A stretch of DNA of 64,000 nt, taken from the NCBI RefSeq assembly GCF_029502005.1, contig NZ_JAMQOT010000005.1:310001-374000 (forward strand), read 5' to 3'. Of the stretch, positions 1-64,000 are shown one piece after another. The number at the start of each line of letters is the position of its first letter. The stretch's first letter is position 1. Both the position numbers and the translations under genes were made by a program. Source of the stretch: Natrinema salsiterrestre (GTDB taxonomy: Archaea > Halobacteriota > Halobacteria > Halobacteriales > Natrialbaceae). Under the pieces are notes generated by a model. That model did no database searches, was not told the origin of the DNA, and saw nothing but the letters and a program-made list of their open reading frames with translations.

Positions 1-94
1 CGATTCCCGTCGCGATACGAGTCGACTCTCGATTCGGCTCTCACCTCCCGTTCCATCGAACCGACTCGTTCGAATCCGCGATCAGGGCCGTTTC

Positions 95-135
95 GATCGC
101 GTATAGATCCATTAATTAAAATATATATTTTTGTG
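95..135 (+). promoter_or_regulatory. AT-rich promoter region of the MBL gene
   Basis: A run of A and T (attaattaaaatatatattt, about 111-130) stands out in otherwise GC-rich DNA about 55-75 nt before the ATG at 186. It is the likely TATA region; the exact start point cannot be read. Confidence 0.4.
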
Positions 136-185
136 ATAGCTACGGTGAAATTCAAGTAACAGGGAATGAAATCGACCCTATCGAA

Positions 186-1922
186 ATGCGGGCATCGTAT
201 CAAAACGCAAATATTCGCGGAGGGAACGAGTCGACGCTCCTCCGATTTACGACCGACGATGGAACGCGGGCCTGCATTCTCGTCGACGCCGGTGACGGCG
301 TCGATCTCGATTCGTTGCTCGCGGACGACGAATATCTAAGCGCCGTCCTTCTCACGCACGCACACATCGACCACTACCGGACGCTCACCAGAAACGTTCG
401 ACACAGCGCGCCGATTTATGCGACGCCGGCGACGGCGACCGTTCTCGAGCACGCACTGCCGGAAGCGCGGAAGGACAACGACCTCGGCGACGTCTCCGCC
501 GCCCTCGATGCGCTCGAGCCGATCGACGACTGGACGTCGATCCTCCACGACCTCGAGGTGCGGCCGGTCAGTGCCGGCCATACACCCGGTGGGGCGGGCT
601 TCGTAATTCGCTTTTACGACGAGAACGGAAGCGGCGAACTCCTGAACGGCGAACGGCACGTTTTGATAACGGGAGATTTCACGACGCGCCCCTGTGCGGG
701 GTTTCCGGGACTGGAATCGAACTACCCGTTCGATATCGATACCGTGTTTCTGAACGCGTCGACCGAGGACTCCTATCCGACCGCGCTCAACGATTCGATA
801 CAGACGATTCTCGAGCGGGCGTACGCCGGCTCTCGAGTCGTCGTCGCCACGAGCTCGTTGACCGGCGTTCAGTACGCGACGCTGTTGCGACACGTCACGG
901 CAGCGCTCGATCGCGACCTTCCGATTACGCTCGTCGGACAGGCGGCCAAACTCCACAACGGACTCGAGTTGGACAGTTCCGGTATCGACACGCGGGAAGT
1001 GTTCGACCGACCCGCGGCAGTACTCGAGAGCGGCCGCGTGACGATCTGCGGTCCCGATACGCCGACGCGAGGCAGCGCGTCTCGACTCCTGGGTGCGATC
1101 GAGGACGATCCCGCCGGGGTCTTTCTCCAGATCGCGACGGGAAGCGCCGAGACGGTTTCGAACGTGCGCTGTACGACGCGGTACGTCGAACTCCGGAACC
1201 ACCCCGCCGCGGAAACGATCGACGAGTTCGTCCGCGATCTCGCTCCGAGGCACGTCGTGGTCAAGCACGCGCGGGGAGAGACGCTCAAGCGATTCCAGCG
1301 TCGCTTCGATCACTGTTTCACGTGGGGGACGAACGACGAGGAGATCCACCGCTTCTACCGGGACGGAGAGTGGCTCGCTCCCGGATGGATCGCCGAGACC
1401 ACCGCGAGACAGATCCGAACGAACAGACGGGCTCTCGTCCGGGACCAGCCGTTCGATGCCGACGGGACGTTGCCGCCCGTTCGGCGGGGACCGGTCGACC
1501 TCGACGCGGAAGGCATCGATCTCGACCCGCTCGAGAACGCCTTTCGTAGCACATCGAAAGACCCCTACGCGGCTTCGGATACGGATGCGACACCCGCGGA
1601 TATCGAGGCTGCGACCACGCCCGCCGATACCGACGTAGAGACGGCAGCTGCCGATCCAGCGATGAATCGGGGAGGGGGTGACGGCGACGGGTCGGTCGAG
1701 GCGGAACTCCTCGAGCGGCTCGAGGATATCGAAGCGAAGCTGGATTCTTCGGACGAAACCGTTCGGGCACGCGTTCTCACTGACGGAGACAGCGAGCAGT
1801 TCCTGCGGCTACTGGAACGGGCCGACGTCGACGCGGGGGACGTAGTCGAGATCGCGATCTCTCGATCGGGCACCGAATCCGAGTCCGAGTCTGAGTCTGA
1901 GTCTGAGTCTGAGTCTGAGTAG
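186..1922 (+). CDS. MBL-fold (beta-CASP-like) metallo-hydrolase with Ser-Glu repeat tail
   Basis: A 578-residue metallo-beta-lactamase-fold protein. The canonical metal motif HAHIDH is at residues 58-63, and later metal-site candidates are GHTPGG (about 133) and the LITGDF strand (about 160). The middle part (VVVATSSLTGVQYATLL, then VVVKHARGETLKRF) resembles a beta-CASP insertion, as in RNA- or DNA-processing nucleases. Nuclease function is an inference. After about residue 420 the chain becomes acidic, with a short coiled-coil-like stretch (LLERLEDIEAKLDS), and it ends in an (SE)n tail encoded by a hexanucleotide repeat. The ATG at 186 is the first start after an AT-rich promoter region. Confidence 0.8.
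   Translation: MRASYQNANIRGGNESTLLRFTTDDGTRACILVDAGDGVDLDSLLADDEYLSAVLLTHAHIDHYRTLTRNVRHSAPIYATPATATVLEHALPEARKDNDLGDVSAALDALEPIDDWTSILHDLEVRPVSAGHTPGGAGFVIRFYDENGSGELLNGERHVLITGDFTTRPCAGFPGLESNYPFDIDTVFLNASTEDSYPTALNDSIQTILERAYAGSRVVVATSSLTGVQYATLLRHVTAALDRDLPITLVGQAAKLHNGLELDSSGIDTREVFDRPAAVLESGRVTICGPDTPTRGSASRLLGAIEDDPAGVFLQIATGSAETVSNVRCTTRYVELRNHPAAETIDEFVRDLAPRHVVVKHARGETLKRFQRRFDHCFTWGTNDEEIHRFYRDGEWLAPGWIAETTARQIRTNRRALVRDQPFDADGTLPPVRRGPVDLDAEGIDLDPLENAFRSTSKDPYAASDTDATPADIEAATTPADTDVETAAADPAMNRGGGDGDGSVEAELLERLEDIEAKLDSSDETVRARVLTDGDSEQFLRLLERADVDAGDVVEIAISRSGTESESESESESESESE
1875..1919 (+). repeat. GAGTCT hexanucleotide repeat at the end of the MBL gene
   Basis: One GAATCC unit, one GAGTCC and five GAGTCT units are followed by GAG and the TAG stop. 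Being a multiple of three, gain or loss of units changes the length of the Ser-Glu tail without changing frame. Confidence 0.85.
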
Positions 1923-2144
1923 TCGAACCGATCCGGGTTCGTCCGGTGGGTCGTTACCCTACGCGGACACGGATCGCACGATACTCGTGACCGAGCGCTG
2001 ACATTCAGTAGTCCCGGAGCGCCGTTCGATGCCTCCCATCGAACGTCGGAACCTCCCGTTTGCCGCGCGGATTCGGCGATCCCACTGGATCGGATGACTC
2101 GGTCAACATAAGTACGGTCCGTCCTAACCCCCGACTGAACGACC

Positions 2145-3023
2145 GTGTCGTACGATACTCACGCGCCCGATTCGAGACTCCGATCGGCGATCGACCGGTT
2201 CGGCTTTCCGCACGTGGTGACCGCGACGCTCGTGTTGGTCGCAGCGACGATTCTGCTGGGGATCGCAGCGAAGGCGACCGGCTCGGGGCTCGCCTGCGAG
2301 GCCAACTGGCCCCAGTGCGACGCCGGTCCGTACAACCTGTTCCCGGGGAGCCTGCCGAGTTTCTACGAGTGGTTCCACCGGTTCGTCGCGATGTTCGCCG
2401 GCTTCGCCATCATCGGCTCCGCGCTCGCGGCGTGGCGACTCCCCGACGTCGACCGTCGCGTGACCGGGCTGCTCGTCCTCGGGATGGCCCTGACGCCGGT
2501 GCAGGTCGCACTCGGCCGCGAAACCGTCCAGCAGTACACGATAAACGTCCTCTCGTTGCACTTCTGGACCGCCGTCGCGATCTTTACGCTGTTCCTCGTC
2601 GCGACCGTCCTGGTCTGGGAATCGCGGCTGACAGGCACCCACGTCACCGGCGCGCTCGCGCTCGGTATCGTGGCGCTCCCCGTTCACGTCGTGCTCAGCC
2701 CCGTCGTCGGCTCGGCGATCTCCTCGTACTCGCCGACGATGCAGATGACCCAGTACGGCGTGACCCTCACCCTGTTGGGCGCGGCCGTCGTTGCGATGAT
2801 GATCGGTCGCCGTCGCTTCACCGGCCGCGCCGTCGTCCCGCTGCTGGCGGCACCGCCGCTCGTGATCGGCGTCCTCTTCGTCGGCCGACAGGCGGTCAAT
2901 CCGGCCCTCGAGGTTCCCTATCTGATCGCCGCCGCCCTGCTCTTCGTGACCTTCGTGGCGGGGCTCGTGCTCACTCGCGGCGACACCGGTGCGACGAACG
3001 CCTCCGACGCGCTCTCGCGGTAG
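2145..3023 (+). CDS. ctaA: Heme A synthase, COX15/CtaA family
   Basis: A 292-residue polytopic membrane protein that should convert heme O to heme A for terminal oxidases. The first half has the family signatures: KATGSGLACEANWPQC with the Cys51-x6-Cys58 pair, the ExxHR motif at EWFHR (Glu75, His78) and a second His in LSLHFW (His139). About eight hydrophobic segments are visible. The second half has His only in THVTG and PVHVV and no second ExxHR-like motif. The start is a GTG at 2145, giving MSYDTHAPDS; no good ATG lies closer. It stands alone, with the YdjM-like gene converging from the right. Confidence 0.85.
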   Translation: MSYDTHAPDSRLRSAIDRFGFPHVVTATLVLVAATILLGIAAKATGSGLACEANWPQCDAGPYNLFPGSLPSFYEWFHRFVAMFAGFAIIGSALAAWRLPDVDRRVTGLLVLGMALTPVQVALGRETVQQYTINVLSLHFWTAVAIFTLFLVATVLVWESRLTGTHVTGALALGIVALPVHVVLSPVVGSAISSYSPTMQMTQYGVTLTLLGAAVVAMMIGRRRFTGRAVVPLLAAPPLVIGVLFVGRQAVNPALEVPYLIAAALLFVTFVAGLVLTRGDTGATNASDALSR

Positions 3024-3058
3024 GTGCGGATCGAGTTCGACGACGTTTCGCAGACGTG

Positions 3059-3550
3059 TTAACCGACAGTGACGGCGATAGCGGTTCCGGCGAGCGCGGC
3101 ACCGACGCCGAGTCCCAACAGCACGTAGTTGGCGAGGGGGTTCGCGGCGGTCGTGACGTCCAGCGAGTACCGGCGGCGGGAAACCGGCCAGAACGGGCGA
3201 ATCCCCATCGGCGTCAGCGCATCCACGATGAGGTGCGAGCCGATCGAGACGAGTCCGACGAGAAACCCGAAGGAGACGAATCCGGCGTCGGCAAACGCCG
3301 AGGACGCATCGACGAGGACGGCGGTCAGCGCGGCGAGCCCGGCACTCACGAGCAGCGCGAACGCGATCGTGTGCGTGGGGCCGCGGTGGTCGATCAGCGG
3401 GAGTCGATGATCGTAGTCGGGAAGCGTCGCGAGTGCGACACAGACCAGGCCGCCGACCAGCGCGACCTCCGCGTGACCCCCCAGCGAGACGACGGTGCCG
3501 AGCGGCGCGTACGCCAGCAATGCACCGCCGTAGTGTCCCACCTGGTACAT
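3059..3550 (-). CDS. YdjM-like (DUF457) membrane metal-dependent hydrolase
   Basis: 163 residues with several membrane segments. The family motifs are LPDYDHRLPLIDHRGPTHT (residues 43-61) and SHLIVDALTPMGIRPFWP, whose Asp and His residues would bind metal at the membrane face. The biochemical role of this family is not settled. The ATG at 3550 (MYQVGHYGG) matches the start of the paralogue at 29463; the upstream open frame is antisense to the UDG-like gene and was excluded. Two more members occur at 29463-29975 and 29972-30481. Confidence 0.8.
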   Translation of the reverse strand: MYQVGHYGGALLAYAPLGTVVSLGGHAEVALVGGLVCVALATLPDYDHRLPLIDHRGPTHTIAFALLVSAGLAALTAVLVDASSAFADAGFVSFGFLVGLVSIGSHLIVDALTPMGIRPFWPVSRRRYSLDVTTAANPLANYVLLGLGVGAALAGTAIAVTVG

Positions 3551-3688
3551 GTCCGACGGGAACGAACGAACGGATGATAAAGCCACCGTCGTTTGGCCAG
3601 TCGCCCCCGTTCGGAGCAGCCCCCAACGACCTCTCGGACCGCAGCCGTGATCGCTGGGGTTTTGATCTCCGATCGCCTCCTCACGTTC

Positions 3689-4321
3689 GTGAAAAACGTC
3701 ACCGAGAGGACGAGTAACCCGTTCGGACTCCGACCGCCCTTCGACCGGTCCGACCCCGGCGACCGGACGGCCGTCTTCGGCTACGGTGACGCCAACGCCG
3801 ACTTCCACGTCGTCGGTGACTTCCCCGGCGTCCACGGCGGCGAAACGACCGGCGTCCCCTTCACCGAGACCGAAGACGGAGTCGCGATCCAGGAGGTCCT
3901 CCGCGAGACCGGCTTCGCGAGCGGCCCGCGAGACGAACCCGTCCTCGAGAACTGCTTCTGTAGCTACGTCCACATGTGTAGCCTCCCGGACGGGCAGGCA
4001 CCGACCGAAGCGGACTACGCCGACCTCGAGCGCTTCTTCGACGCCGAGCTTCGCGCGATCAACGCGCACATCCTCCTCCCGGTCGGTGCCCGCGCGACCG
4101 ACCACGTCCTCCGGGAGTATACGACCCAGCGCCACCGATTCGAGCTCGACATGGCGTCGCTGCACGCCCGCGACGTTCGCGGACGCGGCTTCATGGTCGT
4201 CCCGATCCAGGAGCCGGTCGAGTGGGTCGACGGCGACCGCGAGGCGATCGTCTCGAAACTCGAGGCGATACTGACGAGCGATTACCGCCAGACGAAAGGC
4301 GTCGCGACGACGGTCGGGTGA
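3689..4321 (+). CDS. Uracil-DNA glycosylase superfamily protein
   Basis: 210 residues from a GTG at 3689 (VKNVTERTSNPFGLRPPF). The open frame extends further upstream, but that part is low-complexity and unlike the family. The glycosylase-fold signature is VVGDFPGVHGGETTGVPFT, followed by NCFCSYVHMCSL, LLPVGARATDHVL and VVPIQEPVEW, which has the layout of haloarchaeal UDG-superfamily proteins. The catalytic Asp/His pair of classical family 1 enzymes cannot be assigned by eye, so substrate specificity is open. The Cys cluster might bind metal, but four well-spaced Cys of a 4Fe-4S site are not seen. Confidence 0.65.
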   Translation: MKNVTERTSNPFGLRPPFDRSDPGDRTAVFGYGDANADFHVVGDFPGVHGGETTGVPFTETEDGVAIQEVLRETGFASGPRDEPVLENCFCSYVHMCSLPDGQAPTEADYADLERFFDAELRAINAHILLPVGARATDHVLREYTTQRHRFELDMASLHARDVRGRGFMVVPIQEPVEWVDGDREAIVSKLEAILTSDYRQTKGVATTVG

Positions 4322-4341
4322 GAGGAAGCGGGAGCGATCGC

Positions 4342-4647
4342 TTACGACTCCGCTTTCGGCGCGAAGACGACGAGCGCCGTACTGTCGTCGACCGCGTAGG
4401 GTGACACGTCCTGATCGCCGTCGAACTGGACGAGATCGCCCGGCTCGAGGTCGTAGACGTCGTCGCCGAGCGTGAGTTCGACGGCACCGCTGAGGACGTG
4501 CAAGACGACGTTCGATTCCGGATGGCGGTGTTTCGGAACGCGTTCGTCCGCAGCGAGTTGCAGTCGAACGGTTCGCGGGGCATGTTCGTCGAATACCTCT
4601 GCATGGGGCGCTTTCTCGAGGGACTCGAGCGACGTAGCGTCGGGCAT
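4342..4647 (-). CDS. Small cupin-domain protein
   Basis: 101 residues from the ATG at 4647 (MPDATSLESL). It is a single beta-barrel cupin with motif 1 VPKHRHPESNVVLHVLSG, where His40, His42, Glu44 and His50 are the likely metal ligands, and motif 2 DLEPGDLVQFDG. The longer open frame up to 4911 adds 88 residues of atypical composition and was not used. It converges on the UDG-like gene with 20 nt between the stops. Substrate unknown; such single-domain cupins may be small-molecule sensors or enzymes. Confidence 0.75.
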   Translation of the reverse strand: MPDATSLESLEKAPHAEVFDEHAPRTVRLQLAADERVPKHRHPESNVVLHVLSGAVELTLGDDVYDLEPGDLVQFDGDQDVSPYAVDDSTALVVFAPKAES

Positions 4648-4947
4648 AGACGAAACGAGACGGTCGAGCGACTTGTCTTCGTGTCCGTATATGTTCGGCC
4701 AATTACCACACAGTATCGCAGCAGCACCGAACGAACGGTCTCGCTCGAGCCAGACCTGTCCGTCGGGTTCCGTACTAAGGGGGGGGGGCGAACAGTGATC
4801 GGCGCTCTGTCGGCCGTTTTCCGTCCGTGCGAACCGGCGGCCCGGGCCTTCATTTAAATAGTATCGGAGAACATGTTCTCGGGACTTCCCGCTTCGTAAG
4901 AACCGGCTCACCCCGTTATACGTCGGCCCTTCTTACGTCCGGTTGTT

Positions 4948-6105
4948 ATGAGCGATCGAATCGGCGCACCCGGATTGGGGCTATCGCGACGCGAATTCGT
5001 TGCTGCGACCGGCGGCGCGGCCGCATTGACCGGACTGGCCGGCTGCATGAGCCAGGGGGCGACCCAAGAGTCCGTGCCGGCGAATTCGACGGAAGAGTCC
5101 ACCGACTCGTCCGAACCCGAGCTGCCGTGGACGAGTTCGCCGGAGGTCGTCCAGGTCGACGAGCAGGGCGGCAGCGTGACGCTGCAGTCCGTGACTGCTC
5201 AGCACGCCGTCCACCCGATGGACTCGATGGGCGGCCCCGTAGAGCTCCCGCAGGTCTGGGCGTTCAAAGCCGACGACGGGAAGCCGAGCGTTCCCGGGCC
5301 GATCCTCCGGACGACGGAGGGCAACGACATGGAAGTGACGCTCGACAACACGGGGAACGACCACCCGCACACGCTCCACTTCCACGGCGCGAAGAAGACC
5401 TGGGAGAACGACGGCGTCCCCACGACGACCGGCGTTCGTGTCGATCCGGGCGAGAAGCACACCTACACTATCCCCGCGAACGTCCCGGGCACCCACCTCT
5501 ATCACTGCCACTACCAGACCCATCGCCACATCGATATGGGGATGTACGGGATCTTCCGCGTCGATCCGAAGGGGTACGAACCCGCGGACAAGGAGTACTT
5601 CTTCACGCTGAAGGACTGGGACTCGCGCGTGAACCGTCAGATGGCCGGCGAGGACGTCGAGTACAGCGCTCGCAATCGCAACCCCGACGTGTTCACGATC
5701 AACGGAAAGAGCCTCCCGCGGACGCTCCACCCGGAGGAAGGCTCCCCGATCATCGTCGACCACGGCGACACCGTCCGCCTCCACATGGCCAACGCGGGCT
5801 ACATGTCTCACCCGATGCACACGCACAACCACCGGTTCCGGCTCGTGGAGAAAGACGGCGGGCAGCTCCCCGATGCGGCCCAGTACGAGCAGGACGTCAC
5901 CAACGTCGCACCCGCGGAACGCCACACGATCGAGTTCGAGGCCGACGCCGATCCGGGCATCTACCTCATGCACTGCCACAAGGTCGACCACGCCATGAAC
6001 GGCGAGTCGTATCCCGGCGGGATGGTCAACGGGATCGTCTACCGCGACGCGATGGATACCGACATCTTCGCGAACCTCATGGAGTACGCGGGCTACGAAG
6101 GATAG
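4948..6105 (+). CDS. Tat-exported two-domain multicopper oxidase lipoprotein
   Basis: 385 residues. The N-terminus has a Tat signal (SRREFVAATGG) and lipobox LAGC with Cys33, so the protein is probably anchored outside the membrane. Copper motifs are HPHTLHFHG (139-147), HLYHCHYQTHRHIDMGM (183-199), HPMHTHNHRF (288-297) and YLMHCHKVDH (339-348). It is about the size of a two-domain cupredoxin oxidase rather than a three-domain laccase. Cys187, His192 and Met197 have type-1 copper spacing in domain 1. Cys343 and His348 repeat it in domain 2, but with Glu353 at the axial position. Substrate unknown (phenols, metals or nitrite are possible). Confidence 0.85.
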   Translation: MSDRIGAPGLGLSRREFVAATGGAAALTGLAGCMSQGATQESVPANSTEESTDSSEPELPWTSSPEVVQVDEQGGSVTLQSVTAQHAVHPMDSMGGPVELPQVWAFKADDGKPSVPGPILRTTEGNDMEVTLDNTGNDHPHTLHFHGAKKTWENDGVPTTTGVRVDPGEKHTYTIPANVPGTHLYHCHYQTHRHIDMGMYGIFRVDPKGYEPADKEYFFTLKDWDSRVNRQMAGEDVEYSARNRNPDVFTINGKSLPRTLHPEEGSPIIVDHGDTVRLHMANAGYMSHPMHTHNHRFRLVEKDGGQLPDAAQYEQDVTNVAPAERHTIEFEADADPGIYLMHCHKVDHAMNGESYPGGMVNGIVYRDAMDTDIFANLMEYAGYEG

Positions 6106-6369
6106 TTACGGCCGACTTTCCCGCTCCGACCGAGCGTCCGATCCGCCGGTCGCCGGCCCCACGTCGGCCAACTGTCGGCGACCTGATGCGGTGATCTCGT
6201 ACCGTCGGCCTCCGATAGAACGAATAGCACCGTCCGCCTGCAGGCGCTCACACGCCCCCTCGACCGTGATCGGATGATCGTCTACCTGCGCGGCGAGATC
6301 GACGACGGAGGACGGGTCGTCGACCAGCGAGTCGAGGACGCGTCTCTCGAGGGCCCTCCGGGACGTCAT
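6106..6369 (-). CDS. Small winged-helix DNA-binding protein coupled to TFB
   Basis: 87 residues. The region RALERRVLDSLVDDPSSVVDLAAQVDDHPITVEGACERLQ reads as a helix-turn-helix and is followed by a wing (GAIRSIGGRRYEITASGRRQL), as in ArsR/PhiH-like winged-helix proteins. Its ATG overlaps the TFB stop codon by 4 nt, so the two genes are probably translated together. Its stop abuts the multicopper oxidase stop. Whether it works with TFB or regulates another gene is unknown. Confidence 0.7.
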   Translation of the reverse strand: MTSRRALERRVLDSLVDDPSSVVDLAAQVDDHPITVEGACERLQADGAIRSIGGRRYEITASGRRQLADVGPATGGSDARSERESRP

Positions 6370-7385
6370 CCCTCACGAGCCTCGCCGTACGCGTCGAGCA
6401 GTTCCCGATACCGGTTCCGGACCGTGACCGAACTCACGCCCGTTTCCTCGCCGACCGTTTCCTGCGTCAGTCCGTCGTTCGTGAGCCGAGCGGCCCCGTA
6501 AATCGCCGCCGCGGCGAGCCCCGCGGGGCTCCGGCCGCTGTGGAGGTCTCGCGCTTTGGCCGCCTCGAGGATCTCTCGAGCGAGATGTTCGGCGTCGTCG
6601 CTGACCTCGAGTGCCGAGGCGTACTGCGGGAGGTAGTGGATGGGGTCGGCGGGCTCGATTTGCAACCCGAGTTCGCCGGAGAGGTAGCGATAGGCCCGCT
6701 GGACGGGGAGTTTGTCGACGCGACTCACTGACGCGAACGCGACCAGCGTGCGCGGCGTTCCGTGCTGTCGAGCGGCCGCGTAGAGACAGGCCGTCGCCAT
6801 CGCCTCGATCGATCGGCCGGGGAGCAAGCTCTCTTCGACGGCGCGCCGATACAACACGCCGGCGGTTTCGCGACACGGCTCCGGCAGTCCGAGCGCGGAC
6901 GCCATGCGCTCGATCTCGCCGAAGGCGTGTTTCAGGTTCCGCTCTGCGGCGTTCTTCGAGGTGAAGCGTTCGTTCCACGTCCGCAATCGCTTGAACTGTT
7001 CGCGCTTTCGCCCCGAGAGGCGGTTTCCGTACGCGTCCTCGTCCCGCCAGCCGATCGTCGTACTGAGTCCCTTGTCGTGTCTCAGCGTCGATTCCGGTGG
7101 GCCGACTCGCCGTCGATCGTCGCCGTCGTCATCGAAACTCCGCCATTCCGGGCCGTAATCGATCGCGTCGGAATCGAGGACGAGGCCGCAGTCGGAACAC
7201 GTTCGTTCGCCGTGTTCCTCGTCGTGGCGGATCGAGCCGGTGCATTCCGGACACTCCGACTCCCGCCGCTCGGGAGCGGGCTGGCGCTCGCGGTTGCGGG
7301 TCGATCCCCCGTCAGCCGTATCGACGATCGTCTGAGTCATGGGCACTGTGTCCACCGGGGTCCGTTCCCCGGTCGTGTGCGACAT
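6366..7385 (-). CDS. tfb: Transcription initiation factor IIB
   Basis: 339 residues. The N-terminal zinc ribbon has Cys45, Cys48, Cys63 and Cys66 (CPEC and CSDC). It is followed by the B-finger region with the GLSTTIGWRDEDAYGN signature and by two cyclin-like repeats (about 140-235 and 240-335). TFB bridges promoter-bound TBP and RNA polymerase. Haloarchaea carry several TFB paralogues, so this may be a specialised one. An alternative start is the ATG at 7340 (MTQTIVDTADGG), 15 codons downstream. It is co-oriented and overlapping with the small wHTH gene. Confidence 0.93.
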   Translation of the reverse strand: MSHTTGERTPVDTVPMTQTIVDTADGGSTRNRERQPAPERRESECPECTGSIRHDEEHGERTCSDCGLVLDSDAIDYGPEWRSFDDDGDDRRRVGPPESTLRHDKGLSTTIGWRDEDAYGNRLSGRKREQFKRLRTWNERFTSKNAAERNLKHAFGEIERMASALGLPEPCRETAGVLYRRAVEESLLPGRSIEAMATACLYAAARQHGTPRTLVAFASVSRVDKLPVQRAYRYLSGELGLQIEPADPIHYLPQYASALEVSDDAEHLAREILEAAKARDLHSGRSPAGLAAAAIYGAARLTNDGLTQETVGEETGVSSVTVRNRYRELLDAYGEAREG

Positions 7386-7534
7386 CTTCGCTTGGATTGC
7401 AGTGGAGCGACAGTATCAACGATCGGTGGATTCCCAGCGCGTGGGAACGGCACCGGCGGTCGTCGTTTCGGAGAGCTGATCACCGGATTCGAGAGGAACA
7501 ACGTTTATTCGCTCCGAGACGACAGCACACACAG

Positions 7535-7954
7535 ATGAGTCGTGACGGAGACCGGACCGAGGACGACAGCGAGGAGGCCGTCGACCCGACGCTCGAGGCG
7601 GACGACGACCGGGTCGAACTCGGGCTGGCACTGCTCGCCCGGCTCGAGCACGAATCGCTTCCGCTCGCCGACGCCGTCGACCGAATCGAGACGGTCACGA
7701 CCGATCCGACGGTGACGCGGACGATCCTCGACGAGGCCGAACTCCGCGGGCTGATCGAGCGTGACGATGGGATTATCCGCCCGAAGAGCCGCCAGTACGT
7801 TCGGTTCGAGCAGGACGTCATCACGAAGGAGGGAGAGTTCACCTGTCGACGCTGTGGCTCCAGTCTCTCGACCGGCCACTTCATGGCTCTCGAGGCCGGC
7901 GAACTCGGCCCCTTCGGCTCCTCGTGTATCCGAAAAGTGACTGGACGGGAGTAG
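7535..7954 (+). CDS. DUF5830-type haloarchaeal protein with zinc-finger-like C-terminus
   Basis: 139 residues from the ATG at 7535 (MSRDGDRTEDD), which sits behind the TATA-like ttattc region. The N-terminal part (VELGLALLARLEHESLPLADAVDRIETVTTDP) is helical. The C-terminal EFTCRRCGSSLSTGHF and GPFGSSCIRKVTGRE give a Cys pair plus a later Cys that could hold zinc. It matches a conserved uncharacterised haloarchaeal family; regulatory function is a guess. It is divergent from tfb and convergent with the DUF7115 gene. Confidence 0.75.
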   Translation: MSRDGDRTEDDSEEAVDPTLEADDDRVELGLALLARLEHESLPLADAVDRIETVTTDPTVTRTILDEAELRGLIERDDGIIRPKSRQYVRFEQDVITKEGEFTCRRCGSSLSTGHFMALEAGELGPFGSSCIRKVTGRE

Positions 7955-7956
7955 CG

Positions 7957-9129
7957 TTACCGTCCCTGCCGGAGTTCCGCGATCAACTGCTCGATCGTCT
8001 CCTGTTGTTGCTCGATAACCTCCGTCTGGCGCTCGACGGCGGCCTCGAGCGTCTCGATTCGCTCGAGCAGTTCGGGATCGGTTTTCGGCGTGGCCGTCCC
8101 GGAGTCGCTGTTCGCCGCTTCGATCGCGGCCTCGGCGGCCGAGGCGTCCGTCTCGACTGCGTCCTCGAAGATCGAGCCGGTCTCCGCCTCCGGGGGTTTC
8201 GTCTCGGACTCGGGATCGCCAGTCCGTTCGTTCGGTGTCGATTCACCCCGCATCGCCGACTGTGAGCGCTGATTCTCGTTCTCGGCGGAGTCCGTTCTCG
8301 TCGGCTCCGCGCTCGCACCGACGTCAGCACCCGCGTCGGCGAGCGGGTCGGTCGATCCGGACCGCTCCGCCTCGGCCGCCCCCTCGTCGATTACATCGCG
8401 ATCGTCGGGATCGGGCGGGTCGGCATCGAGCGGATCCACGCCGCCGCCGAAGTCGACCGACCCCTCGTTACTGGTCGTCTCCTCGTCCTCGTCGCCGATC
8501 GCCTCGTTGAGTTCCTCGAGCGAACCGACGTCGTGATAGTCGAACAGCGCCCGCTGGAGCCGTTCGCGGAGATCGTTCGCTTCCTCGTTCGGTGCCTTGA
8601 TCCGCTGGGGGCGGCCGTCGGCCACCAGCACGATCTGGGTGGCGACGCTGCCGTCCTCGAACGAGAGGTTGGTCACGTCTCCGAAGTGGTACTCCTCGTA
8701 GTCGCCGTCCCAGACCGCGCCGCCGATGTGTTTGACGAGTCGGTCGCTCGTGATGATCAGGGTGAGCTCGCTGAAGCGATACGTCTTGACGACCGTCTCG
8801 CCGGCGTCGGTGATGTCGTTGCCGTTCAACACGCCCGCGAGGACCGGATGCAACACGTCGTCGGTCGTTCCGGACGGCACGGTAAACGATCGTTCGCCGT
8901 CGAGGGCGTACTCGAGGGTGAACTTGGTCTTGCGCCGCCCTTCGGAGATGGTTAGCCGGTCGGCATCGTGTGGAAATTCCTTTGCCGATTCGTCGCTCAG
9001 GAGGCCGTCAGCGCGGTACACGATCGTCCTCGTGGGGGTGATGAAGAGCTCGTCGTCGCTGCCAAGAGAGACGCGCGCCGCGATCTCCTCGCCATCGAGG
9101 GTAGAGTGGACGATACCGGGAACGCTCAT
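7957..9129 (-). CDS. DUF7115-type protein with PH-like N-terminus and coiled-coil tail
   Basis: 390 residues. The first roughly 200 (MSVPGIVHSTLDGEEI... VWDGDYEEYHFGDVTNLSFEDG) form beta-rich repeats resembling PH/GRAM-like modules of haloarchaeal DUF7115 proteins. Residues about 205-345 are a disordered acidic linker. The last 40 (LLERIETLEAAVERQTEVIEQQQETIEQL) are a clear coiled coil, suggesting oligomerisation. There are no signal peptide or membrane segments. Function unknown. Confidence 0.75.
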   Translation of the reverse strand: MSVPGIVHSTLDGEEIAARVSLGSDDELFITPTRTIVYRADGLLSDESAKEFPHDADRLTISEGRRKTKFTLEYALDGERSFTVPSGTTDDVLHPVLAGVLNGNDITDAGETVVKTYRFSELTLIITSDRLVKHIGGAVWDGDYEEYHFGDVTNLSFEDGSVATQIVLVADGRPQRIKAPNEEANDLRERLQRALFDYHDVGSLEELNEAIGDEDEETTSNEGSVDFGGGVDPLDADPPDPDDRDVIDEGAAEAERSGSTDPLADAGADVGASAEPTRTDSAENENQRSQSAMRGESTPNERTGDPESETKPPEAETGSIFEDAVETDASAAEAAIEAANSDSGTATPKTDPELLERIETLEAAVERQTEVIEQQQETIEQLIAELRQGR

Positions 9130-9242
9130 GCAGCGCAGTTCGTAACAACATGTGATAAATCCGTGGGTGATCCGTGGGTCCGCGTTGCACGGCGGTGTCG
9201 AATGGGAAGGTTAAAGAAACGGACCGCACTACTCGTAACCGA

Positions 9243-9393
9243 GCCCGGGTGGCTTAGCTGGACATAGCGCCGCACTCATAGGGTTCAGAGATTCGGTGCG
9301 GTTTCGCCTTGGAAGCCTCCGTGTCCCTCGAGGACTGCCGAGCCTCGAACCTGGGACATGCGGAGATCGAGGGTTCGGAGCCCTCCCCGGGCA
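9243..9393 (+). tRNA. Elongator tRNA-Met (CAT) with 77-nt intron
   Basis: The acceptor stem GCCCGGG (9243-9249) pairs with CCCGGGC (9386-9392), followed by discriminator A at 9393. The D arm is at 9252-9268. The anticodon stem CCGCA (9270-9274) pairs with TGCGG (9359-9363). The anticodon CAT is at 9277-9279, and the T arm is GAGGG-TTCGGAG-CCCTC (9369-9385). The strand is interrupted after A37 (9280) by 9281-9357, the place and approximate size of the intron known in haloarchaeal elongator tRNA-Met genes, which is removed at a bulge-helix-bulge by the tRNA endonuclease. CCA is not encoded. Confidence 0.93.
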
Positions 9394-9449
9394 CTCGCTT
9401 TCTACGCGACCTCACGAACGGAGTGAGTGACGAGTCTGAAAGCGAGTGC
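9394..9449. repeat. Inverted repeat after tRNA-Met
   Basis: ACTCGCTTTC (about 9393-9402) is matched by GAAAGCGAGT (about 9438-9447), giving a 10-bp stem right behind the tRNA. It could be a processing or termination structure, or part of the scar. Confidence 0.5.
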
Positions 9450-9532
9450 CGAAACGGGGCGACGAACCCGTAGATCTTCGCGAACGAGTGAAACGAGTGA
9501 GCGAAGGCTCGCGAGAGCGAAGCTCTCGCGGT

Positions 9533-9556
9533 GGTTCGGAGCCCTCCCCGAGCACT
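9533..9556 (+). repeat. Duplicated tRNA-Met 3' end (candidate attachment site)
   Basis: GGTTCGGAGCCCTCCCCGAG followed by CACT repeats 9372-9395 of the tRNA (T loop, T stem and acceptor strand plus flank) 161 bp downstream, with one difference in 24. Integrases that use tRNA genes leave such duplications. Confidence 0.65.
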
Positions 9557-9899
9557 TATCAAATTCTTCATATGCCCGCGTAAGAACCCCCTCTCAAGGG
9601 CGTGGGCGACTCGATTCCAACAGTTCCAATACCGTAGCCGATGATCGACGTCCCGCGATAGCGACTTCTGACGGAGGGATCGAGTCTTGAGCTTCGCTCC
9701 CGACGGGTTCGACCCGTCCTGTGGGACCCTCAGCGGTACTGCCGACGCCGACGTCGTCATCGATTACCCGACGCACGGTGAATTGACCCATCTACGATAC
9801 CTGCAGCGAGGGTCACCCGGTGATGCGACGCGTCTGAGTAGTCCGATATCCGGCCGGAAGATGCTCTCCAAGTCGCCCAGTGAGCGCTCACTACGGTGA

Positions 9900-10004
9900 A
9901 CGACCTCGAGGACGAAGTACGACGGCGACGTTCTGCGAGCTCGCGTTGTCGAGTACGTGACCGAGGATGAGGACCTTCGACAGATCCTCGATTGGTTCAA
10001 TTAA
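9900..10004 (+). pseudogene. Possible decayed gene 3' end
   Basis: The frame ending at TAA 10002-10004 reads YDGDVLRARVVEYVTEDEDLRQILDWFN, which looks like a real acidic haloarchaeal C-terminus. A TGA at 9897 and frame changes upstream (VNDLEDEV in another frame) break it. The family is not recognised. Confidence 0.3.
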
Positions 10005-10057
10005 AATGTAATATTATACTACTAATCTATATGCATGCTTGACTTATAATCTCCTTA

Positions 10058-11869
10058 ATGTCCAAGAAAGGTCACCCGAACGTCGAATCAGTGGATGATA
10101 CCGGAAGTTCCCCGCTGATGAAGCGCCGAACGGTCCTCGCATCGGGTGGCGCTGTCGTACTCGGGAGCCTCGCCGGCTGTACTGCGCTCGATGGACTGCG
10201 AGACCGGGCCAGCGACGAGGCCGTGGCGAACAGGGCTGCCTCGCCGGCCGGGTTCTACGCCGGCGGCGATATCGACGACGAGACGGCGTACAGAAGCGGT
10301 CCGGTCGACGTGCGGTTCGTCCCGCCGAGGCTGCAGGCCGACTCGCGACGCATCGAGATCGACGGCTGGAGCACCAGCGGAGCCACGAAAGCCAAGGACC
10401 TCAACTCCTCCCGCTCGAACAAACCGAGTACGATCTGGGTGCCCGATCCCCGCGACGAGGATTCCGACGGCGACGGAATCCCGGCGCTCGCGACGGTCCT
10501 GGACATCGAGCGGGCGCTGCTGGTCTACGCCGACGCCGCCATCGCGGCCGTGGACGACCGGTCGACCGACGACGCGAAGGCGTCACTCGACGCGTTCATC
10601 AACGCGACCACCAAGGTACGGGCGGAACTCGAGAGTTGTTCCTCGGAGACCTGCACGAGCGTCCGGGAGAACGCCGACAGCCGGAAGGGACTCGCCCGGG
10701 ACGCGAGCGACGCGGTGGACGCTGGCCAGTGGGACAGCGCGCGAAAGTTCCTCCAGCGGGCCCGCCGCATCGTCCAGGGCGACATCGAACGACTGGTCGG
10801 TGACCTCGACAGCGACGGGGACGGACTTCCGGACCTCACAGCACCCCTCTACGACTACCTCGACGGAGAGCCGACGATCGGCGAGCACTTCGTCGTTAGC
10901 CTCCCCGACGCCCGCGTACGGGGCGACGGCCCGGCGCTTGCGGACGAACTCACGCCCGAGCGGGTGCTCGAGTACTTCACCGGCGAACGGAACGCCGAGA
11001 GCTGTGGGGAAAGCGACGGGACCGTCGCGATACACCGGGATCTGGCGTGCCGGGACCTCCTGACTTCGACACTGGAACTCGGTAGCGGCTTCGACCTCAG
11101 CCAGTCTCGTGGTATCGACAAGAAGGACATTCGCCGCGGCGTCGCCGCCTTCGGAACCTCCGGCGGTGTCGTCGTCACGGGCGCGACGCCGGCGGCCGAG
11201 GTCGCGGCTCCGATGCTCCGCGTCGCACCGGACAACTCCGTATCGCCGGTCGACTCCCTCGACTCCTGGGGTCCGGAGGGGAGTTCGGGGGAGGCGACCG
11301 TGTCGGCTGCTCTCGTTTGTCCCGTCGTCGCGACGCCGGCGGACTGTCCGTGCCCGATGCCCGCGCTGTTTCACGTGCGCCGGATCCGACACGACGACCA
11401 GCTGCTCTTCGTCGGCGGCTGGCAACTCGACGACGGCACACTCTACGAGAACTCCGCGACCCTCCTGGTCGCCGACGGCCCGAACGTCGTCGCCGGCGTG
11501 ACGCGCTCGGACCTCGAGGATGGCGCGATCGAACTACGGTCGCGCGTCGAGGGGCGGAAAAATCCCGGGCGGACGACGTACGCGAACATCACGCTCACCC
11601 GCGAGTACGACTCGAACGACGACTCCCTCCCGCCGGGCGCTCACCAGATCTGCAGGGACGACGGCGAATTATACTGCTGGGGGGTCCAGTCCCGAGAAGG
11701 GCTCGCCACACACGAGACTGGCGGCTGTCCCGGCAGGGACGGCGACGCTCCCGCGTGGTCGGTCGTGACGGCGCTCGATGCACCGGTCCTCCATCTCGCT
11801 GGAGCGGCCGACGCATCGAACGACGTGAAGTTCAAAGCAGGGGCGGAACTGTCGAAAGCGGTCAACTGA
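10058..11869 (+). CDS. Large Tat-exported lipoprotein of unknown function
   Basis: 603 residues. KRRTVLASGGAVVLGSLAGC is a Tat signal with lipobox, so the protein should be anchored on the outer membrane face. Two Asp-rich loops, DEDSDGDGIPAL and DLDSDGDGLPDL, look like calcium-binding DxDxDG motifs. Many Cys occur in the second half (VCPVVATPADCPCPMP, HQICRDDGELYCWG), which could form disulfides outside the cell. No catalytic motif was recognised. It begins at the ATG 10058 behind an AT-rich promoter (atattatactactaatctat). The position just after a tRNA-linked scar hints that it could be part of acquired DNA. Confidence 0.75.
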   Translation: MSKKGHPNVESVDDTGSSPLMKRRTVLASGGAVVLGSLAGCTALDGLRDRASDEAVANRAASPAGFYAGGDIDDETAYRSGPVDVRFVPPRLQADSRRIEIDGWSTSGATKAKDLNSSRSNKPSTIWVPDPRDEDSDGDGIPALATVLDIERALLVYADAAIAAVDDRSTDDAKASLDAFINATTKVRAELESCSSETCTSVRENADSRKGLARDASDAVDAGQWDSARKFLQRARRIVQGDIERLVGDLDSDGDGLPDLTAPLYDYLDGEPTIGEHFVVSLPDARVRGDGPALADELTPERVLEYFTGERNAESCGESDGTVAIHRDLACRDLLTSTLELGSGFDLSQSRGIDKKDIRRGVAAFGTSGGVVVTGATPAAEVAAPMLRVAPDNSVSPVDSLDSWGPEGSSGEATVSAALVCPVVATPADCPCPMPALFHVRRIRHDDQLLFVGGWQLDDGTLYENSATLLVADGPNVVAGVTRSDLEDGAIELRSRVEGRKNPGRTTYANITLTREYDSNDDSLPPGAHQICRDDGELYCWGVQSREGLATHETGGCPGRDGDAPAWSVVTALDAPVLHLAGAADASNDVKFKAGAELSKAVN

Positions 11870-11998
11870 GCGCGTCAGGTTCGATGCCGTGTCATCCGCT
11901 ACATTCGGAGCTATCCGTTCAGTCGGTCTTTTCGATGCACTAAACGTCGATTTCGACCAGCCTGATCCGGTATCGCGACCGTCCAAGTGCCGTCTGAA

Positions 11999-12262
11999 TC
12001 AATTATCAGGGGCGCCACTCCAGTCGGTAAAGCAATCTTCGGGCCGGACGTCCCGTATAGCATCAGTTCCTTCCTCCGGAATGTGTTTGAAACACCGCGG
12101 TTCGCCCTCCGCTTTCGCGATCCACGCGGCTTCGTCACCGCACTCCGCACACCGAGGAGCGCCGCCGAATCGCAGCGCGTACCACCAGCGAAGCCGCTCG
12201 AGCCGGTCCCGAAGCCCGGCCGGAAGTTTCGATTGAATACCCGAAAGACGACCGTCGGTCAC
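11999..12262 (-). CDS. Small CxxC...CxxH zinc-finger-like protein
   Basis: 87 residues. The basic N-terminus (IQSKLPAGLRDRLERLRWWYALRF) is followed by CAECGDEAAWIAKAEGEPRCFKHIPEEG, a likely Cys3-His zinc site. No membrane segment. Codon use is typical of neighbouring genes. It is convergent with the lipoprotein gene. Function unknown; nucleic-acid binding is only suggested by the basic helix and zinc site. Confidence 0.6.
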   Translation of the reverse strand: MTDGRLSGIQSKLPAGLRDRLERLRWWYALRFGGAPRCAECGDEAAWIAKAEGEPRCFKHIPEEGTDAIRDVRPEDCFTDWSGAPDN

Positions 12263-12368
12263 GATCGATCGACCCCCGCGAGTCGGTCACTGGCGTCGTC
12301 TCCCATACGGTACGATCGCGTGGCGCGAGAGTTACGTCTTCGGATCCGCGAGGCCGATGGGATGAGGG

Positions 12369-15300
12369 TCACCGAGTCTCCGCCGCGGGGAGGGTAAACG
12401 AGAACGTCGATCCGTCGCCGGGCTCGGAGTCGACCCAGATCTCGCCGCCGTGGCGTTCGACGATGCGCTGGCAGAGGGCGAGTCCGATGCCCGTTCCGTC
12501 GTACTCTTCGCGGCTGTGCAGTCGATCGAAGACCGTGAACACCCGGTCGTGATCCCCCGGGTCGATCCCGATCCCCTCGTCGCGAACCGAAATCACCCAC
12601 TCGTCGCCCCGTCGCTCGGCACCGACGTGAACCCGCGGCGGGTCGTCACCGCTGTAGGTGAGTGCGTTCGAGAGGAGGTTCTGGAGGACCTGCCGTAGCT
12701 GATTGGCGTCGCCCGACACGTCCGGAAGGTCCTCGCTCGTAATCTCGGCGTCGCTCTCCTCGATCTGTATCTGCAGGTTCTCGAGGACGTCCTCGAGAAT
12801 CGCGTTCAGATCCGTCGGTTCGAACGGGTCGCCCCGCGTCTCGACGCGAGAGTACTCGAGCAGCCCGTCGATCATCTCGCGCATGCGCTCGGCACCGTCG
12901 ACGGCGTAGGCGAGGAACTCCTCGCCGTCCTCGTCGAAGGCGTCACCGTACCGTTTTTCCAGCAGCTGGAGGTAGCTCGTGACCATCCGGAGCGGCTCCT
13001 GGAGGTCGTGGGACGCGGCGTAGGCGAACTGCTCGAGGCGTTCGTTCGATTCCTCGAGTTTGCGCTGATACTCCGTCCGTTCGGTGATGTCGGTGAGGGT
13101 GACGACCGCGCGACTCACCTCGCCGTTCGCGTCCCGAACGGGCATCCCGTGGTTCAGAACGGTGCGGCGCTCGCCGTCGAAGCCTTCGATCTCGATCACG
13201 TCCGGGTCGGTGACCTCTTCGCCTCGAAGCGCTCGCGCGAGCGCCCACTCCTCCGGTTCTACCCGTTCACCGGTGTCGGCCCACCAGCCGTCGTACCGCT
13301 CGTATTCGGCCACCGACTGTGACTCGGCGATCTCTCCGCCCCAGATCTCCTCGGCGGCCTCGTTCCACTTGACGATGCGGCCGTCGGCTTCGGCGACGAA
13401 CACGGCGACCGGAAGCAAGTCGATGAGCGTCCGGAGCTGATTTCTGCTCTCCTGGAGCGCCTGCTCGCGCTGTTTGCGCTCGGTTATGTCGCGGTCCGAG
13501 ACGACGATCGACACCACCTCGCCGTCGTCGTTCGTGACCGGTCTGAAGACGCCCTCGAGCGTGTACTGCCGCCCGTCCGGCCGGGTGAGATCCGCCTCGA
13601 AGTCCACGTACTCGCCGTCCGCCGCTCGATCGACCCACTCCCTGACGGCGGACCGAATGCCGGCGGCGTCGTCGCCCGACGGTTGCCCCGCGCTCCGAGA
13701 GGTCGTCGCGGCCTCACCGTCACGAACGGCATCGCTCTCCTCATCGGCGGTTTCCTCCCACCACGGCGTTTCCCAGAACGGTTCGCCGATCACTGCCTGG
13801 TGCTCGGCGTCGACGTACTCCATCGCCGTCCCGTTGACGTCCAGCACCGTTCCGTCGGTATCGAGCAGCCCCACGAGAATGTTCGGGTCCTCGAAGATCG
13901 CTTCGAAGCGGCGTTCCGTTCGCTCGAGTTCCCGTTCGCGCTCCCTGCGTTCCGTGACGTCCCGGAAGTACACCGAGATACCGGTCTCGGAGGGATAGAG
14001 GTTCGCCTCGACCCAGAAATCGAGCGTGTCGTAGTAGAGTTCGTAGCTGGTGGGTTCCTGCGTTTCCAGCGCGGTGTGGAAGGCGTCCCAGACCTCGTCG
14101 AACTCGACGAGATCCGGAAACACCTCCCAGAGCGATTTTCCGAGCAGCTCCGCCTCGGTGTGCTGGAGGAGTTCCGCCGCTCGGTCGTTGACGTGGGTGA
14201 ACCGGAACTCGTCGTCGACCGCGTAGAACGCGTCCGAGATCCTGCCGAGAATCCGCTCGAGTTCGGTCTCGAGTTCCCGCTTGCGTTCCCAGCGGTCCGT
14301 CATGTCACGCGTTACCTTCAGAAACCCCCGATGGGTGCCGTCGTCGTCCCGAATCGGCGTGATCGTTACGTTCGCCCAGAACTGCGTGCCGTCCTTTCTG
14401 CGGCGCCAGCCCTCGTCTTCGGCGGAGCCGTTCTCAAGTGCAGCCTCGAGGTTTCGTTCGGGAACGCCGGCCGATCGGTCCGCTGCGGTGTAAAACGTCG
14501 AGAAGTGTTCGCCGAGGATCTCGTCGCGATCGTAGCCTTTGATCTGTTTCGCGCCTTCGTTCCAACTGATGACGTGGCCGTCCGTGTCCAACCGAAAGAT
14601 CGCGTACTCCTCGACGGCGTCGACCAGCGAGCGAAAGGCTTCCGTACGCTCCCGTAGCGCCCCTTCGGAGCGCTTCTTGTCCGTAATGTCGGAGTAGAAC
14701 TCGACGCGTCCCCCCGCGTACGCTCCCGACTCGATCGGCTTGCTGTAGTGCTCGAGCCAGCGCTCGTCCCGGTCGTCGTCCTCGCCGGTCAGTACCCGAC
14801 ACTCGAACCGCTCCGTGTCGCTGTTGTGGTCGTACGTCGCCAGAACGGTCTCGCTGAACGACGCGGAGTCGGCGACGGTCTCCCGGATGTCGTGTTCGAG
14901 CACGTCGCGTTTGTCCCGACCGATGACCGACGCGCGATCGAGATCGAAGTACTCCTCGATCGTTTCGTCGATCCACTCGATCCGGTACTCGTCGTCGAGG
15001 ACGAAGACGCCGATGTTCGCCGCGTCGAGGACGTCGGTGATCGATTCGTACGACGCCCGAGCCGACTCGAGCGTGCGCAGTTGCCGCGTTCGCTCGGAGC
15101 GGTCGCGAACGATGCCGAGCGTCCCCTGAAACTCGTCTCCCTCGACGAGCGTGCTGATGCGAAGCTCGCAGGGGACGCTGTTTCCGTCGGCGGTTCGGAG
15201 GACGAGGTGGAACGGATCGATACCGTCGCCCGTCTCGATGTCGGTCGCGATTTCGCGTTCGATGGGCGGAACGTCGTCCTCGTGAACGACGGACGTGACG

Positions 15301-15500
15301 TGTTCGCCGAGGAGTTCGTCGCGAGAATAGCCGACTATCTCGACGAGTTCGTCGTTGACCGCGACGAAGTTGCCGTCGGCATCGAGCTGGTAAATTCCGT
15401 CATCGAGCGTCTCGACGAGTGTCCGATATCGCCGCAGTGCGACATCGGCGTCGGCATCCTCCCAGAATGCCTCGTCGGTTGCGCCCGCTCGAGTACTCAT
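12369..15500 (-). CDS. Six-PAS sensor histidine kinase
   Basis: 1043 residues from the ATG at 15500 (MSTRAGATDEAF). The open frame runs on upstream, but that part is antisense to the DUF3179 gene. Six PAS-type modules lie at about 20-140, 150-275, 285-410, 415-530, 540-685 and 695-815. They precede a HisKA domain with the H-box ASHDLQEPLRM and a HATPase domain (NQLRQVLQNLLSNALTYSG; DEGIGIDP; GTGIGLALCQRIVERHGG). There are no membrane segments, so it senses cytoplasmic signals such as redox, light or energy state. No response regulator is adjacent, as is usual for haloarchaeal orphan kinases. Confidence 0.9.
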   Translation of the reverse strand: MSTRAGATDEAFWEDADADVALRRYRTLVETLDDGIYQLDADGNFVAVNDELVEIVGYSRDELLGEHVTSVVHEDDVPPIEREIATDIETGDGIDPFHLVLRTADGNSVPCELRISTLVEGDEFQGTLGIVRDRSERTRQLRTLESARASYESITDVLDAANIGVFVLDDEYRIEWIDETIEEYFDLDRASVIGRDKRDVLEHDIRETVADSASFSETVLATYDHNSDTERFECRVLTGEDDDRDERWLEHYSKPIESGAYAGGRVEFYSDITDKKRSEGALRERTEAFRSLVDAVEEYAIFRLDTDGHVISWNEGAKQIKGYDRDEILGEHFSTFYTAADRSAGVPERNLEAALENGSAEDEGWRRRKDGTQFWANVTITPIRDDDGTHRGFLKVTRDMTDRWERKRELETELERILGRISDAFYAVDDEFRFTHVNDRAAELLQHTEAELLGKSLWEVFPDLVEFDEVWDAFHTALETQEPTSYELYYDTLDFWVEANLYPSETGISVYFRDVTERRERERELERTERRFEAIFEDPNILVGLLDTDGTVLDVNGTAMEYVDAEHQAVIGEPFWETPWWEETADEESDAVRDGEAATTSRSAGQPSGDDAAGIRSAVREWVDRAADGEYVDFEADLTRPDGRQYTLEGVFRPVTNDDGEVVSIVVSDRDITERKQREQALQESRNQLRTLIDLLPVAVFVAEADGRIVKWNEAAEEIWGGEIAESQSVAEYERYDGWWADTGERVEPEEWALARALRGEEVTDPDVIEIEGFDGERRTVLNHGMPVRDANGEVSRAVVTLTDITERTEYQRKLEESNERLEQFAYAASHDLQEPLRMVTSYLQLLEKRYGDAFDEDGEEFLAYAVDGAERMREMIDGLLEYSRVETRGDPFEPTDLNAILEDVLENLQIQIEESDAEITSEDLPDVSGDANQLRQVLQNLLSNALTYSGDDPPRVHVGAERRGDEWVISVRDEGIGIDPGDHDRVFTVFDRLHSREEYDGTGIGLALCQRIVERHGGEIWVDSEPGDGSTFSFTLPAAETR

Positions 15501-15584
15501 GCTACTGTAATCGCCGCTGACGAAGATAAGTCTCTTGCCGATCGTGGCAACCGGATCTTTCCCGCTCGAGTCCGAAGGGCAGCC

Positions 15585-16514
15585 GTGAACGTGATCGACG
15601 TCCTGCCGAGAGACGCGATTCCGAGCATCGACGAGCCGTCGTTCGGAAGCGAGTACGGGGGCGATCCGGACGACGACGTCCTCGTCGTCGACGGCGACCC
15701 GCCGCGGGCGTACCCGATTCGGATCCTCAACTATCACGAGATCGTCAACGACGAGATCGACGGGCGACCGATCGCGGTCACGTGGTGTCCGATCTGCGGC
15801 AGCGCGATCGTCTACGATCGGATCGTCGACGACCGACGACTGTCCTTCGGCGTCTCGGGCAAGCTCGCCGACGACGACCTCGTCCTGTACGACCGGGAGA
15901 CCGAGTCCGAGTGGAAACAGTCCACCGGCGAGTGTATCGCGGGCGAGTTGGCGGGCGAACGGCTGACGATGCGTCCGGGTCCGATGACGACGTACGAAGC
16001 GTTTCGCGAGGACTATCCCGACGGCGTCGTTCTGCAACCCGAAGCGGGGAGCGACGCAGCGGTACAGAACTACGACTCGTCGGGATACGACGACTACGCC
16101 CGGGGCGATGGATTCGGTCTCAGCGCGATGCGCGGCGTCGGTCCCGACCGCGAGTGGTCCCGGGACGACCTCGAGCCGAAGACGGTCGTGCTCGGTATCG
16201 AACGCGACGGCGAAGCGCTCGGATTCCCGGTTCCGATCGTCGAATCGGCCGGCGGCGCCCTCGAGGCGACGGTCGGCGACACCGACATCCTCGTCGTCTC
16301 GACTGACGCCGGAATCCACGCGTTCGAGGAGCCGGGATTTTCGCTCCGTCTCGATGAGGGCGGCCGGCTCGTCGGTGACGGCACGGCGTGGTCGGTCGCG
16401 ACGGGGGCGAGTGGGGACGGGCGACGACTACGACGAGTCCCGGCGAAGCGCCTGTACGCGTTCGGGTGGCAGGACGATCACGGTCCCGACGCGTTCTACC
16501 AGCTATCGGCGTAG
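15585..16514 (+). CDS. DUF3179 domain protein
   Basis: 309 residues from a GTG at 15585; a second GTG at 15591 is equally possible. Family signatures: RILNYHEIVNDEIDGRPIAV, then WCPICGSAIVYDR and FGVSGKL, and near the end AFGWQDDHGPDAFYQL. The CPxCGS motif and conserved His/Glu residues suggest metal or redox chemistry, but the function of DUF3179 proteins is not established. It is divergent from the histidine kinase (84 nt apart) and convergent with the HxlR gene. Confidence 0.75.
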   Translation: MNVIDVLPRDAIPSIDEPSFGSEYGGDPDDDVLVVDGDPPRAYPIRILNYHEIVNDEIDGRPIAVTWCPICGSAIVYDRIVDDRRLSFGVSGKLADDDLVLYDRETESEWKQSTGECIAGELAGERLTMRPGPMTTYEAFREDYPDGVVLQPEAGSDAAVQNYDSSGYDDYARGDGFGLSAMRGVGPDREWSRDDLEPKTVVLGIERDGEALGFPVPIVESAGGALEATVGDTDILVVSTDAGIHAFEEPGFSLRLDEGGRLVGDGTAWSVATGASGDGRRLRRVPAKRLYAFGWQDDHGPDAFYQLSA

Positions 16515-16521
16515 GGTGCGG

Positions 16522-16896
16522 TTACGCGATCGAGCTATCCTTGTCCGACGCGGCCGCGAGATGCTCTTTCCCCCACGCTTGCATCTCCTCGATGACGGGC
16601 TCGAGCGATTCCCCGATTTCGGTCAGGGAGTACTCGACGCGAACGGGTTTCTCGTTGACGATCTCCCGATTGACGAGCCGTTTCTCCTCGAGGTCGTCGA
16701 GCACGTCGGAGAGGACCTTGCTCGAGATGCCGCCGATCTCCTCCTGAAGCGCGTTGAAGCCGAGCGGTCCGTTGGCGAGCAGTCGGTGAATGACGACCGT
16801 GTGCCACTTCTTGCCGATCAGCGTGGCGGTGGAGGTGATCGAACACCAGTCCTCGCCCGCACACCAGACTTCCAGTTGCTGATTCGGTTCGTCCAT
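16522..16896 (-). CDS. HxlR-family transcriptional regulator
   Basis: 124 residues with the typical HxlR winged helix: WCSITSTATLIGKKWHTVVIHRLLANGPLGFNALQEEIGGISSKVLSDVLDDLEEKRLV. Members of this family often sense thiol-reactive or carbonyl compounds through a Cys near the N-terminus; Cys12 and Cys18 are present here. It is transcribed away from the flavoprotein at 17331. Both promoters carry GTAAC-type palindromes, which points to autoregulation and control of the flavoprotein. Confidence 0.88.
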   Translation of the reverse strand: MDEPNQQLEVWCAGEDWCSITSTATLIGKKWHTVVIHRLLANGPLGFNALQEEIGGISSKVLSDVLDDLEEKRLVNREIVNEKPVRVEYSLTEIGESLEPVIEEMQAWGKEHLAAASDKDSSIA

Positions 16897-16917
16897 GCTC
16901 GTTCCTAGACCGCGGGT

Positions 16918-16930
16918 TCCCTTATAGTTA
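16918..16930 (-). promoter_or_regulatory. TATA-like box of the HxlR gene
   Basis: On the minus strand the sequence TAACTATAAGGG lies about 25-33 nt before the ATG at 16896, the spacing expected for a leaderless transcript. Confidence 0.5.
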
Positions 16931-16936
16931 CGTGCT

Positions 16937-16949
16937 GTAACCTAGTTAC
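16937..16949. promoter_or_regulatory. GTAAC palindrome 1 (candidate HxlR operator)
   Basis: GTAACCTAGTTAC is a palindrome just upstream of the TATA-like box of the HxlR gene, where it could block TFB binding. Further half-site-like sequence (TAGTATAAC) follows to 16959. Confidence 0.55.
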
Positions 16950-16959
16950 CTAGTATAAC

Positions 16960-17269
16960 TGTCTTCTGACGGGCGAAACGGACCGGGCGATCGCGTCCAC
17001 CGGCCGCAAGGGCCACGCGATAACCGCGAGTGTCGACCCCTCGAGCGGCGTCACTCGTGTCGACGGAGTCTCCGCGCCGCCGTTCGCGCCGAATAAGCGA
17101 GCCACTCCCCGCCGTAACAGAACAGACACCCGCGAAACCGCGGCCGCGACGGCGAATCGCCGCTCCCGTTTCTCGTCGATTCGGTCATGTCATTCGGATC
17201 TACTCACCCGTCCATCATAACCCCTTTGCGACCGTGTCCGACCGATGCCGAACCGCCACTTACCGCGTC
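16960..17269. other. Non-coding part of the HxlR/flavoprotein intergenic region
   Basis: About 300 nt without a convincing gene. The one open frame on the plus strand is rich in Arg/Ser/Pro with poor codon use. Nothing beyond the flanking operator-like sites was recognised. Confidence 0.5.
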
Positions 17270-17282
17270 GTAACCGAGTAAC
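17270..17282. promoter_or_regulatory. GTAAC palindrome 2 (candidate HxlR operator)
   Basis: GTAACCGAGTAAC shares the GTAAC half-site with the other two sites but is an imperfect palindrome. It lies just upstream of the TATA-like ttagctgacgtttatga stretch of the flavoprotein gene. Confidence 0.5.
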
Positions 17283-17316
17283 TGATTTGTTAGCTGACGT
17301 TTATGACTATGCAGTC

Positions 17317-17329
17317 GTAACCAAGTTAC
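17317..17329. promoter_or_regulatory. GTAAC palindrome 3 over the flavoprotein start site
   Basis: GTAACCAAGTTAC ends one base before the ATG at 17331 and about 12 nt after the TATA-like TTTATGA (around 17300-17306). If the transcript is leaderless, this operator covers the transcription start, so binding should repress. Confidence 0.55.
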
Positions 17330-17330
17330 C

Positions 17331-18377
17331 ATGAGTGACCAAGGAGACGAGACTCGCGACGGTATCGAAGCCGATCACGACTACGAAGTCGTCGTCGTCG
17401 GCGGCGGCCCGGCCGGACTGACGACAGCGCTGTACGCGGCGCGACTCGGCCACGAGACCGCAGTCTTCGACCGCGGTGGCGGCCGAGCCGCGATGATGCA
17501 GGACACCCACAACGTCATCGGCGTCCCCGAATCGGTATCCGGAAACGAATTCCTCGAGACCGCCATCGACCAGATCGAGTCCTACGGCGCCGACTACCGC
17601 CGGGAGTTCGTGACGGACGTCGAGCGCGTCGACGGCGCGTTCGCGCTCGAGACCACCGACGGCTCCGCGATCGCCGACAACGTCGTTCTCGCGACCGGCT
17701 TTTCGGACGAGCGCCCCGAGCCGCCGTTGCCCCGAACCGGGCGCGGACTCCACTACTGTCTCCACTGCGACGCCTACATGTTCGTCGACGAGCCGGTGTA
17801 CGTGATGGGCCACGGCGAGAGCGCGGCCCACGTCGCGATGATCATGCTCAACTTCACCGACGAGGTCGACCTCCTGCTCCGCGGCGACGAGCCGACCTGG
17901 AGCGACGAGACGGAACGGCTGCTCGAGGGCCACCCCGTCGACGTCGTTCGCGAGGACGTCACCGGCGTTCGAAACGGTGACGACGGCTGGCTGGAGGCCC
18001 TGGAGTTCGAAGACGGTACGGTTCGCGACTACACCGGTGGCTTCGCGATGTACGGGAGCGAGTACAACAACGACCTCGCGACGTCCCTCGGCGCGGAGCT
18101 GACCGACGACGGGACGGTCGCCGTCGACGATCACGGCCGAACCTCGGTCGACGGGCTGTACGCGGTCGGCGATCTGACGCCGGGCCATAATCAAGTCTCC
18201 GTCGCGATGGGACAGGGCGCGAAGGCGGGGATCGCGATTCACACGGAACGCCGGGAGTTCCCGAAGTCCCTCGCGGAACTCGAGGCGGAGGGAGCCGTCG
18301 CGGCGAGCGACGTTCCCGCGATGCCCGACGGGCTTCGGAGTCAGGCGAGCGGGCACTCGTCGGCCGAAGGCGACTGA
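17331..18377 (+). CDS. Thioredoxin-reductase-like FAD/NAD(P) oxidoreductase
   Basis: 348 residues. The FAD-binding GGGPAGLTTALYAARLG is at about residues 24-40. A redox pair CLHC sits in GLHYCLHCDAYMF, where TrxR has CATC. A second nucleotide-binding region is VYVMGHGESAAHVAMI, and the C-terminal FAD motif is GLYAVGDLTPGHNQVSVAMGQGA. It should pass electrons from NAD(P)H to a disulfide partner. The neighbours (HxlR regulator and DCC-family protein) suggest a thiol-stress role. The partner is unknown. Confidence 0.85.
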   Translation: MSDQGDETRDGIEADHDYEVVVVGGGPAGLTTALYAARLGHETAVFDRGGGRAAMMQDTHNVIGVPESVSGNEFLETAIDQIESYGADYRREFVTDVERVDGAFALETTDGSAIADNVVLATGFSDERPEPPLPRTGRGLHYCLHCDAYMFVDEPVYVMGHGESAAHVAMIMLNFTDEVDLLLRGDEPTWSDETERLLEGHPVDVVREDVTGVRNGDDGWLEALEFEDGTVRDYTGGFAMYGSEYNNDLATSLGAELTDDGTVAVDDHGRTSVDGLYAVGDLTPGHNQVSVAMGQGAKAGIAIHTERREFPKSLAELEAEGAVAASDVPAMPDGLRSQASGHSSAEGD

Positions 18378-18438
18378 GCCCCCGGACGCGATACGGAACC
18401 GGGGACATGAGAGCGCGTCCGGCGCGCTGAGGGCGGCG

Positions 18439-18912
18439 TCAGGTTTCGTTCGCGGATTCGCTCGTCGATGGCTCGCCGCGTGATCCGGACCGCCGTTCGG
18501 GATAGACGTCGTCCTCGGAGACGTGGGCGCTGACCGGTGGGTCCCTGCCGAGCACGTTCGCGACGATGTCTCGATTGTTCGAGAGGACGTGATAGAAGGT
18601 CTCCCGGAGCCGGCCGTACGTCTCGAACCGTCGCAGGAACTCGATCGGTCGTCGCGGCAACACGCCGGCGAGGACGAGCGATTCCTCGGTCGCGGCGCCA
18701 CAGGAGTACACCGCGTTCTCGGTGATCAACTGTGCACACTCCTCGTAGTCGTCCGGGAGGTGCTCGCGTTCGAACTCGCTGAGTCGGGATTCACCCGCCT
18801 GCACTTCCGATAGCTTCACCGGCTGGATATCGGCCCGGCGAACGGCGAACGTGGCCGACCACGTACAGAAGTGACAGTCATCGTCGTAGACGAGTTTCGG
18901 AACGGAAGCCAT
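18439..18912 (-). CDS. DCC1-like thiol-disulfide oxidoreductase (DUF393)
   Basis: 157 residues starting MASVPKLVYDDDCHFC, with the family DxxCxxC-type motif D-D-C-H-F-C near the N-terminus, then LITENAVYSCGAATEESLVLAG and RRPIEFLRRFETYGRLRETFYHVLSNNRD. The C-terminal 35 residues are disordered and acidic. DCC proteins are predicted to have a thioredoxin-like fold. It converges on the TrxR-like flavoprotein gene, whose product could be its reductant (inference). Confidence 0.8.
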   Translation of the reverse strand: MASVPKLVYDDDCHFCTWSATFAVRRADIQPVKLSEVQAGESRLSEFEREHLPDDYEECAQLITENAVYSCGAATEESLVLAGVLPRRPIEFLRRFETYGRLRETFYHVLSNNRDIVANVLGRDPPVSAHVSEDDVYPERRSGSRGEPSTSESANET

Positions 18913-19105
18913 TACGCGACGAATTACGACAACGAGTCACGTGAAGATTCAGCCTGTTGCATATTTCGAACACGTCGATACCGGCTCAAACGATCGCTCC
19001 CTGCGTGGTCCGCTTTTTTCCTGCTGCTCGTCGAACGGAGTCTCGTGTCCGACACATCGCTTTCCGTTTCCGTCCCGTTCCTCGCCTCGATCCGTGGCGC
19101 GGGTG

Positions 19106-20974
19106 ATGTCGGTGACTGATTCCAGCGCGTATCCGCCGATCGAAGCCTACGCCCTCGTCGGTAACCTCGAGACCTGCGCGCTCGTGGCGCCGAACGGCTC
19201 GGTCGACTGGTTTCCCTTCCCACACCTCGAGTCGCCGAGCATCCTCGCCGCGATTCTCGACGCCGAACGCGGCGGTCGGTTCCGCGTCGGGCCGGTCGAT
19301 CCCTTCGAGACCGAGCGACGCTACGTCGACGGGACGAACGTCCTCGAGACGACCTTTCGAACCGAGGGGGGCGCGGTGACGGTGACGGACTTCATGCCGC
19401 CGGCCGGTCGAACCGATCACCCGAAAAAGGTCCTCTACCGCAAGCTCTCCTGTACGGACGGTGCCGTCGATTTCGAGATCGAACTCGACCCGCAGTTCGA
19501 TTACGGCCGTGCGGAGACCACGATCGAAGCCACGGACCGCGGGGCTCTCGCGGAGGGACGGGACGAACGAACGCTGCTCGAGAGCCCGATCGACCTCGAG
19601 GTCGAAAACGGGCGAATCAGCGGCGACTCCTCGATCGAGGCGGGCGACACGGAGTGGTTCCTGCTCCGGTGTACGGGTGCCGAAGACGCGAACACGGACC
19701 CGAACGCCGCGCTCGAGGAGACCCTCGAGTACTGGACCGACTGGGTCCACGACTGCGACCCCGGAGACGACTGTGCGTTCGCGGGGCCGTGGCACGATCC
19801 GGTCGTCCGTTCGCAACTCGTCCTCAAGCTCCTCACGCACGCCGAATCGGGGGCGATCGCCGCCGCACCGACCACGTCCCTGCCCGAAGACGTCGGCGGC
19901 GTCCGGAACTGGGACTACCGGTTCAACTGGCTTCGAGACGCCGGCTTCACCGTCCAGGCACTGATGAACCTCGGCACTGCCGAGGAGGCGACCGAGTACT
20001 TCGACTGGTTCATGGACCTCTGTCAGGCGGACGATCCGGCGGCCATCCAGCCGCTGTACGGCCTTCACGGTGATTCCGACCTCGAGGAGCGGGAACTCGA
20101 GGGGTTCGACGGCTATCGCGGCTCACGCCCGGTCCGCATCGGAAACGGGGCCGCCGATCAGCGTCAACACGATACCTACGGCGAACTCCTGCTGGCCGTC
20201 GACGAGATGCACCGGCACGGACGAACGCTCGACGACGGCGAGTGGGCCCGGATCAACGACATCGTCGAGTACGTCCGCGAGATCTGGGACGAACCGGACG
20301 CGGGTATCTGGGAGGTTCGCGGCGGAAACGAACACTTCGTCTACTCGAAAGTGATGTGCTGGGTCGCCCTGGATCGAGGGATCGCGATCGCGACCGACGG
20401 CGACCACGACGCTCCCCTCGAGAGCTGGCAGGAGACTCGCGAGCGGATACGAGCGGACGTGCTCGAGAACGGCTACGACGAGGGCGTCGGCGCGTTCGTC
20501 CAGTCCTACGGGACGGACGCGCTCGACGCGACCGGACTTCTGGTACCGTTGGTCGGGTTTCTGCCGTTCGAGGACGATCGCGTTCAGGGGACGATCGATG
20601 CGATCGAGGAGACGCTGGTCGACGACGAGATCTTCGTATCGCGGTACGACGGCGACGACGGACTTCCGGGCGACGAAGGGGCGTTCGTCCTCTGTTCGTG
20701 CTGGCTCGTCGACGCGCTCGCGCTCTCCGGGCGCGTCGACGAAGCGCGGTCCCGATTCGAGTCGCTGCTGCAGTACCTGAACCCGCTGGGACTCGTCGCC
20801 GAGGAGATCGACCCGGAGTCGGGAATGCACCTCGGGAACTATCCGCAAGCGTTCAGCCACATCGGGATCGTCAACAGCGCCCTCTATCTCGGCTACGCTC
20901 GAGGACGCGAAACGGACGGCCCGCCGCCGATGGGGATCCGCCTCGGAGATCCCGTCGGGATCGACGGAGGGTGA
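19106..20974 (+). CDS. Glycoside hydrolase family 15 (glucoamylase/trehalase type)
   Basis: 622 residues from the ATG at 19106 (MSVTDSSAYPPIEAYALVGN), where the conserved family N-terminus begins; the upstream frame is not family-like. An N-terminal beta domain (LVAPNGSVDWFPFPHLESPS) precedes the (alpha/alpha)6 barrel with GVRNWDYRFNWLRDAGF, YGLHGDSDLEERELEGFDGY, GNGAADQRQHDTYGELL, WEVRGGNEHFVYSKVMCW and GNYPQAFSHIGIVNSAL. It is cytoplasmic (no signal) and probably hydrolyses alpha-glucans or trehalose. Exact specificity cannot be read from the sequence. Confidence 0.88.
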   Translation: MSVTDSSAYPPIEAYALVGNLETCALVAPNGSVDWFPFPHLESPSILAAILDAERGGRFRVGPVDPFETERRYVDGTNVLETTFRTEGGAVTVTDFMPPAGRTDHPKKVLYRKLSCTDGAVDFEIELDPQFDYGRAETTIEATDRGALAEGRDERTLLESPIDLEVENGRISGDSSIEAGDTEWFLLRCTGAEDANTDPNAALEETLEYWTDWVHDCDPGDDCAFAGPWHDPVVRSQLVLKLLTHAESGAIAAAPTTSLPEDVGGVRNWDYRFNWLRDAGFTVQALMNLGTAEEATEYFDWFMDLCQADDPAAIQPLYGLHGDSDLEERELEGFDGYRGSRPVRIGNGAADQRQHDTYGELLLAVDEMHRHGRTLDDGEWARINDIVEYVREIWDEPDAGIWEVRGGNEHFVYSKVMCWVALDRGIAIATDGDHDAPLESWQETRERIRADVLENGYDEGVGAFVQSYGTDALDATGLLVPLVGFLPFEDDRVQGTIDAIEETLVDDEIFVSRYDGDDGLPGDEGAFVLCSCWLVDALALSGRVDEARSRFESLLQYLNPLGLVAEEIDPESGMHLGNYPQAFSHIGIVNSALYLGYARGRETDGPPPMGIRLGDPVGIDGG

Positions 20975-20989
20975 CCTTCCCGGTCAGTG

Positions 20990-22405
20990 CTACCGCAATT
21001 TTCCGGACAGCACCTTCGCGGCGACCAGCACCGGATCCCACGTGGTGTTGAACGGGGGCGCGTACGCGAGGTCGTAGTTTTCGACGTCGGCGACGGTGGC
21101 TCCCTCCGAGAGCGCCGCGACGATCGCGTGACTGCGGTGGACTGCACCCTCGCCGTACTCGCTGACGAGGCTCGCCCCGAGGACGCGTTCTGAACCGCGA
21201 TCGGCGGTCAGTGTGACCGTCACGTTCCCGTCTTCGGGGTAGTAGCCCGCCCGCGATTTCGCCGTCACCGTTTCGGTAACCGGATCGAATCCGGCGTCAC
21301 GGGCTTCGTCGGGGTCCAGGATTCCGGTTCGTGCGGCTTCGACGTCGAAGGCTTTGACCGCCGCCGTGCCGGCGATATCTCCCCCCTCGGTCGGCGTACC
21401 GGTGACCGTCTGGCCGACCGCGCGACCGTGTCGATTCGCGGTCAGCGCCAGCGGAACGTACGCCGGTTCGCCGGTGACGACGTGGATCGCCTCGGCGCAG
21501 TCACCCGCCGCGTAGACGTCGGGTGCGCTCGTCTCGCGATAGGCGTCGGTCGCGATCGCGCCGGTCTCGCCGAGCTCGATACCGGCGTCCTCTGCGAGGT
21601 CCGTTCGGGGGCGAACGCCGGTGCCGATCAGCACCATCTCGACTTCGACCCGGTCGTCGGCGGTGACGACGGCTTCGACGCGGTCCTCGCCGACCAGTTC
21701 CCGAACTTCTGCGTCGAGGTGGAGCGCGACGTCCTCGTCCCGGAGATGGTCGGCGACGTGCTCGCTCGTTTCGTCGCTGAAGCCCTTCAGCACGCGATCC
21801 CCGCGCTGGAACAGGTTCACTTCGAACCCGTTCGCCGCCAGCGCCTCGGCCATCTCGATGCCGATGTAGCCGCCCCCGACGACTCCCACGGGACCGGTGC
21901 AGTCCTCGAGGTACCGACAGGCCGGCCCTCGATCGGGTTGCTGGAGATCCTCGCCGTCGCGGGCTCGAGCGACGTACTCGCGCAGTTCCTTCCCGTCGCT
22001 CATCGAGCCGAGCGTGTACACGCCCTCGCGGTCGACGCCGTCGATCGGCGGCACGACCGACTCCGATCCGGTCGCGATCAGGAGGTCGCCGTACGGCTGG
22101 ACGACGGTTCCGGCGTCGCCCTCGGCGGTGACCGTCCGCTCGCCGGTATCGATCGCGACGACCTCGTGGCCCGTCCGGAGGTCGATGTCGCGCTCCTCGC
22201 GGAACTCCTCGGGCGTGACCGAGACGAGTTCCTCGAGGGACTGGATCTCGCCTTTGATATAGTAGGGGAGCCCGCACGCGCCGTAGGACACCCACTGCCC
22301 TTTTTCGAAGACGACGATGTCGCGATCGGGGTCGTCCCGTCTCGCCTTGCTCGCTGCGGACATTCCCGCTGCGTCACCGCCGACCACGACGAATGGGTCG
22401 CTCAT
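20990..22405 (-). CDS. CoA-disulfide-reductase-like FAD oxidoreductase
   Basis: 471 residues. The FAD-binding VVVGGDAAGMSAASKARR begins the chain, and the single active-site Cys44 lies in SYGACGLPYYI, as in CoA disulfide reductases and NADH oxidases. The NAD-binding GVVGGGYIGIEMAEALAANG is in the middle, then VYAAGDCAE and a dimerisation domain with GYYPEDGNVTVTLTADRGSERVLGASLVS. It may recycle CoA or another low-molecular-weight disulfide. It is convergent with GH15, 15 nt apart. Confidence 0.87.
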   Translation of the reverse strand: MSDPFVVVGGDAAGMSAASKARRDDPDRDIVVFEKGQWVSYGACGLPYYIKGEIQSLEELVSVTPEEFREERDIDLRTGHEVVAIDTGERTVTAEGDAGTVVQPYGDLLIATGSESVVPPIDGVDREGVYTLGSMSDGKELREYVARARDGEDLQQPDRGPACRYLEDCTGPVGVVGGGYIGIEMAEALAANGFEVNLFQRGDRVLKGFSDETSEHVADHLRDEDVALHLDAEVRELVGEDRVEAVVTADDRVEVEMVLIGTGVRPRTDLAEDAGIELGETGAIATDAYRETSAPDVYAAGDCAEAIHVVTGEPAYVPLALTANRHGRAVGQTVTGTPTEGGDIAGTAAVKAFDVEAARTGILDPDEARDAGFDPVTETVTAKSRAGYYPEDGNVTVTLTADRGSERVLGASLVSEYGEGAVHRSHAIVAALSEGATVADVENYDLAYAPPFNTTWDPVLVAAKVLSGKLR

Positions 22406-22514
22406 ATCGACAATAGAGAGTGCGAGACATATAATCCCTCACTGCCCGTGTGCGAAGCCCCCGGAAGCGTCGGTCGCTCGCTATACGACGCGGGACCCGA
22501 CGAACCGGGTCGCG

Positions 22515-23096
22515 CTATCGTCGACGGCGCACGAGCGCGACACCGATCGCGAGGACCCCGACCGCACCGACGGCAACGGCAGTGCCGACGCCGGATGCGA
22601 TGCCGGACAGACTGGTCTGATTACCGTCCGTACTCGAGGCCGACGTATCGTTCGTCTCCGAGTCGGTACCGGGGTACTCGAGTTCCGCGCGATCGTGAAC
22701 CTCCTTCTCGAAGTGCGTGTGGACGGCAGAGCCGTCGATGCTCCCCTCCAGATGGACGACGTAATCGCCGGATTCGGTGAAGACGACCGGGGCCTCGTAG
22801 ACGCCGGGTTCACCGTGCTTCTCGCTGAGTTCGAGGGCCGTCTTCTCGTGATCTCCCGTCTGGATGGAGACGGTCAGATTCTCGGAGAGGTTTTCGACCG
22901 GTTCTCCGGACTCCGCGTCGACGATTTCGAACTCGAGCCACATCCGCTCGCCGGTGATCAGCGGTTCGTCGGCCCCGCCGAAGGTCACCTCGTTTCCGTC
23001 GAGATCCTGTGTTTCGTGGGCGACGGCCGGACCGACCGTGCCGACGAGCAGTACCGCAATCGTTCCGACGACGAGCAGCCGTTTACCGAATTGCAT
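22515..23096 (-). CDS. Exported YtkA/FixH-like protein with C-terminal membrane anchor
   Basis: 193 residues. A Sec signal peptide (MQFGKRLLVVGTIAVLLVGTVGPAVAHE) is followed by an Ig-like beta domain (GERMWLEFEIVDAESGEPVENLSENLTVSIQ; GEPGVYEAPVVFTESGDYVVHLEG) similar to YtkA-like copper-chaperone-type modules. A Thr/Ser-rich linker and a C-terminal membrane helix ending in RRRR complete it. Scattered His residues (AHE, DHEK, VHTHFEKEVH) could bind metal. No partner gene is obvious. Confidence 0.72.
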   Translation of the reverse strand: MQFGKRLLVVGTIAVLLVGTVGPAVAHETQDLDGNEVTFGGADEPLITGERMWLEFEIVDAESGEPVENLSENLTVSIQTGDHEKTALELSEKHGEPGVYEAPVVFTESGDYVVHLEGSIDGSAVHTHFEKEVHDRAELEYPGTDSETNDTSASSTDGNQTSLSGIASGVGTAVAVGAVGVLAIGVALVRRRR

Positions 23097-23296
23097 CGCG
23101 TAGAATACCGACGTATCGCATAGAAGCCGTTCTGGTTCGATTCACGAAGCCAAATGCGTCGGCGAAGACACGTTCCCGTCCGTACCGGTGGCCGGTAGTC
23201 CGGGGTTCGCGTGTGGACGACACGCCGATGCGACAGTCCGGCTGCTGACGAACGTCGAGCAGCCTCGAGCCGACGGCAATCGAAAACGGGCGCGAA

Positions 23297-24403
23297 TCAG
23301 TCGCCCCGGGTTCGCTCTTCCTCGGAGATCCCCCACGGCGTCTCGACCTCCGCCGGAGCCTCGTCCCTCGAGAGGGGCACGTTGTGGTACAACTGGTCGA
23401 GGTGCTCCATGGTGTACCCGACCGAGTAGCGTTCGACCGCCGCTCTGGTCTCGCGGTCGGTCGCGAGACACGTTTCGATGGCCTCGACCATCGAGTCGAG
23501 ATCGCCGTACGCGAACCGCTCGCCGTTGTCGGGCCCGATCGTTCGGTCGAAGGGCGGCGCGTCGGTGGCCGCGACGGGCGTCCCGCAGGCGTTCGCCTCG
23601 AGCGTCGAGAGGCCGAGCGTGTCGGCGGTCGACGCGGTGACGAACGTATCGATCGACGAGTAAAACGTCGGTAACTCCTCCCGAGGGAGGAAATCGCGGA
23701 GTTCGACGTTGTCGGGTGCCTTGCGTTCGAGGGAGTCGCGGTACGGTCCCTCGCCGACGACGACGAAGTCGTACGCCGGCAGCTCCTCGGCGGCTCGCAG
23801 GATCTCGCTGACGTTTTTCTCCATGCTGAGACGGCCGCTGTAGCCGATCACCGTCCGGTCAGGGTACCAGTCTTCCGCGGTCGGCCGGAAGAAGTCCATA
23901 TCGATTCCGACTGGGAGTTGGACGTGCTCGACGTCTCGTTCGATCCGTTCCGTCGACGCAGTCACCACGTCGAAGCTCCGGAGGAAGGCGTTCTCGACCG
24001 GCACGTAGCAATTCGAGAGCAGTCCCGCGACCGACTCGAGTTTGATGCTCTGGTGGAAGTACTCCTCGAGGGGCGTGTGGTGCGTATAGATCGTCGGCAG
24101 GTCGTGCTTCCAGGCGTAGTACCGACCCAGGATGCCGATCGGGGCGGGGCCGTGGCAGTGGACGACGTCGAGCTCGGGGAGGGTCGAGGCGCGTCTGGCG
24201 AGGGGAATCCGGTATCCGGCGTAGAACGGGTTCGGTAGGGATCTCACCGGATACTCGCGGTCACCGGGTTCGTAGTCACCGTCGGGATAAATGACGTACA
24301 CCTCGTGTCCCCTCCGTTCTAGCTCCTCGCGCCAGAGCTTGATCGTATACGTTACGCCGTCTATCTCGGGGAAATAACTGTCCGTAAAGAATCCGATCTT
24401 CAT
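23297..24403 (-). CDS. Glycosyltransferase, GT4 family
   Basis: 368 residues with a GT-B fold. The N-terminus MKIGFFTDSYFPEIDGVTYTIKLW contains the glycine/acceptor-side signature. The C-terminal domain has IGYSGRLSMEKNVSEIL, VVVGEGPYRDSLE and the GT4 donor-site motif STADTLGLSTLEANACGTPVAA with its conserved Glu. It should add a sugar from a nucleotide-sugar donor to a lipid or glycan. It starts directly after the stop of the upstream glycosyltransferase, so the two are cotranscribed. Confidence 0.87.
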   Translation of the reverse strand: MKIGFFTDSYFPEIDGVTYTIKLWREELERRGHEVYVIYPDGDYEPGDREYPVRSLPNPFYAGYRIPLARRASTLPELDVVHCHGPAPIGILGRYYAWKHDLPTIYTHHTPLEEYFHQSIKLESVAGLLSNCYVPVENAFLRSFDVVTASTERIERDVEHVQLPVGIDMDFFRPTAEDWYPDRTVIGYSGRLSMEKNVSEILRAAEELPAYDFVVVGEGPYRDSLERKAPDNVELRDFLPREELPTFYSSIDTFVTASTADTLGLSTLEANACGTPVAATDAPPFDRTIGPDNGERFAYGDLDSMVEAIETCLATDRETRAAVERYSVGYTMEHLDQLYHNVPLSRDEAPAEVETPWGISEEERTRGD

Positions 24404-25387
24404 TCAGACCACCTCCTCGTACAGCGACTGGTACCGATCCGCGACCGTCTCGAGCGAGAATTCCTCGCTCCGTCGTCTCGCGTTCGTTCCGAGCCGGCTC
24501 CGGAGCTCCGGATCCGTGAGTCGCTCCAGCGCGTCCTCGAACCCGCTCACGCCGGATCCGGCCACCTTGAGGCTGTCCTCGCCGTCGGCGAGCCACGAGA
24601 ACGTCTCGATGTCTCGGACGAGGACCGGCTTCCCGGCGGTCATCGCCTCGAGCAGCGCGATTCCCTCGTTTTCTTCGTGCGTCGGGAAACAGAAAATGTC
24701 TCCCGCCGCGTAGGCACCGCGGATGTCGTCGACGTAGCCCGTGAACGTACAGTTCTCCGGGGATTCCTCGATCAGCGCCGTCGTTTCCCGTCCCTTCAAC
24801 GAGAGATCGAGCGGCCCGAACCACGCGAAGTCCAGCTCCGGCAGCCGGCGAGCGAGCTCGACGAACGTCTCGAGGCCCTTGCGCTTGATCACGTGGCCGA
24901 CGAGGAAGACGGTCGGCGGGTCGAGGTCGTACCGCTCGCGGTATGCCGCCTCGAGCGACTCGAACCCCTCGAGTTTCTCGCGGTCGACGCCGTTCGAAAC
25001 GACTCTCGTCGGCGTGTCGGTATAGGTCTCGATGAGCCCCCGGTTGTACGCCGACGGACAGACGAGGGCGTCGGCCAGTCCGTACGCCCATCGGAGATAC
25101 GGTTTCAGCGGTTTGGCGAGCGCGTTGGTGAAGCGAAAGCTGTCGCCGAAGTCCTCAGCCGTCACGTGCGTGTTCGCGACGACGGGAATACCGCGGGACC
25201 GGGCACGCTTTGCGTACCAGACTGACCGAGGCCCCATGAGGTTGCAGTGGAGTACGTCGGCCTCGAGGCTCGGCTCGACCGTGTACGCCAGGTTCAGCCG
25301 ATCCAGCATCTTCCGCTGGTGGACGACGGACTCGCGGATGCCGCCGGTGACGTGGTCCTCGAATTCGAAGTAGTGGCTGATTTTCAT
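24404..25387 (-). CDS. Glycosyltransferase, GT4 family
   Basis: 327 residues. MKISHYFEFEDHVTGGIRESVVHQRKML opens the chain. PTVFLVGHVIKRKGLETFVELARRL begins the donor-binding half, followed by AAGDIFCFPTHEENEGIALLEAMTAGKPVLVRD, the GT4 ExxxxxxxE-type motif. It is separated from the next glycosyltransferase by no bases and from the alkaline-phosphatase-like gene by 87 nt. The acceptor is unknown. Confidence 0.87.
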   Translation of the reverse strand: MKISHYFEFEDHVTGGIRESVVHQRKMLDRLNLAYTVEPSLEADVLHCNLMGPRSVWYAKRARSRGIPVVANTHVTAEDFGDSFRFTNALAKPLKPYLRWAYGLADALVCPSAYNRGLIETYTDTPTRVVSNGVDREKLEGFESLEAAYRERYDLDPPTVFLVGHVIKRKGLETFVELARRLPELDFAWFGPLDLSLKGRETTALIEESPENCTFTGYVDDIRGAYAAGDIFCFPTHEENEGIALLEAMTAGKPVLVRDIETFSWLADGEDSLKVAGSGVSGFEDALERLTDPELRSRLGTNARRRSEEFSLETVADRYQSLYEEVV

Positions 25388-25474
25388 CCGGATCCCCCCT
25401 GTCCGTGGTGTCGTCGACGGTCGAGACGGCGAGCCGAGTCGACAGCGGCTGTTCGCGGGCGAGTCGGTCTCACG

Positions 25475-26332
25475 TTAGTGAACTTCGAGCCACGGGACCT
25501 CCATCAGCGGCGGAATGTGCGTCTCGATGTGGTGCTCCCAGACGCCCTCCTCGCCGAAGGCCTCCCCGTGATCGGCGGTCACGACGACGCGCCCGTCGAG
25601 TTCGTCGACCAGTTCGGCGACGGACTCGAGCGCGATCCGCAGGTTCTCTTCGTACAGTTCCATCGCCGCCTCTCGCGTCCCGTTCTTGACGAGGTCCGTC
25701 GGGTCGAGTTCGAGCCAGAGCCCCGCCTTCTGTGCGAGTTCGCTCCCCTCGAGCGTGTTCTCGACTTTCGGGCGGATCGTATCGCTGAGCGACGAGAGCG
25801 CGCCACCGTCGTCGTCGGCGTTTTCGGCCTCCTCCTGTTTGCGGATCCCCTTCTGGATCTGTTTGAGCTTCTGCCCCTTGCCGCGGGAGAGATAGGGCGC
25901 GTGGGGCTGCATGTAGTGGAGCACCGTCCGGTCGGCCTGCTCGACGGCGTCCGGGTGATCGCGGAACGCCTCCGCGAGGCTGTCCGGCGGCACCGTTCCG
26001 AGGTCGTCGTCCCAGCCGGATTTCCAGACGTCGAAGACGTCGCTGATGTGGTCGGACGCCGACCACTCGTAGTCGCAACTGGCCCCCCACTTGAGTTCGT
26101 TCAGCGGAATACCGAGATCGTTGATGAAGGGGTTCCCGGAGAAGTACGCGATATCGTGTTCCTCGGTAAAGGTCCGGTAGGCCCACTCCGGCGTCGACGA
26201 CCCCGTACTCCAGCGCTTTTCCAGCGTCCCGTCGAGATACTCGTCGTAGATCTCGCTGAACACGTCGTACCGACACGCATCCAGCACGAGACAGTAATCC
26301 CACTCCGACTCGAGGAAGTGCTGGTCGTCCAT
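25475..26332 (-). CDS. Alkaline-phosphatase-superfamily (sulfatase-like) protein
   Basis: 285 residues. The N-terminal strand WDYCLVLDACRYDVFSEIYDEY holds the first metal Asp. GSSTPEWAYRTF is the probable nucleophile region (Ser/Thr, no FGly Cys). RVVVTADHGEAFGEEGVWEHH gives the second metal site. There is no signal or membrane segment. It could transfer or remove phosphate or sulfate groups from a glycan or lipid precursor. It sits between the glycosyltransferases and the larger sulfatase-like gene in one transcription direction. Confidence 0.78.
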   Translation of the reverse strand: MDDQHFLESEWDYCLVLDACRYDVFSEIYDEYLDGTLEKRWSTGSSTPEWAYRTFTEEHDIAYFSGNPFINDLGIPLNELKWGASCDYEWSASDHISDVFDVWKSGWDDDLGTVPPDSLAEAFRDHPDAVEQADRTVLHYMQPHAPYLSRGKGQKLKQIQKGIRKQEEAENADDDGGALSSLSDTIRPKVENTLEGSELAQKAGLWLELDPTDLVKNGTREAAMELYEENLRIALESVAELVDELDGRVVVTADHGEAFGEEGVWEHHIETHIPPLMEVPWLEVH

Positions 26333-26459
26333 TAGTTGCGGCTAGCTTTCGATTCGACCACTGTATTCTTATTGGTTCCTGAAAGTCAGCGCGAGCGAAC
26401 GTATTTCGTCGGTAGACGCCGCGATCGGCCGTCGGAGCGCGGCCGATCGACGGGGCATG

Positions 26460-28136
26460 TCACTCGAGATACCCGAGTTCGCGCAGCCGATCTCGAGTCG
26501 CATCGTCGGCGTCGGCCACGGCGTCGATGTCGTCGGTGTCCGTCTCGCTCGGCTCCGTCCACGCGCCGCCGACGGCGTCCTCGAACCGGGCGAGCGCTCG
26601 TTCGGTCGCGGCCACGACGGGGTCGTCGGCCGGATCGACGGGCGAGCGCTCGCCCGGATCGGTATCCAGCCGGAATCCCTCGTCGGGAACGAGATCCGCG
26701 CGGACGTATTTTCCGTCGGTGCTTCGAGCCGCTCGCAGCCGCGAGTAGGCCCGATGATCCGCCGGTAGCGTGACGCCGGCCTCGCTCGCCGTCCGCTCGA
26801 GGTGATGCAGTTCGATCACCGGCTGGGCGTACTCCACGAACGCGTACTCGGCGTCGCCGTCTCCCTCGAGGACGGCTCGCTGCCCGGGATCCGGATCACG
26901 AACGCCGTCGAACGTCCGATACTCGCTCGAGAGCAGCGAGCGGGTCGGATCTCGAGGGACTGGGTCGTCGCTCTCGGCAGCGCCGACCGCGGCAGCCGGG
27001 TCGACGGCCAGCGCGTCGAGGGTCGTGTGATAGAGATCCAGCAGTTCGACGAGGTCGTCGCGCCGACCGATCTCGAGTTCGGGGTGTTTCACCAGCAGCG
27101 GGACGGTGATCAGTTCGTCGTAGAGGGCGAACTCGTGGCCGTAGAGCCCGTGTTCGCCGTGGAGTTCGCCGTGGTCGGCACAGACGACGACGGTCGTCTC
27201 CTCCCACCGGCCGGTCGCGCGCAGCCAGTCGAACAGGCGACCGACTTGTGCGTCCATGTGGGCGATCTCGGCGTCGTAGAGGCCCCGAATATCGTCCCAC
27301 TCGTCGCCGTCGACGTCCCGGACGCCGGCGTTGTACTCCTTCGAGTTCTGGCACACGTCGTCCGGGTCGACGCCGGGCGCGAACGCCTCGCGGTACTCCG
27401 CCGGCGGGTAGTACGGCAGGTGGGCGTCCATCAGGTTCACGAACGCGAACCAGCCCCGGTCGCTCTCGCTGTCCTCGATGAAGGACCGCGTCCGGTCGAT
27501 GACCGACGGCGTCTTCGTGTCCGCTCCCTCGCCGCTGGCCAGTCGCTCGTGGGCCATCGCCCCGAATCGGACTATCTTCGCCGCCATTTCCTGGAGGTAC
27601 TCGTTATCGTTGACGGTCTCCCACGCACGGGCCAGCGGTCCGGAGAGCACGTCTCGAGGAAGCACCTCGAAGAACGAATCGTGCTCGTCGAACCCGTCGG
27701 TGAGTCCGGTGTAGGGCGTGATCCAGGCGTTCGAGGAGTAACACGCCGTGTCGTAGCCGGCCCCCGACAGGACCGACGCGAGGGTCGTCGCCTCCTCGAG
27801 GTACGGGCTCTCCTGATCGGCCCCGTGCTGGCTCGGATAGAGACCGGTGAACAACGAGGCGTGAACCGGGAGCGTCCAGGGTGCGGGCGCGACCGCTGAC
27901 TCGAAGACGGTCGCCTCGTCGGCGAAGGCCGAGAGCTCGGGCGTCGTCTCCCGTTCGTACCCGTACGGCCCGAGGTGATCCGCGCGAACCGTATCCAGCA
28001 CGACGAAGAGAACGTTCGACGGGCGGGTCCCGTCGTTCCCCGAGCGGGGGGCTCCGGTCCCTCGAGCGGTCCGCAGCGAATACGCGGCGTCGCTGTCGCG
28101 AATGGACGGCACTGACGGGACGATCGGAGAGGACAT
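26460..28136 (-). CDS. Sulfatase-like alkaline-phosphatase-superfamily enzyme lacking the FGly Cys
   Basis: 558 residues from the ATG at 28136 (MSSPIVPSVP); an in-frame start 11 codons earlier is possible. Sulfatase fold: NVLFVVLDTVRADHLGPYGYERETTPEL (metal Asp), APWTLPVHASLFTGLYPSQHGAD (nucleophile region) and VVCADHGELHGEHGLYGHEFALYDELITVPLLVKHP. In true sulfatases the nucleophile region reads CxPxR; here it is T-L-P-V-H. Formylglycine chemistry is therefore unlikely, and a Thr-nucleophile phosphatase or phosphotransferase is more likely. It heads the probable four-gene operon ending at 23297. Confidence 0.82.
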   Translation of the reverse strand: MSSPIVPSVPSIRDSDAAYSLRTARGTGAPRSGNDGTRPSNVLFVVLDTVRADHLGPYGYERETTPELSAFADEATVFESAVAPAPWTLPVHASLFTGLYPSQHGADQESPYLEEATTLASVLSGAGYDTACYSSNAWITPYTGLTDGFDEHDSFFEVLPRDVLSGPLARAWETVNDNEYLQEMAAKIVRFGAMAHERLASGEGADTKTPSVIDRTRSFIEDSESDRGWFAFVNLMDAHLPYYPPAEYREAFAPGVDPDDVCQNSKEYNAGVRDVDGDEWDDIRGLYDAEIAHMDAQVGRLFDWLRATGRWEETTVVVCADHGELHGEHGLYGHEFALYDELITVPLLVKHPELEIGRRDDLVELLDLYHTTLDALAVDPAAAVGAAESDDPVPRDPTRSLLSSEYRTFDGVRDPDPGQRAVLEGDGDAEYAFVEYAQPVIELHHLERTASEAGVTLPADHRAYSRLRAARSTDGKYVRADLVPDEGFRLDTDPGERSPVDPADDPVVAATERALARFEDAVGGAWTEPSETDTDDIDAVADADDATRDRLRELGYLE

Positions 28137-28371
28137 GTGACGTACTGCCCTCACTCGGCGGTGTCTCAATTTGTTATGAAGCCGATACAGTACCGAAACG
28201 GCCCGGGAACTGTCGTAGTGGGGTATTGATCGGCGGTAACTGGTGTAACGGCAAGTGTGGCAGCCGTGACAGTCCCGACGGACCGACGGCGACGACGAGG
28301 GCGACGGGCAATCGAGTTCGCCCGTCGATATCGATCAGACGTTTCAAGTCAACTGACGATTCATACCATCC

Positions 28372-29394
28372 ATGGACGAGCGAAACCGCCGCGCGTTTCT
28401 CATCGGTGCCTTCGGGGCGATCGCAGTCCTCGCCGTCCTGTTCTTCGTCGTCGGCGCACGGCCGATCCTCGACTCGCTGCTTTCGGCCGAGCCGTCTCTC
28501 GTCGCGGTGACGGTCGCCCTCGCGCTCTGCTGGCTGGCCGCCTGGAGCCTGATGCTCAGAACCGTCCTCGGCACGCTCGGCGTCGAGATTCCCCTCGTCA
28601 AGTCGTTCTTCGTCTACGCCGGTGCCGTCTTCGCTAACAACGTCACGCCGTTCGGGCAAGCCGGGGGCGAGCCGATCGCCGCGTTGCTCATCTCGAAAGT
28701 CTCCGACTCGCGCTACGAAACCGGGCTCGTCGGGATCGCGAGCGTCGACCTCCTCAACGTGATCCCCTCGATCTCGCTCGTCTTCGTCGGCGTCGGCTAC
28801 TACGCGACCACTGCCGCCATCGGCGACCGCCTCGGGACGGCCGTCGGCTCGGCCGTCGTCCTGATCGGCGGAATCGTCCTTGCCATGGCGCTGGTCTGGC
28901 GCTACCGCGAGTCGATCATCGATCGGCTGCCCGCCATCATCGCGCCCCGTATCGGCCGACTCGGCCTCGAGCGGTTCGATCCCGAGACCCTCGAGGACGA
29001 TCTCACGGATCGGATGGGGCGGTTCTTCGAGAACATCGAGCGGATCGCGACGGACCGGTGGCGACTCGGGGCGATCATCGGCCTCTCGCTGTGCGGCTGG
29101 CTCTTTCAGACCGCGGCGCTGCTGGCCGCCTTCGCCGCGCTCGGGTACAGCGTCCCGGTGTACGTCCTCCTGTTCGCGATCCCGCTCGCGAACATCGCGG
29201 GTGCGGCCCCGCTCCCCGGCGGACTCGGCGGCATCGAGGCCGCGTTCGTCACGCTGCTGGTTCCGACGACGACGGGCATCGAGGCGTCCGCCGTCACCGC
29301 GGCGGTCCTGATCTTCCGGGGCGCGGTCTACTGGATGCCGATCCTCGTCGGCGGCGCGTCGGTCTCGGCGTTCGGGATTCGGACCCTCAAGTGA
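28372..29394 (+). CDS. UPF0104 / LPG-synthase-type transmembrane (flippase-like) protein
   Basis: 340 residues with about eight membrane helices. The family signature FFVYAGAVFANNVTPFGQAGGEPIAALLISKVSDSRYETGL is present, and later PLPGGLGGIEAAFVTLL. Relatives include AglD-type proteins and flippase-like proteins acting on isoprenoid-linked sugars. It is divergent from the glycosyltransferase/sulfatase operon (235 nt), which supports a role in moving or modifying a lipid-linked glycan (inference). Confidence 0.83.
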   Translation: MDERNRRAFLIGAFGAIAVLAVLFFVVGARPILDSLLSAEPSLVAVTVALALCWLAAWSLMLRTVLGTLGVEIPLVKSFFVYAGAVFANNVTPFGQAGGEPIAALLISKVSDSRYETGLVGIASVDLLNVIPSISLVFVGVGYYATTAAIGDRLGTAVGSAVVLIGGIVLAMALVWRYRESIIDRLPAIIAPRIGRLGLERFDPETLEDDLTDRMGRFFENIERIATDRWRLGAIIGLSLCGWLFQTAALLAAFAALGYSVPVYVLLFAIPLANIAGAAPLPGGLGGIEAAFVTLLVPTTTGIEASAVTAAVLIFRGAVYWMPILVGGASVSAFGIRTLK

Positions 29395-29462
29395 ATCGAG
29401 GTGGGGTCCGTCCCAGCAGTTAAGTCGCCGGGCACCGGAGGGGTATCGACCACCCCAACGCG

Positions 29463-29975
29463 ATGTACCGAGACGGCCACGCCGGATTCAACGCGCTCCT
29501 CTACGCGCCGTTCGTCCCGCTCGTGAGCGCCGGCCACTCCCTCGAGCTGGCCCTCTGGGGAGCGGTGCTCGCGCTCGCCACGGCGACGCTCCCGGACTTC
29601 GATCAGGGGCTCCCGCGGATCGACCACCGCGGCCCGACCCACACCGTCTGGTTCGCCCTCCTGATCGGGCTGGTAACCGGAGCGGGAACGGCGCTCGTCG
29701 CCCGCTCGAGTTTCGGGGCCGGCGGCGGATTCAGCTTCGGTTTCGGGTTCGTCGTGGGAACGTGTGGCATCCTCGCCCATCTCGCGGGAGACGTCGTGAC
29801 ACCGATGGGGATCAGCCCGCTGGCTCCCGTCTCGCGGGCCCACCTGACGCTCGGCTGGTTCAAATCGAAGAACGGACGGGTCAACAGAGCGTTTCTGATC
29901 GCCGGCTCCGTCGCGTTACTGGGGGCGTTACTGCTGGCGATCTACCGGCCGGTACTGATCGCGTCCGCGGGCTAA
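29463..29975 (+). CDS. YdjM-like (DUF457) membrane metal-dependent hydrolase
   Basis: 170 residues with several membrane helices. It starts MYRDGHAGFNALLYAPFVPLV, and the metal motifs are LPDFDQGLPRIDHRGPTHTVWF and AHLAGDVVTPMGISPLAPVS. It is close in layout to the gene at 3059-3550. It overlaps the convergent paralogue by 4 nt at the stop codons. Confidence 0.8.
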   Translation: MYRDGHAGFNALLYAPFVPLVSAGHSLELALWGAVLALATATLPDFDQGLPRIDHRGPTHTVWFALLIGLVTGAGTALVARSSFGAGGGFSFGFGFVVGTCGILAHLAGDVVTPMGISPLAPVSRAHLTLGWFKSKNGRVNRAFLIAGSVALLGALLLAIYRPVLIASAG

Positions 29976-30481
29976 TTCGACTGCCCCTGCGAGTCGTCGC
30001 CGTCTCGAGCCGACGACCGTCTGACTCCCGCCAGATCGTTCGTTCGCCACGCGAGGACCCCGAGCGAGAGCGACCAGAGCAGTATCGTTCCGATCGCGCC
30101 GTGGACGTCGAGACCGGGACTCCACGTCGTCTCGATCGGGTACAGCCACTGAATCCCCATCGGTGACAGCGAGTCGATCAGGAGGTGGGAACCGATCGCG
30201 AGCGCGGCAGCGAGCGCGGCGGCACGGGTCCGACGAATCGCGTACACGGCGGCGACGACCGCCAGCGCGAACACCGGCGAGTGGGTGATCCCGCGATGGA
30301 CGAACGGCCACCCCCAGGCCGCCGGAAAGAGGAAATCGGCGTCCGGAAGGAGGCCGAAGACGACGCCCAGCCACGTCCCCGTGCGCGGATCGACGGCCGT
30401 GAATCCGCGAACGAGTGCGAGTCCGACGACGGCGTGTGTCGCGAACGCCACCGTCAGGAAGAGCACGCGTCCCGGTTCCAT
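29972..30481 (-). CDS. YdjM-like (DUF457) membrane metal-dependent hydrolase
   Basis: 169 residues starting MEPGRVLFLTVAFATHAVVG. The motifs are GLLPDADFLFPAAWGWPFVHRGITHSPVFAL and GSHLLIDSLSPMGIQWLYPIE. It is more distant from the other two copies in this window. It ends with a short acidic-polar tail. Confidence 0.78.
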   Translation of the reverse strand: MEPGRVLFLTVAFATHAVVGLALVRGFTAVDPRTGTWLGVVFGLLPDADFLFPAAWGWPFVHRGITHSPVFALAVVAAVYAIRRTRAAALAAALAIGSHLLIDSLSPMGIQWLYPIETTWSPGLDVHGAIGTILLWSLSLGVLAWRTNDLAGVRRSSARDGDDSQGQSN

Positions 30482-30653
30482 ACTGCCGACTCTCGAACGG
30501 AACTGTCGTATAAATTGTGGGTCCCGACGCGTCGATCACCGATCCGCGTCCGGTCGCGGCCCGATCGCACCCGAGACTTACGGGGGCTGCAGTCGCAAGC
30601 CGACGACTTCTGTCGCCGAGCGAAGTCACTGTCGAGACGGACTACGATCGGCA

Positions 30654-31175
30654 ATGGACCCGCTGCAACGCGCGGACGTCCCCTCCTGGCTCGAGTCGCT
30701 GTTCGCCTCCGAGGTCGGATTCGCGATCCTGTTCGGTCTCTGCGTCCTCGAGGGAGCGATGCTGCTGCGGTTCATGCCGAGCGAACTCGTCGTGCCGGCC
30801 GCGCTGGCGCTGATCGGCTCGTCGATCGCCGAGGCCGTCGCGATCGTCGTCCTCGCGGTCGTCGGGACGACGATCGGGCAGCTCCTCCTGTTCGGTCTCG
30901 TCCGGCGCGCGGGCCGGGAGTACGTCATGCAGACGCGGTGGGTCCCGATCAGCGAGTCGCGACTCGAGCGCTTCGACGGCTGGTTCGACCGCTGGGGACC
31001 CGTCGCCGTGCCGGTGAGCAACACCATGCTGTTCGTCCGGGGACTGCTCACCGTGCCGGCGGGATTGTCGGAAATGGACCGGCGGTCGTTCCTCGTGTTG
31101 TCGGCGGCCGGGTCGCTGTCCTTCCAGTCGATCCTCGCCGCGCTCTACCTGTTCGGCGGCTATCTCCTCGTGTGA
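30654..31175 (+). CDS. DedA/VTT-family membrane protein
   Basis: 173 residues from the ATG at 30654 (MDPLQRADVPSWLESLFASE). Membrane helices include LALIGSSIAEAVAIVVLAVVGTTIGQLLLFGLVRRAGREYV and FDRWGPVAVPVSNTMLFVRGLLTVPAGLSEMDRRSF, which fit the DedA re-entrant-loop layout (Gly near the first loop, RG...PAG in the second). DedA proteins are linked to lipid-carrier recycling and membrane energetics. The location beside glycan genes fits a lipid-carrier role (inference). Confidence 0.75.
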   Translation: MDPLQRADVPSWLESLFASEVGFAILFGLCVLEGAMLLRFMPSELVVPAALALIGSSIAEAVAIVVLAVVGTTIGQLLLFGLVRRAGREYVMQTRWVPISESRLERFDGWFDRWGPVAVPVSNTMLFVRGLLTVPAGLSEMDRRSFLVLSAAGSLSFQSILAALYLFGGYLLV

Positions 31176-31176
31176 G

Positions 31177-32583
31177 TCAGTCACCGCCCCGCCGATACAC
31201 GGGCAGCCGGAACCCGACGCCCGCGTCCCGGAGCCGCCACCTGCACTCGAGGCCGACCCAGACCAATCCGGTCAGGAGCGCGACGCCGACGGCGACGAAC
31301 TCGGTGGCACCCATCCAGACGGGTGCCACGAAGAACAGGGCGTTGTAGATCCGGTGTGGCAGGAGCGTTTCGATGAGATTCTCGAGGAACCCCACGGGAT
31401 CGACGCCGAGGGAACCGCCGTCGTCGCCGTCGTCGCTCTCGGCAGCCGTGCGGGACTCGAGATCGAGCGCCTGCGCGCTCCGCCCGCCCTCGCTTTCGGC
31501 CCCGGTCTCGAGGCGCTCGGCCTCGTAGGGGAGCGTCGATTCGACCTGCCAGACGATCGCTCCCGACTCATTGACCTCGATGACGCGATTGCCGTGGGTG
31601 TCCGTGATGAGCGTGTTGCCGTTGGGGAGCCGGTCGGCGTCTCGCGGCCACTGCATCCGGTCGTCGGACCACTCCCAGCTGCGGGTCCACTCGCCGTCCT
31701 CGCGCTGGAACTCCTGGACGCGGCCGTTCTCGGAATCGGCGACGACGACGGCCGGACCGCCTCGGCTCTCGGGGATGTAATCGGGGTTGTGCTGTTCGTA
31801 CTGGGTATCGTAGTCGTCCTCCGAACCGAGGGTCCAGTCCTCGAGCAGTCCCTCTTCGCGATCGAGGAAGACCACCTGATCCTGATTCCGGAGGCTGGCC
31901 ATGATCGTTCCCGACATCTCGCCCTCCTCGATGTACTCGACGTCGTTGATGTGGGCCCAGTCCTCCGGGTACGGACCGCCCTCCTCGACGGGGAACTCGC
32001 TCTGGGCGTCCCAGAGCCACTCGACGACTTCCGTCTCGGTGTTCACGACGAACACCTGATCCGCGACGATATCGGCGACGACAACGTGGGTTTCGTTGAT
32101 GCGGTCCGCGTCGTGCCACTCGCCCGCGGTCTCCTTGTAGTCGTAACGCTCGTAGAGCACCTCGACCTCGCCGGTCTCGAGGTCGACCTGCTCGATGACG
32201 TTCCGCGCACACGGCGGCTCCGAACAGGTCGGGCCCTCGGTGTGGATCGTGTCCGTGGCGGTGTATTCGACGGTCAGCGGGTCGCCCGCGACGGGATCGG
32301 CGTCGAAGTACTTCGTCCGCGTGTTGTTGTAGTACAGCACCTCGCCGTCGGGAGCGTAGGCGGTTATCGTCCCGGCTCGCCCCGATTCGGTGACGACCGT
32401 GTGATTCTCCGTCGGCGGCGCGTCGGGAACGGCGGCTCTCGAGGCCGTCGAGATCTCGTCCGACGAGGCCGTGGCGACGACGGCCGCCGAGAGGACGAGA
32501 ACGACGACGAAGGCGACCCGAAGGCGGTTCCGCGAGAGGAGCGATCGAACTGGGTCGAGCGATGAACGTGGTCGGTCAGGCAT
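31177..32583 (-). CDS. Membrane-anchored arylsulfotransferase-like protein
   Basis: 468 residues. An N-terminal helix (VAFVVVLVLSAAVVATASS) and two C-terminal helices (about 410-450) flank a beta-propeller with EWHDADRINETHVVVAD, EDWAHINDVEYI, QYEQHNPDYI and QWPRDADRLPNGNTLITDTHGN. This repeated HxD/HxN pattern is typical of ASST-like propellers with an active-site His. The bulk probably faces outside. The enzyme would move sulfate between phenolic or other acceptors; the donor in archaea is not known. The stop lies 1 nt from the DedA stop (convergent). Confidence 0.78.
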   Translation of the reverse strand: MPDRPRSSLDPVRSLLSRNRLRVAFVVVLVLSAAVVATASSDEISTASRAAVPDAPPTENHTVVTESGRAGTITAYAPDGEVLYYNNTRTKYFDADPVAGDPLTVEYTATDTIHTEGPTCSEPPCARNVIEQVDLETGEVEVLYERYDYKETAGEWHDADRINETHVVVADIVADQVFVVNTETEVVEWLWDAQSEFPVEEGGPYPEDWAHINDVEYIEEGEMSGTIMASLRNQDQVVFLDREEGLLEDWTLGSEDDYDTQYEQHNPDYIPESRGGPAVVVADSENGRVQEFQREDGEWTRSWEWSDDRMQWPRDADRLPNGNTLITDTHGNRVIEVNESGAIVWQVESTLPYEAERLETGAESEGGRSAQALDLESRTAAESDDGDDGGSLGVDPVGFLENLIETLLPHRIYNALFFVAPVWMGATEFVAVGVALLTGLVWVGLECRWRLRDAGVGFRLPVYRRGGD

Positions 32584-32705
32584 CGGTCACTGTCGGGTAC
32601 TGTGTGGCCAGCAGGGGAACCGTTGTGCTTCGTTCGCAGTTCGTGACAGTCGGCGCTCGAACGACGCTTCCAGCGGCGTTCAGCGGTGCGACGGTCGACG
32701 TCCGG

Positions 32706-33584
32706 TCACTCCAGCTCGTCGCCTCGTCTCGTGGTGAGGACTGGAACCGGCGACGTCCGGATCACGCGGTCGGTGAAGCTCCCGAGCAGGTGACGGTCGA
32801 GTCCGGTGTGTCCGTGGGTCCCCATGACGACGAGGTCGATCCCCTCCGCCTCGGCGTAGGACGTGATCTCTCTCGAGACCGATCCGGCCGTCACGGTCGT
32901 CGTGACGTTCTCGACTCCTGCACGCTTTGCGGTCGATTGGGCGTCGTCGAGGAGTTCCTGAACGTTCTCCTCGAGTTGCGACGACAGTCGGGTCGATTCC
33001 GTCTCGATCACCTCCGGAAGTTCGTCGACGACGGAGAGCAAGTGCAGGGTCGCGCCGTGTCGCTCGGCCACCGTCGTTCCCAGTTCCAGCGCGGCCGTCG
33101 CGTGGTCGCTGCCGTCCGTCGGAACGAGCACGTCGTCGTACGGATATGCCCGCGTCGCATCCTCGGCGGCGCGAACCGTCAGCACCGGGATCTCGCTTCG
33201 GTTGACGACGCAGTCCGTGACGCTCCCGAGGACGTACTCGCCGATGCCACGCCGTCCGTGGGCACCCATCACGATGAGGTCGAACGCGTCGCCGGTGGCG
33301 TATTGGGTGAGCACGGTTCTCGGGTCCCCCTGAACGACGTCTGTCGTCACGGAGACGCTCCGGTCTTCGGCCAGCGCGGCGGCCTCGTCGACGACCTCGT
33401 CGCCCTCCTGTTCGAGCACGTCGACGACGTCGCCGCCGAGCCGCGTCAGGCTCGGTTCCTTCGTATCCGCGACGTAGACGAGCTGAATCGTCCCGTCCTG
33501 ATCCGCTGCGATATCTATCGCGTGCTTGAGGGCTGCCGTCGCAGGATTGCTCCCGTCGGTCGGCACGAGTAGTCGGGTAGTCAC
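32706..33584 (-). CDS. Tandem universal stress protein (two UspA domains)
   Basis: 292 residues from a GTG at 33584 (VTTRLLVPTDGSNPAT), where the domain starts; an upstream ATG adds 23 unrelated residues. Two UspA domains (about 1-140 and 148-290) each begin with VPTDGS and end with the ATP-loop type GAHGRRGIGEYVLGSVTD and GTHGHTGLDRHLLGSFTD. Nucleotide binding by both halves is likely. It is followed upstream by a HalOD1 gene in the same direction. Confidence 0.88.
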   Translation of the reverse strand: MTTRLLVPTDGSNPATAALKHAIDIAADQDGTIQLVYVADTKEPSLTRLGGDVVDVLEQEGDEVVDEAAALAEDRSVSVTTDVVQGDPRTVLTQYATGDAFDLIVMGAHGRRGIGEYVLGSVTDCVVNRSEIPVLTVRAAEDATRAYPYDDVLVPTDGSDHATAALELGTTVAERHGATLHLLSVVDELPEVIETESTRLSSQLEENVQELLDDAQSTAKRAGVENVTTTVTAGSVSREITSYAEAEGIDLVVMGTHGHTGLDRHLLGSFTDRVIRTSPVPVLTTRRGDELE

Positions 33585-33699
33585 GACCGGGTGTTCGACC
33601 CCGACCGGCTTAGTTTGTGGGACGGCCGAGGCCGAGGAGAACGCTGTTTGCACTGGGAACGGACTGTGCGGTCACGGGTTGTCCGGTCGAAACCGAATC

Positions 33700-33999
33700 T
33701 CAGACGGACTCGACGCGAATCTCGCCGTTCGCAGTGACCGTCACCAGACAGTCGCTGTACTCGAACGCGACCGAACCACCGGGTCGCAGCCCGTTCGCAC
33801 GCGGTTCGAACAACCGCTCGAGTGCGTCGGCGTTGATCGAGTAGTGAAGCGGCTCGAGATCGGTAATACTCGTATCACGAAACGTTGCGACGGCGTCCGC
33901 GACGGCAACGCTGAGCGGTTCGTCGTCGAGCCGATCGTACTGTGCGGAATAACAATCCCCCATTGCGGTGGACGGAGATTCTGAACTCATTTCGGTCAT
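33700..33999 (-). CDS. HalOD1 output-domain protein
   Basis: 99 residues from the ATG at 33999 (MTEMSSESPS). The core EPLSVAVADAVATFRDTSITDLEPLHYSINADALERLFEP, then GSVAFEYSDCLVTVTANGEIRV, is the stand-alone haloarchaeal HalOD1 module, thought to be an output or protein-interaction domain in signalling. The longer frame to 34062 is a weaker start. Confidence 0.75.
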   Translation of the reverse strand: MTEMSSESPSTAMGDCYSAQYDRLDDEPLSVAVADAVATFRDTSITDLEPLHYSINADALERLFEPRANGLRPGGSVAFEYSDCLVTVTANGEIRVESV

Positions 34000-34109
34000 T
34001 GGTAGTACGTACCCCCCAGTACGTCCGTGGGAAGTCATCCGTGGGTTCACGAGGTCCCGCAAAGAGCCTGATCGTTAACTGTGTAATGGCTCCAAAAAAA
34101 GATGGTTAA

Positions 34110-37100
34110 TCAGTTAACCCCGGCGGCAGTCGACCCCTCGAACAGCACCGCGAACAGCTTCCGTTCCGCCGATCGGACGTGTTTGTGGAACGCCGGCGGG
34201 GAGATGTTCAGCGACGTGGCGATCTCCTCGCCGTTCGCCCGTCGCGGCCACTCGAAGAACCCGCCGTGGTACGCCGTCTGGACCACCTCCCGCTGTCGAT
34301 CGGTGAACGTCTCGAGCAAATCGTTGCGCGCCGAGGCGCTGACCGTCGACGGGTCGTCCGTGGTCTGTTCGCGCCGTGCGATCATCGACACCGTCGGGCC
34401 GCTCCGGTTGATGCCGGAGAGCACTTCCCGAATTTCGACCGCGTCCGGAACGTCGATGATCGCACGCCCGCCCGACTCGTCGGCGACGAACTCCCGCAGT
34501 CGAACGCCGTGCGTGTCCGCGATCGACCCGAGGAACGGATCGGTCAGATGCACCTGAAGTAACGTCTCGTCTTCGTGTTCGGCGATCGTCGAGAGCTCGC
34601 TGACTCCGTCGATCGCCGTCAGGTCGAACGCGTCGGCCGGATCGGCGATCCGTCCCTCGACCGCGACGAAGACGATCTGCAGGCCGTCGGTTCGGCTCGT
34701 CGCACCCTCGTAGGTCACGCTCTCACCGAGCGCGGACGCGAGCTGACACAGCGTCGCGTCCGCTGCGACCGCGAGCTCCACTTCGGTCCGGTCGTCGCCC
34801 ACCAGCGCGTTCTTTCGTTTGACCGCGTCGATCGCGTACGCGATCGTCTCGCCGAGTTCCGCCAGCGTGGTGCGAAGCGTTTCGTCGAACGCGTCCCGTT
34901 CTTCGCCGTAGATCGACAGCACGCCGTAGAGGAATCCGTCGTAGACCAGCGGGACCGCGTAGACGGACTGGAAGTTTCTCGAGAGCGCATCGCCTCGCCA
35001 GTCGCCGTCGTGAACCGACTCCGCGACGTTCTCGACGTAAACCGGAGCCCGCGTGCGGGCCGCTCGACCCGCCGGTTCGGCGGCCGATTCGTCGACCGTC
35101 GTTACCGATACCGAATCGAGATAGCCGCGCTCGAGTCCGGCGTCGGTTCGCGACTGGAGCCGGTTGCCGCTCGGGTCCGGTTCGCCGATCCAGGCCAGCG
35201 AACACGCCTCCAGATCGGCGAGCAGGTCGGGAATTCCGCGCTCGATTTCGGTCCGAGATTCGGCCAGCAAGAGGTGTTGTTCGATCTCCTGACGGATCTC
35301 GTTGGCGGCGTTGAGTCGCTCGAGATGCCGGTTCTGTCGCTTGAGTTCCCGCTCGCGATCGTGGAGCCGTCGGGTCCGACCGATCCGATCGAGGGCGGCT
35401 TCGGCCGTCGTCGCGAACAGCTGAGCGAGTTCCGCGGTATCGTCGTCGTACTCTCCGGGCGTCGTCGAGAGCGCGACGAGCACGCCGTGTTCGCCCAGCG
35501 GGACGTAGAGGCCGCTGCGAGCGCCGGTCGACTCGTCGTAGACGGTGGCCGCGTTCCTGACGTCGTCGTAGATGGACGCCTCCCCCGTCACGAACGTCTC
35601 CCAGGAGATGCTCCCGTTGGGGCCGAGCCGCGGCGGCGTCCCGAACGCCGACTCGAGGGCCGTCGAATACGCCGCCGGGACCAGTTCGTTCAACTGGTCG
35701 TCGAACTGGTAGACGACGCTGTCCAGATCGAGGACGTCCGTCGCGACGTCGACGATGTACTCGCAGGCGTCGTCCTCCGAATCGACGCTCAGCAGGTGAT
35801 TGGTCGCTTCGTGCAACGCGTTGAGCGCCTCCTGATACTGGACCCGCTCGGTGACGTCGTTTGCGACGCCGATGACGCGGTCGATGGTGCCGTCGTCCGT
35901 GATCGGGCGGTACCACGTTTCGAAGACGCGATCCCCCAGCCGGCGACGCGAGTTGACTTCCGTGCCCTCGAGGGCCGTCCTCGCATCGGCACAGACCTCG
36001 GGATAGTCCTCGAGGAGGTCGAAAAACGAGTTGCCGAGGATCTCCTCGGAGTCGGAGCCGAGATTTGCGAGTCCTCGTCCCTCGGCGAGCGTGAAGGTTC
36101 CGTCCTCGTCGAGGACGAATAACACGACGGGGACGTTCTCGACCAGCGTCTGGAGTCGCTCCGTCCGTTCGGTCAGGTCCTTATTGCGCTCGACGCGGTC
36201 GGTCACGTCGCGCCAGTACACGGAAATACCCGACGGGGACGGGTAGATTCGCGCTTCGATCCAGGCGTCGTAGGTGTCGAAGCGCGCTTCGACGGTGCGG
36301 GGTTCCTGTCGGTCCATCGCCTCGATGGCCTCGCGCTGGAACGCCGAGTCCTCCATCCCCGGGAAGACGTCGAGGATGCGTCGCCCGAGGAGGTCCGATC
36401 GGTCGATATCGAGCTTCTCGATCGTGCGATCGTTGACGTACGTGAACCGCCAGTCGGCATCAAGCGCGTAGAAGGCGTCCGTCACCCGTTCGAACGACTC
36501 GCTCAACTCCTGTGCGATACGGTGGTGTTCCGTGACGTCCTGGATCGATGCGACGACGCCGTCCACGATGCCGTCGTCGCATCGGTTCGTGAGGATCGCC
36601 TTGTGAACGTACCAGGTGCCGTCGGCGTGCTTGCACGTGTATTCGACGGTCCGCGTCGCGCCGGTCTCGGCGCTGCGAACGGCCTCGAAGCCGTCCACTA
36701 CCGTCTGTCGGTCGTCGGGATGGACGTAATCGAGCATGTGAGTGCCGGACATCTCGTCCGAATCGAACCCCCCGACGCGTTCGACCGCCGGACTGACGTA
36801 GGTGACTATCCCTTCCTCGTCGACGATCACCAGCAGATCCGACGACTGGTCGATCAGGATCTCGTACCACTCCGCCCCGCGGCGGTCATCACGTTGCAAC
36901 GCGGTGAATTCGACCGCCCGCCGGAGCCGGTGGGCCAGCAACGGCGGCTCCTGAATCGTCGTCTTGGCGATTACCTCGGCGGCACCGTCCGCTCGGAGTT
37001 GCGCGACCGAGTCGTCCGCTGCCGGATCGCTGGCGTACACGATCGGACACTCGCCGTCCGTGGCAGCCAGCACCGCTCTGTCGTCGGTCAGAATACAGTT

Positions 37101-37268
37101 CGCCGGGCCGATCCGGTCGGCCGTGAGTTCGGACGGGCTCGAGACGGTTCCCGTGACGGTGATCGACTCGTCCGCGAGTCCCGCCGTCGCCGTCCGAATC
37201 CAGTCGGACGTTCCGACGGCGAGTACACGTATCGGGGTCGTCTCGACGTCCTCGAGACCGCGAGCCAT
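34110..37268 (-). CDS. Large PAS/GAF regulator with bacterio-opsin-activator HTH
   Basis: 1052 residues. A degenerate receiver-like N-terminus (RVLAVGTSDWIRTA..., about 1-125) is followed by three PAS modules (about 135-255, 265-375, 380-500), a GAF domain (about 505-650), a bacterioopsin-type GAF region (about 680-830), the Bat N-terminal-type domain (about 840-990) and a C-terminal HTH_10 (LLETFTDRQREVVQTAYHGGFFEWPR; LNISPPAFHKHVRSAERKL). It is a one-component transcription regulator sensing cytoplasmic signals. It lies next to the HalOD1 and USP genes. Its targets are unknown. Confidence 0.87.
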   Translation of the reverse strand: MARGLEDVETTPIRVLAVGTSDWIRTATAGLADESITVTGTVSSPSELTADRIGPANCILTDDRAVLAATDGECPIVYASDPAADDSVAQLRADGAAEVIAKTTIQEPPLLAHRLRRAVEFTALQRDDRRGAEWYEILIDQSSDLLVIVDEEGIVTYVSPAVERVGGFDSDEMSGTHMLDYVHPDDRQTVVDGFEAVRSAETGATRTVEYTCKHADGTWYVHKAILTNRCDDGIVDGVVASIQDVTEHHRIAQELSESFERVTDAFYALDADWRFTYVNDRTIEKLDIDRSDLLGRRILDVFPGMEDSAFQREAIEAMDRQEPRTVEARFDTYDAWIEARIYPSPSGISVYWRDVTDRVERNKDLTERTERLQTLVENVPVVLFVLDEDGTFTLAEGRGLANLGSDSEEILGNSFFDLLEDYPEVCADARTALEGTEVNSRRRLGDRVFETWYRPITDDGTIDRVIGVANDVTERVQYQEALNALHEATNHLLSVDSEDDACEYIVDVATDVLDLDSVVYQFDDQLNELVPAAYSTALESAFGTPPRLGPNGSISWETFVTGEASIYDDVRNAATVYDESTGARSGLYVPLGEHGVLVALSTTPGEYDDDTAELAQLFATTAEAALDRIGRTRRLHDRERELKRQNRHLERLNAANEIRQEIEQHLLLAESRTEIERGIPDLLADLEACSLAWIGEPDPSGNRLQSRTDAGLERGYLDSVSVTTVDESAAEPAGRAARTRAPVYVENVAESVHDGDWRGDALSRNFQSVYAVPLVYDGFLYGVLSIYGEERDAFDETLRTTLAELGETIAYAIDAVKRKNALVGDDRTEVELAVAADATLCQLASALGESVTYEGATSRTDGLQIVFVAVEGRIADPADAFDLTAIDGVSELSTIAEHEDETLLQVHLTDPFLGSIADTHGVRLREFVADESGGRAIIDVPDAVEIREVLSGINRSGPTVSMIARREQTTDDPSTVSASARNDLLETFTDRQREVVQTAYHGGFFEWPRRANGEEIATSLNISPPAFHKHVRSAERKLFAVLFEGSTAAGVN

Positions 37269-37324
37269 ATCGCTGGGTGGGCCGGCACGAATAAAAAGTT
37301 CGCGTCGATTTTCGTTTCAAGAAT

Positions 37325-38992
37325 TCAGTATCCGATCGCGACACCGTCTTTCCGCGGCTCGGTCGCCCCGGCGAGGGTGCCACCGCGTCGGCGAACGAGC
37401 TGGGCACCGCCGAACATGACCGGTGGGAGAACGCGGACGTCGTGGCCCCGTCGCGCGAGCGCCGAGGCGTTCGGGAGCCGCTCCTCGACGCCCAAGCACC
37501 CGTCCTCGCGGTACCGCCAGCGCGGCGCGTCGAGCGCCGCCTGCGGCGACAGTCCGTAGTCGACGACGTTCGAGAGGACCTGTACGTGTCCCTGTGGCTG
37601 CATGTAGCCGCCCATGACGCCGACGGCCATCCAGTCGTCCTCGTCCAGTCTCGCGATCGCAGGAACGAGCGTGTGGAAGGGACGCTTGCCCGGCTCGAGA
37701 CCGTTCGGATGATCGGGATCGAGCGAGAACGACGCCCCGCGGTTCTGGAGCGCGATACCGGTGTCGCCGGCGACCAGTCCGCTGCCGAAGCCGGCGAAGC
37801 GCGAGTTGATGTACGAGACGAGGTTGCCCTCGTCGTCGCCGACGGTCAGGAGCACGGTGTCCGCGTCCTCGGCGGCCGCGTTCGGAACCCCGACCTCGGG
37901 ATCGCGTATCGGTTCCGAGCCGATTGCGCGCGCTCGCTCTCGAGCGTAGGATTTCGACGCGAGCGGCGGAACCGACTCGTAGGCCGGGTCCGCGACGTAG
38001 TGGTGGCCGTCGACGAACGCGAGCTTCGTCGCCTCGGCGAAGGCGTGGACCCGTTCCGGCGAGTCGTAGTCGTGCTCGCCCGCGCCGATCGCCTCGGCGA
38101 TGTTCAGCGCCTCGAGCGCGATCAGCCCCTGGTTGTTCGGCGGGAGTTCGTACACCGTCGCACCGTTGTAGGTCGTGCTCACCGGGTCGATGAACTCGGG
38201 TTCGAACCCCGCGAGGTCGTCGCGAGTCATGAGGCCGCCGGCCGCCCGAATTTCCGAGACGATCTCGTCGGCGATGTCGCCCTCGTAGACGACGTCGGCC
38301 CCCTGCTCGGCGATCGTTCGCAGCGAGTCGCCGAGCTTCGGCAACCGAACCGTCTGGCCCGGATTCGGACTCTCGCCGTCGAAGAGGTACGCCTCGCGGG
38401 CGTGATCGTCGGTGAACAGGTCCTCGGCCCCCGTCCAGTGGTGGGCGATCACCGGCGAAACGGGATACCCGTCGGTTGCGTACTCGATCGCGGGTTCGAG
38501 GACCGTCCCCAGCGATTTCCGCCCCAGCCGCTCGACCGTCGCCTCCCAGCCCCGCGCGGTTCCGGGCACGGTCACCGCGTGGGGTCCGAGGAAGGGCATC
38601 TCGAGGTCGTCGCCGCTCGCGTCGCCGTCGACGGCGTACCCGCGCGATTCGGGGTAGTAGCGATCGCGGTCGTCGTCGGCCTCGAGCGTGCTCCTGACGG
38701 CGTCGATCGTCGCGTCGGCCGGGGCACCGCCGCAGGAACGCATCGCACCGACCTCGCCGTCGGCGGTCCGATAGAGCGCGAAGACGTCCCCGCCCAGCCC
38801 CGTCGAGGTCGGCTCGACGACGTTCAGGGCGGCCGCCGTCGCGACCGCCGCGTCGAAGGCGTTCCCGCCGTCGCGGAGGATCGAGACGCCCGCCTGCGCC
38901 GCGAGCGGCTGGCTCGTCGCGACCATCCCGCGAGACGCGTAGACGGTCGACCGCCGCGAGTCGAACCGGTCGAGATCCGCGGTGTCGTCCAT
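37325..38992 (-). CDS. Gamma-glutamyltransferase family protein
   Basis: 555 residues. The N-terminal signature is MVATSQPLAAQAGVSILRDGGNAFDAAVATAAALNVVEPTSTGLGGD. The autoprocessing and nucleophile region is DADTVLLTVGDDEGNLVSYINSRFAGFGSGLV, where the Thr after Asp aligns with the catalytic Thr of GGT. The C-terminus has GVMGGYMQPQGHVQVLSNVVDYG and the R-W-R stretch. No signal peptide is present, so it is probably cytoplasmic. Haloarchaea use gamma-glutamylcysteine as a thiol, which makes a thiol-turnover role plausible. Confidence 0.87.
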   Translation of the reverse strand: MDDTADLDRFDSRRSTVYASRGMVATSQPLAAQAGVSILRDGGNAFDAAVATAAALNVVEPTSTGLGGDVFALYRTADGEVGAMRSCGGAPADATIDAVRSTLEADDDRDRYYPESRGYAVDGDASGDDLEMPFLGPHAVTVPGTARGWEATVERLGRKSLGTVLEPAIEYATDGYPVSPVIAHHWTGAEDLFTDDHAREAYLFDGESPNPGQTVRLPKLGDSLRTIAEQGADVVYEGDIADEIVSEIRAAGGLMTRDDLAGFEPEFIDPVSTTYNGATVYELPPNNQGLIALEALNIAEAIGAGEHDYDSPERVHAFAEATKLAFVDGHHYVADPAYESVPPLASKSYARERARAIGSEPIRDPEVGVPNAAAEDADTVLLTVGDDEGNLVSYINSRFAGFGSGLVAGDTGIALQNRGASFSLDPDHPNGLEPGKRPFHTLVPAIARLDEDDWMAVGVMGGYMQPQGHVQVLSNVVDYGLSPQAALDAPRWRYREDGCLGVEERLPNASALARRGHDVRVLPPVMFGGAQLVRRRGGTLAGATEPRKDGVAIGY

Positions 38993-39048
38993 GGTTCTAC
39001 CGGGCGATCGAGGAACAAAATACTAGCGTCCCGAACAGTCGCGGCGAC

Positions 39049-40104
39049 TCACTCGAGCGCGAGCGGCGCGTGATCGACCCGGTAGCCGTCGTCGATCTCG
39101 TCGATACCGCTCACTTCGCGCAGTCGGAGGCCGCGTTCCATCTTCGTCACGACCGGCGTCTCGTAGTAGTCGGCCTCGTACTCGAATCCCTTGCCCTCGT
39201 CGCGGCGGCGCTCGACGAACTCCTCGTGGCGCTCGAGGCGGGCCCGTCCGATCGACCGCGACAGCGCCGGGACGTCGTCGACGTGCTCGTCGAAGACCTC
39301 GAGGAAGGCCGCCTCGAGTTCCGAGCCGACCGAGTTCCGGCCGGTACACATCGCCGCGAGCGTCGTCGTGCCGGTCCCCCAGAAGGGGTCGAGCACGGTG
39401 TCGCCGTACGCCGAGTACATGCAGATCAACCGGTAGGGTATCTCGAGGGGGTAGGCCGCCGACCGCTCCCGCAGGTCGTCGTCCGCGGGCTCGTCGATCG
39501 CCTGTAGCTCGCCCCTGACCTCGGTCCAGACGTCGGTAAACCAGCGGTTGCGCTCCTCCCAGAAATAGGCCGCCTCGTACCGCCGGTCGGCTTTCGGCTC
39601 GAACTCGCGGCTCTCGGCCCCCTTTCGAAACACCAGGATGTACTCGTGTTCCAGCGTGACGTAGGCGTTGGGCGGAATCATCCCGCTTCCCATGAACTTG
39701 GCCGCGCTGTTGGCCGGCTTGCGCCAGAGCACGTCCGGCAGGGGCTCGAATCCGCGGTCCTCGAAGGCCTCGAGCACGCGGGCGTGGTTGGGGTAGACCC
39801 GAAAGCTCCCGTCGACCGATCGAGTCGCGTCGCCCACGTTGACACAGGCGATCCCGCCGTCGACCAGCACCCGCTCGAGTTCGTCCCAGACGCGCCCGAG
39901 CTGGGCGTGCATCGCCTCGAACGCCTCGTACCCGTCGCCGGCCGCCAGCGCGTCGTCGATCGCGGGATCGAGCTCCGTGAAGAGGTCGTCCCACATCTCG
40001 ATCATCGGATACGGCGGGGACGTGACGACGAGTTCGACGGACTCGTCGGCGACCGCCGAGAGATCGCGAGAATCGCCGACGAACACGCGGTGGGTCGTCT
40101 CCAT
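39049..40104 (-). CDS. Orphan DNA methyltransferase, N4-cytosine type (possible Zim)
   Basis: 351 residues from the ATG at 40104 (METTHRVFVGDSRDL); an ATG three codons earlier is possible. The catalytic motif TSPPYP at about residue 30 and SAM motif LDPFWGTGTTTLAA late in the chain give the beta-class order of N4-cytosine enzymes. No nuclease gene is adjacent, so it is an orphan methyltransferase. A widely conserved haloarchaeal orphan of this type is the CTAG methylase Zim; identity with it is an inference from the motif type and length. Confidence 0.8.
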   Translation of the reverse strand: METTHRVFVGDSRDLSAVADESVELVVTSPPYPMIEMWDDLFTELDPAIDDALAAGDGYEAFEAMHAQLGRVWDELERVLVDGGIACVNVGDATRSVDGSFRVYPNHARVLEAFEDRGFEPLPDVLWRKPANSAAKFMGSGMIPPNAYVTLEHEYILVFRKGAESREFEPKADRRYEAAYFWEERNRWFTDVWTEVRGELQAIDEPADDDLRERSAAYPLEIPYRLICMYSAYGDTVLDPFWGTGTTTLAAMCTGRNSVGSELEAAFLEVFDEHVDDVPALSRSIGRARLERHEEFVERRRDEGKGFEYEADYYETPVVTKMERGLRLREVSGIDEIDDGYRVDHAPLALE

Positions 40105-40224
40105 TGGATTCACACTGTCGGCGTGGCTCCCTTATCTCCTTCGTCAGTGCAGTGACGTGATTTCAGCATCGAAAACGGTACCTCGGATAGCACCCGCGCG
40201 GATCCGATCGATGGAAAGGAGTCG

Positions 40225-40770
40225 CTACTCCTCGGTTTCCTCTTCCATCCCGTCGCCGTCACCCTCCATTTCGTCCGCGCTCTCCTCGTCGGGTTCGCCG
40301 CTCGTCGCCGGTTCGAACTCCTCGATCGGTTCCCACTCCTCTTCCTCGCCCGCCGAGAGGCGACGCCGGAGCACCACCGCCCCGGCGGCGGCACCGAGGA
40401 CGAGCAGCAGTCGCGGCAGACGCGAGCCCGACACGCCCCCGCTTTCGTCGGTGTCGCTCGTCAGCTCCGGCGTCGTCTCGGTGGTCTCTTCGGCGGTCTC
40501 CATGACGTCCTCGATGATCTCCGGCTCCTCGATGTCCTCGATCGGCGACTCCTCGAGCGCGGGTGATTCCCGACCCACCAGAAATCCGACGACCGCACCG
40601 AGGCCGAACAGGGCCCCCGCCAGCGGGAGTCGGCCGCCGGACCGACCGCCCTCCGACTCCTCTACGGCCTCGAGAATCGACTCGCGCATCGGCGACTCCA
40701 TCCCTCTGTTGACCGCTTCCTTGACGATGAGCTCGGATAGGGTTCTGTCTTGTTGTTCCATCTCGGGCAT
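40225..40770 (-). CDS. Haloarchaeal membrane protein with two helices and acidic tail
   Basis: 181 residues from the ATG at 40770 (MPEMEQQDRTLSELIVKEAVNRG). Two helices are visible (LPLAGALFGLGAVVGFLVG and LPRLLLVLGAAAGAVVLRRR), with a Glu/Thr-rich linker between them and a strongly acidic C-terminus. No enzymatic motif. Function unknown. Confidence 0.68.
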   Translation of the reverse strand: MPEMEQQDRTLSELIVKEAVNRGMESPMRESILEAVEESEGGRSGGRLPLAGALFGLGAVVGFLVGRESPALEESPIEDIEEPEIIEDVMETAEETTETTPELTSDTDESGGVSGSRLPRLLLVLGAAAGAVVLRRRLSAGEEEEWEPIEEFEPATSGEPDEESADEMEGDGDGMEEETEE

Positions 40771-41249
40771 AATCCGCCACGACCACACCACCGTACATAA
40801 TTCTATCCACCGTTTCCGTCATCGGATCCGTCTCGACGTGCGTTATGCAGCGCTTAACCCGCCCAAGGCACTCGATATCCGAATCATACTGCTGTAGCAT
40901 ATATCTACTACTAATTAGGCGGCGCGTTCTAGACCCGAGTAACGATCCGCGCCGCGCCGAACAATACGCACCACGGGATCCGGAAACGTCAGTGGTCGGC
41001 CGGTCAACCGGACCCTGACCGAGGAGTGCCGTCCGAACCGACTGTTGCTATCCCGTGCGTGCCCACGGCCGCGGCGATGCGGCTCGACGCTCGAGCCGTG
41101 ACGGTCGACACTGGGGCTGTTCGGGACGGTATCACGATCGCTCAATCGAAAGCTGTCCGTCGTATAAGGGCGTCTCGATGCGAAGAGCGCCGGCTCGGTC
41201 CCGAGAATGCCTCTCATAACGAAAGGGATCCCACTGAAAGCGCTCGGGT
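40771..41249. other. 479-nt intergenic region without a recognised gene
   Basis: It contains an AT-rich stretch (about 40890-40920, catatatctactactaatta) that may serve as promoter for the minus-strand gene. Short open frames are present but have shadow-type composition. Confidence 0.4.
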
Positions 41250-41894
41250 ATGAGCGTCATTCGGCAGCCGGAGGTCCTCGGCCGAACGACACAGCGGCGC
41301 GTCGTCGGCGCCGCTGCCGCGCTCTCGGCTGCGGTCGTCGAAACGCTCGCGGTCGGGCTCTGGTTCGGTCTCGTCGTCGGCCCGCGGACGGCGTCGACCG
41401 CGCTCGCGGGACTCGGGATTCTCTTCTGTGGCTCCCTCCTCAGAACGGTAGTGCTCGGTGCAACGATCGACGATCTCGGAGCTCTCATGGAACCCCACCA
41501 GCTCGGTTCGGCGGTCGTCCTGACGACCGGCTGGATCGTCTGGCTGCTCGTCGCCGAACTGATCGGCGGCGGGTCCGGCATCGCCGTCGCGACGACGCTC
41601 CTCGCGGGACTGTTGACGACGCAGTTCGTCCTCGAGCGGCGCGCGTTCGGACTCCCGTCGGCCGGCGGCGTGGCGGTCCGACCGATGGTTCCGGGTGTCC
41701 TGCTGGCGGCCGGTGCGGCGACGCTGCTCGCGACGGCCTGGTTCACCGACTGGACGGTTTCATCACCGCCGCTCTCCGTCGGGTTCGCGACGGCCACCGT
41801 CGAAATCGTGGCCCTCCATATCGGCGTCCTCGTCTTCGGTCTCTTCGCGTTTCTCGCCCATCAGCGACGGTTCCAGCGAATTCTCAACCCCTGA
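41250..41894 (+). CDS. Polytopic membrane protein of unknown function
   Basis: 214 residues with about six membrane helices (AAAALSAAVVETLAVGLWFGLVVG; ALAGLGILFCGSLLRTVVLGA; VVLTTGWIVWLLVAELIGG; MVPGVLLAAGAATLLATAW; and a C-terminal pair). It ends FLAHQRRFQRILNP. No transport or enzyme signature was recognised. It is convergent with the flavin reductase gene. Confidence 0.7.
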   Translation: MSVIRQPEVLGRTTQRRVVGAAAALSAAVVETLAVGLWFGLVVGPRTASTALAGLGILFCGSLLRTVVLGATIDDLGALMEPHQLGSAVVLTTGWIVWLLVAELIGGGSGIAVATTLLAGLLTTQFVLERRAFGLPSAGGVAVRPMVPGVLLAAGAATLLATAWFTDWTVSSPPLSVGFATATVEIVALHIGVLVFGLFAFLAHQRRFQRILNP

Positions 41895-41933
41895 CTCGGC
41901 AGCCTGACCGCGACCGTTGGCCGTCGTCGCGGA

Positions 41934-42527
41934 TTACTTCCCCTCCGCACCCACGTTCTGGTCGCTCTCGAAGGAATCCGGATCCGGCTCGATCGTGGCG
42001 TACTGCACCGCTCGCCGGCCCAGCGTTCGAACCCGTTTCTCGAGCTTCGGATCGACGAATTCGCCGTCTTCCAGAGCACTGCTCGCGTTCGGAATCGCCG
42101 CCTCGTGGGGGATCACCCACGCGTTCAGCGCCCGGCAGACCGAACGCATGTGCTCAAGGGCCGTGACGGGGAAGGCCCCGCCCGAGACCGCGAGGAGTCC
42201 GACGGTCGTGTCCTCGAACTCGTCGAAGCCGCAGTAATCCAGCGCGGTCTTCAGCGGGGAGGCGTACGAGCCGTGGTACATCGGAGACCCGAGGATGACG
42301 GTGTCGGCTTCGCGGACGCGCTCGGCCAGCTCCTCGGCGTCGCCCGCCGCCTCGCGGTCGCGATCGGCGTCGAAAATCGGCAGTTCGTACTCCCGTAGGT
42401 CGAGCAGTTCCGTTGTCGCACCCGCGTCCGCCGCGGCCGAGAGGGCGACTTCCAGTGCGGTTCGGGTATGACTCCCGTCGCGCAGACTGCCACAGAGTGC
42501 AGCCACGCGGGGTGTGTCGTCGCTCAT
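41934..42527 (-). CDS. NAD(P)H-dependent FMN reductase
   Basis: 197 residues with a flavodoxin-like fold. LCGSLRDGSHTRTALEVAL binds FMN phosphate. LPIFDADRD and ILGSPMYHGSYASPLKTALDYCG follow the NADPH-dependent FMN reductase / azoreductase pattern, then GLLAVSGGAFPVTALEHMRSVCRAL. It probably supplies reduced flavin or reduces quinones, azo compounds or chromate. Substrate not determinable. Confidence 0.85.
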   Translation of the reverse strand: MSDDTPRVAALCGSLRDGSHTRTALEVALSAAADAGATTELLDLREYELPIFDADRDREAAGDAEELAERVREADTVILGSPMYHGSYASPLKTALDYCGFDEFEDTTVGLLAVSGGAFPVTALEHMRSVCRALNAWVIPHEAAIPNASSALEDGEFVDPKLEKRVRTLGRRAVQYATIEPDPDSFESDQNVGAEGK

Positions 42528-42662
42528 GCCTGTCCGGACGAGGGGGAGCGGGAAAAGCGACCCGAATGTAATGACAGATGACAGGAGTCGGGTCTCGGGA
42601 AGCAGTCGGTCGGTCTCGCCGCATCCGACGCCACTATACTATCGGAATTCGAACGCGTCGTC

Positions 42663-43652
42663 GTGCAGTCGGTCCTCTCCGTCTTGCTGAACGAGGCGCT
42701 CCCGCGCGTGCTGACGATCGCGGTCCTGATCGGCGCCGGTGTCGGTCTGGCCAACCTCGCAGTAGAGTACGGGCTCGTCACGGTCATCGCTCGCGCGGGT
42801 CGGTACCTCACGGAGCCGGCGAACCTGCCGCCGGAAGTGGGAACCGCCGTTCTCACGAACACGGTCTCCGTGACGGCGGGCTACGGGATGCTCGCCGAAT
42901 TCCGCGAGGAGGCCCTCCTCGACGACCGGGCCACGCTGATCGCCGTCGTCATCAACACCTTCTTCGGCTTCGTCCAGCACATCTTCACCTACTACGGCCC
43001 CGTTCTCGTGCCGATTCTGGGAGTACAGGTCGGCCTCATGTACGTCGGCGCTCGCGCCGGCATCTCGCTGGCCATCACCGGCGTCGGACTGCTCGCCGGT
43101 TCACTCCTCCTCCGCGGCTACGAGTACGACAGCGGTGCTCTCGAGCCCGAGACGCCCGACGACGAACCCCGAACGAACCGCGAGAAGGTCCGGAGTGCGG
43201 GGGAGAGCACCCTCGAGCGCCTGCGCTCGATCGTTCCGCGCCTCGCCGTCGTCTACTCCCTGGTCTTCGTCGCGCTCGAGTACTCCGACCGGATCCTCGC
43301 CGGGTTCGCGTCGGTCGGGGTCGACGAGCCGGGGGCCGTTCTCGAGCCGATCGCCGGGCTGTTGGGTCTCCCGGGGGCAGCGGTACCGGTAATTCTCGTC
43401 TCGCTGGTCGATCCGACGACGGGCGCGATCACCGTCGCGCCGCTGATCGGCGACGTCCTGACGCCGAACGAGGCGGTGATAACGCTACTCATGGGGAGTC
43501 TCGTCTCGTTGACGATCGGGACGGTCAAGCGCTCGATCCCGTTCCAGTTCGGTATCTGGGGGGCGGAGTTCGGAACGAAAGTGATCGTCGTCAACGTCTG
43601 CCTCAAAGCGGTCTTCATCCTCGTCGCGATCGCGGGCTTCTTCGCCGTCTAA
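42663..43652 (+). CDS. Nucleoside-recognition (Gate) domain membrane protein
   Basis: 329 residues from a GTG at 42663. Two Gate-type halves with membrane helices: VGTAVLTNTVSVTAGYGMLAEFREE and NTFFGFVQHIFTYYGPVLVPILG in the first; LVDPTTGAITVAPLIGDVLTPNEAVITLLMGSLVSLTIGTVKRSIPFQFGIWGAEFGTKVI in the second. The family resembles nucleoside and ferrous-iron transporter gates and spore-maturation proteins. Substrate unknown. Confidence 0.78.
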   Translation: MQSVLSVLLNEALPRVLTIAVLIGAGVGLANLAVEYGLVTVIARAGRYLTEPANLPPEVGTAVLTNTVSVTAGYGMLAEFREEALLDDRATLIAVVINTFFGFVQHIFTYYGPVLVPILGVQVGLMYVGARAGISLAITGVGLLAGSLLLRGYEYDSGALEPETPDDEPRTNREKVRSAGESTLERLRSIVPRLAVVYSLVFVALEYSDRILAGFASVGVDEPGAVLEPIAGLLGLPGAAVPVILVSLVDPTTGAITVAPLIGDVLTPNEAVITLLMGSLVSLTIGTVKRSIPFQFGIWGAEFGTKVIVVNVCLKAVFILVAIAGFFAV

Positions 43653-43739
43653 CGTCGGTCGGAGGGAGGAGCGTATCGACGTCACCGAACGACGGTACGA
43701 CGCCGAGAAAACGGCCGCGACCGCTGATCGCGCTCGGAG

Positions 43740-44132
43740 CTACGCGCTCGTCGCGGTGGCGTTCGACGTCTGGACGGTCCCGTATACACCGGCGAGTGAC
43801 AGGATCACGATCAATACCCCGGAGACGCCGTTGATCCCCAGTACCAGATCTCGCTGGACGTCGAAGAGGAGGATCGGTGCGATCGCGATCCAGATACCGA
43901 GCACGGCGAGCACTGCCGGGATGGCGATACTGAACGACCCCTGCTCATCCGTTCGATAGGCCTGGACCGAGGCGACGAAGGCAATTATCGCTCCCGCGAT
44001 GACATTGTGGATACCCATCGTGTCCGTGATCGTGAAGACGGCCGTCGAGACCATCACGAACGCGCCGAGTGCCGCCGTCAGTCCGGCCGTTCGAACGACC
44101 AACGCTGCCTTCCCGTCGGCTGATCGGCTCAT
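43740..44132 (-). CDS. SPW-repeat membrane protein
   Basis: 130 residues with four membrane helices in two similar halves (GAFVMVSTAVFTI... and LAVLGIWIAIAPILLFD), as in SPW-repeat proteins. The tail GVYGTVQTSNATATSA is short and polar. Function unknown. Confidence 0.75.
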   Translation of the reverse strand: MSRSADGKAALVVRTAGLTAALGAFVMVSTAVFTITDTMGIHNVIAGAIIAFVASVQAYRTDEQGSFSIAIPAVLAVLGIWIAIAPILLFDVQRDLVLGINGVSGVLIVILSLAGVYGTVQTSNATATSA

Positions 44133-44682
44133 AGTAGAACGGTAGCGACTGCCAGATATTTCATGGTATCGATATAGAAGATACCTGGTACGTGGGGTTG
44201 CTCGTCGAGACGATCACACCGATATCGCGGGCGGTCTCTCCAGGAAGGACTGGGTCTCGGAGAACGTCACGACCGGTCGAACGTGTGGTCGCGTTCTCGC
44301 GGTGGGCTCCGGTCCGTTTCCGGAAACGAGTTGGCCGCACTCCACAATAGCCGCAGCGAGTGGGAGGGGTGGGGAGTCTCCCACGCGTCTGCGCGTAGAG
44401 TTACGGATGTCGTGGTTGCAGGTGGGTGCCTGATCCGTGGTGTGTCGACGTAACGTACAGTTTCCTGTGCTCCTGTCCGGTCTGGTACCGCCATTTCGCC
44501 CCCGACGGGAGCGGATTTACGGCGGTAGCGGAGAATTGTATCGAACAATAATTAACTTTCTCCCTCATCAGTTTGGATGGCGACCGGGGCACCGATTCGG
44601 GCGTGTCGGAAGCGGCCGCGAGCGACCCGCGTCCGGAACACGTCGAGCAGCGCTGGGCTGCGCCGACGGGACGGTCACTCGA
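44133..44682. other. 550-nt intergenic region
   Basis: No gene is supported. A minus-strand frame (44267-44548) has atypical composition. The end near 44540-44560 is AT-rich (attgtatcgaacaataattaac). The TTGT...ACAAT part forms a short inverted repeat that might be a terminator for the GH43 gene. Confidence 0.35.
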
Positions 44683-45969
44683 TCAGATCTCTTCGAGCAG
44701 TTCGAGGATGTCCGAGAAGCCGAATCGGCCGTTCTCGTCGAAGTCGAAAGCCTCGGGGTTGTTCTGGACGCCGTCTGCGTCTCGGTTCTCGAAGAGGGCA
44801 TTGACGTCACCGTGGGTGGTCGTCTCGTCCCCGTTGACGTCCTCATAGCGGCCGTCGTCATCGGGGTCGCGGGCCTCGTAGTCGCCGACTGCAACCGTGT
44901 CGCCGGTATCGCCACACCGGTCAGCGCCTGCCGGGGGAACCGACCACTCGGCGCTCGGCGTTCCATCGTCGCCGACGATCGGCCACCCGTCGTCGTCCCA
45001 CCGAATCGGATCGATCATGAGCACGCGCACGTCTCGGTCCGCAGTGGCTTCGACGTGATAGACCATCCACCACTCTCCCTCGTCGTCCTGAATCGCCGTG
45101 TTGTGACCCGGCCCGATGAACTCCTCCGTTCCCGAAAGCACGGCGACGCCCTCGTGATGGGCGTTCAACTCGCGGAGGTCTTCCCCGCGCTGGTTCTCGT
45201 AGGGGCCGAAAAACGACTCCGATCGGCCCACCGCGACCTCGTACGTGCTGTCGGCACCGTCACAGCAGTGGCCCGTCGAGTAGAAGAGGTAGTAGTAGCC
45301 GTTCTCCTCGAGTATCATCGGCCCCTCCTTCTTGTCCCCGGCCATGTGGAAGGTGGTGCCGGGGACGTAGTCCGCAGCGTCCGGTGTCAACTCGACGCCG
45401 TAGATGCCGTACCAGCTTCCCCAGACCATGTACGGCGTGTCGTCGACGACCACCAGCTCGCCGTCGATGGCGTTCGTCATCCCGAGGTCCGCAGCGCGGA
45501 ACACCGGTCCCCGATCGGTGAACGGCCCCTCGGGATCCGACGCGGTCGCGAGCCCGATCCCCGGATTGTCCTGGCTCCCCCAGGTCGAGTAGGAGTAGTA
45601 CAGGTGATACTCGCCGTCGTACTCGGCGACCGACGGTGCCCACACCCCCGCGTCCGGATCGTCCCGCCAGTCCGGTTTGGTCTCGAACGCCGACCCGATG
45701 TAGGTCCAGTTCACGAGATCCGTCGACCGGGCGATCGGAACCACGTCCTCCGGGTTTTCCGTCCCGTACGCGTAGTAGATGCCGTCGCAGGTCCGGACGA
45801 CGCTCACGTCGCCGAACCCGATCGGTCCAGTCGGATTGCGGTAGCTGTCCTCCTGCTCGGCCGCGCGTCCCGTCTCGCTGACGCCGATTGGACTCGCAGT
45901 GGCTACCGCACCCGCGCCGACCACCCGTAACACGTCCCGTCTGTCCACGTTCGTTCGAGTATCGCGCAT
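44683..45969 (-). CDS. Tat-exported GH43 glycosidase with C-terminal dockerin
   Basis: 428 residues. A Tat signal (NVDRRDVLRVVGAGAVATASP) is followed by a five-bladed propeller of GH43 type. Candidate catalytic acids are the Asp in VVRTCDGIYYAY, the Asp in TNAIDGELVVV and the Glu in KKEGPMILEE. GVWAPSVAEYDGEYHLYYSYS is also family-like. The last 75 residues contain two calcium-loop repeats (DVNGDETTTHGDVNAL and DFDENGRFGFSDILELL), a type I dockerin arrangement. It probably attacks arabinan, xylan or arabinoxylan side chains outside the cell. No cohesin partner is in the window. Confidence 0.85.
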   Translation of the reverse strand: MRDTRTNVDRRDVLRVVGAGAVATASPIGVSETGRAAEQEDSYRNPTGPIGFGDVSVVRTCDGIYYAYGTENPEDVVPIARSTDLVNWTYIGSAFETKPDWRDDPDAGVWAPSVAEYDGEYHLYYSYSTWGSQDNPGIGLATASDPEGPFTDRGPVFRAADLGMTNAIDGELVVVDDTPYMVWGSWYGIYGVELTPDAADYVPGTTFHMAGDKKEGPMILEENGYYYLFYSTGHCCDGADSTYEVAVGRSESFFGPYENQRGEDLRELNAHHEGVAVLSGTEEFIGPGHNTAIQDDEGEWWMVYHVEATADRDVRVLMIDPIRWDDDGWPIVGDDGTPSAEWSVPPAGADRCGDTGDTVAVGDYEARDPDDDGRYEDVNGDETTTHGDVNALFENRDADGVQNNPEAFDFDENGRFGFSDILELLEEI

Positions 45970-46167
45970 CGTATCGTACTCCCACTCAGCGCTGAAGCCA
46001 CATATAATTTCTCTATATTAAACGTAATTTTATCTACGATAGTGTGAGGTATGTAGTTTCGACTCCCCGCGGACACTGTTCGGTCCGCGAGTGGAACTGC
46101 TGGCTCACTCGTTCCACTGCGGAGATGACGGTCGATCCATCCAACGCCGGCAGTCCGGAGACGACCG

Positions 46168-47346
46168 TCAATCCGACTGCGACTCTAGAATGGCGTCCAA
46201 CTGCGCCACGAGGTGCTGTTTCCGTTCGGCTGACAGCCCAGTGATGAATTCGGTCTCCGACAGCTCCGACAGGGTCGCGCCGGTCTCGAGCAGTCGCAGT
46301 CCCTCCGCGACGGCCGCCCGATTCCCCACCTTCGCGACGCGGTTGCGCGAGGTCCAGAGGTCGACGTTCTGCCGCCGAGCGTCCCGCCGGCTGACGCTCG
46401 GCAGGACGTATCCCTCGCAGCCCTCGATCGGCGCGAGCACCGCCTCCGGATCGCCGGTCACGTCCTCTCGGAGCTTCACCACCTGTCCTTCCGCGACGAA
46501 CGTCTGCCAGTCCCCGTCGCTGGCGACGGTCGGCGGCTCCGACAGCGCACTCCCGTCGGCGACGTCGACGCTCGCGAGATCGGCGCGACGCCACGCCGAG
46601 ACCACCGGGACGTCGCTGTCCCGGAGCACGCGCCGTTCGAACGCCGGCGTGCGGTACGCGACCGCATCCTCGTCGACCGACACCGTCCCGACCCGACGGG
46701 CCGTCTCGAGCAGGTCGCGGCGCTGCTCGGCCGCCGACGGGCGGACGAGCGGCGGAAACAACACGAACTGAACCCGCCCGCCGGGGCGAACGTGCTGGCA
46801 GGCCCGATAGAGCCACGCTTCCGTGTGTTCGGGATACCACGGCGGATCGAAGAACGCGACCGAAAACGTCGACTCGAGGTCCAATGGCTCGTGGACGTCG
46901 CCCCGAACGAATCGGAGCGACTCCAGGTCGGTCGCGAACCGCTTTTCGACCCGGCCGCTCCGATCGACGAGCGTCACGGGAACCCCCCGCCGAGCGAGGC
47001 GGACGGCGACAGTCGGCGCGCCGAGACAGAGGATCGGTTCGCCACCCTCTCGGAGGCTGTCGGCGACGGCGGTCGTCGCCTCCGCGGTGAAATACCACTC
47101 GTAGTCGAGGGGGTGTAGTTCGGGCGTGTGGACGGCGTCCGTTTCGCCGTCCGACTCGAGGGTGCCGGTCGGAAGCGTGTCGGCGACGCCCCGTTCCCGT
47201 AACCGGTCGTAGACGATGGTCGGGAACGCGCCGCGGGCGTTCCGAATCACGTCCGCAACCGTCGCGTCGGGAGCCGCTGTAAGCGCGGTCACTCGGTCGT
47301 CGAGGCGACGCTGGTAGGTCGTCTGGGAAGCGGTCTGCTCAGACAT
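46168..47346 (-). CDS. Predicted SAM-dependent methyltransferase with DPPW motif
   Basis: 392 residues. The N-terminal helical part may be a winged helix. The middle has a Rossmann-type motif (ILCLGAPTVAVRLARRGVPVTLVDRS) and FVRGDVHEP, followed by AFFDPPWYPEHTEAWLYRACQHVRPGGRVQFVLFP. DPPW is the catalytic motif of amino-methyltransferases such as adenine-N6 or polyamine-type enzymes. The C-terminal half (about 240-390) is not recognised. The substrate could be nucleic acid or a small amine. It is alone and co-oriented with its neighbours. Confidence 0.65.
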   Translation of the reverse strand: MSEQTASQTTYQRRLDDRVTALTAAPDATVADVIRNARGAFPTIVYDRLRERGVADTLPTGTLESDGETDAVHTPELHPLDYEWYFTAEATTAVADSLREGGEPILCLGAPTVAVRLARRGVPVTLVDRSGRVEKRFATDLESLRFVRGDVHEPLDLESTFSVAFFDPPWYPEHTEAWLYRACQHVRPGGRVQFVLFPPLVRPSAAEQRRDLLETARRVGTVSVDEDAVAYRTPAFERRVLRDSDVPVVSAWRRADLASVDVADGSALSEPPTVASDGDWQTFVAEGQVVKLREDVTGDPEAVLAPIEGCEGYVLPSVSRRDARRQNVDLWTSRNRVAKVGNRAAVAEGLRLLETGATLSELSETEFITGLSAERKQHLVAQLDAILESQSD

Positions 47347-47593
47347 CGGTCGCGTGCTGTCCGGGAGAGCTCGGTCGGCGGTACTGATTCGATTCGTCTC
47401 GATGGTCGGCAGGACAACGAGGGTCGCTCTGCACCGGCCGTGTCATACAGGTACGTATCAACTGAGGCGAATTTAAAGGTTTATCCGAGTGACGTGTAGT
47501 GACAGCGGACCGCTTCGGAGTGGCGCGACGAGCCGATCACGCGATCCGCGTGCCGTCGTCGGTGACCGCGACCACACAATCGTCACAGAGTAA

Positions 47594-48454
47594 TCACTCG
47601 AGAGCGATTCCCGACCGGTATTCGGGAACGCCTGAGACGTCGACGTCCGAGACCCGGAAGAGTGCCCCCGCACCGTCGCCTTCGGTCTCCCGATCGCCGT
47701 TGTCGAGGGCGGTCGTCAAGTAGAGATCGCTGTACTCCGGGCCGCCGAACGTGACGGAGGAGACCTTTCGCGCCGGGAGCTCGATCTCGTCGAGTTGCTC
47801 CCCGTCCGGAGAGTATCGGACGACGCGCCCGCCGTTCCACCGCGCGGACCAGATGCAGCCCTCCTCGTCGACCGTCATGCCGTCGGGGACGCCGTCGTCG
47901 GCAGGCGTCTCGACGACCGTCCGCTCGTTCGACAGCTCGCCGGTCGCCCGATCGTACTCGTACGCGGAGATCCGGCGTGCCTCCGACTCGGTGAAGTAGA
48001 ACGTCTCGCCGGCGAACCCCATCCCGTTGGGGATGTCGACGTCCTCGATCGCGACCGTCGAGGTGCCGTCCCGCTCGAGGCGATAGAGATCGCCGAGCGT
48101 CTCCTCCCCGGGCATCGTCCCGCAGAAGACCCGTCCGTTGGGACCGGCGATCACGTCGTTGAATCGCGTGTCGGCGTCGATCGAAGCGACGGGCTCGGCG
48201 TCGTCGCCGGGATCCCACCGATTGATGGCCCCGTGGGTGAACAGGAGCAACGCGCCGTCGGCTTCGATCGCGTACCCGCCGAGCGGAGCCCCGTCAGTTT
48301 CGTACGCGATCTCGTGGTCGTCGGTCCCGGGATCGTACCGATAGAGCCGGCCGGCCGGAATATCGACCCAGTACAATTGCTGGTCGTTGGGGTGCCACAG
48401 CGGCCCCTCACCAGTATGCGCGTGGATATCAGCGACGCGTTCGACACGAACCAT
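47594..48454 (-). CDS. SMP-30/gluconolactonase family protein
   Basis: 286 residues with a six-bladed propeller. The metal-site residues are Glu in HTGEGPLWHP near the N-terminus, Asn in RFNDVIAGPNGRVFCGTM, Asn in DIPNGMGFAGETFYFTES and Asp in GVPDGMTVDEEGCIWSARW. Members open sugar lactones to aldonic acids. With galactonate dehydratase 0.8 kb away it could supply galactonate or arabinonate-type acids. Confidence 0.85.
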   Translation of the reverse strand: MVRVERVADIHAHTGEGPLWHPNDQQLYWVDIPAGRLYRYDPGTDDHEIAYETDGAPLGGYAIEADGALLLFTHGAINRWDPGDDAEPVASIDADTRFNDVIAGPNGRVFCGTMPGEETLGDLYRLERDGTSTVAIEDVDIPNGMGFAGETFYFTESEARRISAYEYDRATGELSNERTVVETPADDGVPDGMTVDEEGCIWSARWNGGRVVRYSPDGEQLDEIELPARKVSSVTFGGPEYSDLYLTTALDNGDRETEGDGAGALFRVSDVDVSGVPEYRSGIALE

Positions 48455-48620
48455 GATACCCGATTTGAGGGATATCCCTTAAATCATCTAGTTTGTGGTA
48501 CTATATTCCCAGATGACAGTGTAGAGTAGCGATATATCGCGTTTTATATCGGATTCTGAATACGTAGTTCTAATTAATAGATGCCAATTCCATACGGTAT
48601 ATGGTATATTGAAAGTTCTT

Positions 48621-48702
48621 AATTTCTAGGGTCCATCCCGGTGGTGCTGCCATGGTCAAGAGGGATACAGTCCGAGCCCACCCATCCCGGAACCCAGAAA
48701 TT
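48621..48702 (+). ncRNA. Structured 5S rRNA-like element (fragment or novel RNA)
   Basis: AATTTCTaGGGT (48621-48632) pairs with ACCCAGAAATT (48692-48702), closing an 82-nt element. Inside, CCCATCCCGGAACCCAGAAAT resembles the conserved 5S rRNA loop CCCATCCCGAACACGGAAGAT, and GCTGCCATGGT resembles the 5' start GCGGCCATAG. A direct repeat CCATCCCGG occurs at 48633-48641 and 48682-48690. It is either a degenerate 5S fragment or an unrelated structured RNA. Strand is tentative. Confidence 0.35.
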
Positions 48703-49060
48703 AGAACATGAAGACGGGACGATTCTTCGATGATTTCTCCACTGAAGTCAGACGCTAATCACCGAGAGGAAGAGCGCTACGGCTACTTTAATCTAGTTCG
48801 ACAATAGGTTATTATACATACACAATTTATGGCCATATACATATATGCTAGCTTGTATTTAATTTTTTAATATGTGTATCGATCAGTTAGGAGCCCTATT
48901 CGAGCTCTGCGGAGACTCGCTCATGCATCACCGCTCGAAGTTCGTATCCGTTTCAATTACAATACAAAATTTTTATATTTCGGCGAATGATTCTACATCG
49001 GACTATTACCCGGATTGGGTGCGCTCGGGCGACACGAAATCGAAGAGTGAACGTTCCAGC

Positions 49061-49176
49061 AATCAGGGACCCGATCCGTCAAAAGGACTCACGTTGGAGA
49101 ATATTTATAATAGCCGGGGGTAATCCCTTAGCCACGCATGAGACCAGTCACACGGCTGTGTGAGCAGTCCCTGATT
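49061..49176. promoter_or_regulatory. dgoD promoter with flanking inverted repeats
   Basis: A TATA-like box ATATTTATAATAG is at about 49100-49112. It is flanked by a perfect 10-bp inverted pair AATCAGGGAC (49061-49070) and GTCCCTGATT (49167-49176). A small palindrome CACACGGCTGTGTG lies at 49149-49162. The distance to the ATG (49261) implies a leader of about 120 nt, unusual here. These may be operators for a sugar-acid regulator. Confidence 0.45.
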
Positions 49177-49260
49177 TCGTCCGGGGGATCGGCTCCCGAC
49201 GACGGACTGACTATCCGAGACAGTGCCACCGCGATATCCGCCACGAGCACCAACTGAGAC

Positions 49261-50415
49261 ATGTCCGAGATCGTCGATTACGACCTGTACGAAGTACCGC
49301 CCCGCTGGTTGTTCCTCCGCATCGAAACGAGCGACGGGATAGTCGGCTGGGGCGAACCGGTCGTCGAAGGGCGAGCGGCGACGGTTCGAACGGCAGTCGA
49401 GGAGCTCATGGACAACTATCTGGTTCGGAACGATCCCGCGAGAATCGAGGACCACTGGCAAACGATGTACCGCGGCGGGTTCTATCGCGGCGGGCCGATC
49501 CTCATGAGCGCCATCGCCGGAATCGATCAGGCGCTCTGGGACATCAAAGGGAAGCGCTTCGACGCACCCGTCTACGAGCTCCTCGGCGGCCGTGCTCGCG
49601 ATCGGATCCGCGTCTACCAGTGGATCGGCGGTGACCGACCGTCGGAGGTCGGTGACGCGGCCGCCGACAAAGTCGCGAACGGATTCACCGCGCTGAAAAT
49701 GAACGCCACCTCGGAGCTTCGCCGGGTGGACAATCCGGCAGCCATCGAGAACGCCGTCGATCGGCTCAGAGAGGTCCGGGAACGCGTCGGACCCGAAATC
49801 GACATCGGCGTCGACTTTCACGGCCGCGTCTCCAAACCGATGGCCAAGCGACTGGCCAAAGCGCTCGAGCCGTACGATCCGATGTTCATCGAAGAACCGG
49901 TCCTGTCGGACCACAACGACGAACTCCACACCCTCGCCCAGCACACGACGATCCCGATCGCGACGGGCGAGCGACTGTACTCTCGATGGGATTTCAAGGA
50001 GATCTTCGAGAGCGGTGCGGTGGACGTTATCCAGCCGGACCTCTCCCACGCGGGCGGGATCACCGAAGTCAAGAAGATCGCCGCGATGGCGGAGGCGTAC
50101 GACGTCGCACTCGCCCCGCACTGTCCGCTCGGACCGATCGCGCTGGCCTCATGCGTTCACGTCGACACGATCTCACCGAACGCCCTGATTCAGGAACAGA
50201 GCCTGAACATCCACTACAACGAATCGAGCGACATTCTGGAATACCTCGAGAATCGAGACGTCTTCCGGTACGACGACGGCTACATCGAGGTCCCCACCGA
50301 GCCCGGGTTGGGGATCAGTATCGACGAGGACTACGTCGAGCAGCAGGCCGAAAAGACCGTCGACTGGCACAATCCGGTCTGGCGAAACGAAGACGGGAGC
50401 GTTGCAGAGTGGTAA
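49261..50415 (+). CDS. dgoD: D-galactonate dehydratase
   Basis: 384 residues of the enolase / mandelate racemase superfamily. The sequence follows bacterial DgoD closely: YRGGFYRGGPILMSAIAGIDQ, VDFHGRVSKPMAKRL, FIEEPVLSDHN, IATGERLYSRWDFK, QPDLSHAGGITE and LAPHCPLGPIALASC. By register with the E. coli enzyme the Mg ligands are Asp185, Glu211 and Glu237, and the catalytic bases His187 and His287. It converts D-galactonate to 2-keto-3-deoxy-galactonate. The aldolase gene 143 nt away (convergent) fits the next steps after a kinase encoded elsewhere. Confidence 0.92.
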   Translation: MSEIVDYDLYEVPPRWLFLRIETSDGIVGWGEPVVEGRAATVRTAVEELMDNYLVRNDPARIEDHWQTMYRGGFYRGGPILMSAIAGIDQALWDIKGKRFDAPVYELLGGRARDRIRVYQWIGGDRPSEVGDAAADKVANGFTALKMNATSELRRVDNPAAIENAVDRLREVRERVGPEIDIGVDFHGRVSKPMAKRLAKALEPYDPMFIEEPVLSDHNDELHTLAQHTTIPIATGERLYSRWDFKEIFESGAVDVIQPDLSHAGGITEVKKIAAMAEAYDVALAPHCPLGPIALASCVHVDTISPNALIQEQSLNIHYNESSDILEYLENRDVFRYDDGYIEVPTEPGLGISIDEDYVEQQAEKTVDWHNPVWRNEDGSVAEW

Positions 50416-50558
50416 CGTACGGCGAAGACCCATCGCCCCGTCGAAAACGAAACCGTGACGAACGGAACGCCGTTCCGTCTCGCCAGCCGGACCGCGATCG
50501 GTACCCGGTCCGAGCGCGGGATCGCGGGACAAGAAGACGGGGTCAGTTCTCCGGCCCG

Positions 50559-51212
50559 TTACCGGGACCGAGCCGATTCGACGGCGTCGACGAACGAGGC
50601 GGCAGTCTCCCGCACCCGGGCCATGTCGTCGGCCTCGATGGCGTCGTAGTCGACGATCGCGCTGCCGGCACCGACGGCGACGGCACCACCGTCGAAGAAG
50701 TCGCCGACGTTGTCGGGCGAGATGCCGCCGGTCGGCATGATATCGACGTCCCCGAGCGGGCCCTGTATCGCGCCGATGTGGTCGGGACCGACCGTCGTCG
50801 CCGGGAACATCTTGAGCATATCTGCGCCGGCCTCCATGCCCCTGACGGCCTCCGTCGGCGTCATCACGCCCGGAACCGAAACGACGCCCCGCCGGTTACA
50901 GGTGCGGATCATCTCGGGGTTGCAGTCCGGCGCGAGGACGAACTCCGCGCCGGCGTCGATAACCGACTGCGCCGTCGGGGCATCGAGCACCGTACCGGCA
51001 CCGACGACGGCATCGGTACCCGTCAGTTCCCGATCCACCGCGGCGATCTTCTCGCTCGCTCGTTTGCCGTCGGCAGTTACCTCGATCGCGGTGACGCCCG
51101 CCTCGTGAATCGCCCGAGCGACCGACGCGATCTGCGCTTCGTCTACGCCGCGAAGGACTGCCACGACGCCACTGTCGATGATTCGGTCCCGAACCTCGGT
51201 TTCATTTGCCAT
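50559..51212 (-). CDS. KDPG/KDPGal aldolase
   Basis: 217 residues from the ATG at 51212 (MANETEVRDRIIDSGVVAVLRG); the open frame upstream is not family-like. A TIM barrel of the KDPG aldolase family with Glu44 (AIEVT), GAGTVLDAPTAQSVIDAGAEFVLAPDCNPE, Schiff-base Lys134 in DMLKMFPATT and the phosphate loop MPTGGISPDNVG. It should split 2-keto-3-deoxy-6-phospho-gluconate or -galactonate to pyruvate and glyceraldehyde 3-phosphate. Which epimer is preferred cannot be read. Confidence 0.9.
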   Translation of the reverse strand: MANETEVRDRIIDSGVVAVLRGVDEAQIASVARAIHEAGVTAIEVTADGKRASEKIAAVDRELTGTDAVVGAGTVLDAPTAQSVIDAGAEFVLAPDCNPEMIRTCNRRGVVSVPGVMTPTEAVRGMEAGADMLKMFPATTVGPDHIGAIQGPLGDVDIMPTGGISPDNVGDFFDGGAVAVGAGSAIVDYDAIEADDMARVRETAASFVDAVESARSR

Positions 51213-51524
51213 ACCCTCGTTTAGCGGAGCGGTCTCTTTAACGTAATGACTTCCGCGATCGACGTATCCAGTGGGTACTCGATCCGCTGGCCGCTCTCCG
51301 TCCGGCACCCTGATCGTTGATAGGTGACGGGCAGTTCACGGCGGCTTATCAGCGGCGGTTCAGCGATGCGAGCAGGGTGGCAAAGACGCCACATGACTGC
51401 GATTACGTTTCGTAATGAGAACATTCGACCGGCGAGGAGACGGTTTTCTCGAACGACCGACCGAATGACGGCGTTACACGGCTCGATCGTTCGCCGATCA
51501 GAAACACAGTGCTTCTGGATTCAC
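51213..51524. other. 312-nt intergenic region
   Basis: Upstream of the aldolase, TTAAAGAGACC-like sequence on the minus strand (51227-51242, + strand ggtctctttaacgtaat) may be its TATA region. No gene is recognised in the remainder. Confidence 0.35.
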
Positions 51525-52370
51525 TCACCGGAGGAGACCGTGCTCGGCGAGGAACTCCTCGACGATATCGAGACAGAGGGACGGGCGATCTCGGAAGATC
51601 GTATGCCCCGCTCCGTCGACGGTGTGGACCCTCGTCTTTCCGTTCGCCCACTGGCGGTCCCGTTCGGGATCCGTGTAGGAGGCGACGGCGGGGTCGGGAC
51701 GGAGGAGGAGCGTCGGACATGGCGGGTTCGGGAGCGCGAGGTCTAGCGGTTCGAATCCGCGCTTCGTAATCCCCAGCACGTGCGGTCGCACTTGTTTCCG
51801 AGCGGTGGCCAGTACGTCGGCGAAGCGGGGGTGTTGCGGTTCGAACCGCTCGCGCAACGATGCGTGCGTCGCGGTACTCCACCGCTCGAGCTGGTCGCGC
51901 TTGTTCGACAGGTGATCCCCGCCGAGCGCCGCGAAGAGCTGTGCGGGATGGTCCTCCAGAACGATCGCTCGAGGCTGCAGGTCTGCCCGCCGGGCGACAC
52001 GAGCGACCGAATCCGCTCCGAGCGAGTGCCCGTACAGAACGGGATCTACGATGTCCAGTGTTTCACAGAGTTCACCGAGATCGTTCGCCATCGTTTCCGC
52101 ATCGTACCCCGCGTCCGGGGCTTCGCTCAACCCGTGACCGCGGGCGTCGTAGAGTATCACGTCGTGGTCGTCGACGAACCGTGCCGCGAGCGGGGAGAGG
52201 CACTGCCAGTTGTCCGTGAACCCGTGTGCGAGCAGCACGGTCGGTCCGTCGGTCGTCCCCGATCTCACGTACCGGTGTCGACACCCGTTGACCGTAACGT
52301 GGTCCGACGACCAGCTCGATTGCAAGTCCAATTCCGACGGCGGTGTGATCCGACTCATCTCAGCAGTCAA
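51525..52370 (-). CDS. Alpha/beta-hydrolase
   Basis: 281 residues. The oxyanion-side motif is LLAHGFTDNW, the nucleophile elbow GHSLGADS (Ser in the centre), the acid probably Asp in LLRPDPAV or nearby, and the His in VDGAGHTIFRDRP. No signal peptide. Such single-domain enzymes hydrolyse esters, lactones or C-C bonds; substrate not known. It lies between the sugar-acid genes and the phenylacetate cluster, divergent from the MaoC gene. Confidence 0.82.
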   Translation of the reverse strand: MTAEMSRITPPSELDLQSSWSSDHVTVNGCRHRYVRSGTTDGPTVLLAHGFTDNWQCLSPLAARFVDDHDVILYDARGHGLSEAPDAGYDAETMANDLGELCETLDIVDPVLYGHSLGADSVARVARRADLQPRAIVLEDHPAQLFAALGGDHLSNKRDQLERWSTATHASLRERFEPQHPRFADVLATARKQVRPHVLGITKRGFEPLDLALPNPPCPTLLLRPDPAVASYTDPERDRQWANGKTRVHTVDGAGHTIFRDRPSLCLDIVEEFLAEHGLLR

Positions 52371-52846
52371 TACCCGTTCTCCGTTCTCTCTCTCCCGACA
52401 GACTGCAGGCCGTTCGACGGTTCGTCCAGTACGGTCGATGCGATCCGGGACGGCGGTGCGGTATCATTTACATACATATGGCTGTAATATCGAGCGTGAC
52501 GCTACTCGAGGTTGCGGTTCGTTCGGCCGTCTCGCATCGTTCATCCAGAAGACGTTCTATGTTCGGCTTATGACGGAGACATCGCCGGATTTCGGCGGCC
52601 GTTCGACGTCGGTCGGGTGCACATGTTCGACTAGTAAGGGGAGCGGTAACCGATTATAAATTCGCCCCCCTATATCGGGGTTTTAACTACTGATTCGATT
52701 CCCGATCGCCGTTGAGTTCGTCTCCGCCGTCGCCGACTCTATCGGTTCGACTGCATTCGTTGCCGAGATTGGAAGGTCACGGCCCGACCGATTTAGAATC
52801 ATAAAATCTAGATAAGCTATTTACATGACGGTTTGGTACTACGGGT
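52371..52846. other. 476-nt divergent intergenic region
   Basis: It holds a strong TATA-like GATTATAAATT (52652-52662) and, right after it, CCCC-TATATC-GGGG followed by TTTT (52667-52684), a terminator-like hairpin. No gene follows within expected distance. Further AT-rich blocks (52790-52830) probably serve the MaoC gene. Confidence 0.45.
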
Positions 52847-53308
52847 ATGGCGTATAGTTACAGGCCACACCATTTCGAAGACTTCGAGCCGGGACAGGAG
52901 TTCCAGAGCGTCGGTCGGACGGTCACTGAGACCGATTTCGTGATGCATTCGGCGTTGAGCGGCGATTGGACGGAACTCCACACGAACGAAGAGTACGCGG
53001 CGGAGCAAGACTTCGACGAGCGCATCGCTCACGGACCGATGACGTTCGTCCAGGCGACGGGATTCGTGTATCGAACGGGCATCGTCGAACGGACCGCGTA
53101 CGCGTTCCTCGGAATGAATTACATGGACCTGCCGGAACCGGTCCACATCGGCGACACGGTCTCGCTCGAGATCGTCGTCGACGAGAAGAAAGAGATCGGA
53201 GATCGCGACGACGTCGGTCTCGTCGTTCTCGACACGGAAATGACGAACCAGGACGGTACCGTCGTCTTCCGTGGTGATATGAAATTCCTGATTAAGACGA
53301 AGGAGTAG
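52847..53308 (+). CDS. MaoC-family (R)-enoyl-CoA hydratase-like protein
   Basis: 153 residues with a single hot-dog domain. It starts with YRPHHFEDFEPGQEFQSVGRTVTETDF. The hydratase signature SALSGDWTELHTNEEYA carries the catalytic Asp and His, followed by RIAHGPMTFVQATGFVYRTGI. It would hydrate an enoyl-CoA or oxepin-CoA-type intermediate. It converges on the paa operon, so a role in aromatic or fatty-acid degradation is likely but not proven. Confidence 0.83.
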   Translation: MAYSYRPHHFEDFEPGQEFQSVGRTVTETDFVMHSALSGDWTELHTNEEYAAEQDFDERIAHGPMTFVQATGFVYRTGIVERTAYAFLGMNYMDLPEPVHIGDTVSLEIVVDEKKEIGDRDDVGLVVLDTEMTNQDGTVVFRGDMKFLIKTKE

Positions 53309-53392
53309 CCCGCGACGTTCGGCGGTTCGTTCGAAGCGAGCGGTCTCCCGTTCAGAAGCGGGAAAGGAGAGCCGAAGACCGCCGGATACTCC

Positions 53393-53557
53393 TCAGGAAA
53401 ACGTCTCGAAGGGCTCCTGACAGCGCTCGCAGAAGTACATCGATCGACAGAGCGAGGGGCCCTTGGGATGGTCGCGGTTCGTTTCCGTCGATCCACAGTA
53501 AGGACAGCGGGCGTCGTCTTCCCCCGTCGTCGCCGTGCTTGGATCCTCCGTCGTCAT
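53393..53557 (-). CDS. Stand-alone PaaD zinc-ribbon protein
   Basis: 54 residues from the ATG at 53557 (MTTEDPSTATTGEDD). ARCPYCGSTETNRDHPKGPSLCRSMYFCERCQEPFETFS is a four-Cys zinc ribbon that matches the C-terminal part of bacterial PaaD. Here it is a separate gene whose ATG overlaps the stop of the DUF59 gene by 4 nt. The two proteins probably work as one PaaD unit in Fe-S delivery to or maturation of the epoxidase. Confidence 0.75.
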   Translation of the reverse strand: MTTEDPSTATTGEDDARCPYCGSTETNRDHPKGPSLCRSMYFCERCQEPFETFS

Positions 53558-53964
53558 ACGCTGAGCCCGAAGTCTCGAAGCCTGTCTTTCCCCTCGTCGG
53601 TCACCATGGCCACGTTCCATTCCGGCGAATACCGGAGCGTGACGGTCGCTTCACTGATGCCGGCTACCGTTTCGGCCGCACACGCGACGTCGTTCAGCAG
53701 GATATCCCGAGCGGGACACCCCGTGTAGGTCAGCGTCATCTCGACGACGCAGCGATCGCCCTCGACGCTCACGTCGTAGATGAGACCGAGATCGACGATA
53801 CTGACGGGCATCTCGGGATCTTCGACCTCGTACAGTGCCTTCCACACCTCGGCTTCGATTCCCGTTGCGTCCGCTCCGGTTTCCGGATACTCACTGGACG
53901 GGTCACCGTCACTGAATTCGGTGAAGGTGCAGGCCTCGGAATCCATCGGTACGTCCGTCGGCAT
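53554..53964 (-). CDS. paaD: PaaD, MIP18/DUF59 domain part
   Basis: 136 residues from the ATG at 53964 (MPTDVPMDSEACTF). The DUF59 core reads VWKALYEVEDPEMPVSIVDLGLIYDVSVEGDRCVVEMTLTYTGCPARDILLNDV, with the conserved DPE and TxxxCP Cys. In bacteria this domain is fused to the zinc ribbon; here it ends at residue 136. It starts 2 nt after the paaC stop. Confidence 0.85.
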   Translation of the reverse strand: MPTDVPMDSEACTFTEFSDGDPSSEYPETGADATGIEAEVWKALYEVEDPEMPVSIVDLGLIYDVSVEGDRCVVEMTLTYTGCPARDILLNDVACAAETVAGISEATVTLRYSPEWNVAMVTDEGKDRLRDFGLSV

Positions 53965-53966
53965 TG

Positions 53967-54803
53967 TCACTCCTCCGTTGCGCGGAGCGTGGCGGGCGTT
54001 TCGAACTCGAGCTCGTGATACGTCGCCGTGAACTCGTCGTAGAGTTCGGTCCACGCATCGGTATGCGTTCCGTCGCGACCGCGTTCATCGGGTCGCTCCA
54101 CCTCGTCGGGCTCGGGAACGGTCAGATCCAGCGACTCCAGAAACGGACTGACCGTTTCGAGCCACTGGGTACGCATCTCCGCGACCGGCTCCGTTCGGAA
54201 GCCGAATTCGACGATATCCTCCTCGCGCGGCCCCGGGTGGAACAGCGACAGCGCATAGGGGAACAGCTCGTCGAGCGCGTCCTGCACCCGACCACGCCCG
54301 TCGTCGTCCGCAGTCAATCGCTCCAGCCAGTTCACGGCGTGCTCCCGGTGGTAGTTCTCCTCCTCGAGGACCTTCCCGACGCGGTCCGCCAGCGGTGCGT
54401 AGCTCGTGTCAGCCACCGCCTCGAGGCGGATACGCTCCGCGACGTCGTAGAGATAGCCGCGGAGAACGGCGTCAGCCCAGTCACCGTCGCCGAAGGGACG
54501 CTCGACGAGTAGACTGTGGGTCCACTCGGTCGGATCTCGCTCCCAGAGACACTCCGGCTCCGTGTACCCGAGCCGTTTGAGGAGATCGTACCACAGTCGC
54601 GCGTGGCCGAACTCGTCCTGTGCGATGTTGGCGATCGCGAGGTCCGACTCGAGGGTCGGCGCGTAGATCTGCCACTCGGTCAGGCGCTCGGCGTGAACGA
54701 ACTCGTCGTCCGCCAGGCGGAAGAGTAACGCTTCGAGCGCGACCTGCTGTTCGGCGGAGAGATCGGCTCGACCGATGCGTTCGGAGTTCGGAGTCCCACT
54801 CAT
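53967..54803 (-). CDS. paaC: 1,2-phenylacetyl-CoA epoxidase structural subunit PaaC
   Basis: 278 residues, a ferritin-like helical bundle. ANIAQDEFGHARLWYDLLKRLGYTEPECLWERDPTEW and VLEEENYHREHAVNWLERL preserve the family layout. PaaC pairs with PaaA in the epoxidase complex and is the structural, non-catalytic subunit. Its ATG overlaps the paaB stop by 4 nt, showing translational coupling. Confidence 0.92.
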   Translation of the reverse strand: MSGTPNSERIGRADLSAEQQVALEALLFRLADDEFVHAERLTEWQIYAPTLESDLAIANIAQDEFGHARLWYDLLKRLGYTEPECLWERDPTEWTHSLLVERPFGDGDWADAVLRGYLYDVAERIRLEAVADTSYAPLADRVGKVLEEENYHREHAVNWLERLTADDDGRGRVQDALDELFPYALSLFHPGPREEDIVEFGFRTEPVAEMRTQWLETVSPFLESLDLTVPEPDEVERPDERGRDGTHTDAWTELYDEFTATYHELEFETPATLRATEE

Positions 54804-55144
54804 GCTTCGTTCCCCTCGTCTCGGAGCGCCTCTCGGCGCTTCCGAGCGGCTTCGCGTTGTTCGGATTCGCTGTCAGCGACCTCCTCGGCGAAGGAGGCGT
54901 CGATCTCGTTGTACGTCATCGCCCACCGGTAGGACTTGTCAGTTCGACCGTCGAACGCGGCGTCCTCGGCGCTGACCTCACCAATCTCCTCCCGCGGTGT
55001 GACCCACAGGGAGTTCGTTTGCATTCGCCTGGCGTGCTGAATCCGGGCGAATAATTTGGCCATCTCACGATCCGGCGCGTGGACGTTACCGACGTGCTCG
55101 TGGTAGTCGCCCGGGGCCTCCTGTCTGAATACTTCCCAGATCAT
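54800..55144 (-). CDS. paaB: 1,2-phenylacetyl-CoA epoxidase subunit PaaB
   Basis: 114 residues from the ATG at 55144 (MIWEVFRQEAPGDYHEHVGNV). The conserved HVGNVHAPDREMAKLFARIQHARRMQTNSLWVTPREEI matches PaaB, the small subunit that bridges the AC heterodimers. The upstream frame overlaps paaA and is not used. The C-terminus is an extended charged helix. Confidence 0.9.
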   Translation of the reverse strand: MIWEVFRQEAPGDYHEHVGNVHAPDREMAKLFARIQHARRMQTNSLWVTPREEIGEVSAEDAAFDGRTDKSYRWAMTYNEIDASFAEEVADSESEQREAARKRREALRDEGNEA

Positions 55145-55148
55145 CGTT

Positions 55149-56087
55149 CTAATCGGCCGCCCGTGGGGTGGTTCCGGCACTGGACTCCCACGAGTCCAGC
55201 GATTTTCGGACCCAGTCGACCGCTTCCTGTCGTCGGCGTCGCGAACCGATCTGTTCGTGCGATCCCTCGTATTCGTTCCTCGAGATGGTCCGGAACTCGT
55301 CCCAGTCGAGATCGTCCTCGCGAACGGCCATCGTCCCGTCATCGCGCTCGTAAATACGCGGGTACTCCGGTATCTCTAACCCGTGTTTTTCGGCCTTCGG
55401 GATGTACATGTTCAGGAAGGAATTCCGGAGTTCGTCGTTCGTCACCGTTTTGAGACCGACGGCCCGGCCGAAGTCGTCATGAACGCTCTCGTCGTTCGTC
55501 GGTCCGAAGAACTGGAGGATGCGAGGCCACCATTCGTCGAACGTCTCCTGCGTGCGCTCCTGCGTGGCTTTCGACCCGTTCATCAGCTCGCGAAGGATCG
55601 ATTCGCCGTGTTTGACGTGGAACCCCTCCTCGAAACAGATCTTATCCATCGCGTGTGCGTACGGCGTCCAGCTCGTCGATTTCAACGTTGCCTGCCGACG
55701 CATCGCACCGCCATCGACGAAGAAGTCGATCATCGGCGCCTCGTACCACGAATCGACGGGATAGTGAAAGCAGTTCAGGAACTTCCCGTCACCGTTCGCG
55801 AGTTCCTCGAGCATCTCCGCCCGGGTTTTCACACCTAACGTCTCAGCAGCTCTGTACAGCAGCTGTGCGTGGCCGATTTCGTCCTGTACTTTCGCCGTGT
55901 TCGCCAGTTTCCGATCCAGCGACGGTGCCTTTCGGGTGAACGTTTTGTCGAGGTAGCCGCCCATGACCTCGCTGTTCGCGTGAAACTGGATCATTCGGGT
56001 CGCCGCGGTGCGATATCGTTCCGGCATATCGTCCGCGGGACCGAACTCCCGCGGGCCCGCGCGTTTTCTGACCGTCTCGAGATCCAT
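55149..56087 (-). CDS. paaA: 1,2-phenylacetyl-CoA epoxidase catalytic subunit PaaA
   Basis: 312 residues with the di-iron ferritin-like core. Metal-ligand motifs are ANTAKVQDEIGHAQLLYRAAETLG and CFEEGFHVKHGESILREL, with an earlier Glu in QFHANSEVMGGYLDK. It epoxidises the aromatic ring of phenylacetyl-CoA using O2. It is the first gene of the paaA-B-C-D-zinc-ribbon operon. A paaE reductase is not found downstream. Confidence 0.93.
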   Translation of the reverse strand: MDLETVRKRAGPREFGPADDMPERYRTAATRMIQFHANSEVMGGYLDKTFTRKAPSLDRKLANTAKVQDEIGHAQLLYRAAETLGVKTRAEMLEELANGDGKFLNCFHYPVDSWYEAPMIDFFVDGGAMRRQATLKSTSWTPYAHAMDKICFEEGFHVKHGESILRELMNGSKATQERTQETFDEWWPRILQFFGPTNDESVHDDFGRAVGLKTVTNDELRNSFLNMYIPKAEKHGLEIPEYPRIYERDDGTMAVREDDLDWDEFRTISRNEYEGSHEQIGSRRRRQEAVDWVRKSLDSWESSAGTTPRAAD

Positions 56088-56111
56088 ATCGGATGGTTCG
56101 TCGTATCGTTC

Positions 56112-56150
56112 CTTACCGATTTACCCGCCTATGTGGTGGATTTATATTTC
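56112..56150. promoter_or_regulatory. Divergent paaA / Bat-type regulator promoters
   Basis: TTTATATTT at about 56142-56150 lies 25-30 nt before the ATG at 56172, a leaderless TATA position for the regulator. A weaker GGGTAAATCGG on the minus strand (56116-56126) has similar spacing to the paaA ATG at 56087. Confidence 0.45.
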
Positions 56151-56171
56151 GGTTTCGAATAGACGACGGTA

Positions 56172-56810
56172 ATGATCAGTGACTGTCTGATCGTCGATTT
56201 CCGCATTACGGGCGATGACTGCCCGCTTTCGGAGGCGACGCGGCTGACGGGGACGGACGTCACTGCACAGCCGCCTCAGATCCGAGACGACGGGAACGTC
56301 CTCCTTCAGTTCAGCACGCCATCGGCGGACGACTTCGCCGACACGCTCGACCGCGATGACCGGATCCGCTACCTGCACCGATCGCAAACGGTCGACCGCG
56401 ATAACTACCGCTGTCTCTCGAAACACCCCTGCGTTATCCATCAGCTCATCAGTGCCGGACTACTGGTCGACGCCATCGAATACCGCGACGGGGAAGCGCT
56501 GTTGACCGGAGCGGTCGTCGGCCGAGACGTACTGACGGGCGTCATGGAAACTGCGGGCGAAACCGTCGGGGTTCGACTGGAACGCATCTGCCGGCTTCAC
56601 GAGGAGGACGACGAACCGGTTGCCAGTCGGTGGGATCTCACGCCCGCCCAAATCGAGAGCGTTCAGTGCGCCCTCGAGATGAATTACTTCAGCGTTCCCC
56701 GGGAGGCGACCGCGACCGACGTCGCCGACGAGATGGGCATCAGCAAGTCTGCGTTCCTCGAGCGGCTCCGACGAGCACAGGACTCTCTATTCACGGACCT
56801 CTTCAGCTGA
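56172..56810 (+). CDS. Bacterio-opsin-activator-type HTH regulator, probable paa regulator
   Basis: 212 residues. The N-terminal sensing domain (MISDCLIVDFRITGDDCPLSEATRLTGTDVTAQPP...) precedes a C-terminal HTH_10: DLTPAQIESVQCALEMNYFSVPREATATDVADEMGISKSAFLERLRRAQDSL. Divergent placement next to paaA, with an 84-nt shared intergenic region, makes it the probable local regulator of phenylacetate degradation, replacing bacterial PaaX. Its effector, perhaps phenylacetyl-CoA, is unknown. Confidence 0.85.
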   Translation: MISDCLIVDFRITGDDCPLSEATRLTGTDVTAQPPQIRDDGNVLLQFSTPSADDFADTLDRDDRIRYLHRSQTVDRDNYRCLSKHPCVIHQLISAGLLVDAIEYRDGEALLTGAVVGRDVLTGVMETAGETVGVRLERICRLHEEDDEPVASRWDLTPAQIESVQCALEMNYFSVPREATATDVADEMGISKSAFLERLRRAQDSLFTDLFS

Positions 56811-57285
56811 CTCAACAACCGAACCCGATCCTCGACCGACCGGGAGACGGTGCTGTATCGAGTGAGTTGGAGTCGGGCCGCGGAAAGCGGTCGGCGTATC
56901 CGGCGCATCGCCGGAATCAACCGTGACGTATCAGGTCCGACCGACCGGTCCGAATTCATGCGACCCTCCGAGTTGGAACGTTTCATCGGTCGGTCGTTAC
57001 GGAGAACTCTCTCGGAGAGCACCCGAGGCGCTGACGTGTCGAACCGGTCTCGTTGTGAGTGATCCGCGACGAGAGTGATTTCGACGGGTGTCGACGCGAC
57101 GACATCGGTCTCGTCGTGATCGGCATCAGCGACAGCTCCTCGGACGTGTCACGGAAAGCGTCGTTCGAAACGCCGACGCGCCGGTGATTCGCGTCCCGAT
57201 GATCGAAGCAAAAAGCGTGTGATTGAATACCAATTGGCGGGACTTGGCACGGACCTCTATATAATGACCGGCTGTATGTCCGACC
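56811..57285. other. 475-nt region with a decayed USP end
   Basis: Apart from the USP remnant at 57098-57222, no gene is recognisable. Near 57253-57262 (ctctatataatga) lies the TATA-like box of the gene at 57286, with leaderless spacing. Confidence 0.5.
57098..57222 (+). pseudogene. Universal stress protein 3' remnant
   Basis: One frame reads DDIGLVVIGI (57098-57127), the strand before the ATP loop. A different frame from 57133 reads QLLGRVTESVVRNADAPVIRVP to a TGA at 57220-57222, the standard UspA C-terminus. The ATP loop between them is lost and the frames are out of register, so this is a frameshifted fragment. No N-terminal half is seen upstream. Confidence 0.7.
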
Positions 57286-57669
57286 ATGACGGCGTCAATG
57301 ATCGGTGACGAACTCGAAGCCGAGCTGATTAGCGTCTGCCGGACGGCGATCGGTGATGGACTCCGAAGTATCACCTACTTCACCGCTGACGACTACGAGC
57401 AGCTGTACCTCCGTGACGACCTCGAGCGAGACGCCGATACGGAACGGTTCGTCGCGAACGAACGACTCGGGTTCACGTCCCAGCAGACGTACGGTGACTC
57501 CGAGCTCGGTGACTACGAATTCACGATCCGCTCCTTCGAGTGGGGGTACGTCACTCGGGTCATCGATGGAGAACACGGCGTTTACGTGACGACCGACTCA
57601 CTCAACATGAACGAGTTCGACGAAGTGGCGACGGCCATCAGGACGGTACTGGACGACACCGCTCCGTGA
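57286..57669 (+). CDS. Haloarchaeal conserved protein (DUF7522-like)
   Basis: 127 residues from the ATG at 57286; a second ATG at 57298 is possible. The pattern LEAELISVCRTAIGDGLRSITYFTADDYEQLYLRDDLERDAD, then LGDYEFTIRSFEWGYVTRVIDGEHGVYVTTDSLNMNEFDEVATAIRTVL, matches a conserved uncharacterised haloarchaeal family. It is soluble and acidic. Function unknown. Confidence 0.7.
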   Translation: MTASMIGDELEAELISVCRTAIGDGLRSITYFTADDYEQLYLRDDLERDADTERFVANERLGFTSQQTYGDSELGDYEFTIRSFEWGYVTRVIDGEHGVYVTTDSLNMNEFDEVATAIRTVLDDTAP

Positions 57670-57836
57670 CAGAGAGTTGAAGGAGTACGGGGGACGCGTC
57701 CGGAATCCTCGCCGGACGGGCAGTGTGTTCGGGATATTGTCCGACCGACGGACGAGATCGAGATAGCGCTCGCGGTTCGCGCTGATATCCGTCGCAACAG
57801 CCCAGAACGGAGCCGATTCTACCGCGTGAGACGCAG

Positions 57837-58406
57837 CTATCGACGGTCGCCCGCCGACGCGGTGAAATTTCCGAGAAGATGATCGCCGAGGACGAGTACG
57901 ATACCGGCACCGACGAGATTGAAAACGAGGTCGTAGAACGTGTCGGTCTTCCCGTAGGTGACGAGTACCGGCTCGAAGCCGATTCGGTTGGCCGTCGCGT
58001 GAATCGTGTACTCGACGAGTTCCCAGAGGATCCCGGCGCAGGCGACGACAGCAATGACCCGGGGGCGGGGATCGCGCCCGCGACGACGGGCCGCTGCGAA
58101 AGTCAGTCCGCCGAGAATCGTCGCCGAATGGGTGTGCGTCAGGTGGTCCCACCACCAGACGTCGTCGTACTGACCGAGCATGCCGACGGCGTGCGTGAGC
58201 ATGGCGGTCTCGAGATAGACGCGCTGCCACGGTCGGAACTCCATGTCGTATCGCCGTTCGATAACGTCTGGAAGAGAGATCCCAACGAACCCGAGGATAG
58301 CGTTTACCGCAGCACCGGGATCCCGGCGGCGAACGCCGATGGCGAGCACCGTCACGAGTCCGTACCGGGTACCGCGTTCTATCTCTCGAACGATCGACGG
58401 TCGCAT
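57837..58406 (-). CDS. DUF2238-like polytopic membrane protein
   Basis: 189 residues with four to five membrane helices. The signature WWWDHLTHTHSATILGGLTFAAARRRG (two His after Asp), then VACAGILWELVEYTIHATANRIGF and KTDTFYDLVFNLVGAGIVLVLG resembles the YjdF/DUF2238 family. It may bind metal at the DHxxH site. Function unknown. Confidence 0.72.
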   Translation of the reverse strand: MRPSIVREIERGTRYGLVTVLAIGVRRRDPGAAVNAILGFVGISLPDVIERRYDMEFRPWQRVYLETAMLTHAVGMLGQYDDVWWWDHLTHTHSATILGGLTFAAARRRGRDPRPRVIAVVACAGILWELVEYTIHATANRIGFEPVLVTYGKTDTFYDLVFNLVGAGIVLVLGDHLLGNFTASAGDRR

Positions 58407-58636
58407 ATCCCTCTATACAGGCGTCTGTCAGATAAAGATGGAGTATCGTCTGTCACGTCCACAGCCCTGCGGGTATCCGTTGAAGAGACGAACGAGCCGT
58501 CGGGCACGGAGGGCGACAGAATTCGGTCATCGTTCGAGGGTCTCCCGTGGATGTCGATACTTCTGACGGGATCGATCTCGGTCGTTCCCGAAACGGAATG
58601 GGACGACCTCGAGGAGATCCCGGACGGCGTGTGGCG

Positions 58637-58771
58637 GCCGGGCGTCTTCGAATCGGCGACGTGGAGACCGTCGACAGTCGCACCGAAAGCCCGGGCAAAC
58701 TCGAGACCGCGTTTCGCCGCCCGTCTGGCTTCGTCACTCCCGTCGACCGAGAGCAGGATATGCTCGTACAT
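58637..58771 (-). pseudogene. Universal stress protein 5' remnant
   Basis: From the ATG at 58771 the frame reads MYEHILLSVDGSDEARRAAK, then RGLEFARAFGATVDGLHVADSKTPG, a normal UspA start with ATP-binding Asp. After about residue 45 the similarity stops, although the frame stays open to 58379 with an unrelated Ser/Arg-rich sequence. The ATP-loop half is missing, so this is a truncated gene. Confidence 0.7.
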
Positions 58772-58917
58772 CGTCCCGGGACTCGACGCGCACGACCTTC
58801 AGTACTAGTCGCTACTTCGAGGTCGTCTACTCGAGTCGCTCCCGTGTAAGCGGAACGGTTCTATGACACGGGAACTGAGGATGCTTTGATACGACGGGCC
58901 GACGAAATGCGGATCTA

Positions 58918-59988
58918 ATGGACCCCCTCGAAATCGGCCTCCGGTTGATCGCCGGCATCGGCCTGATCCTCGCGAACGGCTTCTTCGTCGCGATCGAGTT
59001 CGCGCTCACGCGCGTCCGCCAGTACCCCGAGTCAGCGTTCGACGAACCGGGGCTTCGCCGCGCGTGGGAAATGACGGACGATCTCGAGATCTATCTCACC
59101 AGTTGCCAGGTCGGGATCAGCGCGACGAGCATTGCCGTCGGAATCATCGCCGAACCGGCCCTCGCGACGATCATCGGACCGATCTTCGCAGATACCGCGC
59201 TCGCATCTGCGGGGGCCGGCGCACTCCTCGCGTTCGTGATTATCAACCTCCTCCACCTCACGCACGGCGAACAGACGCCGACCTACCTCGGCGTCGAGCG
59301 AACGAAGTTCGTCGCCAGATACGGCGCGACGCCGCTGTACTGGTTCGCGTGGCTGCTCTCGCCCGTGATCTGGTTCGGCGACGCCGTCGCGAAGTGGACG
59401 CTCCGACAGTTCGGAATCGAGATGACCGGCGCGTGGCTCGAGACCGAAACGGAGATCATCGAGACGCGGGCCGACCTCCGGAATCGGCTGACGTCCGTCC
59501 TCGAGCAGGGCGACCTCCCGACCGACCGGCGAGAAGAGATCATCAACGCGCTTACCGTCGGCGAACGACCGATCGAAGACGCGATGACCGATATCGAGGA
59601 TGCCGTCTTTCTCTCGACGAACGCGTCAGTCGACGAAAACCTCGAGCGTATCGGCTCGACTCCCCACACTCGATTTCCACTGATCGAGGGGACGCCCGCC
59701 GAGTTCGTCGGCATCGTCTACGTTCCAACGGTCGTCGACCGAATCGACGAGCTTCGTGGCGGAGACGTGACGTTCGAGGATCTCGCGACCCCACCGAACA
59801 CGCTCCCTGCAGACACGCTGATTAGCGACGCGATCGACGAGCTTCAGGCGGCTCACCAGGAACTCGCACTCGTTGCGGACGACGGCGAGATCGTCGGATT
59901 GCTCACGGCCACGGACGCCCTCGAGGAGTTGGTCGGTGCGTTCGAGGATCCACTCGACACGGTGGACTTCGTCCCGGATCGGTCCTGA
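58918..59988 (+). CDS. CNNM/CorC (HlyC)-type membrane protein with CBS pair
   Basis: 356 residues. The DUF21 domain (about 1-170) has helices LRLIAGIGLILANGFFVAIEFALTRVR, LEIYLTSCQVGISATSIAVGIIAEPALATIIGP and FVIINLLHLTHGEQTPTYLGVER. Two CBS-type segments follow (about 215-330: AMTDIEDAVFLSTNASVDENLERI...; LISDAIDELQAAHQELALVADDGEIVGLLTATDALEELVG). Relatives are implicated in Mg2+ or Co2+ export. There is no C-terminal CorC_HlyC domain, so it is a short form. Confidence 0.83.
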   Translation: MDPLEIGLRLIAGIGLILANGFFVAIEFALTRVRQYPESAFDEPGLRRAWEMTDDLEIYLTSCQVGISATSIAVGIIAEPALATIIGPIFADTALASAGAGALLAFVIINLLHLTHGEQTPTYLGVERTKFVARYGATPLYWFAWLLSPVIWFGDAVAKWTLRQFGIEMTGAWLETETEIIETRADLRNRLTSVLEQGDLPTDRREEIINALTVGERPIEDAMTDIEDAVFLSTNASVDENLERIGSTPHTRFPLIEGTPAEFVGIVYVPTVVDRIDELRGGDVTFEDLATPPNTLPADTLISDAIDELQAAHQELALVADDGEIVGLLTATDALEELVGAFEDPLDTVDFVPDRS

Positions 59989-61201
59989 CGAACACCAGTC
60001 TCCCGGGCGGTGTACATCGAACTCGAGGGAGAGTTCCACCAGCTGCCGAACCGTCGCTGCCCGTTTCGTCCCCGGACGAGGACAGGACCGCACTCAGGCG
60101 GTCCGACGAAATTCGGAATTCGCTCTCGGTTCCGATTCCGTCGATGGCAGCGAGCCGTCGATCGCTGCGCTCGAGTGCTCGCGAGATCGCGTTCGACCAC
60201 GGATCGACCGTTCAGAGGCGACTCGATTTCCCCACCAACGGACCGAGTCTCACTCGGTGCGAGACGGCCGGTATCGACTTCCGCGAGCGAGATGGAAGAG
60301 ATGTCTTTACGGATAGTCTAGATAGTCGATTAGCGGATAGTAACTTCGTGGACGGCATCGTCCGGGATAGCCTCGAGGCCCGGACGGTCGACGCTACGGA
60401 GAACCAGTATATCGCCGGGAGAACATCGTTGAAGGGGAACGAAACGCACCGATCGCTGCCAGACGTGTATACCAGCGTATGAGAAGGCGCCTGTCCGCGT
60501 TACAGTGCCCAGAGTAGCCGGTACCAGCATATACGCGGTTCCGTAGCCTCGTGTCAGCGGTTGCTGAATTCGGGCGTTCAAAACAATTTTGAACTGGTAG
60601 GTGATCTAAACCATATTATAAATTATATATCTAACAGGGGGTCGGCTTCCGTGTTTTTCGTACCGGAATCGGAACTCGTGATGGCGGAGTGTAGCGTCGA
60701 ACCGTGGAGCCGAATCGACGACAAACGCCGTCTCTACGTTGTCGCATTTCTCCTCGAGTTCACAGGTAGATTTCAGACGGTGCGGTTGTGCGTACTCGAT
60801 GACGGCTTGAATCGAGCGATCCGTTCGTATTGGTATCGGAAACGGCGGACGACCAGTGCCATCCGTCGTCGAGTTAGATCACCGCTCATCGACCGTAACG
60901 CGATCCGATCGGTTCCCAGTTGTCGGCGGCGAATCGATCCTTTCTATCGAATTTCTAGTAGCGATTCTACTCGCAGGGAGTCAGATCTATACAACGTAAA
61001 TATAGTATGCGAAACTCGTCCTTCCGAGACAGGAGTGTGGTTGCGCAACCGAATCGGCTCGCACAGTGTCGCCTCGTACCTCACACCAGCTAGCTCGATA
61101 CCCGACCGGCGTCGATGAGGCGAAGTCGCTCCGACAGACACGCCGAAAATTCCGAGCCGTCCGTTTCGGATTTGTATACCGGACTGGGATCGGACGGGCC
61201 G
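59989..61201. other. 1.2-kb region without a recognised gene
   Basis: Several open frames overlap here, but none has haloarchaeal codon use throughout or a recognisable family. A palindrome (60577-60593) and a TATA-like stretch (60612-60633) look like a promoter without a gene. Sequence 60660-60830 reads acceptably (MAECSVEPWSRIDDK...) before turning Arg-rich. Decayed genes are the likely explanation. Confidence 0.5.
60577..60593. repeat. Perfect palindrome TTCAAAA-CAA-TTTTGAA
   Basis: A 7-bp inverted pair with a 3-nt spacer, about 20 nt before a TATA-like attataaattatatatc. It could be an operator or the end of an element. Confidence 0.5.
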
Positions 61202-61762
61202 TTACTCGAGCAAGCCGAGGTCCCCGAGGCGTTCGACGATCACGTCGACGGCCCGTTCGGCGTCTTCGACCTTCTTTCCGCCGGTGATCACCAGTTTCCC
61301 GGAGCCGAAGAGGAGGGCAACGACTTCGGGGTCGTCGAGCCGATACACCAGTCCGGGGAACTGCTCCGGTTCGTATTCGATGTTCTCGAGTCCGAGCCCG
61401 ATCGCGATCGCGTTCAGGTTGAGGTCGTGGCTGAGATCGGCACTGCTGACGATGTTTTGGACGATGATCTCCGGATCGTCCTCGACCTGAATGTGGAGGT
61501 CGCGAAGTTCATCGAAAACGAGATCCAAACTCTCGTGGACCGCTTCAGTGCTTTTCGCGCCGGTACAGACGATCTTCCCCGATCGGAAAATCAGCGCCGC
61601 GGATTTGGGATTTTGGGTCCGGTAGACGAGGCCGGGGAACTGTTCGGGGTCGTAGTCGGCCCCCTCGAGGTCCATCGCGACGCTCTGGAGATCGAGTTCC
61701 TGGCCGATACCAGTCGACGCGACGACGTTCTCGATGGAGATAGATTCCTTCGGGTCAGGCAT
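61202..61762 (-). CDS. tbp: TATA-box-binding protein
   Basis: 186 residues consisting of the two direct repeats of the TBP saddle (about 6-93 and 97-184). Each contains the diagnostic EQFPGLVYR motif (YDPEQFPGLVYRTQNPKSAALIF and YEPEQFPGLVYRLDDPEVVALLF) and a GKIVCTGAKS / GKLVITGGKK strand. It recognises promoter TATA boxes with TFB. Its own promoter lies in the 143-nt region shared with lonB. Confidence 0.95.
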   Translation of the reverse strand: MPDPKESISIENVVASTGIGQELDLQSVAMDLEGADYDPEQFPGLVYRTQNPKSAALIFRSGKIVCTGAKSTEAVHESLDLVFDELRDLHIQVEDDPEIIVQNIVSSADLSHDLNLNAIAIGLGLENIEYEPEQFPGLVYRLDDPEVVALLFGSGKLVITGGKKVEDAERAVDVIVERLGDLGLLE

Positions 61763-61789
61763 AAGTCACTAAAAGAGATGCATTTAAGA

Positions 61790-61798
61790 CTTATAAAC
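61790..61798 (-). promoter_or_regulatory. TATA box of the TBP gene
   Basis: TTTATAAG on the minus strand lies about 29-36 nt before the ATG at 61762, the spacing of a leaderless transcript. Confidence 0.6.
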
Positions 61799-61905
61799 CT
61801 CCGGTCCCGCCCCCTTCTCCGATCGGCGTCGCGAGACACCGGCTACCGTTATGGAGAAAGTATATCCGCCGCAAGCCCTTCGTATTCGTTACTTGACAGT
61901 GTTCT

Positions 61906-63945
61906 ATGAATAACGATATGAACGACGACCCTCCCGACGACGCTCCGGGCGCTGCTCCCGACGAGGAGGCTGACGACCTCGAGACCGTCGACGATCTCGG
62001 TAGCGACGTCGAGGTCGATTCGGACCTCGAAATCGACGAGGAGATCGCCGAAGACGACCTCCTCGGCGGCCTCGTGATCGACTCCACCGAGGAGATCGAG
62101 GTTCCGGAACGGCTCGTCGATCAGGTCATCGGTCAGGAAGAAGCGCGCGAGATCATCATCAAGGCGGCCAAGCAGCGCCGCCACGTCATGATGATCGGCT
62201 CGCCGGGGACCGGGAAGTCGATGCTGGCGAAGGCGATGAGTCAGCTGCTACCCCAGGAGGATCTGCAGGACGTCCTGGTCTATCCCAACCCGGACGACGA
62301 CAACGAACCGAAGGTCCGGACCGTTCCCGCCGGCAAGGGCGATCAGATCGTCGACGCTCACAAGGAGGAAGCCAACAAGCGTAACCGGATGCGCTCGATC
62401 GTGATGTGGGTCGCCATCGCGGCGATCCTCGCCTATACGATTCTGTCGGGGGCCTCGCTTTTGCTGGGACTCCTCGCAGCGGGTGTCATCTGGTTCATCT
62501 TCCGGACGCTGGGACGGGGTTCGGACGCGATGGTACCGAACTTGCTGGTCAACAACGGCGATCAGCGCGTCGCCCCCTTCGAGGACGCGACCGGTGCCCA
62601 CGCCGGTGCGCTGCTGGGCGACGTCCGTCACGACCCCTTCCAGTCCGGCGGCATGGGGACGCCCAGCCACGAACGGGTCGAACCCGGTTCGATTCATCAG
62701 TCCAACAAAGGGGTGCTGTTCCTCGACGAAATCAACACGCTCGATATCCAGACCCAGCAGAAGCTGATGACGGCCATTCAGGAGGGCGAATTCTCGATCA
62801 CGGGCCAGTCCGAGCGCTCCTCGGGCGCGATGGTCCAGACCGAGCCCGTCCCCTGTGACTTCATCATGGTCGCCGCCGGGAACCTCGACGCCATGGAGAA
62901 CATGCACCCCGCGCTCCGCAACCGGATCAAGGGGTACGGGTACGAAGTCTACATGGAGGATACCATCGATGACACCCCCGAGATGCGGCGCAAGTACGCC
63001 CGCTTCGTCGCCCAGGAGGTCGAACGCGACGGTCGTCTGCCCCACTTCACCGACGACGCCCTCGAGGAACTCATCCTCGAGGCCAAGCGCCGGTCGGGCC
63101 GGAAGAACCACCTCACGCTGCACTTCCGTACGCTCGGCGGGCTGGTCCGGGTTGCGGGCGACATCGCCCGCGCCGAGGACCGGGAATTCACGACCCGCGA
63201 CGACGTTCTGCGGGCCAAAGATCGCTCGCGCTCGATCGAGCAACAGCTCGCCGACGACTACATCGAGCGCCGCAAGGACTACGAACTGCAGGTCAACGAG
63301 GGCGGCGTCGAGGGTCACGTCAACGGCCTCGCCGTCATGGGCGAGGACTCGGGCATCATGCTTCCCGTGATGGCCGAAATCGCGCCCACACAGGCCGGCG
63401 GGCAGGTGATCGCCACCGGCCAGCTCAAGGAGATGGCCGAGGAGTCCGTCCAGAACGTCTCCGCGATCATCAAGAAGTTCTCCGACGTCGATCTCTCGGA
63501 GAAGGACGTCCACATCCAGTTCGTCCAGGCCGGCGAAGGCGGTGTCGACGGCGACTCCGCCTCCATCACGGTGGCGACCGCCGTCATCAGCGCACTGGAG
63601 AACATCCCGATCGACCAGTCGGTCGCGATGACCGGGTCGCTGTCGGTGCGCGGTGACGTGCTTCCGGTCGGTGGGGTCACCCACAAGATCGAAGCCGCCG
63701 CGAAGGCCGGCTGTACGAAGGTCATCATCCCCGAGGCGAACGAACAGGACGTGATGATCGAAGAGGAGTACGAGGAGATGATCGAGATCATCCCCTGTGC
63801 GAACATCAGCGAAGTCTTAGACGTCGCCCTGATGGGCGAACCGAAGAAGGACTCGCTGGTCGACCGGCTCAAGTCGATCACCGGGACGACGTTCGATCAG
63901 AGCACCGTCGGCTCCGCCGGCGGTTCGAACCCGAGCATCCAGTAG
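61906..63945 (+). CDS. lonB: ATP-dependent protease LonB (membrane-anchored archaeal Lon)
   Basis: 679 residues. An acidic N-terminal extension (1-60) precedes the AAA+ domain with Walker A GSPGTGKS (98-105) and Walker B GVLFLDEI (269-276). A membrane hairpin (about 164-200) is inserted between them, as in archaeal LonB. The C-terminal protease domain has Ser551 in DGDSAS and Lys594 in GGVTHKIEAA as the catalytic dyad. It degrades misfolded and regulatory proteins at the membrane; in haloarchaea LonB is linked to carotenoid and lipid control. It is divergent from tbp. Confidence 0.95.
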   Translation: MNNDMNDDPPDDAPGAAPDEEADDLETVDDLGSDVEVDSDLEIDEEIAEDDLLGGLVIDSTEEIEVPERLVDQVIGQEEAREIIIKAAKQRRHVMMIGSPGTGKSMLAKAMSQLLPQEDLQDVLVYPNPDDDNEPKVRTVPAGKGDQIVDAHKEEANKRNRMRSIVMWVAIAAILAYTILSGASLLLGLLAAGVIWFIFRTLGRGSDAMVPNLLVNNGDQRVAPFEDATGAHAGALLGDVRHDPFQSGGMGTPSHERVEPGSIHQSNKGVLFLDEINTLDIQTQQKLMTAIQEGEFSITGQSERSSGAMVQTEPVPCDFIMVAAGNLDAMENMHPALRNRIKGYGYEVYMEDTIDDTPEMRRKYARFVAQEVERDGRLPHFTDDALEELILEAKRRSGRKNHLTLHFRTLGGLVRVAGDIARAEDREFTTRDDVLRAKDRSRSIEQQLADDYIERRKDYELQVNEGGVEGHVNGLAVMGEDSGIMLPVMAEIAPTQAGGQVIATGQLKEMAEESVQNVSAIIKKFSDVDLSEKDVHIQFVQAGEGGVDGDSASITVATAVISALENIPIDQSVAMTGSLSVRGDVLPVGGVTHKIEAAAKAGCTKVIIPEANEQDVMIEEEYEEMIEIIPCANISEVLDVALMGEPKKDSLVDRLKSITGTTFDQSTVGSAGGSNPSIQ

Positions 63946-64000
63946 CGGACTCGATCACAGGATCGATCCGTTCGCAGTCCTCAGGAGAGAGGTCGTACTG

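Follow-up and report, generated by a model that had tools for sequence, protein, structure and literature searches.

Gene content of the locus

The locus lies on contig NZ_JAMQOT010000005.1 of Natrinema salsiterrestre, within the 64,000-nucleotide stretch analysed here (the window), and all of the genes listed for it by the initial annotation, namely a GT4 pair, a sulfatase-like, an alkaline-phosphatase-like, a UPF0104, two YdjM, a DedA and an arylsulfotransferase gene, were recovered in place by reading of the sequence and by Pfam and NCBIfam profiles. The minus strand carries the glycosyltransferase genes GT_A (23297-24403; PF00534/PF13439) and GT_B (24404-25387; NCBIfam lipid-glycosyltransferase models), the stop codon of GT_B directly abutting the ATG of GT_A, followed by AP_s (25475-26332), coding for a small soluble protein of the alkaline-phosphatase superfamily, and Sulf (26460 to about 28112; PF00884, 5.4e-45), coding for a sulfatase-like protein. 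A longer version of Sulf, with a TTG start at 28169, was considered too long because most orthologs begin to align at its residue 24-51. As had been proposed, the gene for the UPF0104 flippase-like membrane protein Flip (28372-29394, plus strand; PF03706, 3.9e-42) is divergent from the minus-strand genes, being separated from Sulf by an intergenic region of 259 bp (28113-28371). Beyond it lie the YdjM-like membrane protein genes YdjM1 (29463-29975, plus strand; PF04307, 3.1e-14) and YdjM2 (29972-30481, minus strand; PF04307, 5.2e-20), a DedA/VTT-domain membrane protein gene (30654-31175, plus strand; PF09335, 2.6e-12) and the arylsulfotransferase-like ASST (31177-32583, minus strand; PF05935, 1.2e-9). 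The agl N-glycosylation clusters likewise contain glycosyltransferases and UPF0104 proteins, but they also carry AglB and sugar-nucleotide genes, and no oligosaccharyltransferase (AglB) or sugar-nucleotide gene was present among the genes scanned from 12 to 46 kb of the window, so that the locus is rightly set apart from the agl layout.

Both glycosyltransferases presented Glycos_transf_1 and Glyco_transf_4 domains above the Pfam cut-offs and belong to the GT4 family. The best NCBIfam models for GT_A were monoglucosyl-DAG synthase (2.8e-26) and GlcNAc-PG synthase (2.3e-23), both under the equivalog cut-offs, and those for GT_B were the IagA/BgsA lipid-anchor glycosyltransferase (3.2e-81) and the processive DAG glucosyltransferase (2.2e-57), also under cut-off. 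GT_B reached 272.9 bits against the IagA/BgsA model NF053513, whose equivalog cut-off is 460, and is therefore a distant relative of this group and not a member. Judged by these profiles, GT_A and GT_B resemble bacterial mono- and diglycosyl-lipid synthases.

AP_s, of 285 aa, has no hydrophobic or transmembrane segment, and the alignment of its homologs revealed D18, S45, T47, H139, H144, D254, H255, H267 and H268 as invariant or nearly so. Its predicted model was closest to EptA/MCR (Z 12.2, 188-193 residues aligned), followed by sulfatases (Z about 11) and by LtaP and LtaS (Z about 10.8), whereas the predicted fold of Sulf matched sulfatases with Z of about 30. Fold matches, conserved metal ligands and a candidate nucleophile place both proteins in the superfamily. 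AP_s shares the catalytic fold of EptA/MCR and LtaP, but not their architecture of an N-terminal membrane domain joined to an extracellular catalytic domain. The formylglycine (FGly) position is occupied by Ser/Thr in AP_s and, in Sulf, by Thr (Thr80) in 46 of 47 homologs and by Ser in the remaining one; the Sulf motif T80-L-P82-V-H84, with His84 in all 47 homologs, departs from the C/S-x-P/A-x-R motif of FGly-dependent sulfatases. Going by these residues, AP_s and Sulf are not FGly sulfatases, and the earlier description of the sulfatase-like proteins as FGly-less was correct. Two apparent peculiarities of AP_s were discarded: its disruption in Natrialba asiatica and Natronococcus jeotgali is an assembly artefact, with a duplicated stretch and an ambiguous base at the breaks, and its fusion to long N-terminal regions reflects a spurious open frame upstream in GC-rich DNA.

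Flip scored above the cut-offs of PF03706 (145.2 bits) and TIGR00374 (113.5 bits), as expected of a UPF0104 member, and matched the GlcN-PG flippase model under cut-off (1.2e-15). The DedA/VTT protein is a possible lipid transporter by its family. ASST exceeded the PF05935 cut-off (38.1 against 24.2 bits), but across a partial stretch only; it is hydrophobic around residues 18 and 415, where its two membrane segments lie. H157, H211, H265 and several Arg are invariant and are candidates for the catalytic His/Arg set known from the E. coli enzyme, and the profile match to a solved sulfotransferase reached only E 0.008. A paralog of ASST occurs on contig C7.

Conservation of two sub-modules

The core formed by GT_A, GT_B, AP_s and usually Flip was found in Natrialbales, Halorubrum, Halalkalicoccus, Halovenus and one nanohaloarchaeon, in which AP_s, GT_A, GT_B and a UPF0104 protein lie inside about 10 kb. 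The comparison of haloarchaeal genomes, proposed earlier as a possible refutation, thus favoured the co-occurrence of these genes, with the core kept across families. Among the fetched loci, 68 had AP_s and GT_B no more than 3 kb apart and 41 had Sulf and Flip this close, many genera being represented; the grouping is not a matter of chance. DedA and Sulf were equally close in 35 loci. Strong orthologs of both GT_A and AP_s occurred in 24 of 117 genomes, of GT_A only in 2 and of AP_s only in 10, counts uncorrected for phylogeny. GT_A orthologs at E<1e-120 were present in 26 of the 117 genomes and GT_B homologs at E<=1e-60 in 96, and in the tree the GT_B copies adjoining AP_s grouped together, their hosts belonging to several families.

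The second sub-module, composed of Sulf, DedA and ASST, joins the core in Natrialbales and also travels alone. An operon of Haladaptatus combines a PMT_2-like protein with Sulf, Flip, DedA, YdjM and ASST; it lacks GT_A and GT_B. YdjM1 was found in 24 loci, and YdjM2 adjoins DedA also in loci L155/L156; both YdjM genes are accessory and the least conserved parts of the cluster. The nine genes, formerly read as one module, join two sub-modules, a fusion that occurs for the most part in Natrialbales and in a small number of neighbouring taxa.

Gene distribution and reported lipids

The genus Natrialba offered a natural comparison. The genome of Natrialba magadii, which lacks glycolipids, gave no match to AP_s, GT_B, GT_A, Flip, Sulf or ASST, whereas Nab. 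asiatica, which has the disulfated mannosyl-glucosyl archaeol S2-DGD (PMC3403918), carries AP_s, GT_B, GT_A, Flip and Sulf at one locus and an ASST homolog on a separate contig. AP_s and Sulf are both present in the genus Haloterrigena and in Nab. asiatica, and disulfated DGD has been reported (PMC10704169, PMC8530250). In Halorubrum, AP_s, GT_B, GT_A and Flip are present and Sulf and ASST absent (no ASST match at 1e-10 in the genomes of Halorubrum cibi and H. aquaticum); since Halorubrum strains show an S-DGD-like lipid (PMC5890160), neither ASST nor Sulf is required there. Similarly, AP_s and a GT_B homolog are present in Halanaeroarchaeum sulfurireducens and Ca. Methanohalarchaeum thermophilum, both with diglycosyl and sulfur-containing headgroups (PMC6423904). 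No close copy of AP_s or GT_B was found in isolate AArc-T1-2.

Other distributions fit less well. Natrinema gari has AP_s and Sulf, yet its glycolipid is mostly TGD, it is rich in glycosyl phosphatidylglycerol (Gly-PG) and no disulfated lipid was reported for it (PMC10704169). AP_s lacked a nearby glycosyltransferase pair in 10 of 66 named loci, and a second-type GT_B is located elsewhere in Halobellus and Halorientalis. Alkaliphiles often have no glycolipids, and a distant GT_B homolog was found in two genomes of the soda-lake genera Natrononativus and Natronosalvus. Haloferax makes S-DGD, and neither Haloferax nor Haloarcula gave an AP_s locus, a weak objection as the search was pattern-based. 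Glycocardiolipin is highest in these two genera (PMC10704169), and a role of AP_s as glycocardiolipin synthase was considered unlikely, because no AP_s locus was found in them and a cardiolipin synthase of promiscuous activity has already been reported from archaea (PMC8141893).

Probable archaeol glycolipid synthesis and its alternatives

Taken together, the cluster probably serves archaeol glycolipid biosynthesis. We infer a sequence of enzymatic steps in which GT_A would put the first hexose on archaeol at the inner leaflet and GT_B the second, the resulting diglycosyl archaeol being what the literature calls mannosyl-glucosyl archaeol; AP_s, plus Sulf where present, would move sulfate onto the sugars to give mono- and disulfated lipids, Flip would carry the glycolipid to the outer leaflet, and DedA, YdjM and ASST would be accessory. 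The chances of this full scheme being right are about even. The best models of GT_A and GT_B, which are lipid glycosyltransferases, argue for it, as do the AP_s-GT_B-GT_A order, usually with Flip, kept over several families, the contrast between the two Natrialba species, and the S-DGD-like lipid of Halorubrum without Sulf set beside the disulfated DGD of AP_s and Sulf carriers. The earlier idea of an assembly line with a flippase for a lipid-linked glycan is well supported in this respect, but in place of a surface glycan of unstated kind the product is most likely bulk membrane diglycosyl archaeol.

Sulfate transfer by AP_s and Sulf is a plausible assignment, falling slightly short of an even chance. 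It was proposed because two Hbt. salinarum proteins of the alkaline-phosphatase superfamily, Agl30 and the soluble Agl31, were shown in 2025 to sulfate N-glycan sugars, on the evidence of deletions and of their expression in Hfx. volcanii (PMC11980604), and because no PF00685/PF13469 sulfotransferase was found in the genome of N. salsiterrestre, in N. gari or in two Halorubrum genomes, control genomes having matched; with PF09037, no control genome gave a match. Like AP_s and Sulf, Agl30 and Agl31 are haloarchaeal sulfatase-looking proteins encoded among glycosyltransferase genes (PMC11980604), but they act on N-glycans in an aglB cluster, and the likeness drawn here is one of description. More tentatively, AP_s alone might yield mono-sulfated and AP_s with Sulf disulfated mannosyl-glucosyl archaeol, the two representing a class of Ser/Thr-nucleophile sulfotransferases on the sulfatase/alkaline-phosphatase fold, and at least one nanohaloarchaeon might use the core for lipid remodelling.

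The main rival to sulfate transfer is phosphate chemistry, which we regard as rather unlikely: AP_s and Sulf would act on phosphate, and AP_s might release free archaeol for use by GT_A, by dephosphorylating archaetidic acid or cleaving a phospholipid, or might decorate the glycolipid with a phospho-headgroup in the manner of LtaP and EptA. GT_A needs some source of free archaeol, AP_s offers Ser/Thr nucleophile candidates and a complete metal-ligand set, and cultivated nanohaloarchaea, a group in which the core occurs, are reported to be incapable of making most of their own lipids (PMC10266531). The bacterial IagA/BgsA and LtaP/LtaS systems also place GT4 mono- and diglycosyl-lipid enzymes beside an alkaline-phosphatase-superfamily enzyme, but they involve no archaeol, AP_s is soluble and lacks the LtaP/LtaS membrane domain, and GT_B falls under the cut-off. 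The closeness of the AP_s model to EptA/MCR and LtaP/LtaS would suit phosphate, and its equal nearness to phosphoethanolamine transferases and sulfatases weighs against sulfate transfer; on the other side, sulfatase folds score within about one Z unit of EptA/MCR. AP_s is, moreover, absent from many genomes having only the second-type glycosyltransferase pair, and haloarchaeal sulfotransferases of this superfamily have been demonstrated by experiment (PMC11980604).

It is improbable that the product is another glycoconjugate, such as Gly-PG or a dolichol-linked glycan, instead of bulk diglycosyl archaeol. GT_A and Flip do match models of the GpgS and GpgF type, and the Pseudomonas GpgSDF glucosaminyl-PG pathway likewise clusters a GT4 enzyme with a UPF0104 flippase for a glycosylated membrane lipid (PMC12713373), but it includes a deacetylase and glycosylates PG, whereas the present cluster has two glycosyltransferases and alkaline-phosphatase-superfamily proteins and lies far under the equivalog cut-offs. 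Gly-PG is abundant in N. gari but was not reported for Nab. asiatica, which has the core (PMC10704169). UPF0104 proteins are known from N-glycosylation pathways (PMC5898192), and the Haladaptatus operon dispenses with GT_A and GT_B, but no oligosaccharyltransferase was seen among the genes scanned nearby, IagA/BgsA is by far the best model for GT_B, and in Nab. magadii the absence of the genes goes with that of glycolipids.

Least probable is sulfation of the flipped glycolipid outside the cell by ASST, with the alkaline-phosphatase-superfamily proteins merely trimming phosphate or sulfate: the three invariant His, the PF05935 score and membrane segments that could set the main domain outside would fit, but the Pfam match is partial and we know of no aryl-sulfate donor in haloarchaea. 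The absence of ASST from sulfated-glycolipid-making Halorubrum (PMC5890160) led to its rejection as the essential glycolipid sulfotransferase there, which makes the outside-modifier role formerly given to it unlikely for the sulfating step. The alkaline-phosphatase-superfamily proteins are better sulfating candidates than ASST, as sulfotransferases and not as sulfatases.

Sulfated glycolipids serve as a standard marker in haloarchaeal taxonomy. Their chemistry is already known, and the gene assignment appears to be new, no glycosylation or sulfation genes being named for them in the open-access papers searched. The cluster seems to supply the machinery, long missing, by which haloarchaea attach sugars, and probably sulfate, to their membrane lipids, and it provides concrete gene candidates for each step of glycolipid glycosylation and sulfation together with a natural comparison of presence and absence. 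If AP_s or Sulf does transfer sulfate, many annotated archaeal 'sulfatases' would need to be reread, as Agl30 and Agl31 already suggest.

Gene content of the cluster

Gene calling and translation bore out the gene set proposed for window positions 23297-32583 in the initial annotation, namely four minus-strand genes followed by a divergent UPF0104 gene, two YdjM genes, a DedA gene and an arylsulfotransferase-like gene. The minus-strand genes encode two GT4 glycosyltransferases (GT_A and GT_B) and two proteins of the alkaline-phosphatase (AP) superfamily PF00884, matched weakly by the small AP_s and strongly by the larger, sulfatase-like Sulf. The remaining products were assigned to PF03706 (the flippase-like Flip), PF04307 (the membrane proteins YdjM1 and YdjM2), PF09335 (DedA) and PF05935 (the arylsulfotransferase-like ASST, matched over the Pfam cut-off and with three invariant His residues). 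The nearest NCBIfam model of GT_B was that of the IagA/BgsA lipid-anchor glycosyltransferases (3.2e-81), and those of GT_A were monoglucosyl-diacylglycerol synthase (2.8e-26) and GlcNAc-PG synthase (2.3e-23); since all these scores fell under the equivalog cut-offs, both enzymes are regarded as relatives of these families and not as members.

A second arylsulfotransferase-like copy, 80% identical to the window ASST, lies on contig C7 of the same genome (G000, 12173-13576). Elsewhere in the window, a DNA methyltransferase (PF01555; 39049-40104) very strongly matched a Type II methyltransferase model, and the region 47000-64000, with a GC content of ~0.57-0.64 versus 0.65 in the first 47 kb, carries catabolic genes (phenylacetate-type oxygenase subunits, mandelate racemase-like, SMP-30) and a LonB-like gene.

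Conservation and architecture of the loci

Orthologs of AP_s (E <1e-98) were found in 34 of the 117 genomes of the order, and the scan of species genomes yielded 66 named loci, for which gene maps were drawn together with loci of further genomes. The comparison of gene order across haloarchaea recovered the AP_s-GT_B-GT_A core repeatedly and in many genera, usually with Flip divergent, including Natrinema, Haloterrigena, Natrialba, Natronorubrum, Halovivax, Halorubrum, Halalkalicoccus and Halovenus. When the neighbouring genes were all clustered automatically, the nine families of the cluster plus Usp were the ten largest, each remaining family occurring in at most 13 loci. Apparent disruptions of AP_s in Natrialba asiatica (L125:10001-10974) and Natronococcus jeotgali (L127:10001-11147) were rejected as assembly artefacts because sequence is duplicated at the breaks and includes an ambiguous base.

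Sulf, Flip, DedA and ASST were also found together in other arrangements, forming a second sub-module: ASST, DedA and Sulf were rearranged beside AP_s in L050, L051 and L088, genes of this sub-module were also grouped in Halanaeroarchaeum (L060), and Sulf and Flip adjoined each other in AP_s-free loci (L152-L154, L157, L162). Both sub-modules are joined in Natrialbales. A Haladaptatus operon (L155:5009-11236, and L156) comprises ASST, a PMT_2-like protein, Sulf, Flip, DedA and YdjM2 without AP_s, GT_A or GT_B, and is thus the second sub-module alone, with a GT-C-like enzyme. In Halorubrum and Halopenitus (L084, L085, L144), GT_A is adjoined by a DUF2070 membrane protein (PF09843), possibly a further component of a glycolipid pathway.

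Within ~10 kb of the 0.9-Mb nanohaloarchaeal M3_22 genome (L124:10001-20145) lie AP_s, GT_A, GT_B, a gene for a UPF0104 protein and, next to GT_A, one for a DUF2070-like membrane protein that resembles the neighbour found in Halorubrum and Halopenitus. This core may have been acquired from haloarchaea and may remodel host-derived lipids. Most other haloarchaea carry a second, more distant adjacent glycosyltransferase pair beside other genes (GT_B ~45-52% and GT_A ~40% identity). In the GT_B tree, the AP_s-linked copies grouped together, with the nanohaloarchaeal copy apart, and host families were mixed inside the group, which suggests cassette transfer between lineages.

Lipid profiles and the chemistry of the AP-superfamily proteins

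According to the literature, glycolipids are absent in Natrialba magadii, and disulfated diglycosyl archaeol (S2-DGD) is present in Nab. asiatica (PMC3403918). Searches of the Nab. magadii genome gave no match to AP_s (1e-10), GT_B (1e-15), GT_A (1e-60), Flip (1e-50), Sulf (1e-80) or ASST (1e-10); the core is present in Nab. asiatica, Nab. taiwanensis and Nab. aegyptia. Searches for AP_s and GT_B likewise found no close copy in the Natrialbaceae isolate AArc-T1-2. Outside haloarchaea, the methanogen Methanohalarchaeum thermophilum, whose lipids include a diglycosyl and a sulfur-containing headgroup, encodes AP_s (49%) and a full-length GT_B homolog; the alkaliphilic methanogens compared in the same study had GDGTs with phospho-headgroups only (PMC6423904). 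Halorubrum, for which a mono-sulfated lipid is reported, has AP_s and lacks Sulf, and both genes are present in Nab. asiatica and Haloterrigena, for which a disulfated lipid is reported; N. gari is a counterexample, carrying both genes with no disulfated lipid found. These gene-lipid links are correlations across few species.

The description of the sulfatase-like enzymes as lacking formylglycine (FGly) also held, since Sulf has Thr at the FGly position and His in place of Arg, and AP_s has conserved Ser and Thr at this site, so neither is a standard FGly sulfatase. Both keep the metal-ligand residues expected of the superfamily. The AP_s model (pLDDT 68) best matched EptA/MCR (Z 12.2), followed by sulfatases (~11) and LtaP/LtaS (~10.8), and the Sulf model (pLDDT 75) matched sulfatases (Z ~30); the predicted structures would therefore be compatible with sulfate and phosphate chemistry alike. 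Sulfate is favoured by two observations. The AP-superfamily proteins Agl30 and Agl31 of Hbt. salinarum sulfate N-glycan sugars, according to genetic and heterologous evidence (PMC11980604), and profile searches of the N. gari genome and two genomes of Halorubrum detected no PF00685 or PF13469 sulfotransferases, although sulfated diglycosyl archaeol (S-DGD) and PGS are produced by N. gari and by Halorubrum (PMC10704169, PMC5890160). No ASST homolog was found in two Halorubrum genomes searched, and ASST is therefore dispensable for S-DGD there.

Proposed glycolipid pathway

In the passages retrieved, a review of archaeal lipid biosynthesis treats glycolipids only briefly (PMC9385802), and a keyword search of open-access literature found no paper assigning these genes. 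Judging from homology and co-occurrence at every step, the most likely pathway is one in which GT_A would convert archaeol to monoglycosyl archaeol, GT_B would extend it to diglycosyl archaeol, AP_s and optionally Sulf would sulfate the product, and Flip would then translocate it. Sulfation is placed at the cytoplasmic face because AP_s and Sulf lack a membrane segment. Such a pathway would work similarly to bacterial glycolipid-anchor synthesis and to the GpgSDF pathway described recently (PMC12713373), except that AP-superfamily proteins of haloarchaea would stand in for the third component of each.
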